DNA from: Siphonodentalium dalli
Taxonomy: Eukaryota; Mollusca; Scaphopoda; Gadilida; Siphonodentaliidae
Length of the DNA stretch: 64,000 bases
Direction: 5' to 3'
NCBI GenBank assembly: GCA_032622095.1
Contig: CP136063.1
Span: 15,727,814 to 15,791,813 of the forward strand
Shown here piece after piece: positions 1 through 64,000 of the stretch. The position numbers and the translations under genes are program-made. Every line of letters begins with the position of its first letter. Position 1 is the stretch's first letter. The notes below the pieces were generated by a model, which searched no databases, was not told where the DNA came from, and saw nothing but the letters and a program-made list of their open reading frames with translations.

Positions 1-99
1 CTCCATAGAAAACATCTTCTGAACTACGACCCATATTGTGCATTTACATACTATAGATATGTGGTGTACAATACACATCACCTGGACTACACTCTAAAA

Positions 100-612
100 A
101 AAATAGGTACTTCAGAGTACCTACGTAGGTACTAAGCTTTGTCCCAGGGGGAGTACCAACTGTCTGGTACTCTGGGGTACCAAAAGTGGTACTCTGGAGT
201 ACCAAAAGTTTAGGTACTCTGGAGTACCAAAAGTTTAGGTACTCTGGAGTACCAAAAGTGGTACTCTGGAGTACCAAAAGTGGTACTCTGGAGTACCAAA
301 AGTTTAGGTACTCTAGAGTACCAAAATGATTGGTACTCTGAATTACCTTATAAATATTTAGATTCTATCCGGGCATTGTGCATATAATACCCACCCTGCC
401 TTTATGTCACCGAATTCATGACGCACACGACATGAAGTACCAAGAAATGCACGCTTTCTTGACACACCCATTATATTATATGAAGTACCGAATATAAAGA
501 CAGGTACTCTGAAGTATTTAGGTACTATGCATAGTACCTAGCAATTTGGTACTCCAGAGTACCAAACATATAGGTACTCCAGAGTACCAAACATATAGGT
601 ACTAAGTGGAGA
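100..612. repeat. Array of GGTACTCTGGAGTACC palindromes
   Basis: A 16-bp perfect palindrome, GGTACTCTGGAGTACC, recurs with short spacers (AAAAGT, AAAAGTTTA) about seven times between 166 and 345. It recurs again as GGTACTCCAGAGTACC with an AAACATATA spacer at 540-600. Imperfect versions occur at 105-130 and 505-540. No reading frame here is credible, because the repeat itself generates the open frames. It could be the subterminal arm of a foldback or TIR transposon; a weaker block of the same motif lies at 4158-4300. Confidence 0.85.
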
Positions 613-956
613 ACCTGCCCAGATACCAAGCACTCGAAATTACGAAACATGGCCGACGGCAAATTTAACAATGTGGCAATTTAGATTCCGGATGAAGCTA
701 TGGCGTTTAAACATTGAATAAAGTACAAAACGACTCCATTACATAGTGATAATGAAATAATCCGAATTATACATGCATTACTTTTATTAGTATAGAACCT
801 TGATCGTGATTTTGTACTTAAATCAAAGTTTAAGATCTCGATTTCAGGATTCCCTGTTCCCTGCATGTGTAGTAAAATTGGTCTGAATGTCCAAAAATAA
901 TTTCTTAATTTGTGTGCAATAATATTAAGTAAACATAAATCAAACATCTTGGAACT
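613..956. other. No gene seen
   Basis: AT-rich sequence with no credible coding region or recognisable repeat. It separates the GGTAC palindrome array from the ~300-bp tandem repeat. Confidence 0.6.
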
Positions 957-2260
957 GGTCTGGATGAAACACCGATCGATCTAGAATAGCCCGATAAATA
1001 AAAAAAACTACCTTGCGAGAAATCGCAAACCTTTGCGATTCGCAAACAACTTTGCAACAAGTGCCGGTATATATCAGATTTAGTGTAAAGGTTTTCGATT
1101 GATTACAAAATGTTTGCGATTAATCGCAATGGTTTGTGATTTATCGTAGATATATTTTCATGCATTGGCTTTAATGGACTTGAATCATATAAATATAAAT
1201 ATAATCCGACAACTTCAACAGGTCTGGGTAAACCACCAATCGATCTATAATAGCATGGTTGGGCTAAAATAGACCGATCGTTCTTTGGCAGCAAGCATGC
1301 ATGTGGTATAAGGCGAGCAAACCTTCGCGATAAATCACAAAACAACATTGCGAAAAATTATAAACACTTTGCGATAACGCGCAAACCTTTACGATAAATC
1401 TCAGACATCTTTACGAGGACTCTCAGACTGCGTACTGGGTGATTAAATTTTGCGAATTATCGCAAACATGTTTGAGATTTGTGGCAAATTTTTTGGTGCT
1501 AAAAATATCTTAATTTGTGTGTAAACATTATAAATCAGCCATCTTAAACAGGTCTCAGTGAACAACCTATCAATTTATAATTGAACGGTCGGGCTAAAAT
1601 AGACCGATCAGTCATTCACAGCCAGATTCAAGAATGTTCAGAGAAGCAAAACTTTGCGAAAAATCACAAACACCTTCGTGATAACACGCAAACCATTACA
1701 ATAAATCTCAAACATCTTTACGATAAATCTCAGACTACGTACTCTGTGAATAAAAATTTTTATCTATCGCAAAGATGTTTGAGATTTGTCGCAAAGATTT
1801 TTTGGCACTAATGGGCTCCTGTGAATATTATAAATCAGAAATCTTAAACAGGTCTGAGTGAACCTATCAATCTATGCCCGGTCGGACTAAAATAGACCGA
1901 TCAGTCATTCACAGCCAAATGCATGAGTGATGAGGGAGCAAATCTTTGCGATAAATCACAAACACTTTTGTGATAACACACAAACCTTTACGATAAATCT
2001 CAAAGATCTTTACGATAACTCTCAGACTACGTACTGGGCGATTATATTCTGCGATTTATCGCAAAGATGTTTGAGATTTGTCGCAAAGGCTTTTTGCCGA
2101 TAATGGGCTTCTGTGAACATTATAAATCAGACATCTTAACAGGTCTGAGTGAACAACCTATCAATCTATAATTGCCCGGACATGCTAAAATAGACCGATC
2201 GGTCATTCACAGCCAATGGAACAAATCTTTGCGAAAACTCCCAAACCTTTGTAAATAGTG
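957..2260. repeat. Five diverged units of a ~300-bp tandem repeat
   Basis: The block GGTCTGRRTGAAC...AATAGACCGATC recurs at about 957, 1220, 1549, 1849 and 2141, spaced 263-329 bp. Between these marks every unit carries short runs such as GCGATAAATC, TTTGCGATTAATCGC and CTCAGACTACGTACTGGG. The units differ by many substitutions and small indels, so the array is old. A solitary related segment with the same CACCGATCGATCTATAA...CGGGCT core lies at about 29787-29860. It is satellite-like and non-coding. Confidence 0.85.
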
Positions 2261-4029
2261 TGCGATAAGCAAAATACTCAAAATTGGGGAGACCATTACG
2301 GTAACTTTGGTTAATTAACGGTTGTTTGAAAAATACCGCTATAGCGCTCACTAGTACTCGCTACAAGGAGATGTTGAATGGGTTACCAGAATTATTATCA
2401 CTCTCCAAAATAAATTGCCACGGTGTTCAGTGTTTTGTTTATCGTACACTTCCAATGCGCTGTATGAGCAAATGAACAAATACTAAGATACATGTAACAC
2501 AAAGAGAGTTTAATGTATTTAATATATGATAAAGTTTGGTAAAGCCATAGCTAATAAATTATTCTCCATTCGCATCTATGCGTCAATAAGTCAACACTTG
2601 GCATTGCCTGATCACCAGAGCCATATAATGTAGAATTTCGCTAATATGGTTTCCAGTTACAGTGTATGGATGAGGTTATTTCCTAGCAAAGCGGAAATGG
2701 CCGAATCGCTCAGAATGATAACCACACATGTAGCCAGACATGTTTTGATAAGAACATGAAGCATCTGGACATTGGAATGGTCTACATGTTCATGTATGTA
2801 TACAGCTAAGCTCTAATTGACCACTCCCCCTTAACGACATTGGCCACCGATATTACGAGTAGTTGCGAATGATGGTCAGTGACCAACTTTGAATGTTAAT
2901 TAAATCATAAACAAATTATTAATTGAAATATTGTTTTGTGTATAGTTAATATGGTGCATGGCGCTGATGAAAAGGTGGACTGGGTGTTTACAAGGTGTCC
3001 ATGTGATAAATTAGTGCGAAGTACAGTGGTCGCAAAATATTATACTGTAAGATTATCTGCGGTTGCCACATATCAACCACTTGACCATGGTTGAACGGCG
3101 GTATGGTATAACCGATGTCTTTAATGCCCTACAACCTTGTTAAAGTGGGGCGGGGGGTGATCAATTAGAGCATAGCGGTAGTACGTTACTAAAAGCTTGC
3201 GATTGCGATTGATTCAGTTATAACGTGGAGCCCAGAATTGGATCCATATCTCCGAGATTATCCACCATTCCATAAATATATCAGAACAGTATCACAGCAT
3301 CACAGGCGTTTCGATCGAAAGAATAGCAGACTCCGTAACTGGGCGACATATGTCATGGCGACATGGTTCTCAAATCACGTTTCGATGAAAATTGAAGAAT
3401 ATTATCTGTCGTCCTTTGCACAGGTACTTGTACGTTATACCCATCAAACTTGTTGAACTGTGACGTCATGACTCTGACTAATTTCTACAGAATCGGATGT
3501 CTCGTAATCATAGTCACCAGTGGTTGACGCTTGTGAGTTAATTCAGGTTTATAATGTTGTGAAACTTAAGTATCTGTCTTTTGTAATTCACAATACTTTT
3601 GTGTTGTGCATGTAACACCACTGCACTCAATGACTTTTCAATTCGGTCTGGTTCGGTTCACCGAAAATTTGCTCTTTCAATAATGTAAACGCCCGTTATT
3701 TTTTCGGAGGTTATATATCATCTTGTCCCGTCCATGTACAACCATAATCCACAGAGTGCTGACAATATTCCAGGTTATTGAGAAGCCAGTTAGGTCCAAT
3801 TTCACACACACAAAATATGTTGATGAATTTCGGAGAAGTTACTTCCCTAATCTTAAATCCACCCAGCGAGCGAACAACATATCTAGACACTGGCATGATA
3901 CTAAGGCGTGTAAGCCGACTCCGATATCAACATAAAATGTCTAAGTCTGAGGTTTGTTTGTCTCTTCGTCCATGTTTATATACTGTGAAAAATCTCAATC
4001 GTCTCAACTTGAAGTGATGAACGCCGCCA
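2261..4029. other. No gene seen
   Basis: About 1.8 kb of unique-looking AT-rich DNA. The short open frames here (longest about 79 codons, overlapping on both strands near 3711-4017) have no recognisable motif and no typical coding composition. I see no tandem or inverted repeat of note. Confidence 0.55.
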
Positions 4030-4300
4030 TTTTATCGAGATCGGCTAGTACCAAAATAATTATATCACGTGATGCCATCACGTGGGTAACACTTGGGTAC
4101 CGAGATCGCGCTAGTGCCAAATTAATTATCACGTGATGCCATCACGTGGCTAACATTTGGGTTCCGAGAGTGGATAATACCAACATACGTGGTACTATAT
4201 CAATATTTAGAACCAAATTCTTCTCGGTACCCGTTGGTCTGGTACTAACAGACATATTGGCACTACCTTAGTACCTATATGGCTTGTTATTTCTAAGTGT
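4030..4300. repeat. Duplicated CACGTGATGCCATCACGTG block and GGTAC motifs
   Basis: A segment of about 75 bp containing the palindrome CACGTGATGCCATCACGTG followed by a TAACACTTGGGTACCGAGA-like tail appears twice in tandem (about 4060-4110 and 4128-4170). GGTACT/AGTACC half-palindromes follow to about 4290, resembling those at 100-612. It may be the opposite end of the element that starts near 100, but the similarity is too weak to assert that. Confidence 0.6.
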
Positions 4301-4917
4301 GTATGTAGGTATATTTTTTTTCAAACTGAAGCTTTGTTCTTCTAATTTATATTGTGTGCATGTCCGGATTAATATTCCCATCGCCGGGAAACAAAACAAA
4401 AACGAAAAATTAAATTAATTTTTGTATTTACTGACAACTGTTTTAGGGGGGTAGAGAACTCCGCAAAACAAGTTATACAAATAAGATGGCTCAGGATATA
4501 AAGTGCCAGTGCATAATACAGTTGTATGATATGATGTTTGATTTGGCGGAAGGGGAGAGAGGAAATTGTTGCGCCAGCGTGTTACATTTGTATGACTGTG
4601 TTTACTATGAACGTGTTTTGAGAGTGTCTGATATGTGTGACCGAGTTTATTATATGTTTCATTTGCGTTTTGGTTTCCGTTGCAATAGCACGTTGTTTAA
4701 TATATTTCACATATAGTTCTTTCACATGTCGTCACTTTTGTATATTCTATTACCTTCGGTCTCTTTTATCATATCCCGGTGCATGCAGTGATTCGTGGTG
4801 CATATATTACATGTAGATGCAGTTAGCAATGGTGCATGCGCAATCGAAAAAAAAAAAAAAGAACGGCAGAACACCACATACGGGTACGAGCAGCAAATAC
4901 ATTGTGGCAACTGTAGT
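4301..4917. other. No gene seen; poly-A tract
   Basis: AT-rich sequence with a run of A residues at about 4847-4860. The small open frames (76 codons at 4486-4716, 101 codons at 4795-5100) have no recognisable domain. The second runs into the inverted-repeat arm that follows. Confidence 0.5.
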
Positions 4918-5402
4918 CAGGTCTGGGTCAACCTGAAATGGGGCTACTATAGCCAGAAGTGGCTATTATTGCCAGATCTGGCTACTGGAAAATCGTCTGC
5001 GATGAGTAAATTTGAGTTTATGATACTAAAACGAATTTTCCGGTTGTCAAACACATCGCCATCCGCTTTGGCACATTTGAAAACACATCTGTGTAGATAA
5101 TTAGTGTTTCGCAGAGGTAAGCTTTTTATCGGAAAAGTAAGATAAAAGTTTGCAAAACTAATTAAAGATTGTACCATGTGAAATTACATTGGAAATCTTC
5201 ATTTATTCTTTCAAAAGGCAAGAGCTGGCGCACCGAAATGTCCTCATAATTCGCCATTTTGTCCAAGCTAAACCACCTGACTGCATCGACCAATCAAATG
5301 TAGGTTATATACTTTTAATCGGTGTTTTAAAATATATTCTAGTCTGTTAAAAAGTCCATGGCGGGGCGATTCAGTCTGCGTTGCTAATTTTTCTACGACG
5401 AG
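4918..5402 (-). repeat. Left arm of a 22-kb-spaced inverted repeat, exon-like on the minus strand
   Basis: This segment is the near-identical reverse complement of 27030-27493, from CAGGTCTGGGTCAACC at its outer end to TCAGTCTGCGTTGCTAAT at its inner end. On the minus strand it holds an ATG frame starting MANYEDISVRQLL, about 31 codons long and open in this copy. Further on lies a second segment containing FKCAKADGDVFDN and LLIADDFPVA, with an acag acceptor-like sequence before it. I do not recognise either peptide. Possibilities are captured exons, an old transposon end, or part of a duplicated gene. The outer boundary is sharp, as at a transposon terminus. Confidence 0.75.
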
Positions 5403-5600
5403 TAAGGTGAAACTATTTGACGAACTATGCACGGAAATAAATAAAGAGTAGAAATGTGTACTCTATTATTTTGTAGATATCGTATTTACACATCCATTGT
5501 GTAGAAATGCCACAAGACGTATGGCGCGCGACAACTAATTACACTATAAAAGAGTACAATTGATTAATAAGTACTCAAATAAAGAGTAACGTGGCGTATG
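5403..5600. repeat. GTGTAC/AGAGTA motif-rich patch
   Basis: Motifs AAAGAGTAGAAATGTGTACTC, TTGTGTAGAAATG and AAAAGAGTACA are scattered here. The same words dominate 26262-26622, which lies just inside the opposite arm of the large inverted repeat. The patch may therefore be a shorter remnant of the same element end. Confidence 0.45.
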
Positions 5601-7896
5601 TAGCGATCACGTGCCGATGTGCAACGTCATTTATCGCAGCGTCATTTTTTCGACCGTGACGCCATTTTGTCTCAATGCTTGGAAAGTAAACTATTCTTTA
5701 TCCATTGGAATCATGGAATTTTCATGTAATTACAGACTGTCCACATGTCGGAATCGTGGTAACGGAAACGCGGCAATGTTTTGACTTCATTATTTTTCAT
5801 TAAGTTGTGAAATTTCATTGAAAACACCAACATAAATCGTAGGCTACTATTCTTGACTAGGTAGGCCAACTTTACTTTGTCTTTAGATTTTGAATAATTA
5901 AATTAATAATTTACATCATTTTCATTTGATTACTATAGACAAGTATTATGCATGATGCCATTATCATCTAGCCTATATATTTTATTATTTTCCCCGGACT
6001 ATAATTTATGTTCCTAAGCAGCCGCCTGAAATTAGCTACACGTCCTTCATCCCGAAGCGAGGGCGGATTTTTTATTTACTATCATTCATCATTGATATAT
6101 CATTTAGGACATTTAGATGTGGAAATTGGAATTTCATTGAAAGATCTTGCAAGTACTATAACATATTAATTAACGGTAAATTATATTGCTATTAGTATTA
6201 CTTAATACGTATGACTACTAGTACTTTAGATTTGAAATATTTACATCATCATCTTTACTAGTATCATAGTATGATAGTATGTTATTAACTTCTAAGTAAC
6301 TAAACAGAACATCGTAATTTCCGTATTAGTTGCTCAAATATTCCCATTTTTTAAATTACCCCTCTGGAGTCCTCATTGACCTTCACCTTGGCGTGAGATT
6401 TCATGAATTTTAAAGTTTTTTTTATCATCATCGTTTATCGTCTAATATCAGTCAGTCAATCAATGTCATCATCATCATCATCATCGTCGTGTTTGCCGAC
6501 AAAATAATTAATATATTACACAATGTCAATGTGACAACTGACGTACGGCATCAGTATTAGTTGTTTTAAATTCAGTCTGTTCAGAGATGAATACCCAGAA
6601 ATAATTTTGAATCAATAAATGTGCATCGAAATTGGGTGACTTGCTCACAAGTGAACTCGCATGCACCTGTAGGCTGTATGGCAATTGTTTTTCCAGATTT
6701 GTTGTTCAGAACAATGTATTTTGACTAATAGTAATAGCTTCATTCAACCATGCAAATTTAAAATTGGGGTCCCGTGATCTTTCAAGTTGCATGATCTGAT
6801 GATTCAAAGTTGAAAGTACTTTTGTGTCTCAATCTCAATTCTCATATTAAAACTGCTCAAGGCACAGCTCTCGAAAGATCCTCATGTCATGAAGCGATAT
6901 GGCGAGGTGACTTGGAATTGATCCAAAAATCCTCATGTCGATCGTTAAAAGGCGAGGTGGCTTTGACAGCTGGTGCTAAATTTCAAGCAGTTACAATGTA
7001 TATATGCTACTCTCGGGATCCAAATAATAGTAGGGGCGGAATAATAGTACAGGGGTGAAATTTCCTTTAAAATAAATAATAGTATGGGGGCTCAATAATA
7101 TTACAGGGGGGAATTTTCGCAAATCAACACTAAGTATGGGTCAAAAATTGTGGTTAGTTTCATATGTTCTCATACAGAGATCATTGCACATCCTCGTAAA
7201 TATCATTCACATTTTGTCAAAAACTTCTAACAGTTTACTTTGATTGTTCCTGAATTATTTTAGACTTGTTGTCATATATACAGTTAGAGATATGACTTTT
7301 ATGTGAGGGACTTGTGTGCTTGGGGTTCATTAACTCACCCTTTGTTGTCATATGACTGACTCAAAAATATAGTGTCCAGATCCAGTCGCAACTATTGACA
7401 CAATGAAATAATTATCTTGATTCATTGATGTCAGATATGCCATAATGGTGAGCATAGACATGTAAAATTTAGCTTGGCAATATAAAAGTATATTGGAATC
7501 CTTTTGTTTTTATCTATAAACTCATCTTCACCATCGTCTCCACTTTATCATCTTCATCATCATATAAATTCACTATATATATAGAGCAACTATAGATATA
7601 AAATATACATGTAGTCGAACAAATCCCAAGTGTTGACCATTCATTTAGGCCCATACCGGCAGTTTAAGTTTAATACAAAATAACAAATTTAGTGGTTCTT
7701 AAAATTCACAATGGTATACAATTGTCACAATGTGATAACTTCTGCATTTATGTGAAAGTGATGAAATTGGAACCTCTAGTATATAATAAGTAATCAAAAT
7801 TAAAATCTTCATAATAATGGATATCGTATTAATTTAAAATTAAATCATCATTATCTGGGTCAAGTAATGTTCTATGTTGACTGGTAATCACTACTA
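5601..7896. other. No gene seen; short ATC microsatellite
   Basis: About 2.3 kb of AT-rich DNA without recognisable genes. A short CATCATCATC tract sits near 6465-6490. The 82-codon frame at 6810-7058 contains repeated words (TCCTCATGTC, GGCGAGGTG) and looks non-coding. Confidence 0.6.
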
Positions 7897-8148
7897 CAGT
7901 AATGCCCTAATTAATTAACTCCCTAACCACAGCAGAATTATGGGTAACTTTTCAGGATTTAGTCGGAAATATGGCTTGTTGCTATTTATTGGAAAGCTCT
8001 CGCAGAGAGCTTTCTGATGAATGGCAACAAGCCATATTTCTAGGAGAGCTTTCCGATGAATGGCAACAAGCCATATTTCCGACTAAATCCTGAAAAGTTA
8101 CCCATAATTCTGCTGTGGTTAGGGAGTTGATTAATTAGGGCATTACTG
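7897..8148. mobile_element. Tc1/mariner-like foldback MITE, 252 bp
   Basis: Long terminal inverted repeats begin CAGTAATGCCCTAATTAAT and end with the reverse complement. The element is flanked by TA dinucleotides (7895-7896, 8149-8150), as expected for Tc1/mariner-type target duplication. Nearly the whole element folds back on itself, with arms including CCACAGCAGAATTATGGG and GGATTTAGTCGGAAATATGG. A full relative lies at 23922-24134, a half copy at 9652-9775 and a short derivative at 14465-14580. It has no coding capacity. Confidence 0.9.
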
Positions 8149-8571
8149 TATACACAAGCATTTGCATCATCATGGTCGTCTGTGAAGCTAGAATATTCAT
8201 TCAGCGTGTTTAGTCTTGATATATATGAGCTACAATTCTACAGATAACATGTGGACAGTCTGCTTTTAAATAATTCAAGATTCTGTATTAAAATCCAAAA
8301 TTGTTAATGTGGAACATCTATTTTTTTTGCTGACTGCGTGCCATTTTTGAAGCATCTTTTAAAAACAACAATATTCTGGTCTACAAATAATTGCATCATT
8401 TCCATGCAAAATTTCGACTCGTTTATGACGTCTGTACAATGGAGTGGACGATCACAGATGATTCATGGTGGTTGGAATATCAAGGCTTGAGGAATCTGGT
8501 TGAATTTTTCACAGGTATTTATGAATTATCTATTATAAACTAATTAATATATATATGCTTTAAAGTTTGCA
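8149..8571. other. No gene seen
   Basis: Unique-looking AT-rich sequence between the mariner-like MITE and the target duplication of the hAT-like element. Confidence 0.6.
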
Positions 8572-8579
8572 CAAAATAT

Positions 8580-9432
8580 TAGGGGTGGGAGGTACTACCA
8601 GTGTCGCGATACGATACATATCGCGATATGCGGTCGCGATACAATACTTATCTAGATACGATACCCTAGTATTTCTGGATGCAGCCCTTCATATGGAATT
8701 CATGAATTGGTTGAAAAAAAACATATATTCAATCATAGTCATTATTTAATAGTTCATTAATTTGATTAATCCTTCAGTACCCGCTACTTCAGTTCATTGG
8801 AATGTTTTATATAAGGCCAAGGTCGTATGGGATTACACGACTTTCCAAGTACAAAAACATAACCACGTTTGTTGTTTAATTCATTTAAATACAGTCCAGG
8901 GGGAGTAATTCAAAAATACCACGTCGGAAGTTCGGAACGCTGTCTGTATTGACGCGGTTTACTACGAGTCTTGCGATGAGACACGTTTATGTCAATTGGG
9001 TATCGGTGACTGTTAACGGAACGATTTAATTCTCTAATATGCAGTTCAACTCCAATGAACGACAAATGATTAGCATGATGTACATTTTGAGCCTTTTGGT
9101 GACATCATTTCTATGAACGAACTCTTCTGTGTGCCAACGGTGACAATGGTATATCAAACTTTACACAAAAACAACAATGCCCACGCGCATGACCGACGAA
9201 CAGGTGGCTGACCTATTTAATCGGCGCTTTGAAGTAGAACGACTTTATCATGCTTCTTTGCATGCCGTTGTATTTAATTCTTATTCTCCAGCGTAACGAA
9301 TAATGGACACCGGTAATAGATGAACAGAATTGTGTATCGCGATGCACGATTTTTTGGCTATGGAACCGGTGCGTGTATCGTAGAACTCTGATTCGCGATA
9401 CACCAGTGCACCGGTGATATCTCGCACCCCTA
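8580..9432. mobile_element. Non-autonomous hAT-like element, 853 bp
   Basis: Imperfect terminal inverted repeats TAGGGGTGGGAGGTA and ...TATCTCGCACCCCTA bound the element. They are flanked by 8-bp direct repeats CAAAATAT (8572-8579) and CACAATAT (9433-9440), which differ at one base. TIRs of this kind and an 8-bp duplication are characteristic of hAT elements. The subterminal regions are rich in CGCGATAC and GTATCG words. No transposase frame is present. Confidence 0.8.
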
Positions 9433-9651
9433 CACAATATTCAGTCCCACTCGAACTCACTGTCAAGCACCGTTCGGCAAACCTCTTTAGATTCCATACT
9501 ATTTCAGAGTCAGCTCTAATATGACATACAATGATATACTATTAGCTAAGAATAACCCATACTAGTATATTCATTATATTAATAGCCATACTAGTAATTA
9601 GAAACTTGATTTGCCATGCGATTGTCTATATGGATTGATTTGCATTATATA

Positions 9652-9775
9652 CAGTTATGCCCAAAGTAATTGTCTCCTTAACCACAGCAGAATTATGGGT
9701 AACAGTAACTTTTCAGGATTTAGTCGGAAATATGGCTTGTTGTCATTCATCGGAAAGCTCTCGACAACAGTTAAC
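9652..9775. mobile_element. Half copy of the mariner-like MITE
   Basis: Only the left arm is present, from CAGTTATGCCCAAAGTAATT through CCACAGCAGAATTATGGG and GGATTTAGTCGGAAATATGG to GGAAAGCTCTCG. The inverted right arm is missing, so the copy is truncated or derived. Confidence 0.8.
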
Positions 9776-10387
9776 GGTACACGTAAGATGTTATTATTGC
9801 AATACATTAATTATGATCTCTTTTGTAGGAGGAACAAACTGGCATGAGGGCAAGTGTGAAGGGTCAAGACAGCAATCTCCAATCCAGCTACATGTTCATG
9901 TACAAGGTGCTCTACTTCAGTGATGAAACATATACTGGAGATCATCTGGTCGCTGAATATAGGGGAGGGTACCGTCCCTGAAGTCTCTAGATAGTTGTAA
10001 GTGACCGTTCATTGAACAAATCATTCAAACAGTTTAGTGCTATTGTTTCGCAGCTTCTGTAATATCTTTCACAATACAAACCCACAATATGATCAATACA
10101 TTTCGCGATTCACTTTATTGCTTTTGATACAATCAAATATATATTTCTTAGAAGCATTGCAAGTTATCAACATCAAAGATCAATCCATGATTTGACGCTT
10201 TACATGTACATATGTTTCGATTGTTTGCCCACATGTAAATATAATTGTCAAATAACTATCTAAAATAGCCCTCTTATTTTTCCGATTGTTTGGTATAAAC
10301 TCACAAATCGTATTATTATGTTCGCTCATCGCCGCCGATGGGTAGTAGTACTGCGTGAATTTAAATAGGAGTAAGGTACTTGCTTAA
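9776..10387. other. No gene seen
   Basis: AT-rich unique sequence with no recognisable feature, ending at the TTAA target of the next element. Confidence 0.55.
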
Positions 10388-10628
10388 CCCTTTCATGACT
10401 GGAGTTTCCTAAAATTTTGCGAAAAACCCTGTGCCAATTCATTCTCTTAAATAAGCGAGTCTCCCATTGGGAGCCTCACATATGTAAGAGAATACACTGG
10501 CCTATCAATAGTTACCTTGACCTTGCATTCTCTTAAATATGCATGGCTCCCTATGGTAAACTGGTATATATAGGAGAATGCACTGGCATTGGATGTTTAC
10601 TGCTGCACCAGCGATTGTTATGAAAGGG
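10388..10628. mobile_element. piggyBac-like MITE, 241 bp
   Basis: Starts CCCTTTCATGACTGGAG and ends ...TTATGAAAGGG, flanked on both sides by TTAA (10384-10387, 10629-10632). TTAA targets with termini beginning CCC are typical of piggyBac. Internal words TAAGAGAATACACTGGC and TTACCTTGACCTTG recur in the relatives at 18148-18337 and ~23838-24293. Confidence 0.85.
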
Positions 10629-10632
10629 TTAA

Positions 10633-11737
10633 TTAATTTTGATGCATATACTACTAGTTACTAGTAGTATTCCACATTTGCTTATATTAGTTCATCATTA
10701 TTCTCACTTGATATTACTGTTTATATACCAATCTCTCATTTTCATATACAGTACTAGGGCACTATAAATTTGTCTGGATCGCAGCACTTTATCACAGACA
10801 GGATATCTGGGAAAGTTCTTGTTTCTGTTAAAAATAAGGTTTCCTTGGCTCTATCCAGATAGTTACAGGACCATCGTAACTTTTAACAAAGTTACGTATT
10901 GCGGCTAGAGAAATGCCGTTTTGGAAACATTTGATCTCATTATCACGTGGAGCAATTTCCCCATTTGCTGTATACATATACTCCATGAGTCCAATCGGCA
11001 TTATAACTTATATATGCCAATTGGTGTATATACATCTATCCACCTATATACTAATTGATAGAATCTACACATGACATATCACCTCAGTTTTGAACGAAAT
11101 TTCTGCAATAGGTTGTTTAGTTCTATATAGAGGTATATGCTTAGTGTGCATATATAACCATACATGTAATTAGAGGCAAAGCACATTAGGAAAGGTGAAA
11201 TTTTATGCGTCAAAGCCAATAATTTAATATATGTATATGTTAGCTGACCTGAATATATGGTAAAATGTGGTTATATCTTAATTTACAGATTTAGAAGATG
11301 TACTTAATATCATCTTCATATAGAGACAGCAGTTAAGGACAGACTGATAATTGATTGGCTTAAAACAGGTAGGACATATTTTTGTCCTCCGACATTCCAT
11401 TGGAGGACTATATAGTAATGACCCTTGTCCTTGTGTCCCTCCGTGTGTCCATCCAGAACTTTGTCCGAGCCTGTATTCCTTCATTTTCCAGTCAATTTTG
11501 TTTAAACTTCACCGATGTCAACCAGAATGAGAACCTGCTCACCTGCGACTTTTGAGTAATTTTGGCAGAGTTATTGCAATTTTCGACTTATTTTTTTATG
11601 TTTTTTTATTTTCGAGTTTATATATTGGCCCTTTCTCGACACTTTTACACATTTAAAGACAGAATGTAGTATTGGCATTTGAAACCCATAAATCCTTCAA
11701 ACCATTAGGGGACATTTTGGTCAGCGACCTTTTATTA
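10633..11737. other. No gene seen
   Basis: About 1.1 kb of AT-rich sequence. The 68-codon minus-strand frame at 11278-11484 has no recognisable motif. Confidence 0.55.
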
Positions 11738-12780
11738 GTCGAGTTTTTCAAAAACTCGACTTATGGTTTGACGAGGGACGGTTGGCGGGCGGCGGGCGGA
11801 CGGACCTAAAGAATGCCTTATAACTTTGACATGTGTTAACGGATTCAAAAAAAATTTGGTATGTGAGTTGCTCCCAATGACTATTTACTGTCTGTAGAAA
11901 ATGGGTCACATCCGAACTTTTTGACAAGAGTTATCCATCTATGATGACTTTTTTTTTAGTTTTTCACCGTTAGCGCGATAACTCACGCAAATATTAACCA
12001 ATATGAGACTCTTGCAAAAATATATCAGACGAGTTCGAAAACCAGGTTTGTCCGAATTTTTTTTCCGGAGTTATGGGTCTTAGTTTGTCTATTTTTAGCA
12101 ATGTTATCACCGTTAGCGTGATAACTCGATGAAATATTAACCGATTTCAACAATATTTGGGATATGAGTCTCCTGCAACAATATCTCAGACGAGTTCGAA
12201 AATCAGGTATGTCCCGAATTTTTTTTCGCAGAGTTATGGGTCTTAGTTTGTCTATTTTTAGCAATTTTATCACTGTTGGAGCGATGACTCGATGAAATAT
12301 TAACCAATTTCAACAATATTTGGGATATGAGTCTCCTGCAACAATATCTCGGACAAGTTCGAAAACCAGGTTTGTTCGAATTTTTTTTCGCAGAGTTATG
12401 GGTCTTAGTTTGTCTATTTTTAGCAGTTTTATCACCGTTAGCGCGATAACTCGAAAATATATTAACCAATTTCAACAATATTTGGTATATGAGTCTCCTG
12501 CAACAATATCTCGGACAAGTTCGAGAACCAGGTTTGTCTGAATTTTTTTCGCGGAGTTATGGGTCTTAGTTTGTCTATTTTTAGCAATGTTATCACCGTT
12601 ACCGCGATAACTCGATGAAATATTAACTGATTTAAACAATATTTGGTATATGAGTCTATTGCAACAATATCTCGGACGAGTTCAAAACCAGGTTTGTCCA
12701 ACTTTTTGGGCCTTGTGTGGGCCTTATTGCCAACTTGTTGGCAGAAGTTTTTTTTTGACTGCCAATAAACTCGACATAGC
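11738..12780. repeat. Array of ~160-bp units, pearl/BIV160-like
   Basis: After a hairpin (GTCGAGTTTTTCAAAAACTCGAC) and an ACGG-like tract (near 11770-11810), a ~160-bp unit repeats. The mark CACCGTTAGCG recurs at about 11965, 12108, 12271, 12433 and 12593. Each unit also carries GAGTTATGGGTCTTAG, ATATTTGGTATATGAGTC and ACGAGTTCGAAAACCAGG. The block closes with AAACTCGAC. A ~160-bp core array next to an ACGG microsatellite is the described structure of bivalve pearl elements; that assignment is inferred from architecture, not from alignment. Open frames on both strands are by-products of the repeat. Confidence 0.8.
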
Positions 12781-13094
12781 ATCTTAGATGTGTACCCCTT
12801 GTTTTTAATTGAATTGCTTACACAGTCAGTTACACAGTAGGTTTTATCAATAAAGATCTGATTTGACCAAAAAAAATAGGTCCATGTCTTTCATAACAAA
12901 ACTATAGTCCCATAGATGTATACACACCGATTGACGCATATACAGAAATTTGGGAAAGTTCTGGACCTGCTAACATACCACAGCATTAAATTTGTCATGG
13001 GACATTTTTCATAATTTCAAGCTCTGAATCTGATAAATTAATAAGAGTACAGTGCGGAATAATAGTACAGGCTAGGGTAGCAAGTTCCAACATG
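12781..13094. other. No gene seen
   Basis: AT-rich unique sequence between the 160-bp array and a small MITE. Confidence 0.55.
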
Positions 13095-13186
13095 CAGCCC
13101 TTTTAATTCAGATTGTTTGGCTTCGGCAATCTGCTACGGCAACCCTTTGCCATGGCCCATTTTGCCATAGCCAATAATGAGGGCTG
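13095..13186. mobile_element. CAGCCC MITE, 92 bp
   Basis: Starts CAGCCCTTTTAATTCAG and ends ATAATGAGGGCTG, flanked by the direct repeat AACATG (13089-13094, 13187-13192). The interior is rich in GGCTTCGGCAATC/CCATAGCC words. The relative at 18349-18471 has its own perfect 6-bp duplication, so a 6-bp target duplication seems genuine for the family. Confidence 0.8.
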
Positions 13187-13504
13187 AACATGGAACTTGA
13201 AAGTAAGTCGTCTGAAATTCTATACAATAAATCATATTTATTGCACACTTTGTTTATTTTTGCATAATACAGCAAAATACAGAAGATTTTAAAACCTTCA
13301 ATAAAAAAGGACAATACAAACCATGTCGTTGCAACACCAACTAAATTAAACAAAACATTTCTTCACTAAATTATGAGGTTAGTCTGCATAAAGAACACAT
13401 TGTTCAGAATTAATGCAACAATATCAACCTAAATTTGAGCATATTACAAGTTCCAATCTTCAGAGTGTGCAATAAACAAAGAACAACACAGTTGTGTGAG
13501 CAAA

Positions 13505-13630
13505 AAAAAAACCGTTATTGCAAGTGTTTGTTGTATGAACTTGTGTCGCGAGGTAAAATTTGAACCTACGGGTCTCGTTTTACCATCGTGTCACAACAAA
13601 CTCATTCAATAACGTTAACCAGTTCACACA
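13505..13630. repeat. Foldback element of ~115 bp
   Basis: The ends pair as AACCGTTATTG/CAATAACGTT, followed inward by GTTTGTTG/CAACAAAC and GTGTCGCGAGGTAAAA/TTTTACCATCGTGTCAC. It resembles a small MITE or a hairpin. I considered a tRNA because of GTAGGTTCAAAT on the minus strand, but there is no cloverleaf. Confidence 0.6.
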
Positions 13631-14464
13631 CTTGTTTCATTCTATCCATATATTTCTCAAATACGCTTGACATTGGAGTTTCCTGACATAAGTGATAGCT
13701 CCATATGCCTGCAGTATAGCCAGCCTGATGATCCCAATTTTAAAGACATAAATAATTATGTACTTGTTTTGGTATATGAAACCGATAAGTTAGCATTCAG
13801 GCACTATGTCAACAGGAGGAATGTATCATATTAGTAACATCGCCGATAATTTCAAGAAAATCGACCGTACATATCCATAGAAATCATCATTTGAACTACA
13901 CTCAATTGTAAATATTTACTCCTCAAATTGGAATGCAACTATCTGTGATAAACTAATGAAAATGGTTTCACCTTCGAGAATAACTGTCATTAATTAATGT
14001 ATAAGAATAACGATGAGCGTTGCCAATTTGGATATAATATTTGTAAAAATAACTACTTTGAGCAAGATAATTCTCTTTTTTATTTGATCATTCTTCCGCA
14101 GTGATTCACATCACTTTAAAATAGACCGATACAGACCCATATAAACGCCATACAGGTAACAGGGTGGCATATTTTCTAAAAATTAATAAACATACGGGTA
14201 CTATTATGCTTATTTGGATCCCAAGAGTAGCTACTTTGCAATCTTTCGATTTTGAAACATACAGGCGCGCATACTTATTGTCCGAGTTTGAATACAGCTG
14301 TGGATCCCTTGTGTGTCCACCTGGTCATCCGTCATGTAAAAAGATTAAGGCAAAACTAAACATGACATGTCAAAGTATTAGCGATATTCCAAACTACGAC
14401 ACCAAACTTGGAAACGTAGCCAGTAAGACTTGTGTTGTTTCTGCAGTGCAACCGATGCAGAGTT
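13631..14464. other. No gene supported
   Basis: Contains most of a 111-codon open frame (14164-14499, plus strand) with several Cys residues. It has no recognised domain and its 3' end lies in a transposon remnant, so I do not call it a gene. Confidence 0.5.
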
Positions 14465-14580
14465 ACAGTAACTGTAATGCCCTAAGTAATCGTGGTTAAG
14501 AAGTCGATTACTTAGAGCATTACTGTACCCGCTGAATTACTTAGAGCATTACTGTACGCCAAATTAGAGCATTACTGTAT
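14465..14580. mobile_element. Compact derivative of the mariner-like MITE
   Basis: TGTAATGCCCTAAGTAATCG, then GTGGTTAAGAAGTCGATTA, then CTTAGAGCATTACTGTA: a hairpin made only of the two outer TIR portions. The right-end motif TTAGAGCATTACTGTA is then repeated twice more. This is consistent with internal deletion plus local duplication of the family seen at 7897-8148. Confidence 0.75.
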
Positions 14581-15686
14581 ACGCCGAATAAAAGAAGTTT
14601 ATAAATGTGTTACCCTTATATGTGATCCCTGCTTGGAATAGAGTAACACCGCTGAATGTCATCCCCCAATCAATCCTTGAACTGACATGGACATGTAATC
14701 AAATACGAGTTTGTGCTGCCAGAAGTTAGGAAGCTATTTCGAAGTCTCTCCATAGTATTTATGACTGTTCAGGGCTCGATTTAACTGGATTTGCATCGCA
14801 ATTTGGGATGCCATTTCCAATTTCTACTATCCAATTTAAAATAAAATGACAGGTATTGGTAGGGAGTGCTATACAAAATCTACCCAGTGCTGCAAAAAAA
14901 TGCTATACAAATAAAAAAATTCAATCGACTCTTCCATTACTTTGTCAGGATCGCACATGCAAATAACTTCAACTTTGAAGTTTAACCCAGCTTTATATCC
15001 TATGAGTGATGTTCATGATACTTTCCTGTCACTATAGGCTGTCAACATCCATAAATATAACGATAAATATGCATTTTAATAAATTTATAATGACAAACTG
15101 CTGTGAAAAATTGCATATCCAACACATTAAAATGGGCAGATCCTTGATTTTTAAGCGAATACTTTGATAATCATGTGTGGTATTTTGATCGTTCTATATA
15201 TATAGTAGGTGTCGGCTGGGGGCCATCCAATATGAAATACCCTAGTCATTTCAACACTATCGACTAATCATTTCAACATTAGAAAAATTGATGATGCTAA
15301 ACATAAACTTAATTAACCATGGCGTTATAATTAATTTCCCGTATAAATTTCAACTATTTACCTGATAAATAATGTACGTTTTAAATATTACTTTTCTTAA
15401 AAATAGCATTTTATGCATTTCTTTTCAGAGTATGCTCTGACACTGGCACCAGAACTGTACCAGTACATGTGCAGCATACAGATGACATAAATATTGTACC
15501 ATGGTATACAAGTGTGATGCAGCCTGTGGAACTTTCATGTGAGCTGTCAGTGAAGCGGGCACAGCTAGCTCGAGAAGACAGGAATAGACATGGCTATGGA
15601 AGAATGGCTATTATGACTAACAATATCAGTGTTGACATACACTGCTTTGGAAGAATAGCTATGATGATTCATCATGAGTAGTCTTC
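14581..15686. other. No gene supported
   Basis: AT-rich sequence. A 70-codon frame at 15469-15681 has an acceptor-like TTTTCAG upstream (about 15422-15428) but no recognisable protein motif, so an isolated exon can be neither asserted nor excluded. Confidence 0.45.
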
Positions 15687-15858
15687 TTATGCCATCAACA
15701 TCATCTTTCAATTGATATATGAGCGTGTCAATGTATCAGTAGATGAAAAACACACTGTATTTTCCGCAAAGCTGAATTATACTATTATGTTGTTCTACTT
15801 ATACTGATACATCTATGTGCTCATAGATCAATCGAAAAACAATGTTGATGGCTTATAA
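15687..15858. mobile_element. Foldback MITE, ~170 bp
   Basis: Arms begin TTATGCCATCAACATCATC and end ACAATGTTGATGGCTTATAA. Inside, CAATTGATATATGAG pairs with CTCATAGATCAATCG and TGTATCAGTA with TACTGATACA. No coding content. Confidence 0.75.
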
Positions 15859-17305
15859 TTACAACAAAAAATTCTTAATTTTCACTGATCTACTAATAAT
15901 CCATCCCAGAAAATTTACAACAACCGAGCAAAATATTCAGGAAAAAAATACACCTCAACTTGATCAAGAAAATACTTCTTGTTTGCCTACTATTTACATT
16001 TAAATGTGAAAACGTCTTAATGGCTATCATCACAGAGAGTGAAATTTGAAGCAATGGCCCCTGACTTGTTAGGAATCTCAAGTTATATTGATCATTCCCG
16101 ATGTAAGCAAATACCTTGGTAACATCTAATGTTCTCTGACCAATGACATACATCAATATCATTGGTATGAAGTAGTGATGTGCAGTTTTACGGTTCTCTG
16201 TTTTCTTCAGTTATATTTCAAAACCAAACCACAATTGATATATTCTATAAAACCTATTCTTCCTGTTTCAATTAACTGAGCCCTCTCGTCACTTTTCCAA
16301 AACATGTGGTTAGCACCTGCTTTTGTCAGCTGGTATTTGCCACCACTATAGCAGTTTCAATTTGGAACACAGGTCTCATGTGTACGATAATGGCACATAC
16401 TGCCAAATATAGTCTGGAAACTCACTTGAAAATGGCTGTAAATATTACGCCATATCTGGTATACACAGAGATTGGGGTATTAAAGATGTATAATCTGATT
16501 AAACATCCCTATTACTATTACTATTCCATTGGTTTCGGAGGTAAAAAATATTTTATTTAACCCACCCATCAAAACTCAGAGTTATTAAATATCGATTAAA
16601 AAATATTTTATTTCTCATTAACAGTAATATATTGCCGTCTGGCAAAAAGTTGAAGTTTACCGGAATCGTTATGCGCAATCTCATATTCTGTGACGTCATG
16701 CGGGAGGTTAGACTCGCCCATTGTTCTTAAAGTATAACTGTCTCATACATTGCAACATATAAAGTACAATGATAAATCAGATCATTGAATCATCATTCCC
16801 TAGCCTCTCGACCAATCATGCATTTCAATCAAATCAAGAGTAGTTGTAATTATTCAAGAAATGACTTGAATGTCGATTGGGGTCATCAGATTTTGATCAG
16901 CAGAGTAATTAAAAAACAATGAGATTCACACAGACTTTGTTTAATTAGTCTGCCGGTCAAAACAATTGACCACGCTCGATGTTCAAGTCATTCCTTATAA
17001 TCATATACCAGTCCATTTTAATAGAACATTAATAACATGGAACATCTTTTCAAACTACCAAAACGACTGTAAGTAACATATTGTTCAAATTCCAACACAA
17101 CACAGTCTCACAATGACATGACAATCAAGCAACGAGCGTGGGCGACTTGAAATGAAGTAGGTGGTTCATAGCTTTTTATGAAGTTTATGAACCTCGGAAC
17201 CGTTCTGGTAAACTGTATGACGAAATGTACTGATTCTTACAGGTGCCAATTGTGTGAATATAGAGGATGTCTGATTATATAAACATACATCATTGATATT
17301 TTAAA
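15859..17305. other. No gene; one decayed TTAA-family fragment
   Basis: Mostly unique AT-rich DNA. At about 16472-16620 the words ATTACTATTCCATTGGTTTCGG, GGTAAAAAATATTTTATTT and CCACCCATCAAA match a diverged arm of the TTAA-target element seen intact at 17664-18143. The open frames here (89 codons minus at 15893-16162, 84 codons plus at 16306-16560) have no recognisable domain. Confidence 0.5.
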
Positions 17306-17405
17306 CAGCCCTCATAATTGGCAACGTCAATCAGCAATACCCTAAGCCATTTGCTGAAGCAAACTGGGCCATGGCAAAGGTTTGCCGAAGCCAAAAATCT
17401 TAATT
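17306..17405. mobile_element. CAGCCC MITE, truncated copy
   Basis: Begins CAGCCCTCATAATTGGC and continues through GCAAACTGGGCCATGGC and TTTGCCGAAGCCAAAAATC. The opposite terminus (AGGGCTG) is not visible, so the copy is truncated. Confidence 0.65.
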
Positions 17406-17663
17406 AAGTTCTTTTATATCTCAAAAAAGTTATTCCCAGATGCACCCATGCTAATTATGTTACTTGACCAAGTTTCTTTGTCTTCACTCACTTATGATAT
17501 GATTGATTGTGGTGGCCCTCACATATGCAGGGAAATAACAGGAACTGTAATCAATGCCTTTTAGATCACTTTTAGATTATGATCTAGTTCATGTATGGTG
17601 TTCAGATCCCCGAGCTAATCCATAAAGGTCAGTGATTACAGTTTGATCATTTTGATGTCTTAA

Positions 17664-18143
17664 AGGTACTCAATCCGATAAAACTCCTCTCAATTACTAT
17701 TTCAATGGCTTTGGGGGTCAAAAATATTTGATTCGAGTCGAGGAAGTCACCCATCAAAGCTCAGATTTGTTAGATATCGATTTTAGAAATCTATTATTTT
17801 TCATAATCGGGAATACTTTCTGGCCCAGAACTCAGTCAAAATTGCGTTATTATTACCTCTTGATTTTAGAGTTATCCATCCTTGTCTGTTTGAATTGTGT
17901 TTTGGTGTACACATCTCGCGCAGGTTACGAAACTGACGGCAATTATTAGTACTCATCTCGAGAAACTAACAAATTTCAAAAATCAATATCTAATAACTCT
18001 GAGCTTTGTTTGATGGGTTCCTCGACTCGAATCAAATATTTTTTACCCCCAAAGCCAATGAAATAGTAATATAAGACCCTCTGATCGGATTGTTGTTGTT
18101 GGAATCTGTTGAGATGGGAACCCTCTGTTCGGATTGAGTACCT
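17664..18143. mobile_element. TTAA-target foldback element 'AGGTACTC', 480 bp
   Basis: Ends AGGTACTCAATCCGA and TCGGATTGAGTACCT are flanked by TTAA (17660-17663, 18144-18147). Long inner arms pair TTTGATTCGAGTCGAGG with CCTCGACTCGAATCAAA and CCCATCAAAGCTCAGA with its complement. A shorter copy lies at 24785-25197. TTAA targets are used by piggyBac, Kolobok and ISL2EU-type elements; without a transposase I cannot choose. No coding capacity. Confidence 0.85.
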
Positions 18144-18147
18144 TTAA

Positions 18148-18337
18148 CCCTTTCATGACGGGAGCTGCACTGGTGCCACATTAAAGCATGTAGGGAGTTT
18201 CGCATATATATATATATATAAGAGAATTCACTGTTTTACAAGGTCAAGGTAAATATTACTAGGCCAATGTATTCTCTAATATATATCGAGGCTCCCAGGG
18301 TTTCGCAAAATTTCAGGAATCTAATGTCATGGAAGGG
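18148..18337. mobile_element. piggyBac-like MITE, 190 bp, inverted orientation
   Basis: Starts CCCTTTCATGACGGGAG and ends TGTCATGGAAGGG with TTAA at 18144-18147 and 18338-18341. Its interior (TATAAGAGAATTCACTG, AAGGTCAAGGTAAATA) is the reverse orientation of 10388-10628. Its left TTAA is also the right TTAA of the preceding element. Confidence 0.85.
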
Positions 18338-18348
18338 TTAAAGGGACA

Positions 18349-18471
18349 CAGCCCTCTTAATTCAGATTGTTTGGCTTCGGCAATCCGCTACGGCAACAGT
18401 ATGCCGTGGCCCAGTTTGATTCAGCAAATTGCTTCGTCAATGCTGATTGCCGTAGCCAATTATGAAGGCTG
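18349..18471. mobile_element. CAGCCC MITE, 123 bp
   Basis: Starts CAGCCCTCTTAATTCAG and ends AATTATGAAGGCTG, flanked by perfect 6-bp direct repeats GGGACA (18343-18348, 18472-18477). The interior shares GGCTTCGGCAATCCGCTACG with the copy at 13095-13186. Confidence 0.85.
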
Positions 18472-18477
18472 GGGACA

Positions 18478-18886
18478 TCATATTTATAGTGTTGAAACAA
18501 CTACCAGTATTAATTGATGTCAACTGGAATTTAGGATGACAACGCTTTAGAACTTTATGACTGATTATATTCATGACTGCATGCATTTTATGGACAGATT
18601 TAGCATCGTCCATCAGCTGCGTCCATATGAAAATATAATTTACATTATTTTGTGACTTGTAGGTATAGTTTATATCTCGTATTGCGTGGTCAAGTGTAGT
18701 CTAAGTTTCCTTTCATATAAGCCAGCTAGGGAAATTGTTTTGGATACCGCTGGTTTACGACGAAGTCCTGTGTATATGTCATTTTATATCGGGGGGTTTA
18801 GCATTGTTATCCACTCACCTAAACTCCCCAATATAAACTAATTAAATGTCACAATTGTGACAGTAAAGTGGTTTATTGTGTAGAAA
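18478..18886. other. No gene seen
   Basis: Unique AT-rich sequence between transposons with no recognisable feature. Confidence 0.55.
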
Positions 18887-20449
18887 ATATGCGATCAGAT
18901 GCTCGTAGCCCGTTTATATATAACCATGGGTATATGCGATAAATACACGATGGTTCGACCCGATGTGAAAACATTTTGAAAATTTGAAAATTGGCAACTG
19001 ATGGCATTTCAATTTTCAATCCAAAATTTTTCAAATGAAAGGGAAATATGCAAATTTTGGTCTAAAAACAACAAATTCGTCACTAAGAAATTGTTGGAAA
19101 TCAAACTACGAGAACAATTTAAAACTAATTTTGGTGTGAATTTTCCAACTAATGTTGCATTGGGTTTGACTACAGTTTGGGGGTGGGACCCCTGCATAAC
19201 CACCCCTGTCGGCACGTCCCTGCTTGGCACCCCATGCTAAGAGCGCGGTCTTGAGTTCACTGAAGACGAGAACTAAATTTTGTTGGGGAGGGATAGCCAA
19301 CCACATCGATGAGATCTGTAATGGTCAACTCAGTAGCTAAAGCCCGCCCCTTATCGGGGAATCGTATAACACATGTGTCGGGGATATCCTGGCGCCACCC
19401 CAAAATACAGGTCAAGTTCGAATATGGGTTTGCTCCGCCCATTTTTGCAAGAGTTATGGCCCTTTTTCCACTTAGAATCTTATAATTTTCTGGTTTCCGG
19501 ATGATAACTTCAGTTTGTGTGGTCATATCTGAATCAAATTTGGTATGTGAGTTTATCAGACTGAAATACAGATTAAGTTCGAATATGGGTTTGCTCCGCC
19601 CATTTTTGCGAGAGTTATGGCCCTTTTTCGACTTACAATCTTATAATTTTCTGGTTTCCGGATGATAACTTCAGTTTGTGTGGTCATATCTGAACCAAAT
19701 TTGGTATGTGAGTTTATCAACCAAAATACAGGTCAAGTTCGAATATGTGTTTACTCGGCCCATGTTTGCGAGAGTTATGGCCCTTTTTCGACTTAGAATC
19801 CTGTCAATTTCTGGTTTCCGGATGACAACTTTAGTTTGTGTGATCATATCTGAATCAAATTTAGTATGATAGTTTATCTACCATTCCAAGGTACACTGGT
19901 TGGATTGTTCTGAAATTTAGTGGATTGTTCTGAAATTTAGTATCGGATTTAGGGTCCTTGTTATTTTTTTCAGACAAGCTGATGCCCCAATGAAGCCACT
20001 TTTTCGGGGGACACTGTGGCCGTACGGCCTTTTATTCTCTCAGTTTTAAATTCGCATGGTATCGTTCTGTTGGCCTCTCTATATCATATATGAATAGTTT
20101 TTCTAAAAACCCTTAAACCATCTCGGTGTGCAATTTCCCTCCATGCGCTCCTGTTGCGCAAATTCTAGTATAAAAAGTGCGTCTATTTCAAAAAAAGTTC
20201 CAACAGTTAATATGACCAGACAAGAAATAGAAACCGCTAATCTCATCACTAAGCTTAACAACACCAGTCGAACATGATTACCTTTCAATGCAATAACACC
20301 GGGCACCAGGTTACGGATAACCATGTGCAGGCACACGCACCATGGATAAATACACGGTCAAAAGAACAGCGATATTTTTTGTACGATTATATCTGGCATA
20401 TACCCATGGTTATATATAAACGGGCTATGAGCATGTGACCGCTATTTTT
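18887..20449. mobile_element. TIR element of ~1.56 kb containing a 160-bp array
   Basis: A ~40-bp inverted repeat that includes GCTCGTAGCCCGTTTATATA and ACCATGGGTATATGC occurs at 18898-18937 and, reversed, at about 20396-20437. The ends are extended by AAAATA-rich sequence. A tandem array of ~160-bp units lies inside (19395-19900). No transposase frame is visible, so it is non-autonomous. I could not define a target duplication. Confidence 0.7.
19395..19900. repeat. Second ~160-bp repeat array, diverged subfamily
   Basis: AAGTTCGAATATGGGTTTGC recurs at about 19412, 19572 and 19734. Each unit also has AGAGTTATGGCCCTTTTT, GGTTTCCGGATGATAACTT and CAAATTTGGTATGTGAGTTT. The order AGTTCGAA, GAGTTATGG, GATAACT, TTTGGTAT.TGAGT matches the units at 11965-12750, so the two arrays are homologous but belong to different subfamilies. 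Confidence 0.8.
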
Positions 20450-20743
20450 TTTAAACAATACTAGTACATATTTATCTGGCTTGGAACTGGTATTTATTTT
20501 ACCTAGCCCAATCGCTGTTAACTGTTAAGCCTCCTTAGTTGCTGCACTTAGCATCCCTGTTAATTCCAATATGACATACATGCAGTCACGGCTGGAAACA
20601 ATGGTAACTCTAACTTTTGATCTGGAGATTGCATGTAAATCCCAATTATTATTTTTTTATTCTTGTGAAAACTATTCCGACCTAAATCAAAATTTTGCCA
20701 ATTTACTATTTTTGGTGAGATTTAAAATTGAGTAATATAAATC
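20450..20743. other. No gene seen
   Basis: AT-rich spacer without recognisable features. Confidence 0.5.
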
Positions 20744-20891
20744 CATAGGAGCTTGGAACTTAATCAACAAATTCCCTTAAAAATTGCCCTATGATTATTT
20801 ATGGCCAACCTATTGTTCACCAAAAATTATCTTCAGGCAGATGCATGTTGATAATTTTTGGCAGTTATTTATAAAGTTCCAAGCTCCTGTG
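20744..20891. mobile_element. MITE with CATAGGAGCTTGGAACTT ends, 148 bp
   Basis: Terminal inverted repeats CATAGGAGCTTGGAACTT and AAGTTCCAAGCTCCTGTG bound a short AT-rich interior. A single related end (CACAGGAGCTTGGAATTTG) lies near 56043. TAATATAAA-like sequence occurs on both sides, but the duplication is not clean. Confidence 0.75.
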
Positions 20892-21099
20892 ATTAATATA
20901 AAGTGGATTTGCTATATTTGATTAGAATTTCGAGGTAAAATCGATATTGTAAAAGGTGGTATTGCGAGCCCAACTGAAAAGGAGTGTTCAGATGAGTCCA
21001 TTACATTGATCCGTATGTTGCTTTGACATGATTCATTGTCTACATTAAGCCTTTCACAAAAACACATACTTTACATTATAAATCAGAGCTTGTGATTAA

Positions 21100-21370
21100 A
21101 GGCACGGATGGCCTTCACAGTGGGTATCGCTGTTAAAATAGTCACATCCGCTAAAACAGAAATAATATTGAGTAAATAGTATGTTATGGTCAAGTTCATA
21201 TGCTTTGTTATGTAAACAAAAGCCAAAAATGTTACAGAACCTGATTAAATAACCCAGCGTACAAACTTAACAATAACATACTACATGTATTTACGCAATA
21301 TTTATGACTGGTATAAGAACAAAATATGTCTGTTTTACAGCAATACCCACCGCGAAGGCCATACGTGCCC
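21100..21370. mobile_element. TTAA-target MITE 'AGGCACG', 271 bp
   Basis: Ends AGGCACGGATGGCCTTCAC and CGCGAAGGCCATACGTGCCC are flanked by TTAA at 21096-21099 and 21371-21374. The TIR continues inward as GTGGGTATCGCTGT/ACAGCAATACCCAC. Longer family members lie at 30153-30637 and 61443-61935. Confidence 0.85.
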
Positions 21371-21374
21371 TTAA

Positions 21375-22014
21375 TAATATTATTGCAGCTAATAAGTTTG
21401 ATAGGTGCTATTGGAATAAAACCAATATTGCAAATCAATATATCTGTAATAAATTGATTGTATGATGTCAAATCCAAACAAATAAACACTTTATTGACAT
21501 AAATACAAGTTTATTTACCTTCGATTCGAAAACAGCTGCCATGTTTTATCGATTGAAAACAAGAAACGTCATAAGACATGCGTTATGCTTTGTTGCGTTG
21601 AAAATAGAATCTCTCTGTTGTGTGTGTGTTAATGAACGCATCCCATCTGTCTGAGCCTCGGTATTATTCTCTTTAATCCAATATCAATGCAACTTTCTCG
21701 TCTGAACGCAACTTTAGAGTTTCTTCATTCAGTGTTTATTTATTTAAAATGCTGTTGCATATCAAACAACATAATCAGGAAAAAATAAACAATGAATGAA
21801 GAAATTATAAAGCTGAATTTTCTGTGGTTACTCATAGGCATCTGTTGAATTCAGGGTTTTTTATTATTCATGTATTTTTATTGAAAATGACTGCATGGTG
21901 AAGCGATACACAATCACCGTCTAAAACAGATCTAGAGTTCTAGACCGAAAATTGCTTTGCTTCCAGTGTTTTCGTTCTATACTGTTGTAAAAGTTTATCT
22001 CCCGCCTACGCATC
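21375..22014. other. No gene seen
   Basis: AT-rich unique sequence; only short frames without motifs. Confidence 0.5.
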
Positions 22015-23825
22015 CCCCCCCATAACCCCCGTCTGAATTTGTTCTTTAATACCTCAACAACTAATGGGCAGATAGACTAATTTTATCATTCAATATGACT
22101 ATATGACTAAGAAAAAACCTATCATTGGTGACAAGAAAGCAAGTATTCTTTGTCAAGGAGGCAAATTTTCATTGAAAATTACTTAGTTTATCACCCACCC
22201 CCCCCCCCCACCTGAATTTGTTTTTGCCTCAACATCCAACAGCCAGTTAGTCTCATTTTATCATTCAATATGACTTTGCGACTAAGAAAAAAGTATCATT
22301 GGCAACAAGGAAGCATGTATTTTCTGTGAAATAGGCAATGTATTTTCAGTGAAAGAGGCAATAATTATAGTTTGGAGAATTTTCATTGAAAATTTCCTAG
22401 TTTATCCCCTATCCCCCCTCATTGGCAACAAGGAACATGTATTTTCTGTGAAAAGGCCAATAATTGAAGTCTTGCCAACCCCAACCCCCTGAATTTTTTT
22501 TTACTACAATATCTTATTTTCATTAAAAATTACCTACATGTAGCTTCTGCCGTAGATCATGCCATGAATCTCTACTCTGGCTAACGCCCGTAGAGATCAT
22601 ATTCCACCAGTCCGAAACCTTGGAACTTTTTGAAGTAGTTTTGACATGGAACCTTATAAAGTCGAAAAAATAACACAGGGAATATATTTCTTAGTTATTA
22701 TCTGTTCCTTACTAATGCACTTTACTGTAGGTGAAGGTCCCAACTCAAAATTTCATGTTGAAAAGCGGATTTTTGAGAGATTTTGCTTTGCTTTGCTGAC
22801 AATTATAGCATTTCTACTGGGTAAATAATTCAATGTTTATTGTGATATCGGGTCACAAAGGTCATAGAAAAACATGCAATTTTGAGTTGGGACATTCACC
22901 CATTGTGAAACTTGTACATTATTAAGGAACAGATAATAGCTGAGAAATATATTCCCCGCGTTATTGTTAGACTTTATAATATCCCCTGTCAAAACTTCAA
23001 AAAGTTCAAAGGTTTCGTATTAGTGGAATATGATCTCTATGGGCATTAATAAGACAGAGTAGAGTCATGGCATGATCTACCTCTTCCGAAGAAAAACATG
23101 GGTTTTTCCGAAGAAAAACCTGCCACTACATGTTAAGGTAAGAAAAATTCATGTGGGTGGAGGGGGGAGATCAACTATGTATTTTTCAATGAAAATTCTC
23201 TGCACCTCTTTAATAGAATATACATGCTTCCTTGTCGCCAACAATAGTTTTTTTTAGTCGCATAGTCATATGAATGATAAAATTAGAATAACTATTGAGG
23301 TAAAATTCAGGCGGGAGGGGAAGATAAACAAGGTAATTTTCATTGAAAATTCTCCAAACTTTAAATATTGACTCTTTCACAGAAAAAAACATGCTTCCTT
23401 GATGCCATTGATAGTTGTACTTAGTCGCATATTCATATTGAAAGATAAAATGAGACTGACTTAACTGGCCATGAGATGCTGTGGTAGAAATTCTCTGGAC
23501 TTTCTCTGGAATTATTGCCTATTTCACAAAAAATACATGCCAATATTAGTTTTCTTAGTTGCACAGTCATAGTGAATCATAAAATGAGACTAATTGGATT
23601 AGATTTTGAGGTAAATAAAAATTCAGGCCGGGGGGGGGGGGGGGGTGTTGGATAGACTAAGCAATTTTCCACACACAAAAAAATTCTGAACTGTAATGCC
23701 TCTGCCGAAGAAAAAACATGCTTCCTTGTCACCAATGATAGTTTTTCACATAGTCATATTGAATGATAAAATGACACTAAATGGCCACTACATGTGAAAG
23801 TAAGAAACATTCAGACAGGGGAGAT
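22015..23825. repeat. Large foldback (~1.8 kb) with G/C homopolymer tracts
   Basis: The left half and the inverted right half match over their whole length. CCCCCGTCTGAATTT near 22025 pairs with ATTCAGACAGGGG near 23815. TTTTATCATTCAATATGACT in the left pairs with GAATGATAAAAT in the right. Near the centre, GTCCCAACTCAAAAT (~22739) pairs with ATTTTGAGTTGGGAC (~22877). Each arm holds diverged sub-units about 130-190 bp apart and several poly-C/poly-G runs (for example ~22198-22209 and ~23629-23645). Structurally it resembles a foldback transposon. No coding frame. Confidence 0.75.
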
Positions 23826-23837
23826 GATCAGTCCTTC

Positions 23838-24293
23838 CCAGGAGACGGGAGTGATTGCTCTCGCACCCGTAGCAATTGTACCAATATGTATGCCAGTCTC
23901 CCATCAGGAGCCTTGTATATACAGTAATGCTCTAATTAATCGACCCCTTAACCACAGCAGAATTATGGGTAACTTTTCAGGATTTAGTCGGAAATATGGC
24001 TTATTGCCATTCATCGGAAAGCTCTCGGGGAGAGCTTTCCAATGAATGGCAACAAGCCAAATTTCCGACTAAATCCTGAAAAGTTACCCATAATTCTGCT
24101 GTGGTTAAGAAGTCGATTATTTAGAGCATTACTGCATAAAAAGAATACATAGGCCTAACAATATTTACCTTGACCTTGTAAACCAGAGCATTCTCTTATA
24201 TATGCAAGGCTCACAGTCGCAAATATAATATAAGATAATGCACTGGCACAGGAACTTTAATGCTGTACCAGCACAGCTCACGACGTGAAAGGG
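23838..24293. mobile_element. piggyBac-like MITE split by a mariner-like MITE
   Basis: The right end is GTGAAAGGG followed by TTAA (24294-24297). Internal words TACCTTGACCTTGTAAACCAG and AATGCACTGGCAC match 10388-10628. The left terminus is degraded; the match is clear from about 23840. Position 23921/24135 interrupts the family sequence exactly where the mariner-like MITE sits, so this copy predates that insertion. Confidence 0.75.
23922..24134. mobile_element. Tc1/mariner-like foldback MITE, 213 bp, nested
   Basis: CAGTAATGCTCTAATTAATC at the left and TTTAGAGCATTACTG at the right. TA precedes it; the right flank reads CA, a probable mutation. The arms repeat the CAGCAGAATTATGGG and GATTTAGTCGGAAATATGG blocks of 7897-8148. 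Confidence 0.9.
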
Positions 24294-24297
24294 TTAA

Positions 24298-24780
24298 TGA
24301 TGTTTTTCGATACTATTTTTTCAGATAGAATTAAGCCCATGCTATGCACGGAACAAACACGAGCTATGAAATGTCCCAAATTGATTCATGTATATACATT
24401 ATACCAGAAAATTCTAAATTAAATCAATAATAACTTATCGAAGCTTTTCCAGACAGGGGTCCTTGATTCATATTATTTTATACCCAGGAAACTATATAAA
24501 ACTTGTTATAGGAAGAAAAAAGCTAAGGCTATCTTGGATCATAAACAAAAAGGAAGAAGTTTGATTTTGCCTGCTGCAAATTAAAATGGTGTTCATCAGC
24601 AAACTATCCCATTTCCTGCGATGCATATATTTGATTCTTAGCCAATGAAAATGCTGCAGTTGACAAACAGCAACGTATTATGTCATTCAAACAAGAATAA
24701 TGAAGAGCATTTCTCTTTTTGTGAGTAGCTGTAAATATTTTAAAGAGCGGAATGTACCTGAATCAATTTCCCCAGTGTAC
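24298..24780. other. No gene; fragment of the AGGTGGATTATC family
   Basis: Around 24415-24500 the words AAATCAATAATAACTTATCG, GCTTTTCCAGACAGGGGTCC and TATTTTATACCCA match one arm of the TTAA-target element found at 38325-38844. The rest is unique AT-rich sequence. Confidence 0.55.
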
Positions 24781-24784
24781 TTAA

Positions 24785-25197
24785 AGATACTCAATCCGAT
24801 AAAACTCCTCTCAATTACTATTTCAATGGCTTCGGGGGTCAAAAATATTTGATTCGAGTCGAGGAAGTCACCCATCAAAGCTCAGATTTGTTAGATATCG
24901 ATTTCATTACCACTTGATTTTAGAGTTATCCATCCTTGTCTGTTTGAATAGATTTTGGTGTACACATCCCGAGCAGATTACGGCAGTTGAAGGCAATTAT
25001 TAGTATTCATCTCGAGTAAATAAAAAATTTCAAAAATCAATATCTAATAACTCTGAGCTTTGTTTGATGGGTTCCTCGACTCGAATCAAATATTTTTTAC
25101 CCCCAAAGCCAAAGAAATAGTAATATAGGACCCTCTGATCGGATTGTTGTTGTTGGAATCTGTTGAGATGGGGACCCTCTGTTCGGATTGAGTACCT
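24785..25197. mobile_element. TTAA-target foldback element 'AGGTACTC', 413 bp
   Basis: Second copy of the 17664-18143 element, with ends AGATACTCAATCCGA and TCGGATTGAGTACCT and TTAA at 24781-24784 and 25198-25201. It is shorter because about 60 bp on the left side of the centre are missing. Confidence 0.85.
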
Positions 25198-25201
25198 TTA
25201 A

Positions 25202-26261
25202 AACTGACTAGACTATTTTTCCAAACAGCTTTAACTTATACCAGGGACAGGGGAGGGGGTGTCTACTTTGATCAACATTTTAAAATCAACAAGTCCTTCC
25301 ATTATCAAAACTATTTTGGAGATTTTACTATCCTGGTTACAGGACTGGAAAATCCTTCATTTCTCTCTAGTATTTAAAATATTAGGAATAGTCTTGTGAA
25401 ATGAAGTCTCAATTTTAGAGGCATATATGACTAAAAAATACTTAACTGATACATATGGAAAAAGGTTTTCTGTTCTGTAATCAGGATAGTAAAATTTACG
25501 TAACAGATATGACAATGTAAGGACTTTTGATGTGGAATTTCTTATACATGTATGATAAAACAACCTTGAAAGCCATAAATTGAGTATTTTACCACATTTT
25601 CACAAATTTATTTCACAATATTCACCAATTTCCCCATTTGTAGGTCCTTTTTATTTTTAATATGTTGTTTATCATGGGTTAATGTACTTATTCTAGCTAA
25701 GAAATATCATGCTGCAATTAATTGGAGGTTTGGCACTTTTTTCATAACTGGACCAGACTGTACTGGACAAATTATACACCTCATTATTATTGGAAATGTT
25801 TTATTGCTATTCACATCAGCTGTTCACATGTGAGAAAATAAGAGTGAGACAATCGCTCATTATTTTTATATTCAGAATTTCATTGTAACCACAAATGACT
25901 ATGTATACATATTACGTTTTAATATACACAGCATCCTGCCCATTCTAGGCATGGTATATGCTAAATGTCAAATGCATAACTGTTATATTACATTTGTGTT
26001 CAATATGAAATAAATATAATGAATCACCAATACAGTTTTCTCGTGGATTGATTATCCTGTTTTCCTATGAAACCCACAGCCTTTGTTAATTTGCCTATGT
26101 GATGAATGGGGCAGATTGTTGCAGGGATTGTATCTGTAATTATAATATAGTTGAACCGTATGACCATGGTTGTCTGTGTCACTCTTGCCCAATGATTCAC
26201 ATTCCCATGAATGGGTTGGATGGGGAACCATGGGGGGGGGTGATTTGCATCTACTCATCAA
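25202..26261. other. No gene seen
   Basis: About 1 kb of AT-rich DNA. The frames here (68 codons minus at 25357-25563 and overlapping 104/68-codon frames near 26052-26366) have no recognisable domain. Confidence 0.5.
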
Positions 26262-26622
26262 AGTGTACACAATCGTACACAAAAAGGGTACTTTTCTACA
26301 CTTAAAAGAGTAGTAGAATTTGTGTGAATAAATATACTCATAACAGTGTAGATATGGTAAGTACACTTTATGTGTACATAACTACTCTTACAGTGTACAC
26401 CAATCTCTACACATTTGTGTACCCCATTTCTACACAATATTGTGTGGGAAAGTGTAAAATTATACACCACGAAAGAGTAGCCACACTTACACAAATAGAG
26501 TAATTTTTACTCTTACTCTATTTCTACTCTTTAAAGGATTGGATCAACTTTTACCAATAAAGAGTAGCCATTCTACTCTTTTGTGTAGATTTTCTACACT
26601 TATGTTTTTTCAGTGTGGAGCA
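26262..26622. repeat. GTGTAC/TCTACAC/AGAGTAG motif array
   Basis: The short words GTGTACAC, TCTACACTT, AGAGTAG, TACTCTTT and GTGTAGA recur in both orientations about every 15-40 bp, so many local hairpins can form. A smaller patch of the same words occurs at 5403-5600, inside the other arm of the large inverted repeat. Confidence 0.7.
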
Positions 26623-27029
26623 ATATAGTTAATCATTGCTCTGAAGTGGTTTATATCGGTGCCTACAGTCATTTATTTTCATCAGGCCGGTCGGAAACCG
26701 GATCGGGGGTAACATTTCATTCAGAAATTGGAAAATACTGATTTTGGCCACCATGTCTGAAAATATGAACCGTTGCCAATCAAATTCACATGGAAGCAAA
26801 AACAAACGCTTCCTGAGCCACAAAAAAAGTCAATTAGTTGCGTACAATGCCTTATCCGCGCACCGGCTGGGACTGATGGCTGAGATGTAGGCATATTTAA
26901 TACGTGTCAGTATTTCCGTCGTAACAGTGGAACAATTCAGAAAGTTGTACCAAGGAAACATAGACTAAACAATGCCCAACTTTGTCATTGTCTATATCCG
27001 TATATTTTTTCAATACAACTCGGTTTATA
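26623..27029. other. No gene seen
   Basis: Unique-looking sequence including a short hairpin CCGGTCGGAAACCGG. No counterpart occurs at the equivalent position of the left inverted-repeat arm. Confidence 0.5.
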
Positions 27030-27493
27030 CGTCTAGAAATATTAGCAATGCAGACTGAATCGCCCCGCCATGGACTTTTTAACAGACTAGAATATATTTT
27101 AAAACACCGATTAAAAGTATATAACCTACATTTGATTGGTCGATACAGTCAGGTGGTTTAGCTTGGACAAAATGGCGAATTATGAGGACATTTCGGTGCG
27201 CCAGCTCTTGCTTTTTTAAAGAATAAATGAAGATTTCCAATGTAATTTCACATGGTACAATCTTTAATTAGTTTTGCAAACTTTTATCTTACTTTTCCGA
27301 TAAAAAGCTTACCTCTGCGAAACACTAATTATCTACACAGATGTGTTTTCAAATGTGCCAAAGCGGATGGCGATGTGTTTGACAACCGGAAAATTCGTTT
27401 TAGTATCATAAACTCAAATTTACTCATCGCAGACGATTTTCCAGTAGCCACTATTCTGGCTATAGTAGCCCCATTCAGGTTGACCCAGACCTG
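27030..27493 (+). repeat. Right arm of the 22-kb-spaced inverted repeat, exon-like
   Basis: Reverse complement of 4918-5402 with few differences. The ATG frame beginning MANYEDISVRQLL is present on the plus strand, but a T-run change creates a stop two codons later. The second segment (FKCAKADGDVFDN ... LLIADDFPVA) remains open. The outer end TGACCCAGACCTG is sharp, and the zinc-finger region begins about 90 bp downstream. Whether it acts as promoter or 5' exon for that gene is unknown. Confidence 0.75.
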
Positions 27494-27581
27494 GTAGTGG
27501 CAACGAGGGTGCGCACGGGATATAATTCCTTTAAGTCTAATGTTTGTGAAGCATGATTTTCTGGATATTATCACGTGACTC

Positions 27582-27731
27582 GACAAATGAGGATCCACAC
27601 GAGAGAGACGTCATTTAAGTGATATTTGCAGTGTCAGAAGGGATACAGTAAAAGAGTTTAATATCTGACTGCAACATTAGAGGGACCAGATGGGAGATAT
27701 TTGTCTTATTTGTTAGAGAGAATTCGCCCAA
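27582..27731 (+). pseudogene. Decayed C2H2 finger(s) upstream of the intact fingers
   Basis: The nucleotides closely resemble the start of the downstream ORF (ATCCACACGAGAGAGACGTC, then a broken Cys-x2-Cys segment and CAGAAGGGATACAGTAAAAG). The frame is interrupted by stops and indels. This suggests the zinc-finger gene was once longer at its 5' side. Confidence 0.65.
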
Positions 27732-28607
27732 ATGAGTAAGATGATCCACACCAGAGAGACGTCATATAAGTGTGATATTTGTCAGAAAGGATTCACTCGG
27801 AAGAGTAATTTAACTGTACACATGATGATCCATGCGGGAGAAACGCCATATGAGTGTGATATCTGTCAGAAAGAATTCACTAAAAAGAGTAGTTTGACTG
27901 TACACACGAGGATCCACACTGGAGAGAAACCATATGCATGTGATATTTGTCAGAAGGGATTCACCCATAACGGTAGTCTGGCTACACACAAAAGGTTTCA
28001 CGCAGGTGAAACGCCGTATATGTGTGATATTTGTCAGAAACGATTTACTCGAAAATCTGACTTAACTGTGCACGCGGTAGTCCACTCTGGAAAGAAGCCG
28101 TATATATGTGATGTTTGTGAGAAAGGATTTACTCAAAAAGGTAGCCTGGTTAAACACGCGAGGATCCACACTGGAGAGAAACCATATGCATGTAAGATCT
28201 GTCACAAGGGATTCAATCATATGTTTAGTCTCTCTGCACACAAGATGCTCCACTCAGGTGAAACACCGTATACATGTGAGATTTGCCAAAGAGGATTCAG
28301 TCAGAAAAGTAATCTGACTGTACACACGAGGATCCACACTGGGGATAAACCATATGCATGTGATAGTTGTCATAAGGGATTCACTCATAAGAATAGTCTG
28401 ACATTACACAAGAGGTTCCACGCAGGTGAAATTCCGTATATATGTGATATTTGTGAAAAAGGATTTACTCAAAAATCTGATTTAACTATTCACGCGATGA
28501 TACACGCTGGAGAGAAACCGTATGCGTGTGATATTTGTGAAAAAGGATTTACTAAAAAAGGATACCTTGTTAAACACATGGGGATACACACGGGAGAAAC
28601 GCCGTAA
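27732..28607 (+). CDS. C2H2 zinc-finger protein, ten fingers, likely truncated
   Basis: A 291-codon intronless frame made almost entirely of ten classical C-x2-C-x12-H-x3-H fingers joined by TGEKPY-type linkers, so its expected role is sequence-specific DNA binding in the nucleus. Helix contact residues (-1,2,3,6) read: RSNV, KSSV, HGST, RSDV, QGSK, HFSA, QSNV, HNSL, QSDI, KGYK. Fingers 2-5 resemble fingers 7-10, pointing to a five-finger duplication. No KRAB, BTB, SCAN or ZAD domain is visible. The ATG chosen lies 13 codons before the first Cys and may not be the true start, because decayed fingers precede it. The frame ends in a TAA that replaces the Tyr of a linker (GETP-stop), and more finger-like sequence follows. 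It may be a truncated functional gene or an early pseudogene. Confidence 0.85.
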   Translation: MSKMIHTRETSYKCDICQKGFTRKSNLTVHMMIHAGETPYECDICQKEFTKKSSLTVHTRIHTGEKPYACDICQKGFTHNGSLATHKRFHAGETPYMCDICQKRFTRKSDLTVHAVVHSGKKPYICDVCEKGFTQKGSLVKHARIHTGEKPYACKICHKGFNHMFSLSAHKMLHSGETPYTCEICQRGFSQKSNLTVHTRIHTGDKPYACDSCHKGFTHKNSLTLHKRFHAGEIPYICDICEKGFTQKSDLTIHAMIHAGEKPYACDICEKGFTKKGYLVKHMGIHTGETP

Positions 28608-28985
28608 AGGTGTGATAAGGGGTGCACCCAGCAGAATGCCCTGACTAGACACATGAGAACACACAGCGACGTCAAACCGTATCAAAAATGTCAGCAGTGC
28701 AACAAGACATTCGTTAACTCCTGTAACTTAAAGGTATACGCAGTGATCCACTGGGGAGATAAGCCGAATTAATTACGTGTGACATAGTTGACAGAGTTCA
28801 CTCGGCACCAAGGAGACACCATGCATGTGGGATATTTGTCGCAATGGATTCATATTGGGAGATCGCCCAGTGATATGTGATTTTTGTAATATATCAGAGT
28901 TTGTACATAAACGTGATCTGAATCAACAGAAGGGGGTCCACACGGGGGCAATTTACTAGAACAGGATACACAGCGGAATCAAACC
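28608..28985 (+). pseudogene. Finger remnants after the premature stop
   Basis: In the same frame as the upstream ORF, sequence continues past the TAA with a Cys-poor finger (ALTRHMRTHSDVKPY) and another (CQQCNKTFVNSCNLK) with a degraded second His region, then a further stop. Weaker fragments (CDFCN, VHTG-like) follow to about 28960. These show that the coding unit formerly extended at least two or three more fingers. Confidence 0.75.
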
Positions 28986-30148
28986 ATAGGAATTTTAACA
29001 ATGCAGCTTTTAACGCTCTACATGTATATAGATAGACACAATATGGTTGGATCAATTGAATAACAATTTGAATGTTAAAGATGGATTATCTCTTTAAAGT
29101 CATTCGCTTCACTCCCGGTGGGTATGTATTTCATGTCAGACAGAACTGTATCCGATATACCATAAGAAAGGTAATAAAAAACTAGAAATAAAACCCCAAG
29201 GTTGCATATTATTGATGCGGTATTCGCCCCGTATTAAATTGTTGAAAACTGCGGTCAGAGTAAGAAATCTTCTCAGATACAACCATATTTTCGGCGCGAA
29301 TCATCGCGTGGAGGTCATGGAATTATATTCGGAAGAAATCGGAACCGCCCGAAAAACGACGATCGGCTGGCACGCACGGTTGACAGAACAGCCAAAACAA
29401 TAGCCGGCATGTCGATAACCGAAAGTAGATTCAACAAAACACAAACTAGATAATGTCTTGATTTTTGCATCGATATCTCATGTTTTCTAATTGAAATATC
29501 GAGAATTAATTGGCAACTAACAAAGTGTACTCACTGTGTATATGTTATATATGGATTGTTTGCAAATTTAGGCGTGAATGGGTATTCACAGCATGCAAAA
29601 TACGATTGGCACACCTCCGAACTGATCCAGGTGGTCATGCTTCTCATCGATTGAAAATAAACAAATCGGGGAATTCCTGCGTTTCTTATCAAACGTCAAC
29701 ATATTTGGTCGAATTTAAGATGAAGTTATCTGCAATGGCATTATTGACTTCTGTAAATGGAAATTATTAGCAATATTTGAAATGCAGAAAGTGAACCACC
29801 GATCGATCTATAAATTATTATAATAACCCAATCGGGCTGAACTAGATCGATTGGTCTTCCTGGCATAGTGGTCGCTGCTGTAAGAGAGTGAACTCTAAAT
29901 TTCTTAAATATTAATTATTTTTTTTTCTTCAGATTTGTACAAGTTTATAATGAATATTACCAGTAAAAAATTATACTGTTGTCTTTCATTAGTTTCAAAA
30001 TAAATGAGAATTCTTTTTAATTGGTAGAAACAGCTGGTGTAAAGAACAATTTAGAGTACTCCCCTTATCCCAGATTCACTTTATAGTAGCTAATTACACT
30101 GAAGCGTGAAATAATTAACTTACCATAAGCGTAACATTTGAATTACGC
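28986..30148. other. No gene supported; small repeat fragments
   Basis: Contains TTAAAGATGGATTATCTCTTT at about 29075-29096, an isolated end of the AGGTGGATTATC family. Also present is a CACCGATCGATCTATAA segment (29787-29860) related to the tandem repeat at 957-2260. A 63-codon plus frame (29212-29403) is comparatively GC-rich but has no recognised motif. From about 30060 the sequence takes on the CGCTTAAG-type words of the next block. Confidence 0.5.
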
Positions 30149-30152
30149 TTAA

Positions 30153-30637
30153 AGACACGGTTGGCCTTGGCGGTGGGTATCCTGTGAAAATATCTCCACC
30201 CGTCAAAAACCGCCACAAACAGAAAGAACATCAAAATGTAAATAGACTTTGTCCGTATACAAATAAGCAAAATCGCATAAACAGTATGTTATGTTTGACC
30301 ATTGTTATCTAAACAAAAGCATAAAAGTTACTTTCTGGTGTTTGTTTATATTATGATGGTAAACATAAAGAGCGTTATTTGTTGGTGAATACCTGATATG
30401 GAACTAATAAAGAGCGTTTATGCCATTTGTGTTTGATTAGCCAGTAGCATTGTGCTGTCTTCTGTAAAACAATCAGGCTCTTGCTTAGGATAAAATATAG
30501 TAGGTCTGTATGATAACATGCTGTTTACGCGATGGTCATGGTATATATTAACGGAACTGTATGCGTTTTAATGTTTTTCTGTTTACGGTGTTTGGAACAA
30601 ATATGAATATTTTCGACAATTAAGGCCGCACGTGCCT
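30153..30637. mobile_element. TTAA-target element 'AGGCACG', 485 bp
   Basis: Starts AGACACGGTTGGCCTTGG, ends TTAAGGCCGCACGTGCCT, and is flanked by TTAA at 30149-30152 and 30638-30641. The interior is nearly the same as 61443-61935 in direct orientation. It sits inside the sequence ATTACGC-TTAA-GTGTAATT, so its target was the TTAA at the centre of a CGCTTAAG-type palindrome. Confidence 0.85.
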
Positions 30638-30672
30638 TTAAGTGTAATTGGGTTCATCAGCTATCTCACCTC

Positions 30673-31024
30673 TATGGGAGGAAGCCAAATTAACATTTAA
30701 TAAATAATTGAGCTAAAGCCCCCCCCCCCCCCCCCAATCAAGGAATCTCTAATTACACTTAAGTGCATAAGAATATTTCTTATCGCGCTTAAACGCAATG
30801 AGAATATTCCTTATTGCGCTTAGAGATTCCTTATTGCGCTTAAGTGCAATATGATATTCCTTTTTGTGCTTAAGTGCAATAAGATATTCCCTATTTTGCT
30901 ACGCGCAATTAGATATTTCCTTATTGAACTTAATCGCAATTATATCTTCCCTTATTATATCGCTTAAGCTCAATTATATCGCTTAAGCTCTATTATTTAT
31001 TAAATGTTAATTTGGCTCCCCATA
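30673..31024. mobile_element. CTTAAG-rich foldback element, 352 bp
   Basis: Ends TATGGGAGGAAGCCAAATT and AATTTGGCTCCCCATA; arms continue AACATTTAATAAATAA/TTATTTATTAAATGTT. ACCTC direct repeats lie at the ends (30668-30672 and 31026-31030). Between the arms are many GCGCTTAAGTGCAATA-like palindromes and a poly-C run near 30720-30736. Confidence 0.75.
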
Positions 31025-31314
31025 TACCTCATGTGTATTGGTATAACCTGATGTAGGTTACTGGCATTAGTAATGCGGTTGCATCCATTTCAGCGTGAGG
31101 GGAGTTCAATGAGAGTGTATATGAATTACGTTTAAGTGTACTTCATTTACGCTTAAGCGCGGAACTCATTTACACTTAAGAATAATTAAAATGAATAATG
31201 CTTAATAAATACCTATTTGAACTCCAACTGATTTCCTCTGTCTGAATAATTGAGTCCATCTCATCCGATGTTTGATTGATGTCTTATTGCCAGAGTAAAT
31301 TTGAGTTTAGAGGG
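31025..31314. other. No gene; scattered CTTAAG words
   Basis: TTTACGCTTAAGCGCGGA and related words continue at lower density. Probably part of an outer, older member of the same foldback family. Confidence 0.5.
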
Positions 31315-31320
31315 AATCGC

Positions 31321-32348
31321 ATGGGAGACAGCCTTTTCAAATATATTATTTATTAGTGTAAATCAATTGCGCTCAAGCGCAAAAAATATGTGTCTAATAA
31401 TATATTTGCGCTTTAGCATAAAATTGCCATAAATGTGATCTATTTTATGGGAGGCCCTTTTCACATTTATTATTTATTTACGCTTAAGCGAAAATAACCT
31501 CTATCATTTGCACTTGAGCGCAAATAAAAATCAATATGCATTGATCCCCCCTGAATTAAATTTACATGGCACAGGCCTAAACACATCACTAAAGTTGATA
31601 TAGCCCCACCATATGAAGGAAACAATCCCCCAGAAACCCCAAGATCTGTTTTATGACCATGGAATGGAAATGATATAGATCTGTGTAGGATATGTCTCTT
31701 TTATAAAATATACTATATCTCTGGGATGGAGACACAAATTCTTGGGGACAGGGATGCTGATATTATGAAAATAGGGGTTTTTCCCCTACTTCAAGTCAAT
31801 GAGCACACCATATGAGAGAAGCAAACCCCAGTAACCCCTAATTCCCTATTTATGGCCATGGAAATGGTATATATCTGTGCAGGAGATAATAAAATATACT
31901 CGCTCTGGGAGTGAGGCACCAATTCTTGGGACACCAGGGACAGAGATGCTGATATGCATATGGATTTCTTTTTTCAACTTTCCAGTCTACGGGGCTACTA
32001 CCGGTACTATATATATGGGCCCATGATCATATAATATGAGATGGACTCAATCATTCACATCAGAGGGATGTAAGGGAGTGTTAGGTATTTGCGCTTAAGC
32101 GCAAATAAATTGATAGACACATATTTGCGCTTAAGCGCAAATGATTAACGCTTAAGCACAAATATTTGCGCTTAAGCGCAAATAAATAATAAATGTGAAA
32201 AGGGCCTCCCATACTATTTCCGCTAAAGCGCATATGATTTGGATTTAAGTATAAATGATTTGCTCTTAAGTGCAAATGATTTACACTTAAGCGTAAATGA
32301 TTTGCGATTAAGCAGAATCAGAATAAATGTGAAAACGGCTTCTCGTAT
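31321..32348. mobile_element. CTTAAG foldback element, outer copy
   Basis: The left end ATGGGAGACAGCCTTTTCA and right end GTGAAAACGGCTTCTCGTAT are flanked by the perfect 6-bp repeat AATCGC (31315-31320, 32349-32354). Its arms consist of TTTGCGCTTAAGCGCAAA palindromes in various states of decay. It is interrupted by a younger copy of its own family at 31446-32213. Confidence 0.75.
31446..32213. mobile_element. CTTAAG foldback element, inner copy, 768 bp
   Basis: Ends TATGGGAGGCCCTTTTCAC and GTGAAAAGGGCCTCCCATA, with perfect 6-bp target repeats CTATTT (31440-31445, 32214-32219). The arms are runs of the palindrome TTTGCGCTTAAGCGCAAA. The centre (about 31550-32040) is a non-palindromic interior with an internal direct repeat (CCCCAGAAACCCCAAGATCT-like and CCCCAGTAACCCC-like halves). 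No coding frame. Confidence 0.85.
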
Positions 32349-32680
32349 AATCGCTTAAGCATAATTCATTTACGATTAAGTGTAATTAATCTATCAATGA
32401 AAATGAATTACCAGTGAGCTTAAGCGTAAATCAATTACGCTTAAGCGTAAATCAATTACGCTTAAGCACACTTAAATCAATTACGCTTAACACACTAGTC
32501 ATAATTATATTACTCATAGGAGTAATTCTTTATCTACATCATACGGTTAAGCGTTAGTGAATTACGCTGTATATGTGTGCATTACACCTGAGGCTGAGTG
32601 TAATACATTACGCTTACGTGTAATTCACTTATGCTAAAGTGCAATTAGCTAATACATGTGAAAAAGGCCTTCCATTATAG
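32349..32680. repeat. Further CTTAAG palindromes and a third element end
   Basis: AATCAATTACGCTTAAGCGT recurs here, and GTGAAAAAGGCCTTCCATTA near 32660-32680 looks like a right terminus of the same family. Its left partner may lie near 30060-30145, where AGCTAATTACAC occurs, which would make it the outermost layer of nesting. Confidence 0.6.
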
Positions 32681-33439
32681 TTATCATCTATCAGAATGAA
32701 TAGTGCTGACTAACAGACAACAGAATTTGCCCTTAAAAATATTTCATGGCCAATGAGCTAACAAATGGTCAGTATTGGCATATTGAATATCAATTATTGT
32801 ACTATTGTACAGGTATAATGTAATTAAACAGTTTTTAGTTACAAAAGTAAGACAACTCTTTCTGCACGGTACTGTGCTTGCGGCCAGATTGATGTAAAAA
32901 TTCGGTCAATGCGCTTACAATTTTCTATAAATAGTAACATTTTGGAATTATTACCTCTCGATCACTGTTCGATTATAATCTTTGCCACTAACTCGGCCAA
33001 TGTTCTTCCGTTTGTGATTTCACGCAACAATTCCCTTTCTATTCCTCCCCTGTCGAATTGACTACCGATTGCGATGTCAATTAGTTTTTCGCTTTAATAT
33101 TCTGACGTGACGCTATTCCAGCGAACGGTCATCCTCCCTAGAAGCCATTTCTGAGAAGTGAGAACGAAACCCGATTCAATCCCAATCGAGTCGGAACTGC
33201 TCGGGCATTTCCGTGACTGCACAAGACAACGATTCGGTTTGTTTTTTCGTGTTATTATGGCGAGATTAATCGGGACGATTGATGAAATCGAAATAGTTAG
33301 CCGAATGGCCGTATAATGTGTACAAACTGACTTCAGGATGGGGGATTTCGTGTATCTGAGTTATTTTATTCACTCTTCCCACAGAATGACGCAGGGAACT
33401 CAATTGTGAGGTTCAATTTACGTTTCACATCACTTTAAA
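32681..33439. other. No gene seen
   Basis: AT-rich unique sequence with no recognisable coding or repeat feature. Confidence 0.5.
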
Positions 33440-33896
33440 TAACAAATTTGAAATAGTTGCGTGGGTATAAAATAATAAATATGAACTGAATACTCATGTC
33501 CGGAAAGGCTTCTATCAATTAATATTGATTTTATTTCGAATATTTTATTGGGCCCATTTAGTTGTCTACTTTTAGAACAGACCATTCGGGTGAAACCATA
33601 TAGCGATATAGAGCATTATGCTGTTCCTATGGCTACGTACCGAACGTCAAATGTCCCAGATTGATTGGTTGTATTGTTTTATTCCATAGTTATAAGCGAC
33701 AATTATTATAATTAACGTTTATTTGTGACAAAATCTGACAAAATTACGCAATAAAATTTCTGGTCTCTGTAAACAGTAACCACTATTGTTCGTTAGCTGA
33801 ACAACCACATCTTTTTAGGGCAGAAAATATTCGAAATAAAATTAATATTAATCGATAGAAGCATTTCCGGACAGGAGTCTTTGATTCAGATCGAAG
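33440..33896. mobile_element. AGGTGGATTATC-family element, truncated, reverse orientation
   Basis: Reverse-oriented relative of 38325-38844, sharing TTATTTCGAATATTTT, GTCAAATGTCCCAGATTGAT, GACAATTATTATAATTAACG and AATTTCTGGTCTCTGTAAAC. Both terminal blocks are missing. Its right edge cuts off the LINE coding sequence at 33897. Confidence 0.75.
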
Positions 33897-35300
33897 ATCT
33901 ACAAAACATGCATATAATTTGTGTCCTTTTGTTGTGTATATTTGTATCAGATGGCTCATAGAGAATATATGATCTGTTGCCCGGGCTAATGGTTTGAGTT
34001 GCATCGAGGAATGATTGCAGCCTGCAAAGACAACTAGAGAGGGCGATACCTCTATAATTGTTTGGATCATAAGCATCTCCGCCATTGTGGATAGGTTTCA
34101 TGTAATTACTCCGCCAAGCATTGGGAAAATGGGATGACGATAAAATAAAATTTAAAAAGTTTAAATAGCATTGAGATAGTTTTGCTGTTGAATGTTTAAT
34201 CATCTTGTTTGTGACTCGATCCGGCCCACCGGATTTTCCACATTTGAGTGAAGCCACAGCCTTTTCAAGCTCTTCGAGTGTAATTTCGAAATCAAAATCT
34301 TGTTTGGAATCATCTACCTTAAAGTTAGAGTTTTCGATATTCGAAGTTCTACTCATGATACTTTTGAAATAGCTGAGCCATTCGTCGGGAGTTATTGCAT
34401 CAGACAAGTCAGGTTTTGGATTTCCCTTTTTAAGTGAATTGATATCGCTCCAAAAAGCGCGCGAATCTGTTGTCGATCCCAGTCTATCTGCTACATTTCA
34501 TGGTAATTACTTTGCTTCTTGCGTGTTAATCGTCGATAATCTTTCTTGGCTGTGTAGTATTCGCGCAGTGATTCATTTGTGTAATTGGAGCGTTTTAAAG
34601 CTTTTGCTAATTTCTTTACTTTCGATTTCTGTGCCCGACATTCTTCATCAAACCATTTGGATTGATGGCGCTTTTCTGTACGTCCATTTTTAAGTAGCTC
34701 ATTTGTACATATTTAGGCTGACTTGATAAGAGTATAGTAGTCAGATTGTTGCATAATTCATCTGCGGATGCGTTGTTACCCATAGAGAGTGCCATAAAGT
34801 GTTTAATTTTGTCGCGCAGATTTGAGGATGCCATAGCTTGTTTAAAATGTTCCTCTGTTTTGGTAGTCCAATGCATATTAGATGGGAGTGGTTGCAATGT
34901 ATGGTCGTGCTTGGGAATTTAACGTTGGATCTGTTTTTATGCTCGTAGTGATTTGACAGTGTTCGGAGGACGGATGGAGATAATTCACTCGGAAGTATAA
35001 AATATTAGACATGAGCGATTCGCTCACCAGACACCAATCTACCACGGGCGAGCCATTATATCTATAACACGTTTACTCACCGCGGGAATCCCCTAACGTT
35101 CTGCCATTAAGAATTCGGACACCAGATGTTGTACAGAGGTCAAGTAGAAGTTGATATGTACAATTCCATGGGCTCAGAAAATTCAACTGTGTTTCCAATA
35201 TCCATGCGGTATCAGGATGCGACTCAACTTCAGTTTTCTTTGATAATGGTAAACGCACATTTTGGGATGTATGGAAATCTTACCCAGAGCTCACATACTG
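33897..35300 (-). pseudogene. Decayed non-LTR retrotransposon (endonuclease end plus first half of RT)
   Basis: Read on the minus strand, the 5' part carries the C-terminal portion of an APE-type endonuclease (LLDLCTTSGVRILNGR, then GSPVVDW). A linker follows, then reverse-transcriptase blocks: ASLKCGKSGGPDRVTNKMIK, PNAWRSNYMKPIHNGGD, DPNNYRGIALSSCLCRL and KLYACFVDL. Several frameshifts and stops separate these pieces, for example between 34408 and 34616. The catalytic YxDD region is missing because the copy ends at the insertion of the AGGTGGATTATC element. The first half of the endonuclease is not convincing upstream of 35300. It is a dead fragment of a LINE family distinct from those at 41-49 kb. 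Confidence 0.8.
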
Positions 35301-35716
35301 CTTGTCAATTATAGGAATCCTTTTGTGGTACCTTATGTTTCATCTCCACTATTTGAGTGTATGATGTATTGAGCATTTCGATGCGATTATTTATGACAAA
35401 TCTGCAAACCTGGCGTCAGTTAATGAAAGTCGCGAAATGTATAACAAAGGCCGTGCACTTGAACTTTTACCACCAACGAAGAATGCGCTCTTGCAACATG
35501 TATATCGTCCTATATATCAAGATGGGCTGTGAGCCCCATAGTATATGAAAAGTATCCAGCACCTGACTCCATAGCATGGACATTTATTGACGGTTATTTT
35601 GTTCATGTATGAATGACAATCCCAGAAGCGACTAGAGTATGCACCGAGTTGATCAAATGTGTTTCCAAATTGGCTTATTCCAGGCGCAACTATTCAAAAA
35701 GCAAATATACATGTAC
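35301..35716. other. No gene seen
   Basis: Possibly the decayed 5' end of the adjacent LINE, but I cannot read endonuclease motifs in it. Confidence 0.45.
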
Positions 35717-35725
35717 GGAGTTGTG

Positions 35726-37093
35726 TAGTCCAAGTCTTCTCGTACTAAAACTAGCTAAGATTTTGGGATGGAGAGATGCTAGTGTTTAGTCCGAGATCGC
35801 GCGCATAGCCTTCTTATGACACGAGTTACGCCCAGGATCTGTGGCGGGAATCGGGGTGTATTTTACTCGATTTACCTAACAAAGCAATACATGATGCTAT
35901 ATATACGTCGGAAAGAGTGACATCTTATGGTCAGAATGGTGTATAATAATCTAACTTTAATGTTAAATTACACATAGAATATTCCGGTTGATTGCCACAA
36001 ACATCGTTGTTTGTTCTGTTTGTTTACTTAACTGAAAGCCGAACTCAGGTTCCGAAGAACTTCGGCATTGTCCGGTGTTTGTTCTGAGTATTCTAGTTTC
36101 CATTTCTATATATAGCGCGGGGTTTTCCGAACAAAATGGTGAAAACCGATCGCCGCAAAGTCCAGTTTCCAATGTGCTTTGAGAACAATTCCCGCACTAA
36201 AAACTTAATGACATAATGGAGGATCAGAAAGGTAGTTTTGTTGACAATTTTCGCAAGCAACTTGTCAAAATTGGAGCAAATTAGAACTCTTGTGTCTGAC
36301 TTGCCATGCGTGTGATTTTCATCCATGTGCATTTTGACTTTTGTGTTGATAAAATAATCGGAGAACCGAATCACACAGTTTCGAAATATAGTTCTTCCGT
36401 TTTAGTGGGACTTTTCAAACTTAAGGTTAAAAATTTATACAAATTTTGTTTGATTTTGTGTGTGCTTAACAAGAGCAGTATATTGCTCTGTTCGCTTAGT
36501 ATATATCTTAATTTCGCTGAAGTCCACCAAATGTGGGAAATGTAGCACCATATTATTTATTCTAATGCTCGTTGTGTTTACACTGTTTTAAACTTTGAGA
36601 GGGTTGTAATTCCCCGTAATTTATTTAATGTATTACATTTATATCTTCAATGTTTAATTATTCTATTTATTTTTTATTTATTGACACACATAATTACGAT
36701 TACAATGGAGAATTCATTGTAATTTGCGTTGTCAGTCGAAAATCTACGGAATATTTTAAACGGAAAATGCCGAACACAGTTCGCGAGGTCAACTAAGTTC
36801 GCATACTTTTAAAAATTTGTAAACATTGCGGTAAATGTCTCTTTTCGCATTAAATTACCGCTTTCAATTCACAACTGATGTTGGGTTCAGATCAAATAGC
36901 ATGTCTTCTGCGGAAAATATATTTTATTGTCGCAATTGTGATATTTTATTTCATATAATTGTGGTTTTATTTGAGCGGGTCATTAACGCTTAACTCGTGT
37001 CATAAGAAGGCTATGCGCGCGTTCTCGGACTAAACACTAGCATCTCTCCATCCCAAAATCTTTGCTAGTTTTAGTACGAGAATACTTGGACTA
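35726..37093. mobile_element. Mutator-like (TIR-MULE) non-autonomous element, 1,368 bp
   Basis: About 108-bp terminal inverted repeats start TAGTCCAAGTCTTCTCGTAC and run through TTTTGGGATGGAGAGATGC, TAGTGTTTAGTCCGAG and TAGCCTTCTTATGACACGAG. The element is flanked by the perfect 9-bp direct repeat GGAGTTGTG (35717-35725, 37094-37102). Long TIRs with a 9-bp duplication are diagnostic for Mutator-like elements. The 1.15-kb interior has only short frames (longest 93 codons, minus, 36093-36374) without transposase motifs, so it is a deletion derivative or carries unrelated sequence. Confidence 0.9.
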
Positions 37094-37102
37094 GGAGTTG
37101 TG

Positions 37103-38320
37103 CAGATATGTTTGTGAGAATTGAATTGTTCAATTCAGGTTATTAAAACAAAGTGCATTTTCAAATTTACTGATCCCATCTTCCCACTGCATGCCTCCCT
37201 GGAGTATATCACAACAATAGTATACACAATAGTGTACATATACATGCAATGCGTTGCACTAATGTATACATTATTGGATATGGGCTATATCCAAGGGTGC
37301 TGTCATTCCCGCTTGTGTTCGCATGATTGTTGTTTCATGTTCTGTTGCTGGAATAATTGAGGATCCTATATTTTACAAGGAAACAATAATATTTCTTATT
37401 CCGACCTCGAATTTACTTAAGAGTATATACTGCAATCATTACGTGCGCTCGCGCAACAGTATGGCGATCAGACAGATTCGTCGGTACGTTGGTGTCACCC
37501 TACTCCGTTTCACTCCATGACGTCACCAAAAACGACGTAAAACCTCGTGGCGTTCTGACATTTTTACTGTGCCGCGTTTTTGCTATGTTTATTTTATGTG
37601 TTGTTTTCGATTATTTGTTTGTCGGGATTCCCTGTCTCTATATTTAAAACTGGCATGCTCGTAGTGAGCCTCGATTTCGATTTTTTCTCCCAGGTCAAAA
37701 TACGTCAGAGTTATGACAAAATTAGATCGACCTACATTTTCTCCATCAGAACTCTACATCAAAGAGTCTATAGACTCCTTCGGAACCTACATAGACTCCT
37801 TCATTTGGGTATTTTTACTTATAATTGGGAAGTGTGATCATTTTTGGTTCGTGCGAAGACCGCTTTTTATCGTGCGGGAAAAGAGAGATATTCAAAACGC
37901 GATTTCGTAATTCGACGCAATAGGCTGAATAGCCTAACCTTCAACCGAGTTCCAAGTCAAATACGACGAATAACGTAACACAAAACAAAACGCATTTGTT
38001 GACACAAACACCGTTTGAAGAGTTTATTATTACATAAAATGATCGTTATTGATTAATTATTGATATTTATTGTTGCATATTGGCTGCTATCAATATTTAC
38101 ACATATGGTATTAATTATTTCTTATAATTGCTCCTTTGGTCAACTTGGACTATCGAAAAATGAAAATGAAAATATGCCGCTGAAACAAATGTAATCGATA
38201 TTAAAGTCTCATCCTTTCGGCGACATGGAATTGGTTTTAATTACTTAAATGATTAATATAGTAATTTGCCTTTTATCTGTGATGAAATGAGAAATGGTAA
38301 TTGTCTTTTTTTTGCTAACA
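37103..38320. other. No gene seen
   Basis: About 1.2 kb of AT-rich sequence. Short frames (79-85 codons at 37121-37837) lack domains. Confidence 0.5.
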
Positions 38321-38324
38321 TTAA

Positions 38325-38844
38325 AGGTGGATTATCTCTTTGTAAACATGCATTATATAGTTACCGGGGTATAAAATATTAGATTTGAATCGAAGACTCC
38401 TGTCCGGAAATGCTTCCCACGATTAATATTCATTTTATTTCGAATATTTTCTGGTCTAAAAAGGTGTGTTTGTTCCGCTAACGAACAATAGTGGCTACTG
38501 TTAACAGCGACCAGAAATGTTATTGTACAATTTTGTCACAAATAAACGTTAATTATACTCATTACCGCTTATATATGTGGAACAAAACAATACAAAAAAT
38601 CAATCTGGGACATTCGACTTTCGGTGCGAAGCCATAGGAACAGCCCAGTGCCCTATATCGCAATATGGTATCATCCGAGTGGTCTGTTCTAAAAATAGTA
38701 ACATAAACGGTCCCGATTTAATATTCGAAATAAAATCAATATTAATTGATAGATGCTTTTCCGGACAGGGGTATTCTGTTCATGTATATTATTTTATGCC
38801 CACGCAACTATTTCAAATTTGTTATTTAAAGAGATAATCCATCT
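38325..38844. mobile_element. TTAA-target element 'AGGTGGATTATC', ~520 bp
   Basis: The left end AGGTGGATTATCTCTTTG is preceded by TTAA (38321-38324); the right end is AAAGAGATAATCCATCT. The right TTAA is lost (ATAT). Diagnostic interior words are CAATCTGGGACATTCGAC, AGCCATAGGAACAGCCC and AATATTCGAAATAAAATCAA. The interior also has inverted GACTCCTGTCCGGAAATGC/GCTTTTCCGGACAGGGGT, giving a second tier of inverted repeats. Confidence 0.85.
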
Positions 38845-39700
38845 ATATTTTTGCGCACGTTGGGATCTCTCTGAGTGCATTCTAGTTTGTATATAATTGG
38901 ACATAAACAGTTAATTTAATATTGAAAATTTGAATACGAGGACCGATGATGAACATATATTGTATAATACCTTGCATATGTTCCTGTTTTGAGAACCATA
39001 TTGAGTTTGACGATTATTGGTTTTGTCATTGAGTGTTTCCTAATTGTGTGGAAATCAACTACTAAAGCGCCGCAAATACAATTGAAGACTTCATCAGTGC
39101 CATTAATGGTTGTTTTTTAAGCATTTACAGAATGAAACCCTGTCTGAGAATTATTTCGTTCATTTTACATAGCACATTTTCTACCTCACATTTCTACCAG
39201 AACGAACAAAACTACTTCGCCGTTAATGTGCATGACTCTTCCATAGAGGTTATTCCATCGAATAATGAGCTCATTGTTGATATCTTCTCTTACATTACCT
39301 CGAAAATTGTAAAATATTGTTAACAAATAATGAAAAAAACTAAAATTTTAATGTTTTGGCCGCCATTTTGACAACCATCTTCAATAACTGTTGTCATTTC
39401 TCGAATAAAATGTTTACCACCTCAAATTGAGAAGTAAAAATATCAGGTGTATCAACGTCAAACCGGTGGCCATCTTGGACGCCATCTTGAATTTTCGGCT
39501 CTACGTCGGTCAAAAAGTTGGTTCTTGAGAACATTCCTAGACAAGAGATGCTGTCCTACAAGATATTGAAAAATGGCGCTTTTATCCGACTCGTATCGAT
39601 CAAAACTACCTACACTATTATAGATTCGCATTGAGCTGCACCAATTACCAACCGCCTTGACTAAATATAAACGATGTTGGTGAATATAAGCCCCGGAGTT
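38845..39700. other. No gene seen
   Basis: AT-rich sequence with repeated ATTTTGACAACC/GCCATCTTGGACGCCATC words near 39360-39500; similar ATGGCGTCCAAGATGGC words occur near 56130. No coding region. Confidence 0.5.
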
Positions 39701-39704
39701 TTAA

Positions 39705-40235
39705 AGGTGGATTATGTCTCTGTAAACATATATTTTATAGTTACCAGTGTAAAAAATATTAGACCTGAATCAAAGACTCCTGTCCGAAAATGCTTCTATC
39801 GATTAATATTAATTTTATTTCGAATATGTTCTGCCCTAAAAAGGGGTAGTTGTTTAGCTAATAAACAATAGTGGTTACTGTTTACAGAGACCAGAAATTT
39901 TATTGTGTAATTTTTTTCAGATTTTGTCACAAATAAACGTTAATTATACTAATTGTCGCTTATAACTATGGAATAAAACAATACAACCAATCAATCTGGG
40001 ACATTTGACGTTCGGTACGTAGCCATAGGAACAACCTAATGCTCTAGGTCGCTATACGGTATCACCCCCAATGGTCTGTTTAAAAATATACAAATAAACG
40101 GGCCCAATAAAATATTCGAAATAAAATCAATATTAATTGATAGAAGCCTTTCCGGACAGGGGTCTTCAGTTCATATTTATTATTTTATACCCACGCAACT
40201 ATTTCAAATTTGTTATTTAAAGAGATAATCCATCT
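39705..40235. mobile_element. TTAA-target element 'AGGTGGATTATC', 531 bp, complete
   Basis: Complete copy: TTAA (39701-39704), AGGTGGATTATGTCTCTG, family interior, GAGATAATCCATCT, TTAA (40236-40239). A 65-codon frame inside is a by-product of the repeat, since the same peptide appears reversed at 33783-34085. Confidence 0.85.
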
Positions 40236-40239
40236 TTAA

Positions 40240-40745
40240 AGGTGGATTATCTCGTTGTAAACATGTTTTATATAGTTATCGGGGTATAAAATATTAGATC
40301 TCAATCGAAGACTCCTGTCATGAAATGCTTCTATCGATTAATATTAATTTGAATATTTTCTAGTCTAATAAGGTATAGTTGTTTAGCTAACGAACAATAG
40401 TGGTTACTGTTAACAGAGACCAGAAATTTTATTGTACAATTTTGTCACAAATAAACGTTAATTATACTCATTATCGCTTATAACTATGGAACAAAACAAT
40501 ACAAACAATCAATCTGGGACAGTTGACTTTCGGTGCGTAGCCATAGGAACGACCCAGTGCTCTATATCGCAATATGGTATCATCCGAATTGTCTGTTCTA
40601 AAAATAGACACATAAACGGTCCCGATTAAATATTCGAAATAAAATCAATATTAATTGATAGAAGCTTTTCCGGACAGGGGTCTTCAGTTCACATTTATTA
40701 TTTTATACCCACGCAACTATTTAAAATGTGTTATTAAAGGAGAAA
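40240..40745. mobile_element. TTAA-target element 'AGGTGGATTATC', tandem copy
   Basis: Begins AGGTGGATTATCTCGTTG directly after the TTAA that ends the previous copy, in the same orientation. The right terminus is eroded: it stops at GTGTTATTAAAGGAG without the GATAATCCATCT end. Confidence 0.8.
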
Positions 40746-40814
40746 GTTTTGTTTTTAGATGAACAGTAGCATGTTTTCCAGTTTTGATAGAAATTTGGTC
40801 TGAAATGGCCATGC

Positions 40815-41165
40815 CTTGACAACACATGTTAAGATCCACACCGGTGATCGCCCGTATTCATGTGATTTGTGTGTGAAAGCATTTAGTATGTTTGGTGCCT
40901 TGTGATCTGTGCGAGAAAACTTTTACTCCATGGTCTAACTTCATGACACCCAAAATGGTATATACATGCGATCGCCCGTATCAATGTGATGTGTGCGAAG
41001 AATTCTACATCTGTTGAGTTACATAATATAAGATAATTCACACAGGAAATATTCCGTACCATGTGATGTGTATGAAAAGGTATTTACTCGGTTGGGTGTC
41101 TTGCCAAGACATAATAAGATTCACACATGTGATCTCTCGTGTCGGTTCAGAAGTTCAACACATGA
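40815..41165 (+). pseudogene. C2H2 zinc-finger pseudogene
   Basis: In shifting frames the sequence reads KIHTGDRPYSCDLCVKAFS, then CDLCEKTFTPWSN, DRPYQCDVCEE and HTGNIPYHV. These are classical C2H2 finger and linker pieces, interrupted by stops, indels and missing His pairs. At least four finger remnants are visible and none is complete in frame with the next. The linker style (TGDRPY) differs from the ORF at 27732, so it derives from another zinc-finger gene. Confidence 0.8.
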
Positions 41166-41384
41166 AACGCCATCGCTGAAGATGAACGCATGTATTGAGA
41201 TTGAAACTCGTTCCACTTTTTAATGTGTCATTGATCGGTTTACAACAAAAATATTATATATAGTAAAGCTAGTTAGTGTGTGTGCATGTAAAAATTAGAA
41301 CGCGTAATGTAACTGTAATCTTCACCACCGCGCCCACTCTTATCATAATGGGATAGGATATGATAACGTATTTACAATACACAA

Positions 41385-42504
41385 ATGAGTTATACAATGA
41401 CAGTATCACATAAAATGGAGGGTATAATTCAGGTGTCTTCTTACAACTGCAGATCGGTGAAATCTTCGTTAGCTTCGGTGAAGGATATCTGTGAACAATC
41501 TGACATTGTACTTCTTCAAGAGCACTGGCTGATGAAACACGAGTTACCTATTTTACGATCCATTGACCCTAAATTCGAGGCAGAATGAATGTCTTCTGTA
41601 GAATGTGATACAAACATCTTGGTAGGACGTCCATCCGGGTGAACTGCGATAATGTGGAGGAAACAGGCATTCACGTCGAATGAATTTATCACATACGGTG
41701 ATTCCAGATTTATTGGTTTGAAATTTACGATCGGTGACAAATGTTTCCTGATACTCTGTGTATACCTGCCTTGTGCTACTCCTGATAACACAGAAGAGTA
41801 CAGTCACTACTTGGGAATGTTGGGATCGATAATAGAAAATGCTGATACACCAACTGTTTTCGTTATTGGTGATTTCAATTCAGATTCTCTCAAAAGAAGT
41901 GGAAATATTATGGAACTGGAAAGGTTCGGTGGAAATTCGCTCTGTATTTCAGATGTTAACATCCTCGGTATAACCTCAAATTCTTTCACATTCTTCAGTG
42001 CACCACACGGTATCGTTTCCTGGTTGGATCATTGCGTCTGTACAGAGAACGCCAGTGCTGCTATTTCTTCAATTTCCACAGGCCACGACTACATGACCTC
42101 GGATCACTCCCCGATGCTGATTGATATATAATGTTCCGACCGGTATATAAAACAGTATTATGTTTGCTCTAAAATACTCGGCGGAGCAATGCATGGGAAT
42201 GCGATATAATGCCACGTCTTACACTCGTCAAATTCCGGGATGGAATTCCCACATCAAGAAACTGCACAGTGATGCTAGAAATTGTTTTCTAGCTTGGATA
42301 AACTACGGCAAACCACGACATGGCTATGTGTATGATTCAATGATAAACAGTCGATCCAAATTCAAGAGCTCTCTCCGTAAATGTAAGGCCAACTCGGAGC
42401 AATTTATAGCGGACCAGATTGTACATGACTATGAACATAAACAATTCGGTGAGTTCTGGAGAAAGGTGTCTAAAGTTAATAACAACGGAAAAGCCTTGAC
42501 TTGA
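41385..42504 (+). pseudogene. LINE B, 5' half: APE-like endonuclease and linker
   Basis: Starting at an ATG the frame gives an apurinic-endonuclease-type domain: VSSYNCRSVKSSLASVK, IVLLQEHWL, then VYLPCATPDNTEEYSHY, VIGDFNSD and SWLDHCV...TSDHSPMLIDI. These are the N-E-Y-GDFN-D-SDH blocks of LINE endonucleases. Two in-frame TGA stops interrupt it (41586-41588 and about 41637). After a stop and frame change at about 42130-42160 comes the linker ending FWRKVSKVNNNGKALT. The sequence breaks off at about 42504 and resumes at 47334, because a second element is inserted there. Confidence 0.85.
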
Positions 42505-42978
42505 ATCATATTTTATTTGCAAAATATACAAAAGGGATTGGGGCACAAGTTTTTGCAACTTATGAAGCCCCTCTCCTAATACAATATTGTAACACACATG
42601 TGATCAAGATGACGGTACAAACTTATTTACATGGTGAGAAGTTATGGGAGATATGGTGTGAAGCGCCTTCCAGAGATGATCCAACATGAGATTGCTTCTT
42701 ATCTGTGAGAAAATTTGTATTTGAAGAATGTCACTACTTTATTAATGTTGGAATGATTGACAAGTGCCAATATATTATCTATTCTAAGTACTTTATGTTG
42801 GTTGTAAAATGTACTGGTACACTTGATTCGTTCTCTATTGTGTTATTGTTGTGCTCTGGAAGGCAATACAGATGATAAATCATAATGAGATGTTTGAATG
42901 GGAGGTTTGTCCACTTGTGAGGTAAAAGTTGAAATTCCGGAAGCAAGTATAGATTCGCAAATAGGATAAATATAATCA
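42505..42978 (-). other. 3' untranslated part of LINE C
   Basis: Between the LINE C stop and the junction with LINE B lies non-coding sequence with short AT-rich words and no clean poly-A. On the minus strand AATAAAATATGATTCA precedes the junction, which may contain the polyadenylation signal and 3' terminus. Confidence 0.55.
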
Positions 42979-43422
42979 TTAGGGGTCAAAACGCTTAGTC
43001 GCTGCAATATATTGCTGTGTGATGGAAAATAGTTTCATATTTTGTTGGGACGAGAGATAAGGTATTCCACACATGAGTTCTGAAATATGGCTTACTTTGA
43101 GATTTTCGCGGGCTAGTTTCTCAAAGAAAACTGAGCGCTCACGTTGGTACAATGGGCACATGAAGAAATAGTGATAGGCGTCTTCAGATCGATTTCCACA
43201 TGAGCATGCGGGGCTGTCAGCGATATAATTATTGAACATATCACATCGGAGTTCACTGCAAAAATTACGTATGCGACAATGAAAAATGTTGTATTTTCTG
43301 CGTCCAGCATAGAAATGTAGAGGGGGGCTGATTGTGGGATCTATATGATACAAGTTGGTTTTAAAGGTAGAAGATTGATCAGCATCGGTGATTAATTTGG
43401 GAAGCTTATTCCATTCTAACAC
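42979..43422 (-). CDS. LINE C: C-terminal domain
   Basis: A 147-codon frame: LEWNKLPKLITDADQSSTFK, FYAGRRKYNIFHCRIRNFCS, then a CxC...H...C pattern (SPACSCGNRSEDAYHYFFMCP), the usual C-terminal cysteine/histidine motif after LINE reverse transcriptases. It follows the RT frame after a TGA stop and one further frameshift near 43420-43430. Its own stop is at 42979. Confidence 0.85.
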   Translation of the reverse strand: MLEWNKLPKLITDADQSSTFKTNLYHIDPTISPPLHFYAGRRKYNIFHCRIRNFCSELRCDMFNNYIADSPACSCGNRSEDAYHYFFMCPLYQRERSVFFEKLARENLKVSHISELMCGIPYLSSQQNMKLFSITQQYIAATKRFDP

Positions 43423-43586
43423 CGTTTGAAGTGTTCAGTATTGTAATAGTATGAGTAAAATTTACCGGGGCGTCTCCAATTATAATCTGCAACCTCGTGT
43501 GATCTGGGGGGAAGTGTATTGGCTAGATAAGAGGGGGCTAGATTATTGATTATTTTATAGAGTGCCTGCAGTTTATGTAGTTGACG

Positions 43587-45059
43587 TCATTTATTGAGTG
43601 ATGGCCATCCGACCTCCTGTAATACCGTGTTGTCCGAAGCAGAACGCGTTATACAACTGCCTATCCGTCCAGCGTGGACATGAAGCCAGTCAAGCTTCTC
43701 TAACATATAATTTGAGGCATTGTCCCAGACGGCGTCTGAATAATCAAATAAGGGTAAAATATATGTGTTGTACATAATTTCAATGGTTTTCCGGTTGAGT
43801 TGATATTTAATCCGTCGGAGTTGAGACAGACGTGAGGCAATTCTTTTGACAGACCTTCCAATGTGTGCGTTCCATTTGAGATTTGATTGGAGTTCCAGAC
43901 CTAAGTGTATATGCCTGTCCACGAAGTTGATTGAATTTCCTAAGAAATTGAGGTTTGGTTTCACTGTTGAGGGCGCAACTAATGAAAAGGACATGCCAAC
44001 TGTTTTAGTTGGGTTGAAACTGACCAACCAGTTTTGGGACCACGCTGTAATATTGTCTAAATCGCCGTTCATAGTATGTTCAAGTATATTAATATCAAAG
44101 TGACTGTTCGTGAGGCAAGTATCGTCGGCATACATTCTCGTTATTGATTCAATTCCGTCGGCTAAATCATTTATATAGACTAAGAACAAAAATGGCCCCA
44201 GGATTGACCCTTGTGGAACTCCCGCTGGGATGACCTCGTATTTTGAAAATGTGTCATTGATTAGGACCCTCTGCGTCCGCTTTTCTAGGTAGTTTCCTAT
44301 CCTATTTAAAATATTTCCTTCTAATCCATAAGCATTTAATTTGTGTATCAGTCCCCTGTGCCAAACCCTCTCAAAGGCTTTGGAAATATCACAGAATATA
44401 GAATATGTAAGTAGTCCTTTGTCAAGGGATTGGCACAGGTTGTGATATAGGTCTAATAGTTGGTATGTTGTACTATGACCTGTGAGAAATCCTGACTGAT
44501 GGAAGAATAAAAGTTCATTTTCAATGAAAAATTTACTAATCTGTTTCAAAACCACTTTCTCAAAAACTTTAGCCACACATGGTAGAAGGGAAATTGGTCG
44601 GTAATTTTTGGCTTCCGCTGGATCATCTTTTTTGAAAATCGGGATCACGTTTGCTGCTTTCCAGGACTCTGGGAATTTCTCTGAGTTGATAGATTTCCTG
44701 AATAGAAGGACGAGTGTGTGAGCTATTGATTTTGCTGTTTCCCTGAGCATTCTAACACTAATTCCATCATGGCCATGGGCTTTGTTAAGTTTAAAAGATT
44801 TGATGGTTGATTCAACCTCTGATTCTGTGAAAACCAAATATGGCATGGTTTTTGCGGTGCGCTTCGGAAAATGAGGCAAGTTATGATTGGTATCATTAAT
44901 CGTAGAATTTGCAATAAAGCTTTCGTTTAGAATTTTTGCTTTGTCGACATTATCAATTGCATATGTCTTACTGTTGGCAGTTATAGTGCCGAAAGAATTG
45001 TATAGTGGGGGATGTTTTTTGCTCGTTTCTTGTTTAGTAGGTAATGTATTATTCTCCAA
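43587..45059 (-). CDS. LINE C: reverse transcriptase
   Basis: A 490-codon frame with the full RT core: LNKAHGHDGISVRMLRE, FPESWKAANVIPIFKKDD, KNYRPISLLPCVAKVFEKVV, QSGFLTGHSTTYQLLDL, IFCDISKAFERVWHRGLI, AGVPQGSILGPFLFLVYIND, the catalytic RMYADDTCLT box, and then FNPTKTVGMSF. No disabling change is visible in the catalytic blocks. The frame is closed by a TGA after SLNK that looks like a CGA-to-TGA transition, because the same frame continues open to about 43440. This is the best preserved retrotransposon in the window. Confidence 0.9.
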   Translation of the reverse strand: MENNTLPTKQETSKKHPPLYNSFGTITANSKTYAIDNVDKAKILNESFIANSTINDTNHNLPHFPKRTAKTMPYLVFTESEVESTIKSFKLNKAHGHDGISVRMLRETAKSIAHTLVLLFRKSINSEKFPESWKAANVIPIFKKDDPAEAKNYRPISLLPCVAKVFEKVVLKQISKFFIENELLFFHQSGFLTGHSTTYQLLDLYHNLCQSLDKGLLTYSIFCDISKAFERVWHRGLIHKLNAYGLEGNILNRIGNYLEKRTQRVLINDTFSKYEVIPAGVPQGSILGPFLFLVYINDLADGIESITRMYADDTCLTNSHFDINILEHTMNGDLDNITAWSQNWLVSFNPTKTVGMSFSLVAPSTVKPNLNFLGNSINFVDRHIHLGLELQSNLKWNAHIGRSVKRIASRLSQLRRIKYQLNRKTIEIMYNTYILPLFDYSDAVWDNASNYMLEKLDWLHVHAGRIGSCITRSASDNTVLQEVGWPSLNK

Positions 45060-45358
45060 AAGTCTCGTGGGTTAGATGCTTCTCTTATTCGTTCTTCAAT
45101 ATGTTCTTCAAATTTGATTTTCGCGTGCTTCTTCATGTTATTGACTTTGTTCCTTATGTTTTTATATTTTCTCCAGACTTGAGGGTTATTTGCCTTCATG
45201 GCCTTTTTCCTTACTCTGTCGCGTTTTCGTATCTCAAACCGGATGTCCGAATTGAACCAAAGTTTGTCGGATGTTCTTACTGTAATGCATGATTGCGGAA
45301 TTGTTTTCGCCATTATGGACAGGAATTCTAGTTGAAAGTTATTGGCAGCTGTGTTCAC
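44981..45358 (-). CDS. LINE C: endonuclease-RT linker
   Basis: A 125-codon basic segment rich in Lys/Arg (IRKRDRVRKKAMK, NIRNKVNNMKKHAKIKFEE, DFWRIIHYLLNKKRAKNIP) corresponding to the linker between endonuclease and RT in CR1/L2/Jockey-type LINEs. It overlaps the preceding frame by 4 nt and the RT frame by 79 nt. Because the overlaps are in different frames, one-base indels (an A6 run lies in the second overlap) are the likely cause. Confidence 0.8.
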   Translation of the reverse strand: MNTAANNFQLEFLSIMAKTIPQSCITVRTSDKLWFNSDIRFEIRKRDRVRKKAMKANNPQVWRKYKNIRNKVNNMKKHAKIKFEEHIEERIREASNPRDFWRIIHYLLNKKRAKNIPHYTILSAL

Positions 45359-46368
45359 ATCAGGTGCACTTTTATGAGGTCATCCCAGTCGACATGGGCA
45401 AGTAGATTGTTTGCACGGGAAAAATTACCTTTTCTGTAGTTCCATACTTGTCTAGGAAATGACGCTGCGGTAGTATTTTGAAATGATATTGTGGCATATA
45501 CACCTAGGTGGTCCGAAACTCCAAGATTTAGGACATCGGAGTATATTAAACGGAGTGAGCTTGATGTCAAAATTGGGTCAAGCAATGTACTTGAGGTGCT
45601 GGTCACTCTAGTTGGGACTTTTATAGCATTTTTCATGCTGAAACCATCCGTTATCTGTTTTAGCTTCGATGAATTATCCATGAAATTCGAGTTAAAATCC
45701 CCTGTAATGACTACATATTCGGAAATATCAAGAGCGTCAGAAATTGAGGATTCCAGGAGTCCCCAATAATTTTGGGTACAAAATTGATCAGATCTGTACG
45801 ATAATCCAAGAACAATGCGAGTTTTCTTTGAGTGGATTTCGAACCAGAGACAAGAAGAATCGAATTCCAATTCAGGTTTACGATTAAATATTAAGTGGTC
45901 GGCGAACATTACGCATATTCCGCCACCCTTTGAATCACGGTCTTTGCGAATGGGGGTACAATATCCATCGATTTCTAGTTGGCTAGAAGGGTAAGATGGG
46001 TCAAGATGTGTTTCGGTGAAACATAGAATGTCAAATTCGTTTATAAAATCTGCAATTTTTTCAAGTTTATTTCGGATACTCCTTACGTTATAGTGAAAAA
46101 TTGAGATCGAATTATCAGCGTTAGTCTGTGACAGAGGACCCGGGTTTATATGGATATCGCCTGATAATTGTAATAGAAAGAATGTAATGAGCAAAATCGA
46201 CCTTGCGTTTGGTGGAGTAAAGCATTTTCCGAGGCGAAGGCTGCTGTTTTTTACAGTTTTAGTTGCTAACGGTCGTTTTGCTGAGTCAAATATACCTATT
46301 GCTGCCCTATATTGACTCAGGTCACACGTCATTTCAGACGGTGGTTCGAAACCAAGATAGGGACGCAA
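45355..46368 (-). CDS. LINE C: 2A-like motif and APE-like endonuclease
   Basis: A 337-codon frame. Near residues 58-78 a hydrophobic stretch leads into SGDIHINPGP (46135-46164), matching the consensus of 2A-like ribosome-skipping peptides (D-x-E-x-N-P-G-P) except for His where Glu is usual. An APE-type endonuclease follows: HYNVRSIRNKLEKI, ILCFTETHLD, KGGGICVMF, VITGDFNSNF, TSSTLLDPILTS and VSDHLGVYA. Together these give the metal-binding and catalytic blocks N, E, GDFN, D and SDH. The reading continues after a frameshift into the frame at 44981-45358. The start codon is uncertain. Confidence 0.85.
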   Translation of the reverse strand: MRPYLGFEPPSEMTCDLSQYRAAIGIFDSAKRPLATKTVKNSSLRLGKCFTPPNARSILLITFFLLQLSGDIHINPGPLSQTNADNSISIFHYNVRSIRNKLEKIADFINEFDILCFTETHLDPSYPSSQLEIDGYCTPIRKDRDSKGGGICVMFADHLIFNRKPELEFDSSCLWFEIHSKKTRIVLGLSYRSDQFCTQNYWGLLESSISDALDISEYVVITGDFNSNFMDNSSKLKQITDGFSMKNAIKVPTRVTSTSSTLLDPILTSSSLRLIYSDVLNLGVSDHLGVYATISFQNTTAASFPRQVWNYRKGNFSRANNLLAHVDWDDLIKVHLM

Positions 46369-47333
46369 ATGGACTCCGACTCAATGAGCAATACAACTAG
46401 TGGCACCTCACAAATGGACTTGACTGTTCTTACATTCTGGATGACTGGAAACATGAATGAAGTAAATGAGTAATCAAACATTATCAATGCATAGAAAATT
46501 GAAAACATGATGTAGACATTGGGATATATACAAATATATACATGCTGATTTTGGGTGGTGATTGGCATGAGGGGAGGGCTTCGGCTATTAACGGGTAGCT
46601 GTGTTTAACAAATTATGGATTTGCGCTTGGGCTTGGTTGTTAGCATGGGATTTTCGTAGGGTTAATCTGAAATAAGTGAGAAAATAGTGCAGTCTCATTG
46701 TTGAGGATAAAACAATGGGAAACTGGGATTTTTGTCGGTACGGCTTGCGGTAATAACATGCGTACGGGTGATTCTACGGTAACTGAGCAATTTGAGTATC
46801 CCGGTACATCAGAAATACAAACTTCGTTCTGTGGTGTATGATAGGGCACATTATGTGTAGTTAGTCAGAAATATTCGAGAAATGTGGTTGGTAAAAATTA
46901 TTTGCTGATTATTTTCTCATTTTGTCTGTTTTAAACCGTTAGTGTAAACCAGAAACGTCGTTACACTAACGCACGTTATCATCATTCCAAGCAGGCACCA
47001 CATTTATAGTTACGAAGATATGGCCATTTATTATGGTTATTCGCGTTCCTTGGCAACTTCGCAATTTTCGGAGTGCCGGGGAGGTTCTAGTTCTGAAAAT
47101 AAAAGCTTCATCTGAATTTTCGAGGCACAAACATGTGTATTTTTTCGCCCATTCTTGGGAACACTTCTTGAATATTCTCGGACGTAACCACTTTCATGGG
47201 GAATAATGATTCATATTATATTAAGCACCCACGAAGAATAAATCGATGGAATGGGAGATTCATTGTGTTATATCTTTGGGATAGCTCAGCTGATAATCCG
47301 TAGCGTTAGTGTAATGACGATTTTGTTAGTGTA

Positions 47334-48898
47334 ATGACGCACAGAAAAGCTTCCACTGTTCACGGAGTAACTGGTGGTGCTGAAATAGCTGAGATGTGGC
47401 AGGATCATTTTCAAAACATTATGTGTTATCAACCGACACCCAATAATAATCAAGACTCGTATAACAGCTACGCAATTGAAGGTTTCATAAATGGTAAACT
47501 AGTGTTCTTCTCAGAAAGTGATGTTCAGGCAGTATTGGGTACTTTACAAATGAGAAAAGCGGGAGGCCCTGATGGCATTACACCGGAACGTTTAAAGTTT
47601 TGTGATAGAGCTATTTAGAAACACTTAGTGGTGATCTTCAATGCGATGATAAAACAAGGACATCTCCCAGAAAAAATGCTTGAAGTGACAATCGTACCAG
47701 TGGTGAAGGATAAGTCCAAAAATATCTCTGACCGAGACAATTATCGACCAATCGCACTTTCCTGTGTATTTTCTAAAATACCCGTGAAACTAATATATAA
47801 TTACTGCTCTGATCAATTAGTAACGGTCGACAACCAATTTGGATTTAAGCCAAAATATTCTACGGACATGTGCATTTTTTCACTAAAAGAATGTATTAGG
47901 TATTACAACTCAAAGAATACACCAGTGTTCGTTTGCTTCATGGACGCCAGCAAGGCTTTTGATCGGGTCGACCACAAAGTGCTGTTTGAAACTCTTGCTC
48001 GGCGAGGTGTTCCTGATACATCCATCAAACTTCTCTCAATTTGGTTTGATAAGCAGCTGTTTCAAATTCGTTGGGGAGATGCCATTTCTTCCTCATTCCA
48101 TCCAACAAGTGGTGTCAGACAAGGGAGTTTACTAAGTCCATCTCTATTCAACGTGTACCTGGACGAGCTAAGTCATAAACTCAATAAGACAAACATTGGT
48201 TGTATGATTGTTCCCAAACTCGTGAATCATCTGGCATATGCAGACGACTTGTGTCTTATATCACCTTCAATTTCTGGAATGCGTCAGCTCTTAGACATAT
48301 GTGCTTGTGAAGCTGACAGGCTCAACCTGATATCTAATCCAACAAAGACGGTAGCCATGACCTTCATTCCAAGAAGTTTACCTATAAGTACTTTCCCCAA
48401 ACTGTTCCTTGGTGAGAAAGAACTCAGATTTGTGGATTCGATTAAATATCTGGGGCATGTCATTAACAACGATTTATCTGACGATGGTGATATTGAACGT
48501 CAATATCGGGCAGTTTGTTTGAGAGTGAACACTTTAATGGGGAGATTTTCTAAATGCTCACAGCAGGTGATATCGTTCCTCTTCCAACGATACATCACCC
48601 CACTATATTGCTCTCATATGTGGGTGTTATTCCAAAGAAAAACTTTAAATAAACTGAAATTATGCTGCAATAACGCGTATAGACTGTGTATGGGTTATGA
48701 TAGAAGATGTAGTGCGAGTGGAATGTTTGTTTCTGACTGTGTGATGACACACACTTGATATGCTAAGGAGAAAGTTTGTGTTTGGTTTCTGGGAACGTGT
48801 GAATGAATCCAACAATTATATACTATCTGCAATTGCTAATTCAGATATTATATACACATCTAATGTATATAACCATTGGCGAAATTTATTGTATATGT
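47334..48898 (+). pseudogene. LINE B, 3' half: reverse transcriptase
   Basis: Continuation of the element begun at 41385. RT blocks: MRKAGGPDGITPERLKF, RDNYRPIALSCVFSKI, NQFGFKPKYSTDMCIF, VCFMDASKAFDRVDHKVLFE, SGVRQGSLLSPSLFNVYLDE, LVNHLAYADDLCLISPS and LNLISNPTKTVAMTFIP. The catalytic YADD is intact. Defects are one in-frame TAG at 47616-47618 and a frameshift near 48752 inside a CACACACA run; in the new frame the C-terminal end (LRRKFVFGFWERVNESNNYI) runs to a stop at 48896-48898. It is nearly full length but split and inactive. Confidence 0.88.
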
Positions 48899-48976
48899 AA
48901 AGTGTGTGTGTAGAAATTTCAGATTTATTTGAAATTTTAGCATTTACAAATATGGACTTCTTAGTCTGAAATAAAG

Positions 48977-49038
<62 letters not shown>
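48899..49038 (+). repeat. LINE B 3' tail ending in (AT)n
   Basis: The 3' UTR carries GAAATAAAGTA (48968-48978), a polyadenylation-like signal, and then about 60 bp of pure AT repeat (48979-49038). Many LINEs end in a simple repeat, so this is the likely 3' end of LINE B; the tract could also have expanded afterwards. Confidence 0.75.
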
Positions 49039-49040
<2 letters not shown>

Positions 49041-49159
49041 TATTGCTGTATATTGTTGGGGGTAACATAAACCTGCCCGGCAGTCTGTAACACTAACACG
49101 GGTGAGGTGTGTATGTAAAAAGCGAGTGGCTACATGGTAATGTGTGTGTTTATGTATGT

Positions 49160-49225
49160 ATAGGATATCCCCCGAGCTGTCGGGCATTCGGAAAAATAAT
49201 TCACCGACAGCGAGGGGGATATCTA
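49160..49225. repeat. Hairpin GATATCCCCCGAGCTGTCGG
   Basis: GATATCCCCCGAGCTGTCGG and CCGACAGCGAGGGGGATATC pair over 18 of 20 positions around a ~20-nt loop. The CGACAGCG word also occurs at the right end of the palindrome at 51604-51754. No downstream gene is present to suggest a regulatory role. Confidence 0.75.
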
Positions 49226-51603
49226 ACTTAAATCACACTATCTAAAGAATAACAAGGCGAAATTTGAAAGTTTTCCTATACTTGTATTTAGAAACTTGTC
49301 AATGATGTCACAATATATGATATATTTAACTAAAAGTCGATTAAAAATTTAACGAAAAATGTGAACATGACCATTAAACAAGTTCCGAGTCTGTCAGACA
49401 AATAAAGATTTGTACGCAAATTGAGTTGCCACTTTAAATAGTGATCCGGATATATTTGATTAAAATCGTCATTAAAAATATGTCAACCAACCCCCCCCCC
49501 CCCTTCCGCCCCGTGAAATATGTTCGATCGTGCGATGTGTCATACTTGGCTGTGCATGCATAAACCAATGAACGCAATATTTCTGATTCACATGATGTTA
49601 GATCTCAGATAAATCATGGGTGGCAGTCTAATTGTTGTAAATAGTGTATATATGTTCACATCCATCTCTAATTTCATGTTAATTCATGAGTTTTTGTATG
49701 CTTTATTAAAAGCATCCAAAACACCAGTCCATATGTGTCAAATGTGTTAATAGCGTGGACACCACCTTTCAGCTATAACAAACATTTAATTTGCTTGGCC
49801 TGATAGTGTGCTTTCTGTGGGTTGATAATTAAGACAGTCAGCGTGGGTCCTGGTTTGGGAGTGGTAAACTCTACTCACGAGCGTGGAACGCGCGAGTGTG
49901 TGTGTGGTTTCTCACTATCAAACAAGACGAACGCATGCGGATTAATTATGAAGATACGAGTGAGGTGATCTATCCAAATCACACGATGTATATACAAAGC
50001 CAGTGATAACGGGACGATTAATTACAGTACAGTCCGAGTGTGGTATAAAGAAAACACTTAACACGGTGGGAACTACACTAAGACCATCGTGAATCACCGG
50101 CATTCACGGTGATTTCTCCATGGTGAACCCGAGTTGATTGGATTAAGTTGAATAAACACACGTCCGGGTGACTTGTCGGAGAATCGCTTCAAAACGCCGA
50201 CATCTATATTGTATCACGTCGTGCATAGCCGAAACCATTTACTGTAGTTTATTCTAAAACATACACTCAGTGAGCCATGCATTGTATGCTGCTGTACATT
50301 ATATTTATATTATGGTTCATATTTTAAAATATTTCAGAATGATTAACTAGCTACATGTATAGGTAAAATAAACAAACAATTTGTTATTGTATGGATTTCG
50401 TCCATCCCTCGATCACTTATTTCAAATTTAAAGCGCAAATCTCGTATTATTTACACACACGCACACATATATATGTATAATAAAATGATTCAAGTCCATT
50501 AAAACAATTAAATCTGTTTTAATTTATTTTTAATAATGCTATCTTGTTTAGCAATATGTTTAAAAGATCGAAATATGCGCGAAACGCGAATATGGATAAC
50601 ATTCCCTAGCTCTCTCATTTGTTCAGGCCCCTACATCAATGCATGCATAAACACTCCCGAGGGAAGTCTGATTCAGCTAGCGTATTATATGTTTTTGTTT
50701 TTTATTTATTGGGGTTTTGGATTTAACCCTGGTTGATTTGGAAGGGGCAGAACTACTTCCCTAAAACCCACTTTTGAATTTTAATGATTATCATGCTATG
50801 GGTGTATAATAACATGAAGTGGGTGGAACGGGTGTATAGTGTAAATATATATACTAGCTAACAATAAAACAAATTGTTACCCTCCTCCCTATTTTCGACC
50901 CTTCTAATTGGCCCATGTCCTGTCACGTGCCGGGCGTCAAATCACACTGTCGCCCGCTGAGCCGGGAGACATTGTTTTTGTCGCCCGCCTGATGTTATAT
51001 TGCAATAATATCTCCAAACACACACTGCAGTAACTACGATGTACTAAAATAATAGATCTTATATACCCCACGGATTCGCAAAACACACCAGTTGTGGTGT
51101 TTGCTAATTTGCATATATTTAGTGAAAACTAATATTCCGACTTTTAAGTTGATACTTTTATCGGACAAGCGTTATTATGTCCTTTTTACATCGAAACATC
51201 TCGGTGATTCAATATGTTCATGTCGACATTATGGTGCAAGATTGAAAGAGTGAATCCCTTGAGGTTGGTTGGTTATAAATGTTTGCTGGTGGACAACGTA
51301 ATGCATACGTTTGTCACGAATATTGAATATGCCACATTGCAGAAGGCGATAACATACCTTATGGCTTATTGGTTTACATTGCATGGACCGATGTTGGCGA
51401 TTTTACCACCAAAATGATCGCAAATAAACGCTGATTACCAAACGCTTAACGGCTTGACTATCGTTTATGGAACAGAAATCCTATAGGACTATAAGTAGTT
51501 ACTGAAAATATACATAATCGGGGAAAATAGCACTCGTGACTCAGTGCAACATCGTGCGTGTGGATGGCAAGGATTTTTTCCTGTGGTATAATCGGATAAC
51601 AAA
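49226..51603. other. No gene seen
   Basis: About 2.4 kb of AT-rich DNA with a C-run at ~49491-49503, short CA/TA microsatellites near 50450-50480, a small hairpin near 50092-50115 and a CGGGAGACATTG...GTCGCCCGCC patch near 50970-50995 that echoes the palindrome at 51604. Short frames (66-67 codons) have no motif. Confidence 0.5.
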
Positions 51604-51754
51604 ACAGTTGTTGCCCTTTTTCTCGGGAGACATCGAGATTTGTCACCCGCTCGAGAACGGAATGTCTCCCTCGGAGCTGCGCTCCTCGGGAGACATTCCC
51701 TTCTCGAGCGGGTGACAAATCTCAATGTCTCCCTCGACAGCGGACGACAACTGT
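51604..51754. repeat. 151-bp near-perfect palindrome
   Basis: Left arm ACAGTTGTTGCCC...CTCGGGAGACATCGAGATTTG...CCCGCTCGAGAACGGAATGTC pairs with the right arm GACATTCCCTTCTCGAGCGGG...CAAATCTCAATGTCTCCCTCG...CGACAACTGT. The centre, TCGGAGCTGCGCTCC, has a loop of only a few bases. GC content is above that of the surroundings. It could extrude a long cruciform or be a compact foldback element; it also creates the open frames seen on the minus strand here. Confidence 0.85.
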
Positions 51755-52465
51755 ATAATGTCGGTGACCACTAGGAATCACATGCGACTGTGTCCGTGTT
51801 ATTTCAGACAATGGTAGTATAATGGGTGTCAGTCAGCTCTTACATAACCTTTGGAAGTTCCGCCATGTCTGTAAGAGGTGTCAAAATTAATTGTCCACAT
51901 AGCAGCGCCGCAGATTATATTGTTTCACAATTAAGCGGGTCTCGAGCTTCCGATTTATACCTGTACGTAATTTGGAAGGAGGTATAAAATATAGGTTGAC
52001 TTTAATTGATACCGATAATCTATGTACATGCACATGTATCCCGGGAAAATTGGATGCAAATAAAGATCATTAAACCAAAATTGGAAAGGTAACACGAGTA
52101 ACATGGTGGTTGATATAACGGTGTTAGTTTTACTAAAGTTCGAAAATGATATTATTATTACACAATGTTATGTTGATAAATACGCGATATATTTAGTTGC
52201 ACCTGCTCTGAACAAAACATGTGTTTGATGATGTCAGAGATAGCTACGAGCTGTACTCAGTTTTCGCATATAAGTGAAATAAACGCTCTTTATCTCTACC
52301 ATGCAATGACTAGACTATAACTGGGAATTATCTGTGTATGCCGAAGAATGTTCGGGACCCAAACTTTCTTCAATCACAATAATACAACCAGAAAGAAGCC
52401 GTTCATGTATAACGTTTATCGTACTTATCGGCATATGCTGATCCGCGATCATAATTTTACGGAAG
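51755..52465. other. No gene seen
   Basis: Unique AT-rich flank of the large TIR element, with no recognisable features. Confidence 0.5.
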
Positions 52466-53340
52466 CCTATTAGGGCCATTTAATTTTTGTTATATATTCA
52501 TTAAAATATTTCCTTTTTTATTTAATTTTTTATATATATTCATTAAAATATTTCCTTTTTACTTTCTTTTTTTACTTTCCACCTGGGAGGTAACTTTTCT
52601 CCCTGGAAATAACTTATTTCCCAGGGAGAAAACTTTTCTCCCTGAGAAAACTTTTCTCCCTGGAATTAACTTTTCTCCCAGGGAGATAACTTATCTCCCA
52701 GGGAGAAAACTTTTCTCCCGGGAATTAACTTTTCGACCAGGGAGATAACTTTTCTCCCAGGGAGATAACTTATCTCCCAGGGAGTAAACTTTTCTCCCGG
52801 GAATTAACTTTTCTCACAGGGAGATAACTTATCTCCCGGGAATTTACTTTTCTCCCATGGAGATAACTTATCTCCCAGGGAGAAAACTGTTCTCCCTGGA
52901 ATTAACTTATCTCCCAGGGAGATAACGTATCTCCCAGGGAGATAACTTATCTCCCAGGGAGATAACTTATCTCACAGGGAGATAACTTTTCTCCCGGGAA
53001 TTAACTTATCTCCCTGGGAGAAAACCTTTTCCCGGGAATTAACTTTTCTCCCAATGAGATAACTTATCTCCCCGGGAGATAACTTTTCTCCCGGGAATTA
53101 ACTTATCTCCCTCGGAGGAAACTTTTCTCCCGGGAATTAACTTATCTCCCTCGGAGGAAACTTTACTCCCGGGAATTAACTTTTCTCACAGGGAGAAAAC
53201 TTTTCTCACAGGGAGATAACTTATCTCCCAGTGAGAAAACTTTTCTCCCGGGAATTAACTTTTCTCCCATGGGGATAACTTATCTTCCGGGAATTAACTT
53301 TTCTCCCGTGGTGGAAAATCACGTGATGTGATAGGTTTCA
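52466..53340. repeat. Left TIR with TCTCCCAGGGAGA palindrome array
   Basis: A ~120-bp AT-rich tip is followed by about 730 bp in which AACTTATCTCCCAGGGAGAT and variants (CTCCCGGGAATTAACTT) recur every ~15-25 bp. Many units are perfect palindromes around CCCAGGG or CCCGGG. It ends GTGGTGGAAAATCACGTGAT. Dense arrays of this kind are plausible transposase-binding sites. This copy is uninterrupted and thus shows the pre-insertion state of the right TIR. Confidence 0.85.
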
Positions 53341-53509
53341 CGTAACCGATAACATTCAAACATATCCTCCTACGGTTAAAATACACCTGTCACGTGTCAT
53401 TGTCTGATGTCCTGGCGCGAAAAAACATTTTGACAGTCGATATATAACGCGCCAATATTTAGCGCCTGGTGTCACAGGTCCCCTGGTGCGACAACAGTAC
53501 CATAAGTAT

Positions 53510-54095
53510 ATACCTTAATACCTTAAGGTTTATATCTATCAGACCTATATTGAGCATAGACTCACTTGCAATCTAAATTCATCAATATCCTATGTACATA
53601 AGATAATGTCACATCCCCAGTTCTTTTGACCATACTCACACCTTTAATTTGGTGTATCTCTTGCATCGATACGTCTACGATCACCAAAGATATATCTGAA
53701 TGTGTGCACACTTTCAAATCCAGACAAACCCTTGAACAGATTCCCATCAAATATAGCATAGTACTACTGCAGAATTCCACTTGTCACAATGATTCACCAT
53801 GGATGGTCCTGTCTGTGTGACCTCAGCAGAGTAAATGCTGCAGTGCTACTGTGCTATATTTGATGGGAATCTGTTCAGTGGTTTGTCTGATTTTGAAAGT
53901 GTGCACATATTCATATATATCTTTGGCGATATTGCACGTATCGATGTGGGCGATACACCAAATTAAAGGTGCGAATATGGTCTAAATAACTTGGTATGCT
54001 GCATTATATTATACACAGGGGATATTGATGAATTTTTATCGCAAAAGAATCTATGCTCAATATAGGTCGGATAGATATAAACCTTGTATTAAGGT
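53510..54095. repeat. Foldback element of ~585 bp inside the transposon
   Basis: ATACCTTAATACCTTAAGG, TTTATATCTATCAGACCTAT, TTGAGCATAGA, TTCATCAATATCC and CCCATCAAATATAGCA in the left half recur in reverse order and orientation in the right half, with the centre near 53800. Arms of about 280 bp show moderate divergence. The open frames on both strands reflect this symmetry. Confidence 0.8.
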
Positions 54096-54104
54096 ATCCC
54101 AGAT

Positions 54105-54425
54105 AGCACACACACTTTGGGCAACGTTGGGCCAACGTCATTTCTATCGTTGGACCAACGTTGGAATCCAACGTTGGGCCAACTATGGCTGTTGCCGCTG
54201 GCTCGGCGTCGGCTCGACGTCGGATCCCGTCGTCGACTCGACGTCGAGTCGACGCTGGCGCGCCGTCGGGCACCCGACGTTGAAACGACGTCGAACCAAC
54301 GGTGTATTCTACTATTAATACGACGTTGGGCCAACGTTGGCCCAACGGCCCAACGTTGCATTCCAACATTGGCCCAACGATAGAAATGACGTTGGCCCAA
54401 CGTTGGCCCAACGATAGAACGGATC
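54105..54425. repeat. Foldback built of AACGTTGGCCCAACGTT palindromes
   Basis: The left arm contains CAACGTTGGGCCAACGTCAT, TTCTATCGTTGGACCAACG and TTGGAATCCAACGTTGGGCC. The right arm is their complement in reverse order (GGCCCAACGTTGCATTCCAA, CCCAACGATAGAAATGACG). The centre is GC-rich with CGACGTCGAGTCGACG-type palindromes. All frames here are repeat artefacts. Confidence 0.85.
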
Positions 54426-56504
54426 GAAGCTCCATTCGTAGGAGCGATTCCCCTCACATCAGGGCGTCTTTATAACATTAACATCCGCTGAGATACAACA
54501 TACCAATTTATACATACAAAGTTCCACATAATGTTTGCAACTTCAAAGTATTATAATTGGAAATATTATTTAAATTCACAAGTATAAAACTCGAAGAAAA
54601 TGAAACATATAGCACAAAATGTCTGCCGATTTAAATAAAGACAAAATGACATGCTATTAGTTGTTGATTTTAAGAATCTTGACCATCCACTCAGTCTAAA
54701 GAAAATAAAGTTATCGAAAGCGCTACATATTTTTTGTTAGCTCATATATTCCTTTACCATCCAGAAATGTTTATTTCAGCTCAATTCTGCTCATTTTGCG
54801 CTCTCGATAATGTTGGGGACAAAATATTCAAACATTATATGTGGCTTTAAATTTTAGTCAGGTTATATCTTCTTCGAACATCATTATTCTGGAGGATGAT
54901 CTGATGTGGATATGAAAAATTTGAAAGGGCCCAAAGTGCATATGATTAAATTAAACCTAGTAATTGCTCGTTTACTACCAGTAATGTTATATATTTAGAG
55001 GGAACTTCGTGCATGATGATAGAACATGTCACGTCAGAAAGAATATCGCGTTTTTGCATGCCGTTTTCAAAATAGTCCATGATACTGTTCTGAGTATATG
55101 CATTCAATATGCCAATTAATTTTATCTGTAAACATATTATGAAATGAGCAATTACACAACTTATTTGTATCTATGCACATTCGTACCGGTATGACGCTTC
55201 TTGTATATGTTGGGATGATTTATCTGGGAGAAATTAAACTCGTGGATCCATAAAAATTAATTTATGTATAGAAACCCAACATATATCAAATATAATATTT
55301 TCATGATGTGTCATGAACTGGATTCAGTGTTCTCATGGCTCATGCATATATGTATGCAGGACTTTGGCTTGTATGAAGCAACTGTTTCGTATATATAGAT
55401 TGACAATCCTTCTGAAGAAATCATATCCCGAGAGAAAACATTTTATATTCACCTCCTAGAATATCTTAAATTTACCCACCTGCATGGGTTATCGTTATGG
55501 TTAATTACTGATGTAACTGCAACAACAAGAAGAACACACATCCTTTCAATGCCGATTATTGACACACCGATGCATGCCGATTTTTGGCATCTAATTGAAT
55601 GCACAACACAGGACGAGTAAGAATTTCCATCCAAGTGAATAACCATAAGCTGATGAATTTATGTCGTACATGGTGTTCTGTCGGTCGCGTTGATGTCAGG
55701 CGTGCAATACTATTCACAATATAACGATATGCAACACAATATAGACCATGATGGAATACTGGTGCATGTACGTTGCTATCTACATGTCTTACAAGCCGTT
55801 GATGGTTTCGACAGACGAGTAGACATCGATCGAATCCGCTTGTAGTAACATAGCTTATACACAAAATTTCCAGATCCAGAAACAGGATAACATGTAGATT
55901 TTAAGAAGTCCTGAAAGAAACGGAGAATGACGTTACCCCAATGCATAGATTGATGGACTTGAGTATATGTGCTGATAACACCGACGTCGGTTGGTCTCAA
56001 TCAACCAATTGGTCACGGCTCAAACATGCTAACTTGGCCTACCACAGGAGCTTGGAATTTGATCAAAAACCCTCTTTTATTGGCGGGTGGTGTGGACGTC
56101 TCACCCTTGAGCATTTTGAGAAATCCAAGATGGCGTCCAAGATGGCTACCAGATTTCGGTATTTTATTTAATCGGTTAATAACTTTCTCGAATTGAGGTT
56201 TAATATGTCAATTTATGATAGGAATCTTATATAATATGTGGGTCGAACTATATTTCAAATTTCCGATGCTTGATTATAAAGATGGCCGTAAAAATGTCCG
56301 CCAAATACATGAAAATTGTGCAATATTGCAATATATAGATTATTACAATAATTTGTTTTATCAAAAATACAAATACAATCCAAAGAAATGAATACAAGAC
56401 CAAAAGAAACCAATACGTCGTCAGTCCCGCGAATTTTAACAACAAGCGTGTTATTAAATGATACGAATTGACCATAATGCATCCTCTATCTGAAGCATAT
56501 GTTT
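54426..56504. other. No gene; interior of the large element downstream of its coding frames
   Basis: About 2 kb of AT-rich DNA on the 3' side of the minus-strand protein. One end of the CACAGGAGCTTGG MITE family lies at about 56043-56075, and AAGATGGCGTCCAAGATGGC words occur near 56128. No further coding segment is recognisable. Confidence 0.5.
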
Positions 56505-58214
56505 CTAATCAATGTTATTCTCGTTACCATCACAGTGTTTTGTAAACTCGTTAACACAGTTAAGCGCGCCTTGACACGAACAAAATGACGTGCACGTCAA
56601 ACCAGCACGAAAGCACCCACATCTCTTTGACGAGCAAGGCGAATTGCTGGTGCACGAACACCGTATCAGCTTCAGTATGCTATCCGGGGCCTTTGGTATG
56701 TTGTCGGCAACCGTTGTAGGAACGAGTTCGTCGCCATCTTTAGACCAACCAAAATTTGTTGCCTCCATATCCGGCGGAGATTCGTCTGATGCATATCGCC
56801 AAGTAGCAACTTGAAGGTGAGCACGCTTTATATTTTCAATGAAAGCTTCGGTGGTTGGGGGTAACGAGTTCAATTTTGGAGCACACGCCATTGACCGTCC
56901 AACTTTTAACGACCACTTTTGTATTCTTGCTTCTGTTGTGCTCTTACACTTTGGGAGACCATAACACGTCAAAATGAAAGGCAAGACTTCGTCCACTACA
57001 TCATTTATATTTATATGACTATTCCCGAGCATACTCAAAGGGCGGTTTCCACTGCGCAGAGTTTTTAGAGCCGAACACTTCCCAATACCAAAGTATGATG
57101 CAACGGTGTCGCACCCTGTCAATCCGTGCATCGCTAGCAGATCAGGGATAATTTTGCTATGCGTCTGGTAAGTTTTGTTTATGTCGATCGTAGTCCGCCC
57201 TTTAGCTGGGGAAACCATCAGCACACGTCCAGAAATCTCACCCATGTGCACGAAATGCAGAAGCATTATAAATATGTCGGTGTCGTCAGCTAGGATGAGT
57301 GAACATGATGTTGAAATATTTGCTACCTGGTTAATGATGACCGTATCGGCTTCTTCGTGTGTTGACTTGAGTTTAATTCGCCGAACTATCAAACCTTTGT
57401 GTATTTCCAGACGCACTGGATCTTCTCCTGTAATGACCAGTTTGTGTTGAGTTTCCTTCCAATCGTCAGCGTGTTTCTGAAGGTCTTGGCAGATCAGATT
57501 AACAAGCTGTGCTTTGTTATGTGTAACAGTAAGAATAACTTTTTGGGATGGCCGTCGGGTAGTTGTCTTCAGTGTGTGCATCCGACTTGCACCTTGGTCT
57601 CGTCCGATTCGCGTAGAACCCTTCGTGCTACCTGTAATGTATCGATCAAATACAAGGTAGACATCTGTGGTCTTCATGTGGTTACGAATGTACAATCTAA
57701 ACCGATTTAAATAATCCTGAACAGCGCCAGGTGATGGCCAGGGGATGACCCAGAGAATAGCGCAACCATCCAGAAATGTTGCTTCAATCGGCATGCGCTC
57801 TGCAGAATTATCAGGTGTATAATCAACTCTAAGAGCATTCTTCAAGTTGGCTTTTGAATTAGATTCCCTTAGATGACCATCTGGCTCGAACATAGAAGCT
57901 GGATATGGAGCGAGTTCGTGAGACAATATGTCATTAATATCTACACTACGGGAGCTGTCATGCAGGCCCATTGCTCTGGCATATATGATTTCGGGGTCAA
58001 ATATTTTCCCATCGTCTATCTTTATATGCTTGCGGGACTGTGCCATTGTATGCACGTCACGGGATATTTTATTGTGGAATCCGTCTGGCCAACTCTTCTC
58101 AAACTCTTGCATTTGCTTCAAACCCAATGCTCTAGAATTGTCAACATTCACAGTTTTGTCGCTAACTATCTTGCCCGAATCGATATTGATAAGACCATCG
58201 GGTGCTGACTTGGT
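56505..58214 (-). CDS. Large-element protein, second part: XPG/FEN-like nuclease and CXC domain
   Basis: Open from 58214 (just after a TGA) to the stop at 56505. Counting from the GTG at 58151 (548 codons), an XPG/FEN-type (PIN-like) nuclease core is visible: LVFDRY (Asp169), HEEADT (Glu266, Glu267, Asp269), LADDTDIFIMLL (Asp289, Asp290, Asp292) and LTGCDTV..FGIGK (Asp348 with a Gly-Ile-Gly). This order of acidic residues followed by a GCD...GIG helix-hairpin matches FEN1/XPG nucleases. Residues 498-540 form a tesmin/TSO1-like CXC cluster (Cys498, 500, 506, 511, 513, 520, 524, 526, 532, 540), likely zinc and DNA binding. No ATG fits the start, so this is the continuation of the upstream frame after a -1 shift. 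Confidence 0.85.
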   Translation of the reverse strand, partial: TKSAPDGLINIDSGKIVSDKTVNVDNSRALGLKQMQEFEKSWPDGFHNKISRDVHTMAQSRKHIKIDDGKIFDPEIIYARAMGLHDSSRSVDINDILSHELAPYPASMFEPDGHLRESNSKANLKNALRVDYTPDNSAERMPIEATFLDGCAILWVIPWPSPGAVQDYLNRFRLYIRNHMKTTDVYLVFDRYITGSTKGSTRIGRDQGASRMHTLKTTTRRPSQKVILTVTHNKAQLVNLICQDLQKHADDWKETQHKLVITGEDPVRLEIHKGLIVRRIKLKSTHEEADTVIINQVANISTSCSLILADDTDIFIMLLHFVHMGEISGRVLMVSPAKGRTTIDINKTYQTHSKIIPDLLAMHGLTGCDTVASYFGIGKCSALKTLRSGNRPLSMLGNSHININDVVDEVLPFILTCYGLPKCKSTTEARIQKWSLKVGRSMACAPKLNSLPPTTEAFIENIKRAHLQVATWRYASDESPPDMEATNFGWSKDGDELVPTTVADNIPKAPDSILKLIRCSCTSNSPCSSKRCGCFRAGLTCTSFCSCQGALNCVNEFTKHCDGNENNID

Positions 58215-60424
58215 TCAAGGGGATCAATACAAATCTCCAATTTAGCTCGCAAAGCTTCCCTGTCCACAGCATCAAGTTTAATTCTGGACGTCGACTCTTC
58301 CTTGTGGTGTGTGTGAGATTGATTCGCATCACAATTTTGCATTGATTCTAAATCTTTTATCAGACCATTGCATGTGTGTAAGCTGTATGCCCAGGTTTTG
58401 ATGCTCTCTGGCTTTAGTGTTATACCAATTATTCCAGAACGTCCGTGCCCATATCTCATAAATGTAGTTTCGATGGCCATGTCTGTCCAAATTCCATTAC
58501 AAATTCCAGTGTTGTGGTGCATTGTGTGCTCGCCCTTCACGAAGTGTTGGCCGACATTTTCGGGCAATGATTCCATTGAACGTAAATAATACAAGGCATA
58601 TCTGGCATAGTGGATATGACCGGCTGCAAAAAACAATGGAATCATATCACTGACCGAGTCTAGATGTAGTGGCCAATCCGATTCACGCTCAGCACGTATG
58701 TATTTCAACATAAGAAACACTGGTCTCAACAGACAGTCAATCCACAGCTTAGATGTTCTACTTTGAAGTGCCAATCTGTCCAATGTGGTATCTAGGTCAT
58801 GCATGCATTCCATTTCGAATTTGCAAAATACAGGACGCAACACTTCTTCAGCCAACATTCTGAGAGCACGAACATTTTGCGGAAATTTCTTTCCTGTGAG
58901 CATTTTCAATACACCACCGAACTGCACACTGAGGATTTCCACCAAACCACTTTCCGCCATCAACGAACCTATCGAACCACAGTAACTCATCAGAATGTGC
59001 ATGCCCCCGATTCGCAGATACACGTCATTGAACTTGGTAGGATTGTCCCAAGTAGCGTGCAAGGCAACACGATATAACTGTTGGTCTGCAGTGAATATGA
59101 CAAAAGCTTGTCCAGCTGATCGAGATAAAGTTTGAGCTTTTGTCATTGCAGCTAGCATTGTCTGTGAATCTGCTGTTGGTCTGTCTATCAGCGGGAGATA
59201 AACAATATTTGTCTTTAGTCTAGCAGACTGTCCCTGTTCCCGACACAAATTGGTATTGTATCCATTATATTCGGGGCAGTTGTCCTTGTAAATCACATCC
59301 TCAAAGAAAAACAAATCGTTTTCACCTGCCCGCCGCCGCGAAACATCTTGGTGGTGGCTGAATTTACCTGAAACGGTGGATTTGGGAACACTGTTCATTA
59401 CAGGGTCCTTAGTAATTTTGAATTGAGATCCTTCAATTGCTTGTTCATCTATCGTCGTATTTGGAAGGTCATCTTTCTTCAAACGAGGAATTGTCAGATC
59501 ACCAATACTAACATCACAAGCTGCCTGTGTCATTATCATTGCAAGTGAGTGCGTCGACGATTTCCCATTTGGAGAGCTGATATCACAGTCAAAATTATCG
59601 GCTATAATTTGGATCATACCATTGGATGCGTCATTTATTCCTTGTTTCGCTGTATCCAATGATGCTGCCATAGCAGCTGATTTTTTGAATCGACGTAGTT
59701 CGTCGTAACTGCATGTAACACGATACTCATACATATGATTAACAATCAGCTTGGAATCACGTAAAAGCACGCCAAGTGCTACCAGGAGGTCTGTGGCTTG
59801 ATTGAGGACGATTCTTGTGACAATACTGCCAATAAGGAGTGCAGGCAGCGATCTGTCTAACTTTGTTGATATCGCAGCGAGGAAAGTCATCAATGTGCTG
59901 GAAACAGATTCTTCAATGGATATCCTATCAACATGAATATTGTATCCCGATCTGTTGCTGGTAATGTGTTTGCATTCCTCAACCACATGCTTAGCAACTG
60001 TTGTAATATGCGGTTCTAAATCGTCTCCACTTTCTTCCTTTACCAATCTCAAAACATTTGCTGTATTTTGATGGAAAGCTAAGACACTTGCATAACCGAC
60101 AGCAGACAGTGTAAGGATTTCGTCACAAAAGTGACGTTTCAGTTCAGTGATCAACTGTGGCCGTGCCAAAACACACCCGTTGTGGGCTTTATATTCGTTG
60201 TGCAGTTCAACAGAATTCCAAATACGTTTCTTGTTGCTCGCGACTACATTGATGACATGTTGTAAAGCTGTATCCACTGTGTGTTCCGATTCAGTTGGCG
60301 TAAGGCATCTGTTCTGGACAAATTTTGTCATACAATCCTTATGATAACGCGCATCAACTGCATGGAGGTCACGGGCCATTGCTATTGCGAAGCACAACAG
60401 ATAACACGTGGGGACACCTGTCAA
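58166..60424 (-). CDS. Large-element protein, first part: DDE-transposase-like
   Basis: 752 open codons. The first open codon is TTG, so the true start is either the first internal ATG (residue 16) or an upstream exon; ATTGACAG just before could be a splice acceptor. A possible zinc site (His21, His28, Cys31 in DLHAVDARYHKDC) opens the protein. Candidate RNase-H-fold residues are Asp276 (ADNFDCDISSPNGK, followed by THSLAM), Asp447 (TADQQLY), the GGMH motif (residues 473-476) and Glu652 (DMAIETTFMRYGHG). I assign these as a DDE-like triad by pattern and order only. The frame stops at a TAG (58166-58168) while the next frame is already open, leaving a 49-nt overlap. Similar uncharacterised proteins are common in invertebrate genomes, consistent with a mobile-element gene. 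Confidence 0.8.
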   Translation of the reverse strand: MTGVPTCYLLCFAIAMARDLHAVDARYHKDCMTKFVQNRCLTPTESEHTVDTALQHVINVVASNKKRIWNSVELHNEYKAHNGCVLARPQLITELKRHFCDEILTLSAVGYASVLAFHQNTANVLRLVKEESGDDLEPHITTVAKHVVEECKHITSNRSGYNIHVDRISIEESVSSTLMTFLAAISTKLDRSLPALLIGSIVTRIVLNQATDLLVALGVLLRDSKLIVNHMYEYRVTCSYDELRRFKKSAAMAASLDTAKQGINDASNGMIQIIADNFDCDISSPNGKSSTHSLAMIMTQAACDVSIGDLTIPRLKKDDLPNTTIDEQAIEGSQFKITKDPVMNSVPKSTVSGKFSHHQDVSRRRAGENDLFFFEDVIYKDNCPEYNGYNTNLCREQGQSARLKTNIVYLPLIDRPTADSQTMLAAMTKAQTLSRSAGQAFVIFTADQQLYRVALHATWDNPTKFNDVYLRIGGMHILMSYCGSIGSLMAESGLVEILSVQFGGVLKMLTGKKFPQNVRALRMLAEEVLRPVFCKFEMECMHDLDTTLDRLALQSRTSKLWIDCLLRPVFLMLKYIRAERESDWPLHLDSVSDMIPLFFAAGHIHYARYALYYLRSMESLPENVGQHFVKGEHTMHHNTGICNGIWTDMAIETTFMRYGHGRSGIIGITLKPESIKTWAYSLHTCNGLIKDLESMQNCDANQSHTHHKEESTSRIKLDAVDREALRAKLEICIDPLEPSQHPMVLSISIRAR

Positions 60425-61098
60425 TCATCGATGTATTTTTTTTAATCCGTGACGTCATTTTGGGGAAGCTCTTCGCTGAATAGAAATGGTTTTGGCGACA
60501 TTAGCTCCAGACTCTAGATTTCAAATATAGAGTCGACGTTCACCCAGACTGGGTAGTGTTGTCACACCAGGGGACATGTGCCTGGTGTAGCATTCTGTAG
60601 TCGAAGCAGACACCAGACCTGTGCCAGGTCGTAGAAGACATTCAGGAACTGAGGATATGGGTGGAATTTGGAAGAGTCGGAGTGTTTGACTGTTTATAGT
60701 ATTGGACCATGTTATGTTGTTATGAAATCATGATATTTCGCCATTAACTATAAAGTTACCTTCGTATTAAATGCTGCCTATTCCGATTGATTATTTTATA
60801 TTTTTTGTGAATATGTGCCATGGCTGTCGCGGACCCTGGACTCTAGTCTAAAATATACTGACCATCGCTAGTATAGTGGTGGGTCCATTTTGGACTACCG
60901 GTGGTCGTGAAATTCACCAAATCGCTCTAAATTGGACCAATAGCACGTGTTTGTGGCGAAACAATGGGTACATATCATTAAAAGTTCTTTATAATGACAT
61001 GGCGAAACGATTCTATTGAATGCATAAAGTATCCACGGCATCCTTAAACACTCTTTATGACGTGACGCAACATTAAATTAAAATATATAGGCGGACCC
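60425..61098. other. No gene supported; 5' side of the large-element protein
   Basis: Expected position of a promoter or first exon of the minus-strand protein. CACACCAGGGGACATGTG..CCTGGTGTAG (60571-60600) is an inverted match to 53455-53505. I cannot identify a convincing exon or TATA box. Confidence 0.45.
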
Positions 61099-61476
61099 CT
61101 AGATAACATCGAGGTGGTAAAATAATAATCTAGCGTGCATTGCCCTATACCCGAGATCACTGCCTGTGTTATTTAACTCAGATTCTATAGCCGATAGCAC
61201 ATCCATAATGTCATCCTTGAATTTTCTCCGTGTCAGGCCAATCGATTTCAGAATTCTCTTCAAATGTCGCCAACTCATTGTTATGCCATGGTACAAATGA
61301 AGAAAACATAATATTTCGATGTATTCAAATCCAATGATAAAATATCTTTCTATTATCCATTCTCTACTATGGTTCACTGTGTCCAAAGGTATGTATTGTG
61401 GTGGGTGTGCTTCACATATCACTATAAATAACATCAGGAGAACTTTGGCGTGGGTATCCTGTGAAAATATTTCCAC
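61099..61476 (-). pseudogene. Fragment of an integrase-type transposase N-terminus
   Basis: A 125-codon frame. Its middle, EYIEILCFLHLYHGITMSWR, HLKRILKSIGLTRRK, AIESELNN and GSDLGYRAMHARL, matches in form the helix-turn-helix region that precedes an IS3/IS481-like integrase core in some animal transposases (IS3EU-type). The catalytic core is absent: the frame ends shortly after YRAMHARL. Its 5' end overlaps the next repeat by about 30 bp. It is a truncated passenger within the large element, and the family assignment is tentative. Confidence 0.55.
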
Positions 61477-61935
61477 CCGTCAAAAACCGCCACAAACAGA
61501 AAGAACATCAAAATGTAGACAGACTTTGTCCGTATACAAATAAGAAATATCGCATAAACAGTATGTTATTGTCATATATTTGACCATTGTTATGTAAACA
61601 AAAGCATAAAAAGTTACTTTTCTGGTGTTTGTTTATATTATGATGGTAAACATAAAGAGCGTTATTTGTTGGTGAATTCCTGATATGGAACTAATAAAGA
61701 GCGTTTATGTCACTTGTGTGTGATTAGCCAGTAGCATTGTGCTGTCTTCTGTAACACAATCAGGCTCTAGCTTAGGTAAACTATAGCAGGTTTTTTATGA
61801 TAACATGCTGTTTACGCGATGGGCATGGTATATATATATATATATGAACGAAACTGTATGCGTTTTAAATGTTTTTCAGTTTACGGTGTTTGGAACAAAT
61901 ATGAATATTTTCGACAATTAAGGCCTCTCGTGCCT
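61443..61935. mobile_element. TTAA-target element 'AGGCACG', left-truncated
   Basis: Nearly identical to 30153-30637 over GGGTATCCTGTGAAAATAT through TTCGACAATTAAGGCC; the right end CGTGCCT is followed by TTAA (61936-61939). The left TIR (AGGCACG...GGCCTT) is lost. Confidence 0.85.
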
Positions 61936-62085
61936 TTAACACTGGTCATATTTTTAGAGTACCGACACATGCATCCATGATACGAAAGACTTGCGATGAT
62001 AATAACAATGAAAACAGCTGGAATGTCGAGTGTAATCCACACTACACCTGTCACGTGCTGCATGTAAAATCACGTGATTTTCCAC

Positions 62086-63008
62086 CGGTGGAGAAAAGTT
62101 TTCTCCCTGGGAGATAAGTTAATTCCCGGGAGAAAAGTTATCTCCCTGGGAGAAAAGTTAATTCCCGGGCGAAATGTTTTCTCCCAGGGAGATAAGTTAA
62201 TTCCCGGGAGAAAAGTTTTCTCCCTGGGAGATAAGTTATCTTCCTGGGAGAAAAGTTAATTCCCGGGAGAAAAGTTTTCTCCTTGGGAGATAAGTTAATT
62301 CCCGGGAGAAAAGTTATCTCCCAGGCAGGGGGGGGGGGGTCGGAAAAAAATTTCAGGCACGTATGGCATTTTTTCCCTTTCGATCATTTTTTGTACCCAC
62401 CCACCCCCACCGCCAATTTTTTTTCCGTTTTCGGCAGTTTTTTCCGACCATTTTTTGACACCCACCCCCCCTTTTAACACTAAAACAGAGATTTGCGGGG
62501 GGAAATTCAATGTAAACAGCTGTATATGAATTTCTGTGCATACTATTTATCATGGATGTTAACATGGACATGTAAATAGGAATGAGTAATTTTGAGGTCA
62601 TTCGGCCAAAAAAACATGGCTGCCAGCGGCCATCTTGGATTTTAAAATTTGCAACAAAATACAACACGATAACTGCCTGCAGTCAGTTTACCAGTTAGAA
62701 TTACATTATTTCTCTCATTCAAACTGATTCAAAGTGGTTATGAAGCCCAACTCATTGCCAAAACACTAAAAACAAGCAGGAATTTTTTTTTTTAGTTGCG
62801 GAAAAAATTGCTTGTTGGTGGCTTTGACCACCCACCCACCCCGGCATACGTGCCGGAAGAAATTTGTTCACCCCCCCCCCTGTCCCAGGTGGAAAGTATA
62901 AAAAAAAGAAAGTAAAAAGGAAATGTTTTAATGAATATATATAAACAATTAAATAAAAAAGGAAATATTTTAATGAATATATAACACAAATTAAATGGCC
63001 CTAATAGG
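62086..63008. repeat. Right TIR of the large element, interrupted
   Basis: Inverse of 52466-53340: ATCACGTGATTTTCCACCGG, the GGGAGATAAGTTAATTCCC array (62090-62325), then, after a foreign insertion, CCAGGTGGAAAGTAT, two TTTTAATGAATATAT blocks and AAATGGCCCTAATAGG. The palindrome array is shorter here (about 240 bp) than in the left TIR (about 730 bp). Confidence 0.85.
62326..62882. mobile_element. hAT-like non-autonomous element inside the right TIR, 557 bp
   Basis: Starts CAGGGGGGGGGG and ends CCCCCCCCCCTG, with inner inverted words AAATTTC and GGCACGTATG/CATACGTGCC. It is flanked by the perfect direct repeat TCCCAGG (62319-62325, 62883-62889). CAGGGG-type termini with a 7-8-bp duplication fit hAT elements. 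The equivalent place in the left TIR (CACCTGGGAGGTAAC near 52580) is uninterrupted. No transposase. Confidence 0.85.
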
Positions 63009-63122
63009 TATTGGGGATAGAATGTGCGATTGAAGAGAACACGAGGTTTATTGTAACGAAAGTGAGAAAAGTGGTCTTACATAATAGTGACATAATGAGT
63101 AATGATAATATAGTGTGTATAG

Positions 63123-63591
63123 TCACAACATCCTCCCTTGGAATTGAACTATGTCGCGAATTCTTTCAGATGCTCGATCGGCTGCAGCTCTCCTGGGTCG
63201 ACTGTCATTAATTTCACCAGGAATGATACTTGTGTCATGGGGATGAGCGGCATTATCCAAGATGGCCGTAATGTTAGAGTATACGGCTGTTGCTTCAAAG
63301 TCTTGAGTTGTTGTTGTTAAGGTTATAGTTTCAACTAACGAGTCGGACATAAACCATTCAGGTCCATTTATCCACACGGTGCACGTTTTGTGTCGAGATT
63401 CCTCTTGTCAGTAAATCTGCTGGGTTTAACTCAGACGGACAGTATTTCCAATTGTCAACATTTGTAGAGGACTGTATTTCTTGAACACGATTGGTCAGTT
63501 TCTTGTTGGTTCCGGTCCATCCTAGCGCGGCAGTACTGCCAGTCAGTGTTCGCACTGGACCGAAAAACACTTTAGCCAAAAGTTTAGCCAA
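63123..63591 (-). pseudogene. BEL/Pao-type LTR retrotransposon fragment (end of RNase H)
   Basis: Two minus-strand frames in sequence read TNRVQEIQ, WKYCPSELNPADLLTRGIS and then, after a frameshift, INGPEWF. This is the characteristic stretch between RNase H and integrase of BEL/Pao Pol polyproteins (W.Y.PS.LNPADL.TRG ... W.GP.W). Neither the polymerase nor the integrase core is present, and no LTR is visible. The fragment lies about 115 bp outside the right end of the large transposon. Confidence 0.8.
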
Positions 63592-64000
63592 ATGAAAATT
63601 GTATTAGCCGAATGAAAAAAACTTCAGCCAAATATTTTTTGGCCAAATTAAAAAACAATTTGGCCAAATTAAATCATCGTTTTCTGGTCGGTTCACAATT
63701 AATGACTAAAATATTTGTTTTAAACTTTATTTGTTATACTCAGAATGAAAACATAATTAAAACAACACAAAAAACAACTTTGACACTATTGAGAGTATTG
63801 ACACCATGGCATGACGGCCGCTAACTATGGCTTATTATACTGTAGTAAGGTGTTAACTGATGAATATCTATTGTATTCAAATATTTTATGATGTGAAGCC
63901 CGATTAATAGACGGGATGCACTTTATGACACCCATTACGTAACCATTGAGTTAAGAACTGCTCTTCTATAACGAACAAAGCATTTAGGTATTTTATCTTA
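63592..64000. other. No gene; TTAGCCAAATGAAAA-type short repeats
   Basis: Between 63570 and 63675 the words TTAGCCAAATGAAAA, TTCAGCCAAATA and TTTGGCCAAATTAAA recur in both orientations. The rest is AT-rich unique sequence running off the window. Confidence 0.5.

Follow-up and report, generated by a model that had tools for sequence, protein, structure and literature searches.

Organization of the locus

Positions 52458 to 63008 of the window (i.e., the whole 64,000-nucleotide stretch of Siphonodentalium dalli DNA analyzed here) contain palindrome-rich termini, several repeats and a minus-strand coding region, arranged as follows, with a strand given where one was assigned.

52458..54097: outer element, left part, with tip TACGGAAGCCTATTAGGG..., palindrome array, subterminal block and most of the central inverted repeat
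52458..52573: left tip of the outer element, full extent
54098..54800: dispersed repeat (CCCAGATAGCACAC...), including a ACGTTGGGCC palindromic stretch; its far limit lies somewhere before 56085
56085..60369, minus strand: plausible Academ-type (AcademX-like) element fragment, both tips missing; left limit from alignment to the end at L065
56505..58214, minus strand: ORF P0002, with XPG-like motifs and CXC domain, in a different frame from P0001
56556..56660, minus strand: Tesmin/TSO1-like CXC domain (Pfam PF03638, slightly below cut-off)
57060..57794, minus strand: XPG-like region, acidic motifs in P0002, assigned by eye
58166..60424, minus strand: ORF P0001, taken by eye as the DDE-like part; the codons at its outer edge (60370-60424) fall within the end of the 826-bp element
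60370..60551: non-autonomous element of 826 bp (CAGTCTGAGTAAAC...GTTCACCCAGACTG), last 182 bp
60552..62330: outer element, right part, with the remaining central inverted repeat, inner region and palindrome array
61445..61939: interspersed repeat within the outer element, with other copies in the window, L016 and L021
62331..62900: repeat of ~570 bp between array and tip in the right terminus, with no counterpart in the left terminus
62901..63008: outer element, right tip, lacking the 8 nt (CTTCCGTA) at its extremity

The first-pass annotation had described matching inverted termini, and the tips at 52466-52573 and 62901-63008 do form an inverted pair of 108 nt that is 97% complementary. The true left tip, however, starts 8 nt farther outward, with TACGGAAG at 52458, and the right tip is short by 8 nt. 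CTTCCGTA was not found in the 5.7 kb examined downstream of the right tip, a stretch that thus offers no partner tip for a loss through insertion of a downstream element. TCTCCC/GGGAGA palindromes of ~20 bp each are arrayed at 52585-53308 and 62090-62316 (left and right TRF scores reaching 801 and 350, respectively, which greatly exceeds chance), and a short block, GTGGTGGAAAATCACGTGAT, adjoins the array at left and right alike (by eye). The right terminus has ~570 bp that the left one lacks; 528 bp of this repeat have an 89% copy at L021:1141-1635, beyond the palindrome element of that locus. The repeat at 61445-61939 recurs at 30167-30641 of the window (90.5%) and is partly matched outside palindrome elements at L016 (72%) and L021 (86%).

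The palindrome-ended element is a dispersed family without a gene

A genome search with the tips, as the first-pass annotation had proposed for defining ends and target duplication, recovered other copies and 6-bp duplications. The tip family is gene-less and dispersed through the 2.23-Gb host genome, the search having found 46 places on 8 of the 9 contigs (best 40 of 163 candidates scored). All 13 dispersed copies with both ends carry the tips TACGGAAG...CTTCCGTA, of which the window copy retains only the left one. Target duplications of 6 bp were exact in 11 of these 13 copies and had one mismatch in the other 2; among duplication lengths from 3 to 9 bp compared in two-ended dispersed copies, 6 bp alone matched. 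Copies also occur as head-to-tail tandem arrays, at C7:17.69-17.71 Mb and 77.67 Mb. Two loci (L025, L027) showed one tip only within 10 kb, and the L012 copy was read short of its other end.

At 15 of the 20 tip loci (L009-L020 and L022-L024), the base corresponding to 54097 is joined directly to that corresponding to 60552, i.e., the copies run through the insertion site without an insert. The uninterrupted site reads ...AAGGTATATACTCATGGTAG... in most of the 15 copies, with small variants in L012, L023 and L024, and these empty-site copies carry about 8 bp that are missing from the window at the junction. Because the arms of the central inverted repeat are complementary across the empty site with one mismatch, the empty form of the outer element is probably the ancestral state. 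No match of at least 60 bp to the 54098-60551 insert was found in any of the 20 loci around tips (L009-L028), so that none of these loci yielded a copy sharing terminal inverted repeats (TIRs) and protein. The coding region had been taken for part of the palindrome-ended element; the empty sites with their retained 8 bp speak against this, and the palindrome TIRs belong to an unrelated foldback family characterized by 6-bp duplications and TACGG..CCGTA ends.

The insert is a mosaic

The insert (54098-60551) is 6454 bp long, and no target duplication was found around it in the window. The dispersed repeat at the left of the insert gave 138 matches on all 9 contigs (best 40 of 421 candidates scored), 22 of which, the window's own included, extend to query base 1, i.e., to 54098, where the query itself began. 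At the opposite end, the 182-bp segment derives from a family of 826 bp with exact 9-bp duplications at 16 of 17 two-ended loci, 13 of these being distinct. Two candidate readings of the insert as one element were rejected. An AcademX element with its own duplication in the window (GTA/GGTA at the junctions) was excluded by the empty site and by the ends of sister copies, while an XPG element with a 9-bp duplication was excluded since the 182-bp end belongs to the separate 826-bp family; in addition, this end is absent from 10 of 10 sister stretches, and the gene's own ends were located.

Between these repeats, homology to sister elements lacks the first 94 bp at the left end, and other sequence stands in place of ~0.85 kb at the right end, the right limit (60369) being inferred from the change to another repeat at 60370; the window copy has its own terminal inverted repeats at neither end. 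A minus-strand coding region is indeed present, but what had been described as a single large protein corresponds to two ORFs in different frames (P0001 and P0002; 752 and 569 codons, respectively, stop-to-stop) that overlap at 58166-58214. P0002 contains the motifs FLDG, VFDR, THEEAD, ADDTD and LTGCD (starting at residues 147, 188, 285, 309 and 365, respectively), which look XPG-like when compared by eye with FEN1 motifs. The C-terminal tesmin-like CXC domain of the first-pass annotation was recovered with a score just below the Pfam cut-off (TCR, PF03638; 18 bits in P0002 and 23.2 bits in the isolated piece, cut-off 23.5). The DDE-like and XPG-like parts received no Pfam, NCBIfam or PDB profile assignment, the sole NCBIfam row being TIGR03809 (13 bits vs. 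a cut-off of 50.15), and P0001 had no profile or PDB match among profiles that included none for Academ. PDB matches of P0002 to TAL effectors were dismissed because they add up many weak repeat matches, no single stretch in the displayed alignments exceeding ~5 bits, and its structure model, built without an alignment, was unusable (mean pLDDT 31.7). No relatives were found among viral contigs.

Sister copies and their chromosomal distribution

Sister copies of the gene-bearing element, which is ~5.2 kb long, have ends of their own (TAGTCCAGCGG...) with 3-bp duplications, CAA and GTA, in both two-ended copies; these two were chosen for their furthest-running first right-hand reads, and the CAA copy has an empty-site paralogue in its own flank. 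Among four sister copies with left ends read, the tip is kept in three and absent in L068. All four sister copies read contain the CXC domain, two of these copies being damaged, and palindrome TIRs and the gene were found together in none of the sister gene copies with ends read. N-terminal sequence present in sister copies, of which that at C3:31717784-31723013 is N-terminally complete, is absent from the window gene, which also carries the frame change; the near-intact protein first described is thus not supported. Palindrome ends and recent activity are unsupported for the Academ-type gene, because the ends are those of a family that has no gene and makes 6-bp duplications, and because the gene copy is tipless and frame-changed; recent activity of the composite is likewise not supported, given the loss of both Academ tips and of N-terminal sequence and the frame change.

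Gene copies fell mainly on C3:11.1-62.0 Mb (32 of 40) and C1:264.1-272.5 Mb (6 of 40; best 40 of 77 scored, the window's own included), as did left ends (31 of 40 on C3:11.1-65.2 Mb and 8 of 40 on C1:264.1-272.5 Mb; best 40 of 631 scored, the query's own included). This packing of the best-matching Academ copies into 55 Mb of one chromosome was unexpected. Two other families of the same nest had scored copies over 8 of the 9 contigs each.

Interpretation of the nested stretch

Elements lie nested one within another in this stretch, and other copies bear target duplications of their own. The 10.5-kb stretch is very probably a nest of unrelated transposons rather than a single mobile element, and a gene-less palindrome-ended transposon of ~3.5 kb, the outer element, very probably hosts broken pieces of other transposons. 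In its repeat-built termini the outer element recalls Drosophila Foldback (FB), in which long inverted termini are built from short internal repeats; the actual termini and the duplication length differ. IS3EU and GingerRoot elements have TAYGG..CCRTA (TA..TA) termini, 6-bp duplications and TIRs of >30 bp (PMC10045372, PMC12730594), which the TACGG..CCGTA ends, 6-bp duplications and 108-nt tips of the outer element resemble. It differs from them in its ~20-bp palindrome arrays, long central inverted repeat and head-to-tail tandem arrays, and in that the copies compared carry no recognized transposase gene. The outer element would accordingly be a non-autonomous IS3EU-type element whose termini carry palindrome arrays and whose middle holds an inverted repeat, presumably mobilized in trans by an IS3EU-like transposase that recognizes TACGG..CCGTA and makes the 6-bp duplication. 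We infer that the 6454-bp mosaic, made up of the dispersed repeat, the tipless Academ-type fragment with its gene and the end of the 826-bp element, entered one arm of the central inverted repeat, where 8 bp were lost, and that the ~570-bp repeat was inserted in the right terminus; the sequence of these events is likewise a reconstruction.

The gene is plausibly Academ-type. The published account of AcademX pairs an XPG-type nuclease with 3-4 bp duplications (PMC10045372), and the XPG-like motifs of the window gene (by eye), together with the 3-bp duplications and ~5.2-kb length of sister copies, agree with it; the C-terminal Tesmin/TSO1-like CXC domain and the tipless state of the window copy set it apart. 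In the literature searched, no description of a CXC/tesmin domain in Academ was found. The first-pass assignment to Academ is plausible for the gene, with its XPG-like motifs, CXC domain and 3-bp duplications in two sisters, but is not supported for the palindrome TIRs. The DDE-like domain may cut and join DNA, the XPG-like domain may process flaps and the CXC domain may bind DNA. The 826-bp family resembles the AcademH lineage, for which 9-10 bp duplications are published (PMC10045372), in duplication length alone, and no helicase or transposase was linked to the family here.

A single autonomous Academ element of 10.5 kb bounded by palindrome-array TIRs, of which the 3-4 kb copies would be internal-deletion derivatives, would account for a coding region enclosed by matching termini, and such derivatives are frequent among DNA transposons. 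This reading is refuted for the copies read and highly improbable overall: the gene has its own termini (TAGTCCAGCGG) and 3-bp duplications in two sister copies, the outer parts of the insert are two other repeat families, insert-free copies hold 8 bp missing in the window and their arms pair through the site, and the best matches of the gene and of the tip differ in chromosomal distribution. A rare palindrome-TIR copy with the same gene may occur elsewhere, since scoring covered the best 40 candidates per query.

Within the preferred reading of a nest, both superfamily assignments have competitors. Dada makes 6-7 bp duplications and no transposase is linked to the outer element here, both of which would suit membership in another superfamily with 6-bp duplications. 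A length of 6 bp is also published for hAT6 (PMC12730594). We consider such an origin unlikely, as the terminal pentamers TACGG..CCGTA fit the TAYGG..CCRTA of IS3EU and TA..TA ends with 6 bp are also published for that group in the descriptions cited above. That the XPG/CXC gene represents another, unnamed superfamily with 3-bp duplications is similarly doubtful. Its DDE-like and XPG-like parts lack profile assignments, and placement in Academ draws on duplication length, on motifs assigned by eye and on features ascribed to that superfamily. Against another superfamily, an XPG nuclease with 3-4 bp duplications is the pairing given for AcademX (PMC10045372), and ~5.2 kb is close to the mean of 5565 bp stated for curated bivalve Academ elements (PMC10294476).

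The apparent new architecture (palindrome-array TIRs with DDE, XPG and CXC domains) is thereby struck off, and the case illustrates that element ends inferred from a single copy can mislead. Two modest leads remain, i.e., a C-terminal CXC domain in an Academ-type family and the strong regional clustering of its best-matching copies. Tentatively, and with less than even confidence, the AcademX-like CXC subfamily may be largely confined to a block, either through local or regional insertion (perhaps via CXC or linked re-insertion) or because the block is young, poorly recombining or introgressed; with this clustering of Academ-type copies, local transposition becomes testable.

Nested elements in the window

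The stretch is made of ordinary parts that are nested. The first-pass annotation had proposed one 10.5-kb Academ-type transposon; its identification of the gene as Academ-type is probably right, while the supposedly new one-element architecture is an artefact of nesting, i.e., of a gene-bearing insert (54098-60551) within a gene-less outer element.

Features of the window
27717-28607, plus strand: ORF with several C2H2 zinc fingers in series (judged by eye)
43587-46380, minus strand, and 47619-48758, plus strand: ORFs that by eye resemble the endonuclease and reverse transcriptase of non-LTR retrotransposons
52585-53308 and 62090-62316: palindrome arrays of the outer element
58166-60424, minus strand: ORF P0001, DDE-like part of the Academ-type gene
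56505-58214, minus strand: ORF P0002, XPG-like and CXC parts
60370-60551: end of the 826-bp family (last 182 bp, CAGTCTGAGTAAAC...GTTCACCCAGACTG); ends and flanks read in other loci

Further short-palindrome arrays (GGAGTACCAAAAGT.., TTGCGCTTAAGCGCAA) lie at 150-603 and 30822-32490, the latter near a repeat (30167-30641) that also occurs inside the outer element.

Dispersed copies of the outer element

The inverted tips (52466-52573 vs. 62901-63008; 97% over 108 nt) and the palindrome arrays are both real. A search of the host genome (2.23 Gb, 9 contigs; window at C3:15727814-15791813) with the 108-bp tip gave at least 46 matches on 8 of the 9 contigs (best 40 of 163 candidates scored), and 20 loci surrounding tip matches were fetched and compared with the window. 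This search, which the first-pass annotation had suggested, recovered copies, true ends and 6-bp duplications, but in the 20 loci no match of 60 bp or more to the gene insert. Both ends were found in 13 dispersed copies; ten of these measure 3.2-4.0 kb (full range 413 bp to 4.8 kb), and all 13 carry array-type palindromes (6 to 43 counted in each). Aligned flanks showed that the true tip begins 8 nt farther out, TACGGAAG...CTTCCGTA; the 6-bp duplications are exact in 11 of these copies and have one mismatch in the other two (L021 and L023), and none of the other duplication lengths tried, from 3 to 9, fits. A miniature copy (L026:1129-1557; 413 bp, or 429 bp with full tips) consists almost entirely of two tips and six array palindromes and has a 6-bp duplication.

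Two publications describe IS3EU elements as having TAYGG..CCRTA termini, TIRs >30 bp and 6-bp duplications (PMC12730594), and TA..TA ends with duplications usually of 6 bp (PMC10045372). As its tips, TIRs and 6-bp duplications match these features, a non-autonomous IS3EU-type element is, going by termini and duplications, the best classification of the outer element.

Insertion and make-up of the gene-bearing segment

In copies at 15 of the 20 tip loci, window position 54097 is joined straight to 60552, and no match of 60 bp or more to the insert was found in the 20 loci; among the remaining five, L021 and L026 are short, L028 is rearranged, and L025 and L027 have one tip only in 10 kb. Insert-free copies mostly read ...TTGTATTAAGGTATATACTCATGGTAGTG... 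at the site (small variants in L012, L023 and L024); in the window, 6454 bp replace ATACTCAT. The gene-bearing segment is an insertion in the outer element. The empty form of the site is probably older than the filled form, because the arms of the central inverted repeat in empty copies are complementary across the site (one mismatch), and a deletion would recreate such pairing only by an odd coincidence.

The insert is itself a mosaic of a dispersed repeat, then the gene, then the 826-bp family end. On its left side the insert consists of another dispersed repeat, as a query with 54098-54800 gave at least 138 matches on all 9 contigs (best 40 of 421 candidates scored). Query base 1 is reached by 22 of the 138 listed, although the query started at the junction, so that 54098 as the true end of the repeat does not follow from these starts. 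For the 826-bp family (best 40 of 1160 candidates scored), exact 9-bp duplications were observed in 16 of the 17 loci with both ends found (in 2 of the 19 loci the two ends were not both found; L038 was without a match). The ATATCTGCC duplication is common to L031, L032, L034 and L048, leaving 13 distinct duplications among the 16.

The Academ-type element

The proposed minus-strand coding region is present, not as a single large protein but as two overlapping ORFs in different frames. With the XPG-like region as query (best 40 of 77 candidates scored, window copy included), the other copies showed 88-99% identity, leaving out two 27-bp matches. Two sister copies read at both ends have TIRs starting TAGTCCAGCGG and 3-bp duplications, so that the palindrome-array TIRs are not supported as the gene's own.

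Sister copies read at both ends
C3:31717784-31723013, 5230 bp: sister copy 1, duplication CAA; empty-site paralogue in its own flank
C3:18840253-18845455, 5203 bp: sister copy 2, duplication GTA; small deletion near the right end

As their duplications differ, at least these two are separate insertions. The inverted repeat past the sister-copy tips is 94% over 134 bp. One source gives duplications of 3-4 bp for AcademX and 9-10 bp for AcademH (PMC10045372). Neighbouring AcademX-like copies in opposite orientation, possibly inverted pairs, were seen at C3:31095489-31101480, C3:13376070-13377563 and C3:31905714-31913971.

Relative to the element's ends, the window copy starts 94 bp in from the left, and approx. 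0.85 kb is missing from its right side. In L050, L054, L056, L058 and L059, common sequence continues where the window diverges (approx. 75-80 bp between this continuation and the window homology lie outside the stretches read); its translation contains HCLYCGQEC in L050, L056, L058 and L059 and is open throughout in L056 and L058. Ten short stretches of sister copies, these five among them, were read around the expected position of the right end, and none contained the 182-bp end. As sequence of the 826-bp family takes over at 60370, we infer a right limit of the Academ-type fragment at 60369.

Protein domains

A CXC domain in P0002 is supported at the sequence level by a Pfam TCR match just below the cut-off of 23.5 bits (18 bits in P0002, 23.2 bits for the isolated piece) and by a nine-cysteine pattern. 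CXC is found in all four sister copies read, with a stop in L070 and frame loss within CXC in L069. The XPG-like assignment comes from by-eye comparison of acidic motifs (FLDG, VFDR, THEEAD, ADDTD and LTGCD) with FEN1 motifs; a profile search with this region gave no match. The DDE-like domain is putative. A structure model of P0002 made without an alignment was not usable. A literature search, with Repbase outside its scope, found among the papers listed no description of a CXC or tesmin domain in Academ, and no paper combining XPG, DNA transposons and TSDs.

Chromosomal clustering

Among the best 40 of 77 candidates for the gene query, 32 (window copy included) lie on C3:11.1-62.0 Mb, 6 on C1:264.1-272.5 Mb, and one each at C1:112.9 Mb and C2:14.8 Mb. 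The left-end query (best 40 of 631) placed 31 of 40 on C3:11.1-65.2 Mb, 8 on C1:264.1-272.5 Mb and one at C1:112.9 Mb. The C3 block represents approx. 2.5% of the genome; in contrast, scored outer-element tips and scored 826-bp copies each occur on 8 of 9 contigs. As scored candidates are those most like the query, this clustering describes the closest subfamily.

Tandem arrays and proposed movement

Five head-to-tail outer-element units occur at C7:17691869-17708380 (L009-L010), with cores 99.8-100% alike, approx. 97% to most dispersed copies and 94% to L015 and L020. Despite these near-identical cores, the units range from 3008 to 3499 bp, and thus the palindrome arrays change length easily. 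One 6-bp duplication, GGCCTG, encloses the entire array, and all four internal junctions read CTTCCGTAAG; this arrangement fits either local amplification after a single insertion or insertion of a multimer. Another head-to-tail array, of at least 3 units (L011; C7:77676483 onward), has a different junction from L009-L010.

The outer element would probably be mobilised in trans by an IS3EU transposase. For the Academ-type gene, a reading from its family suggests that the DDE-like domain would cut and the XPG-like nuclease would process flaps.
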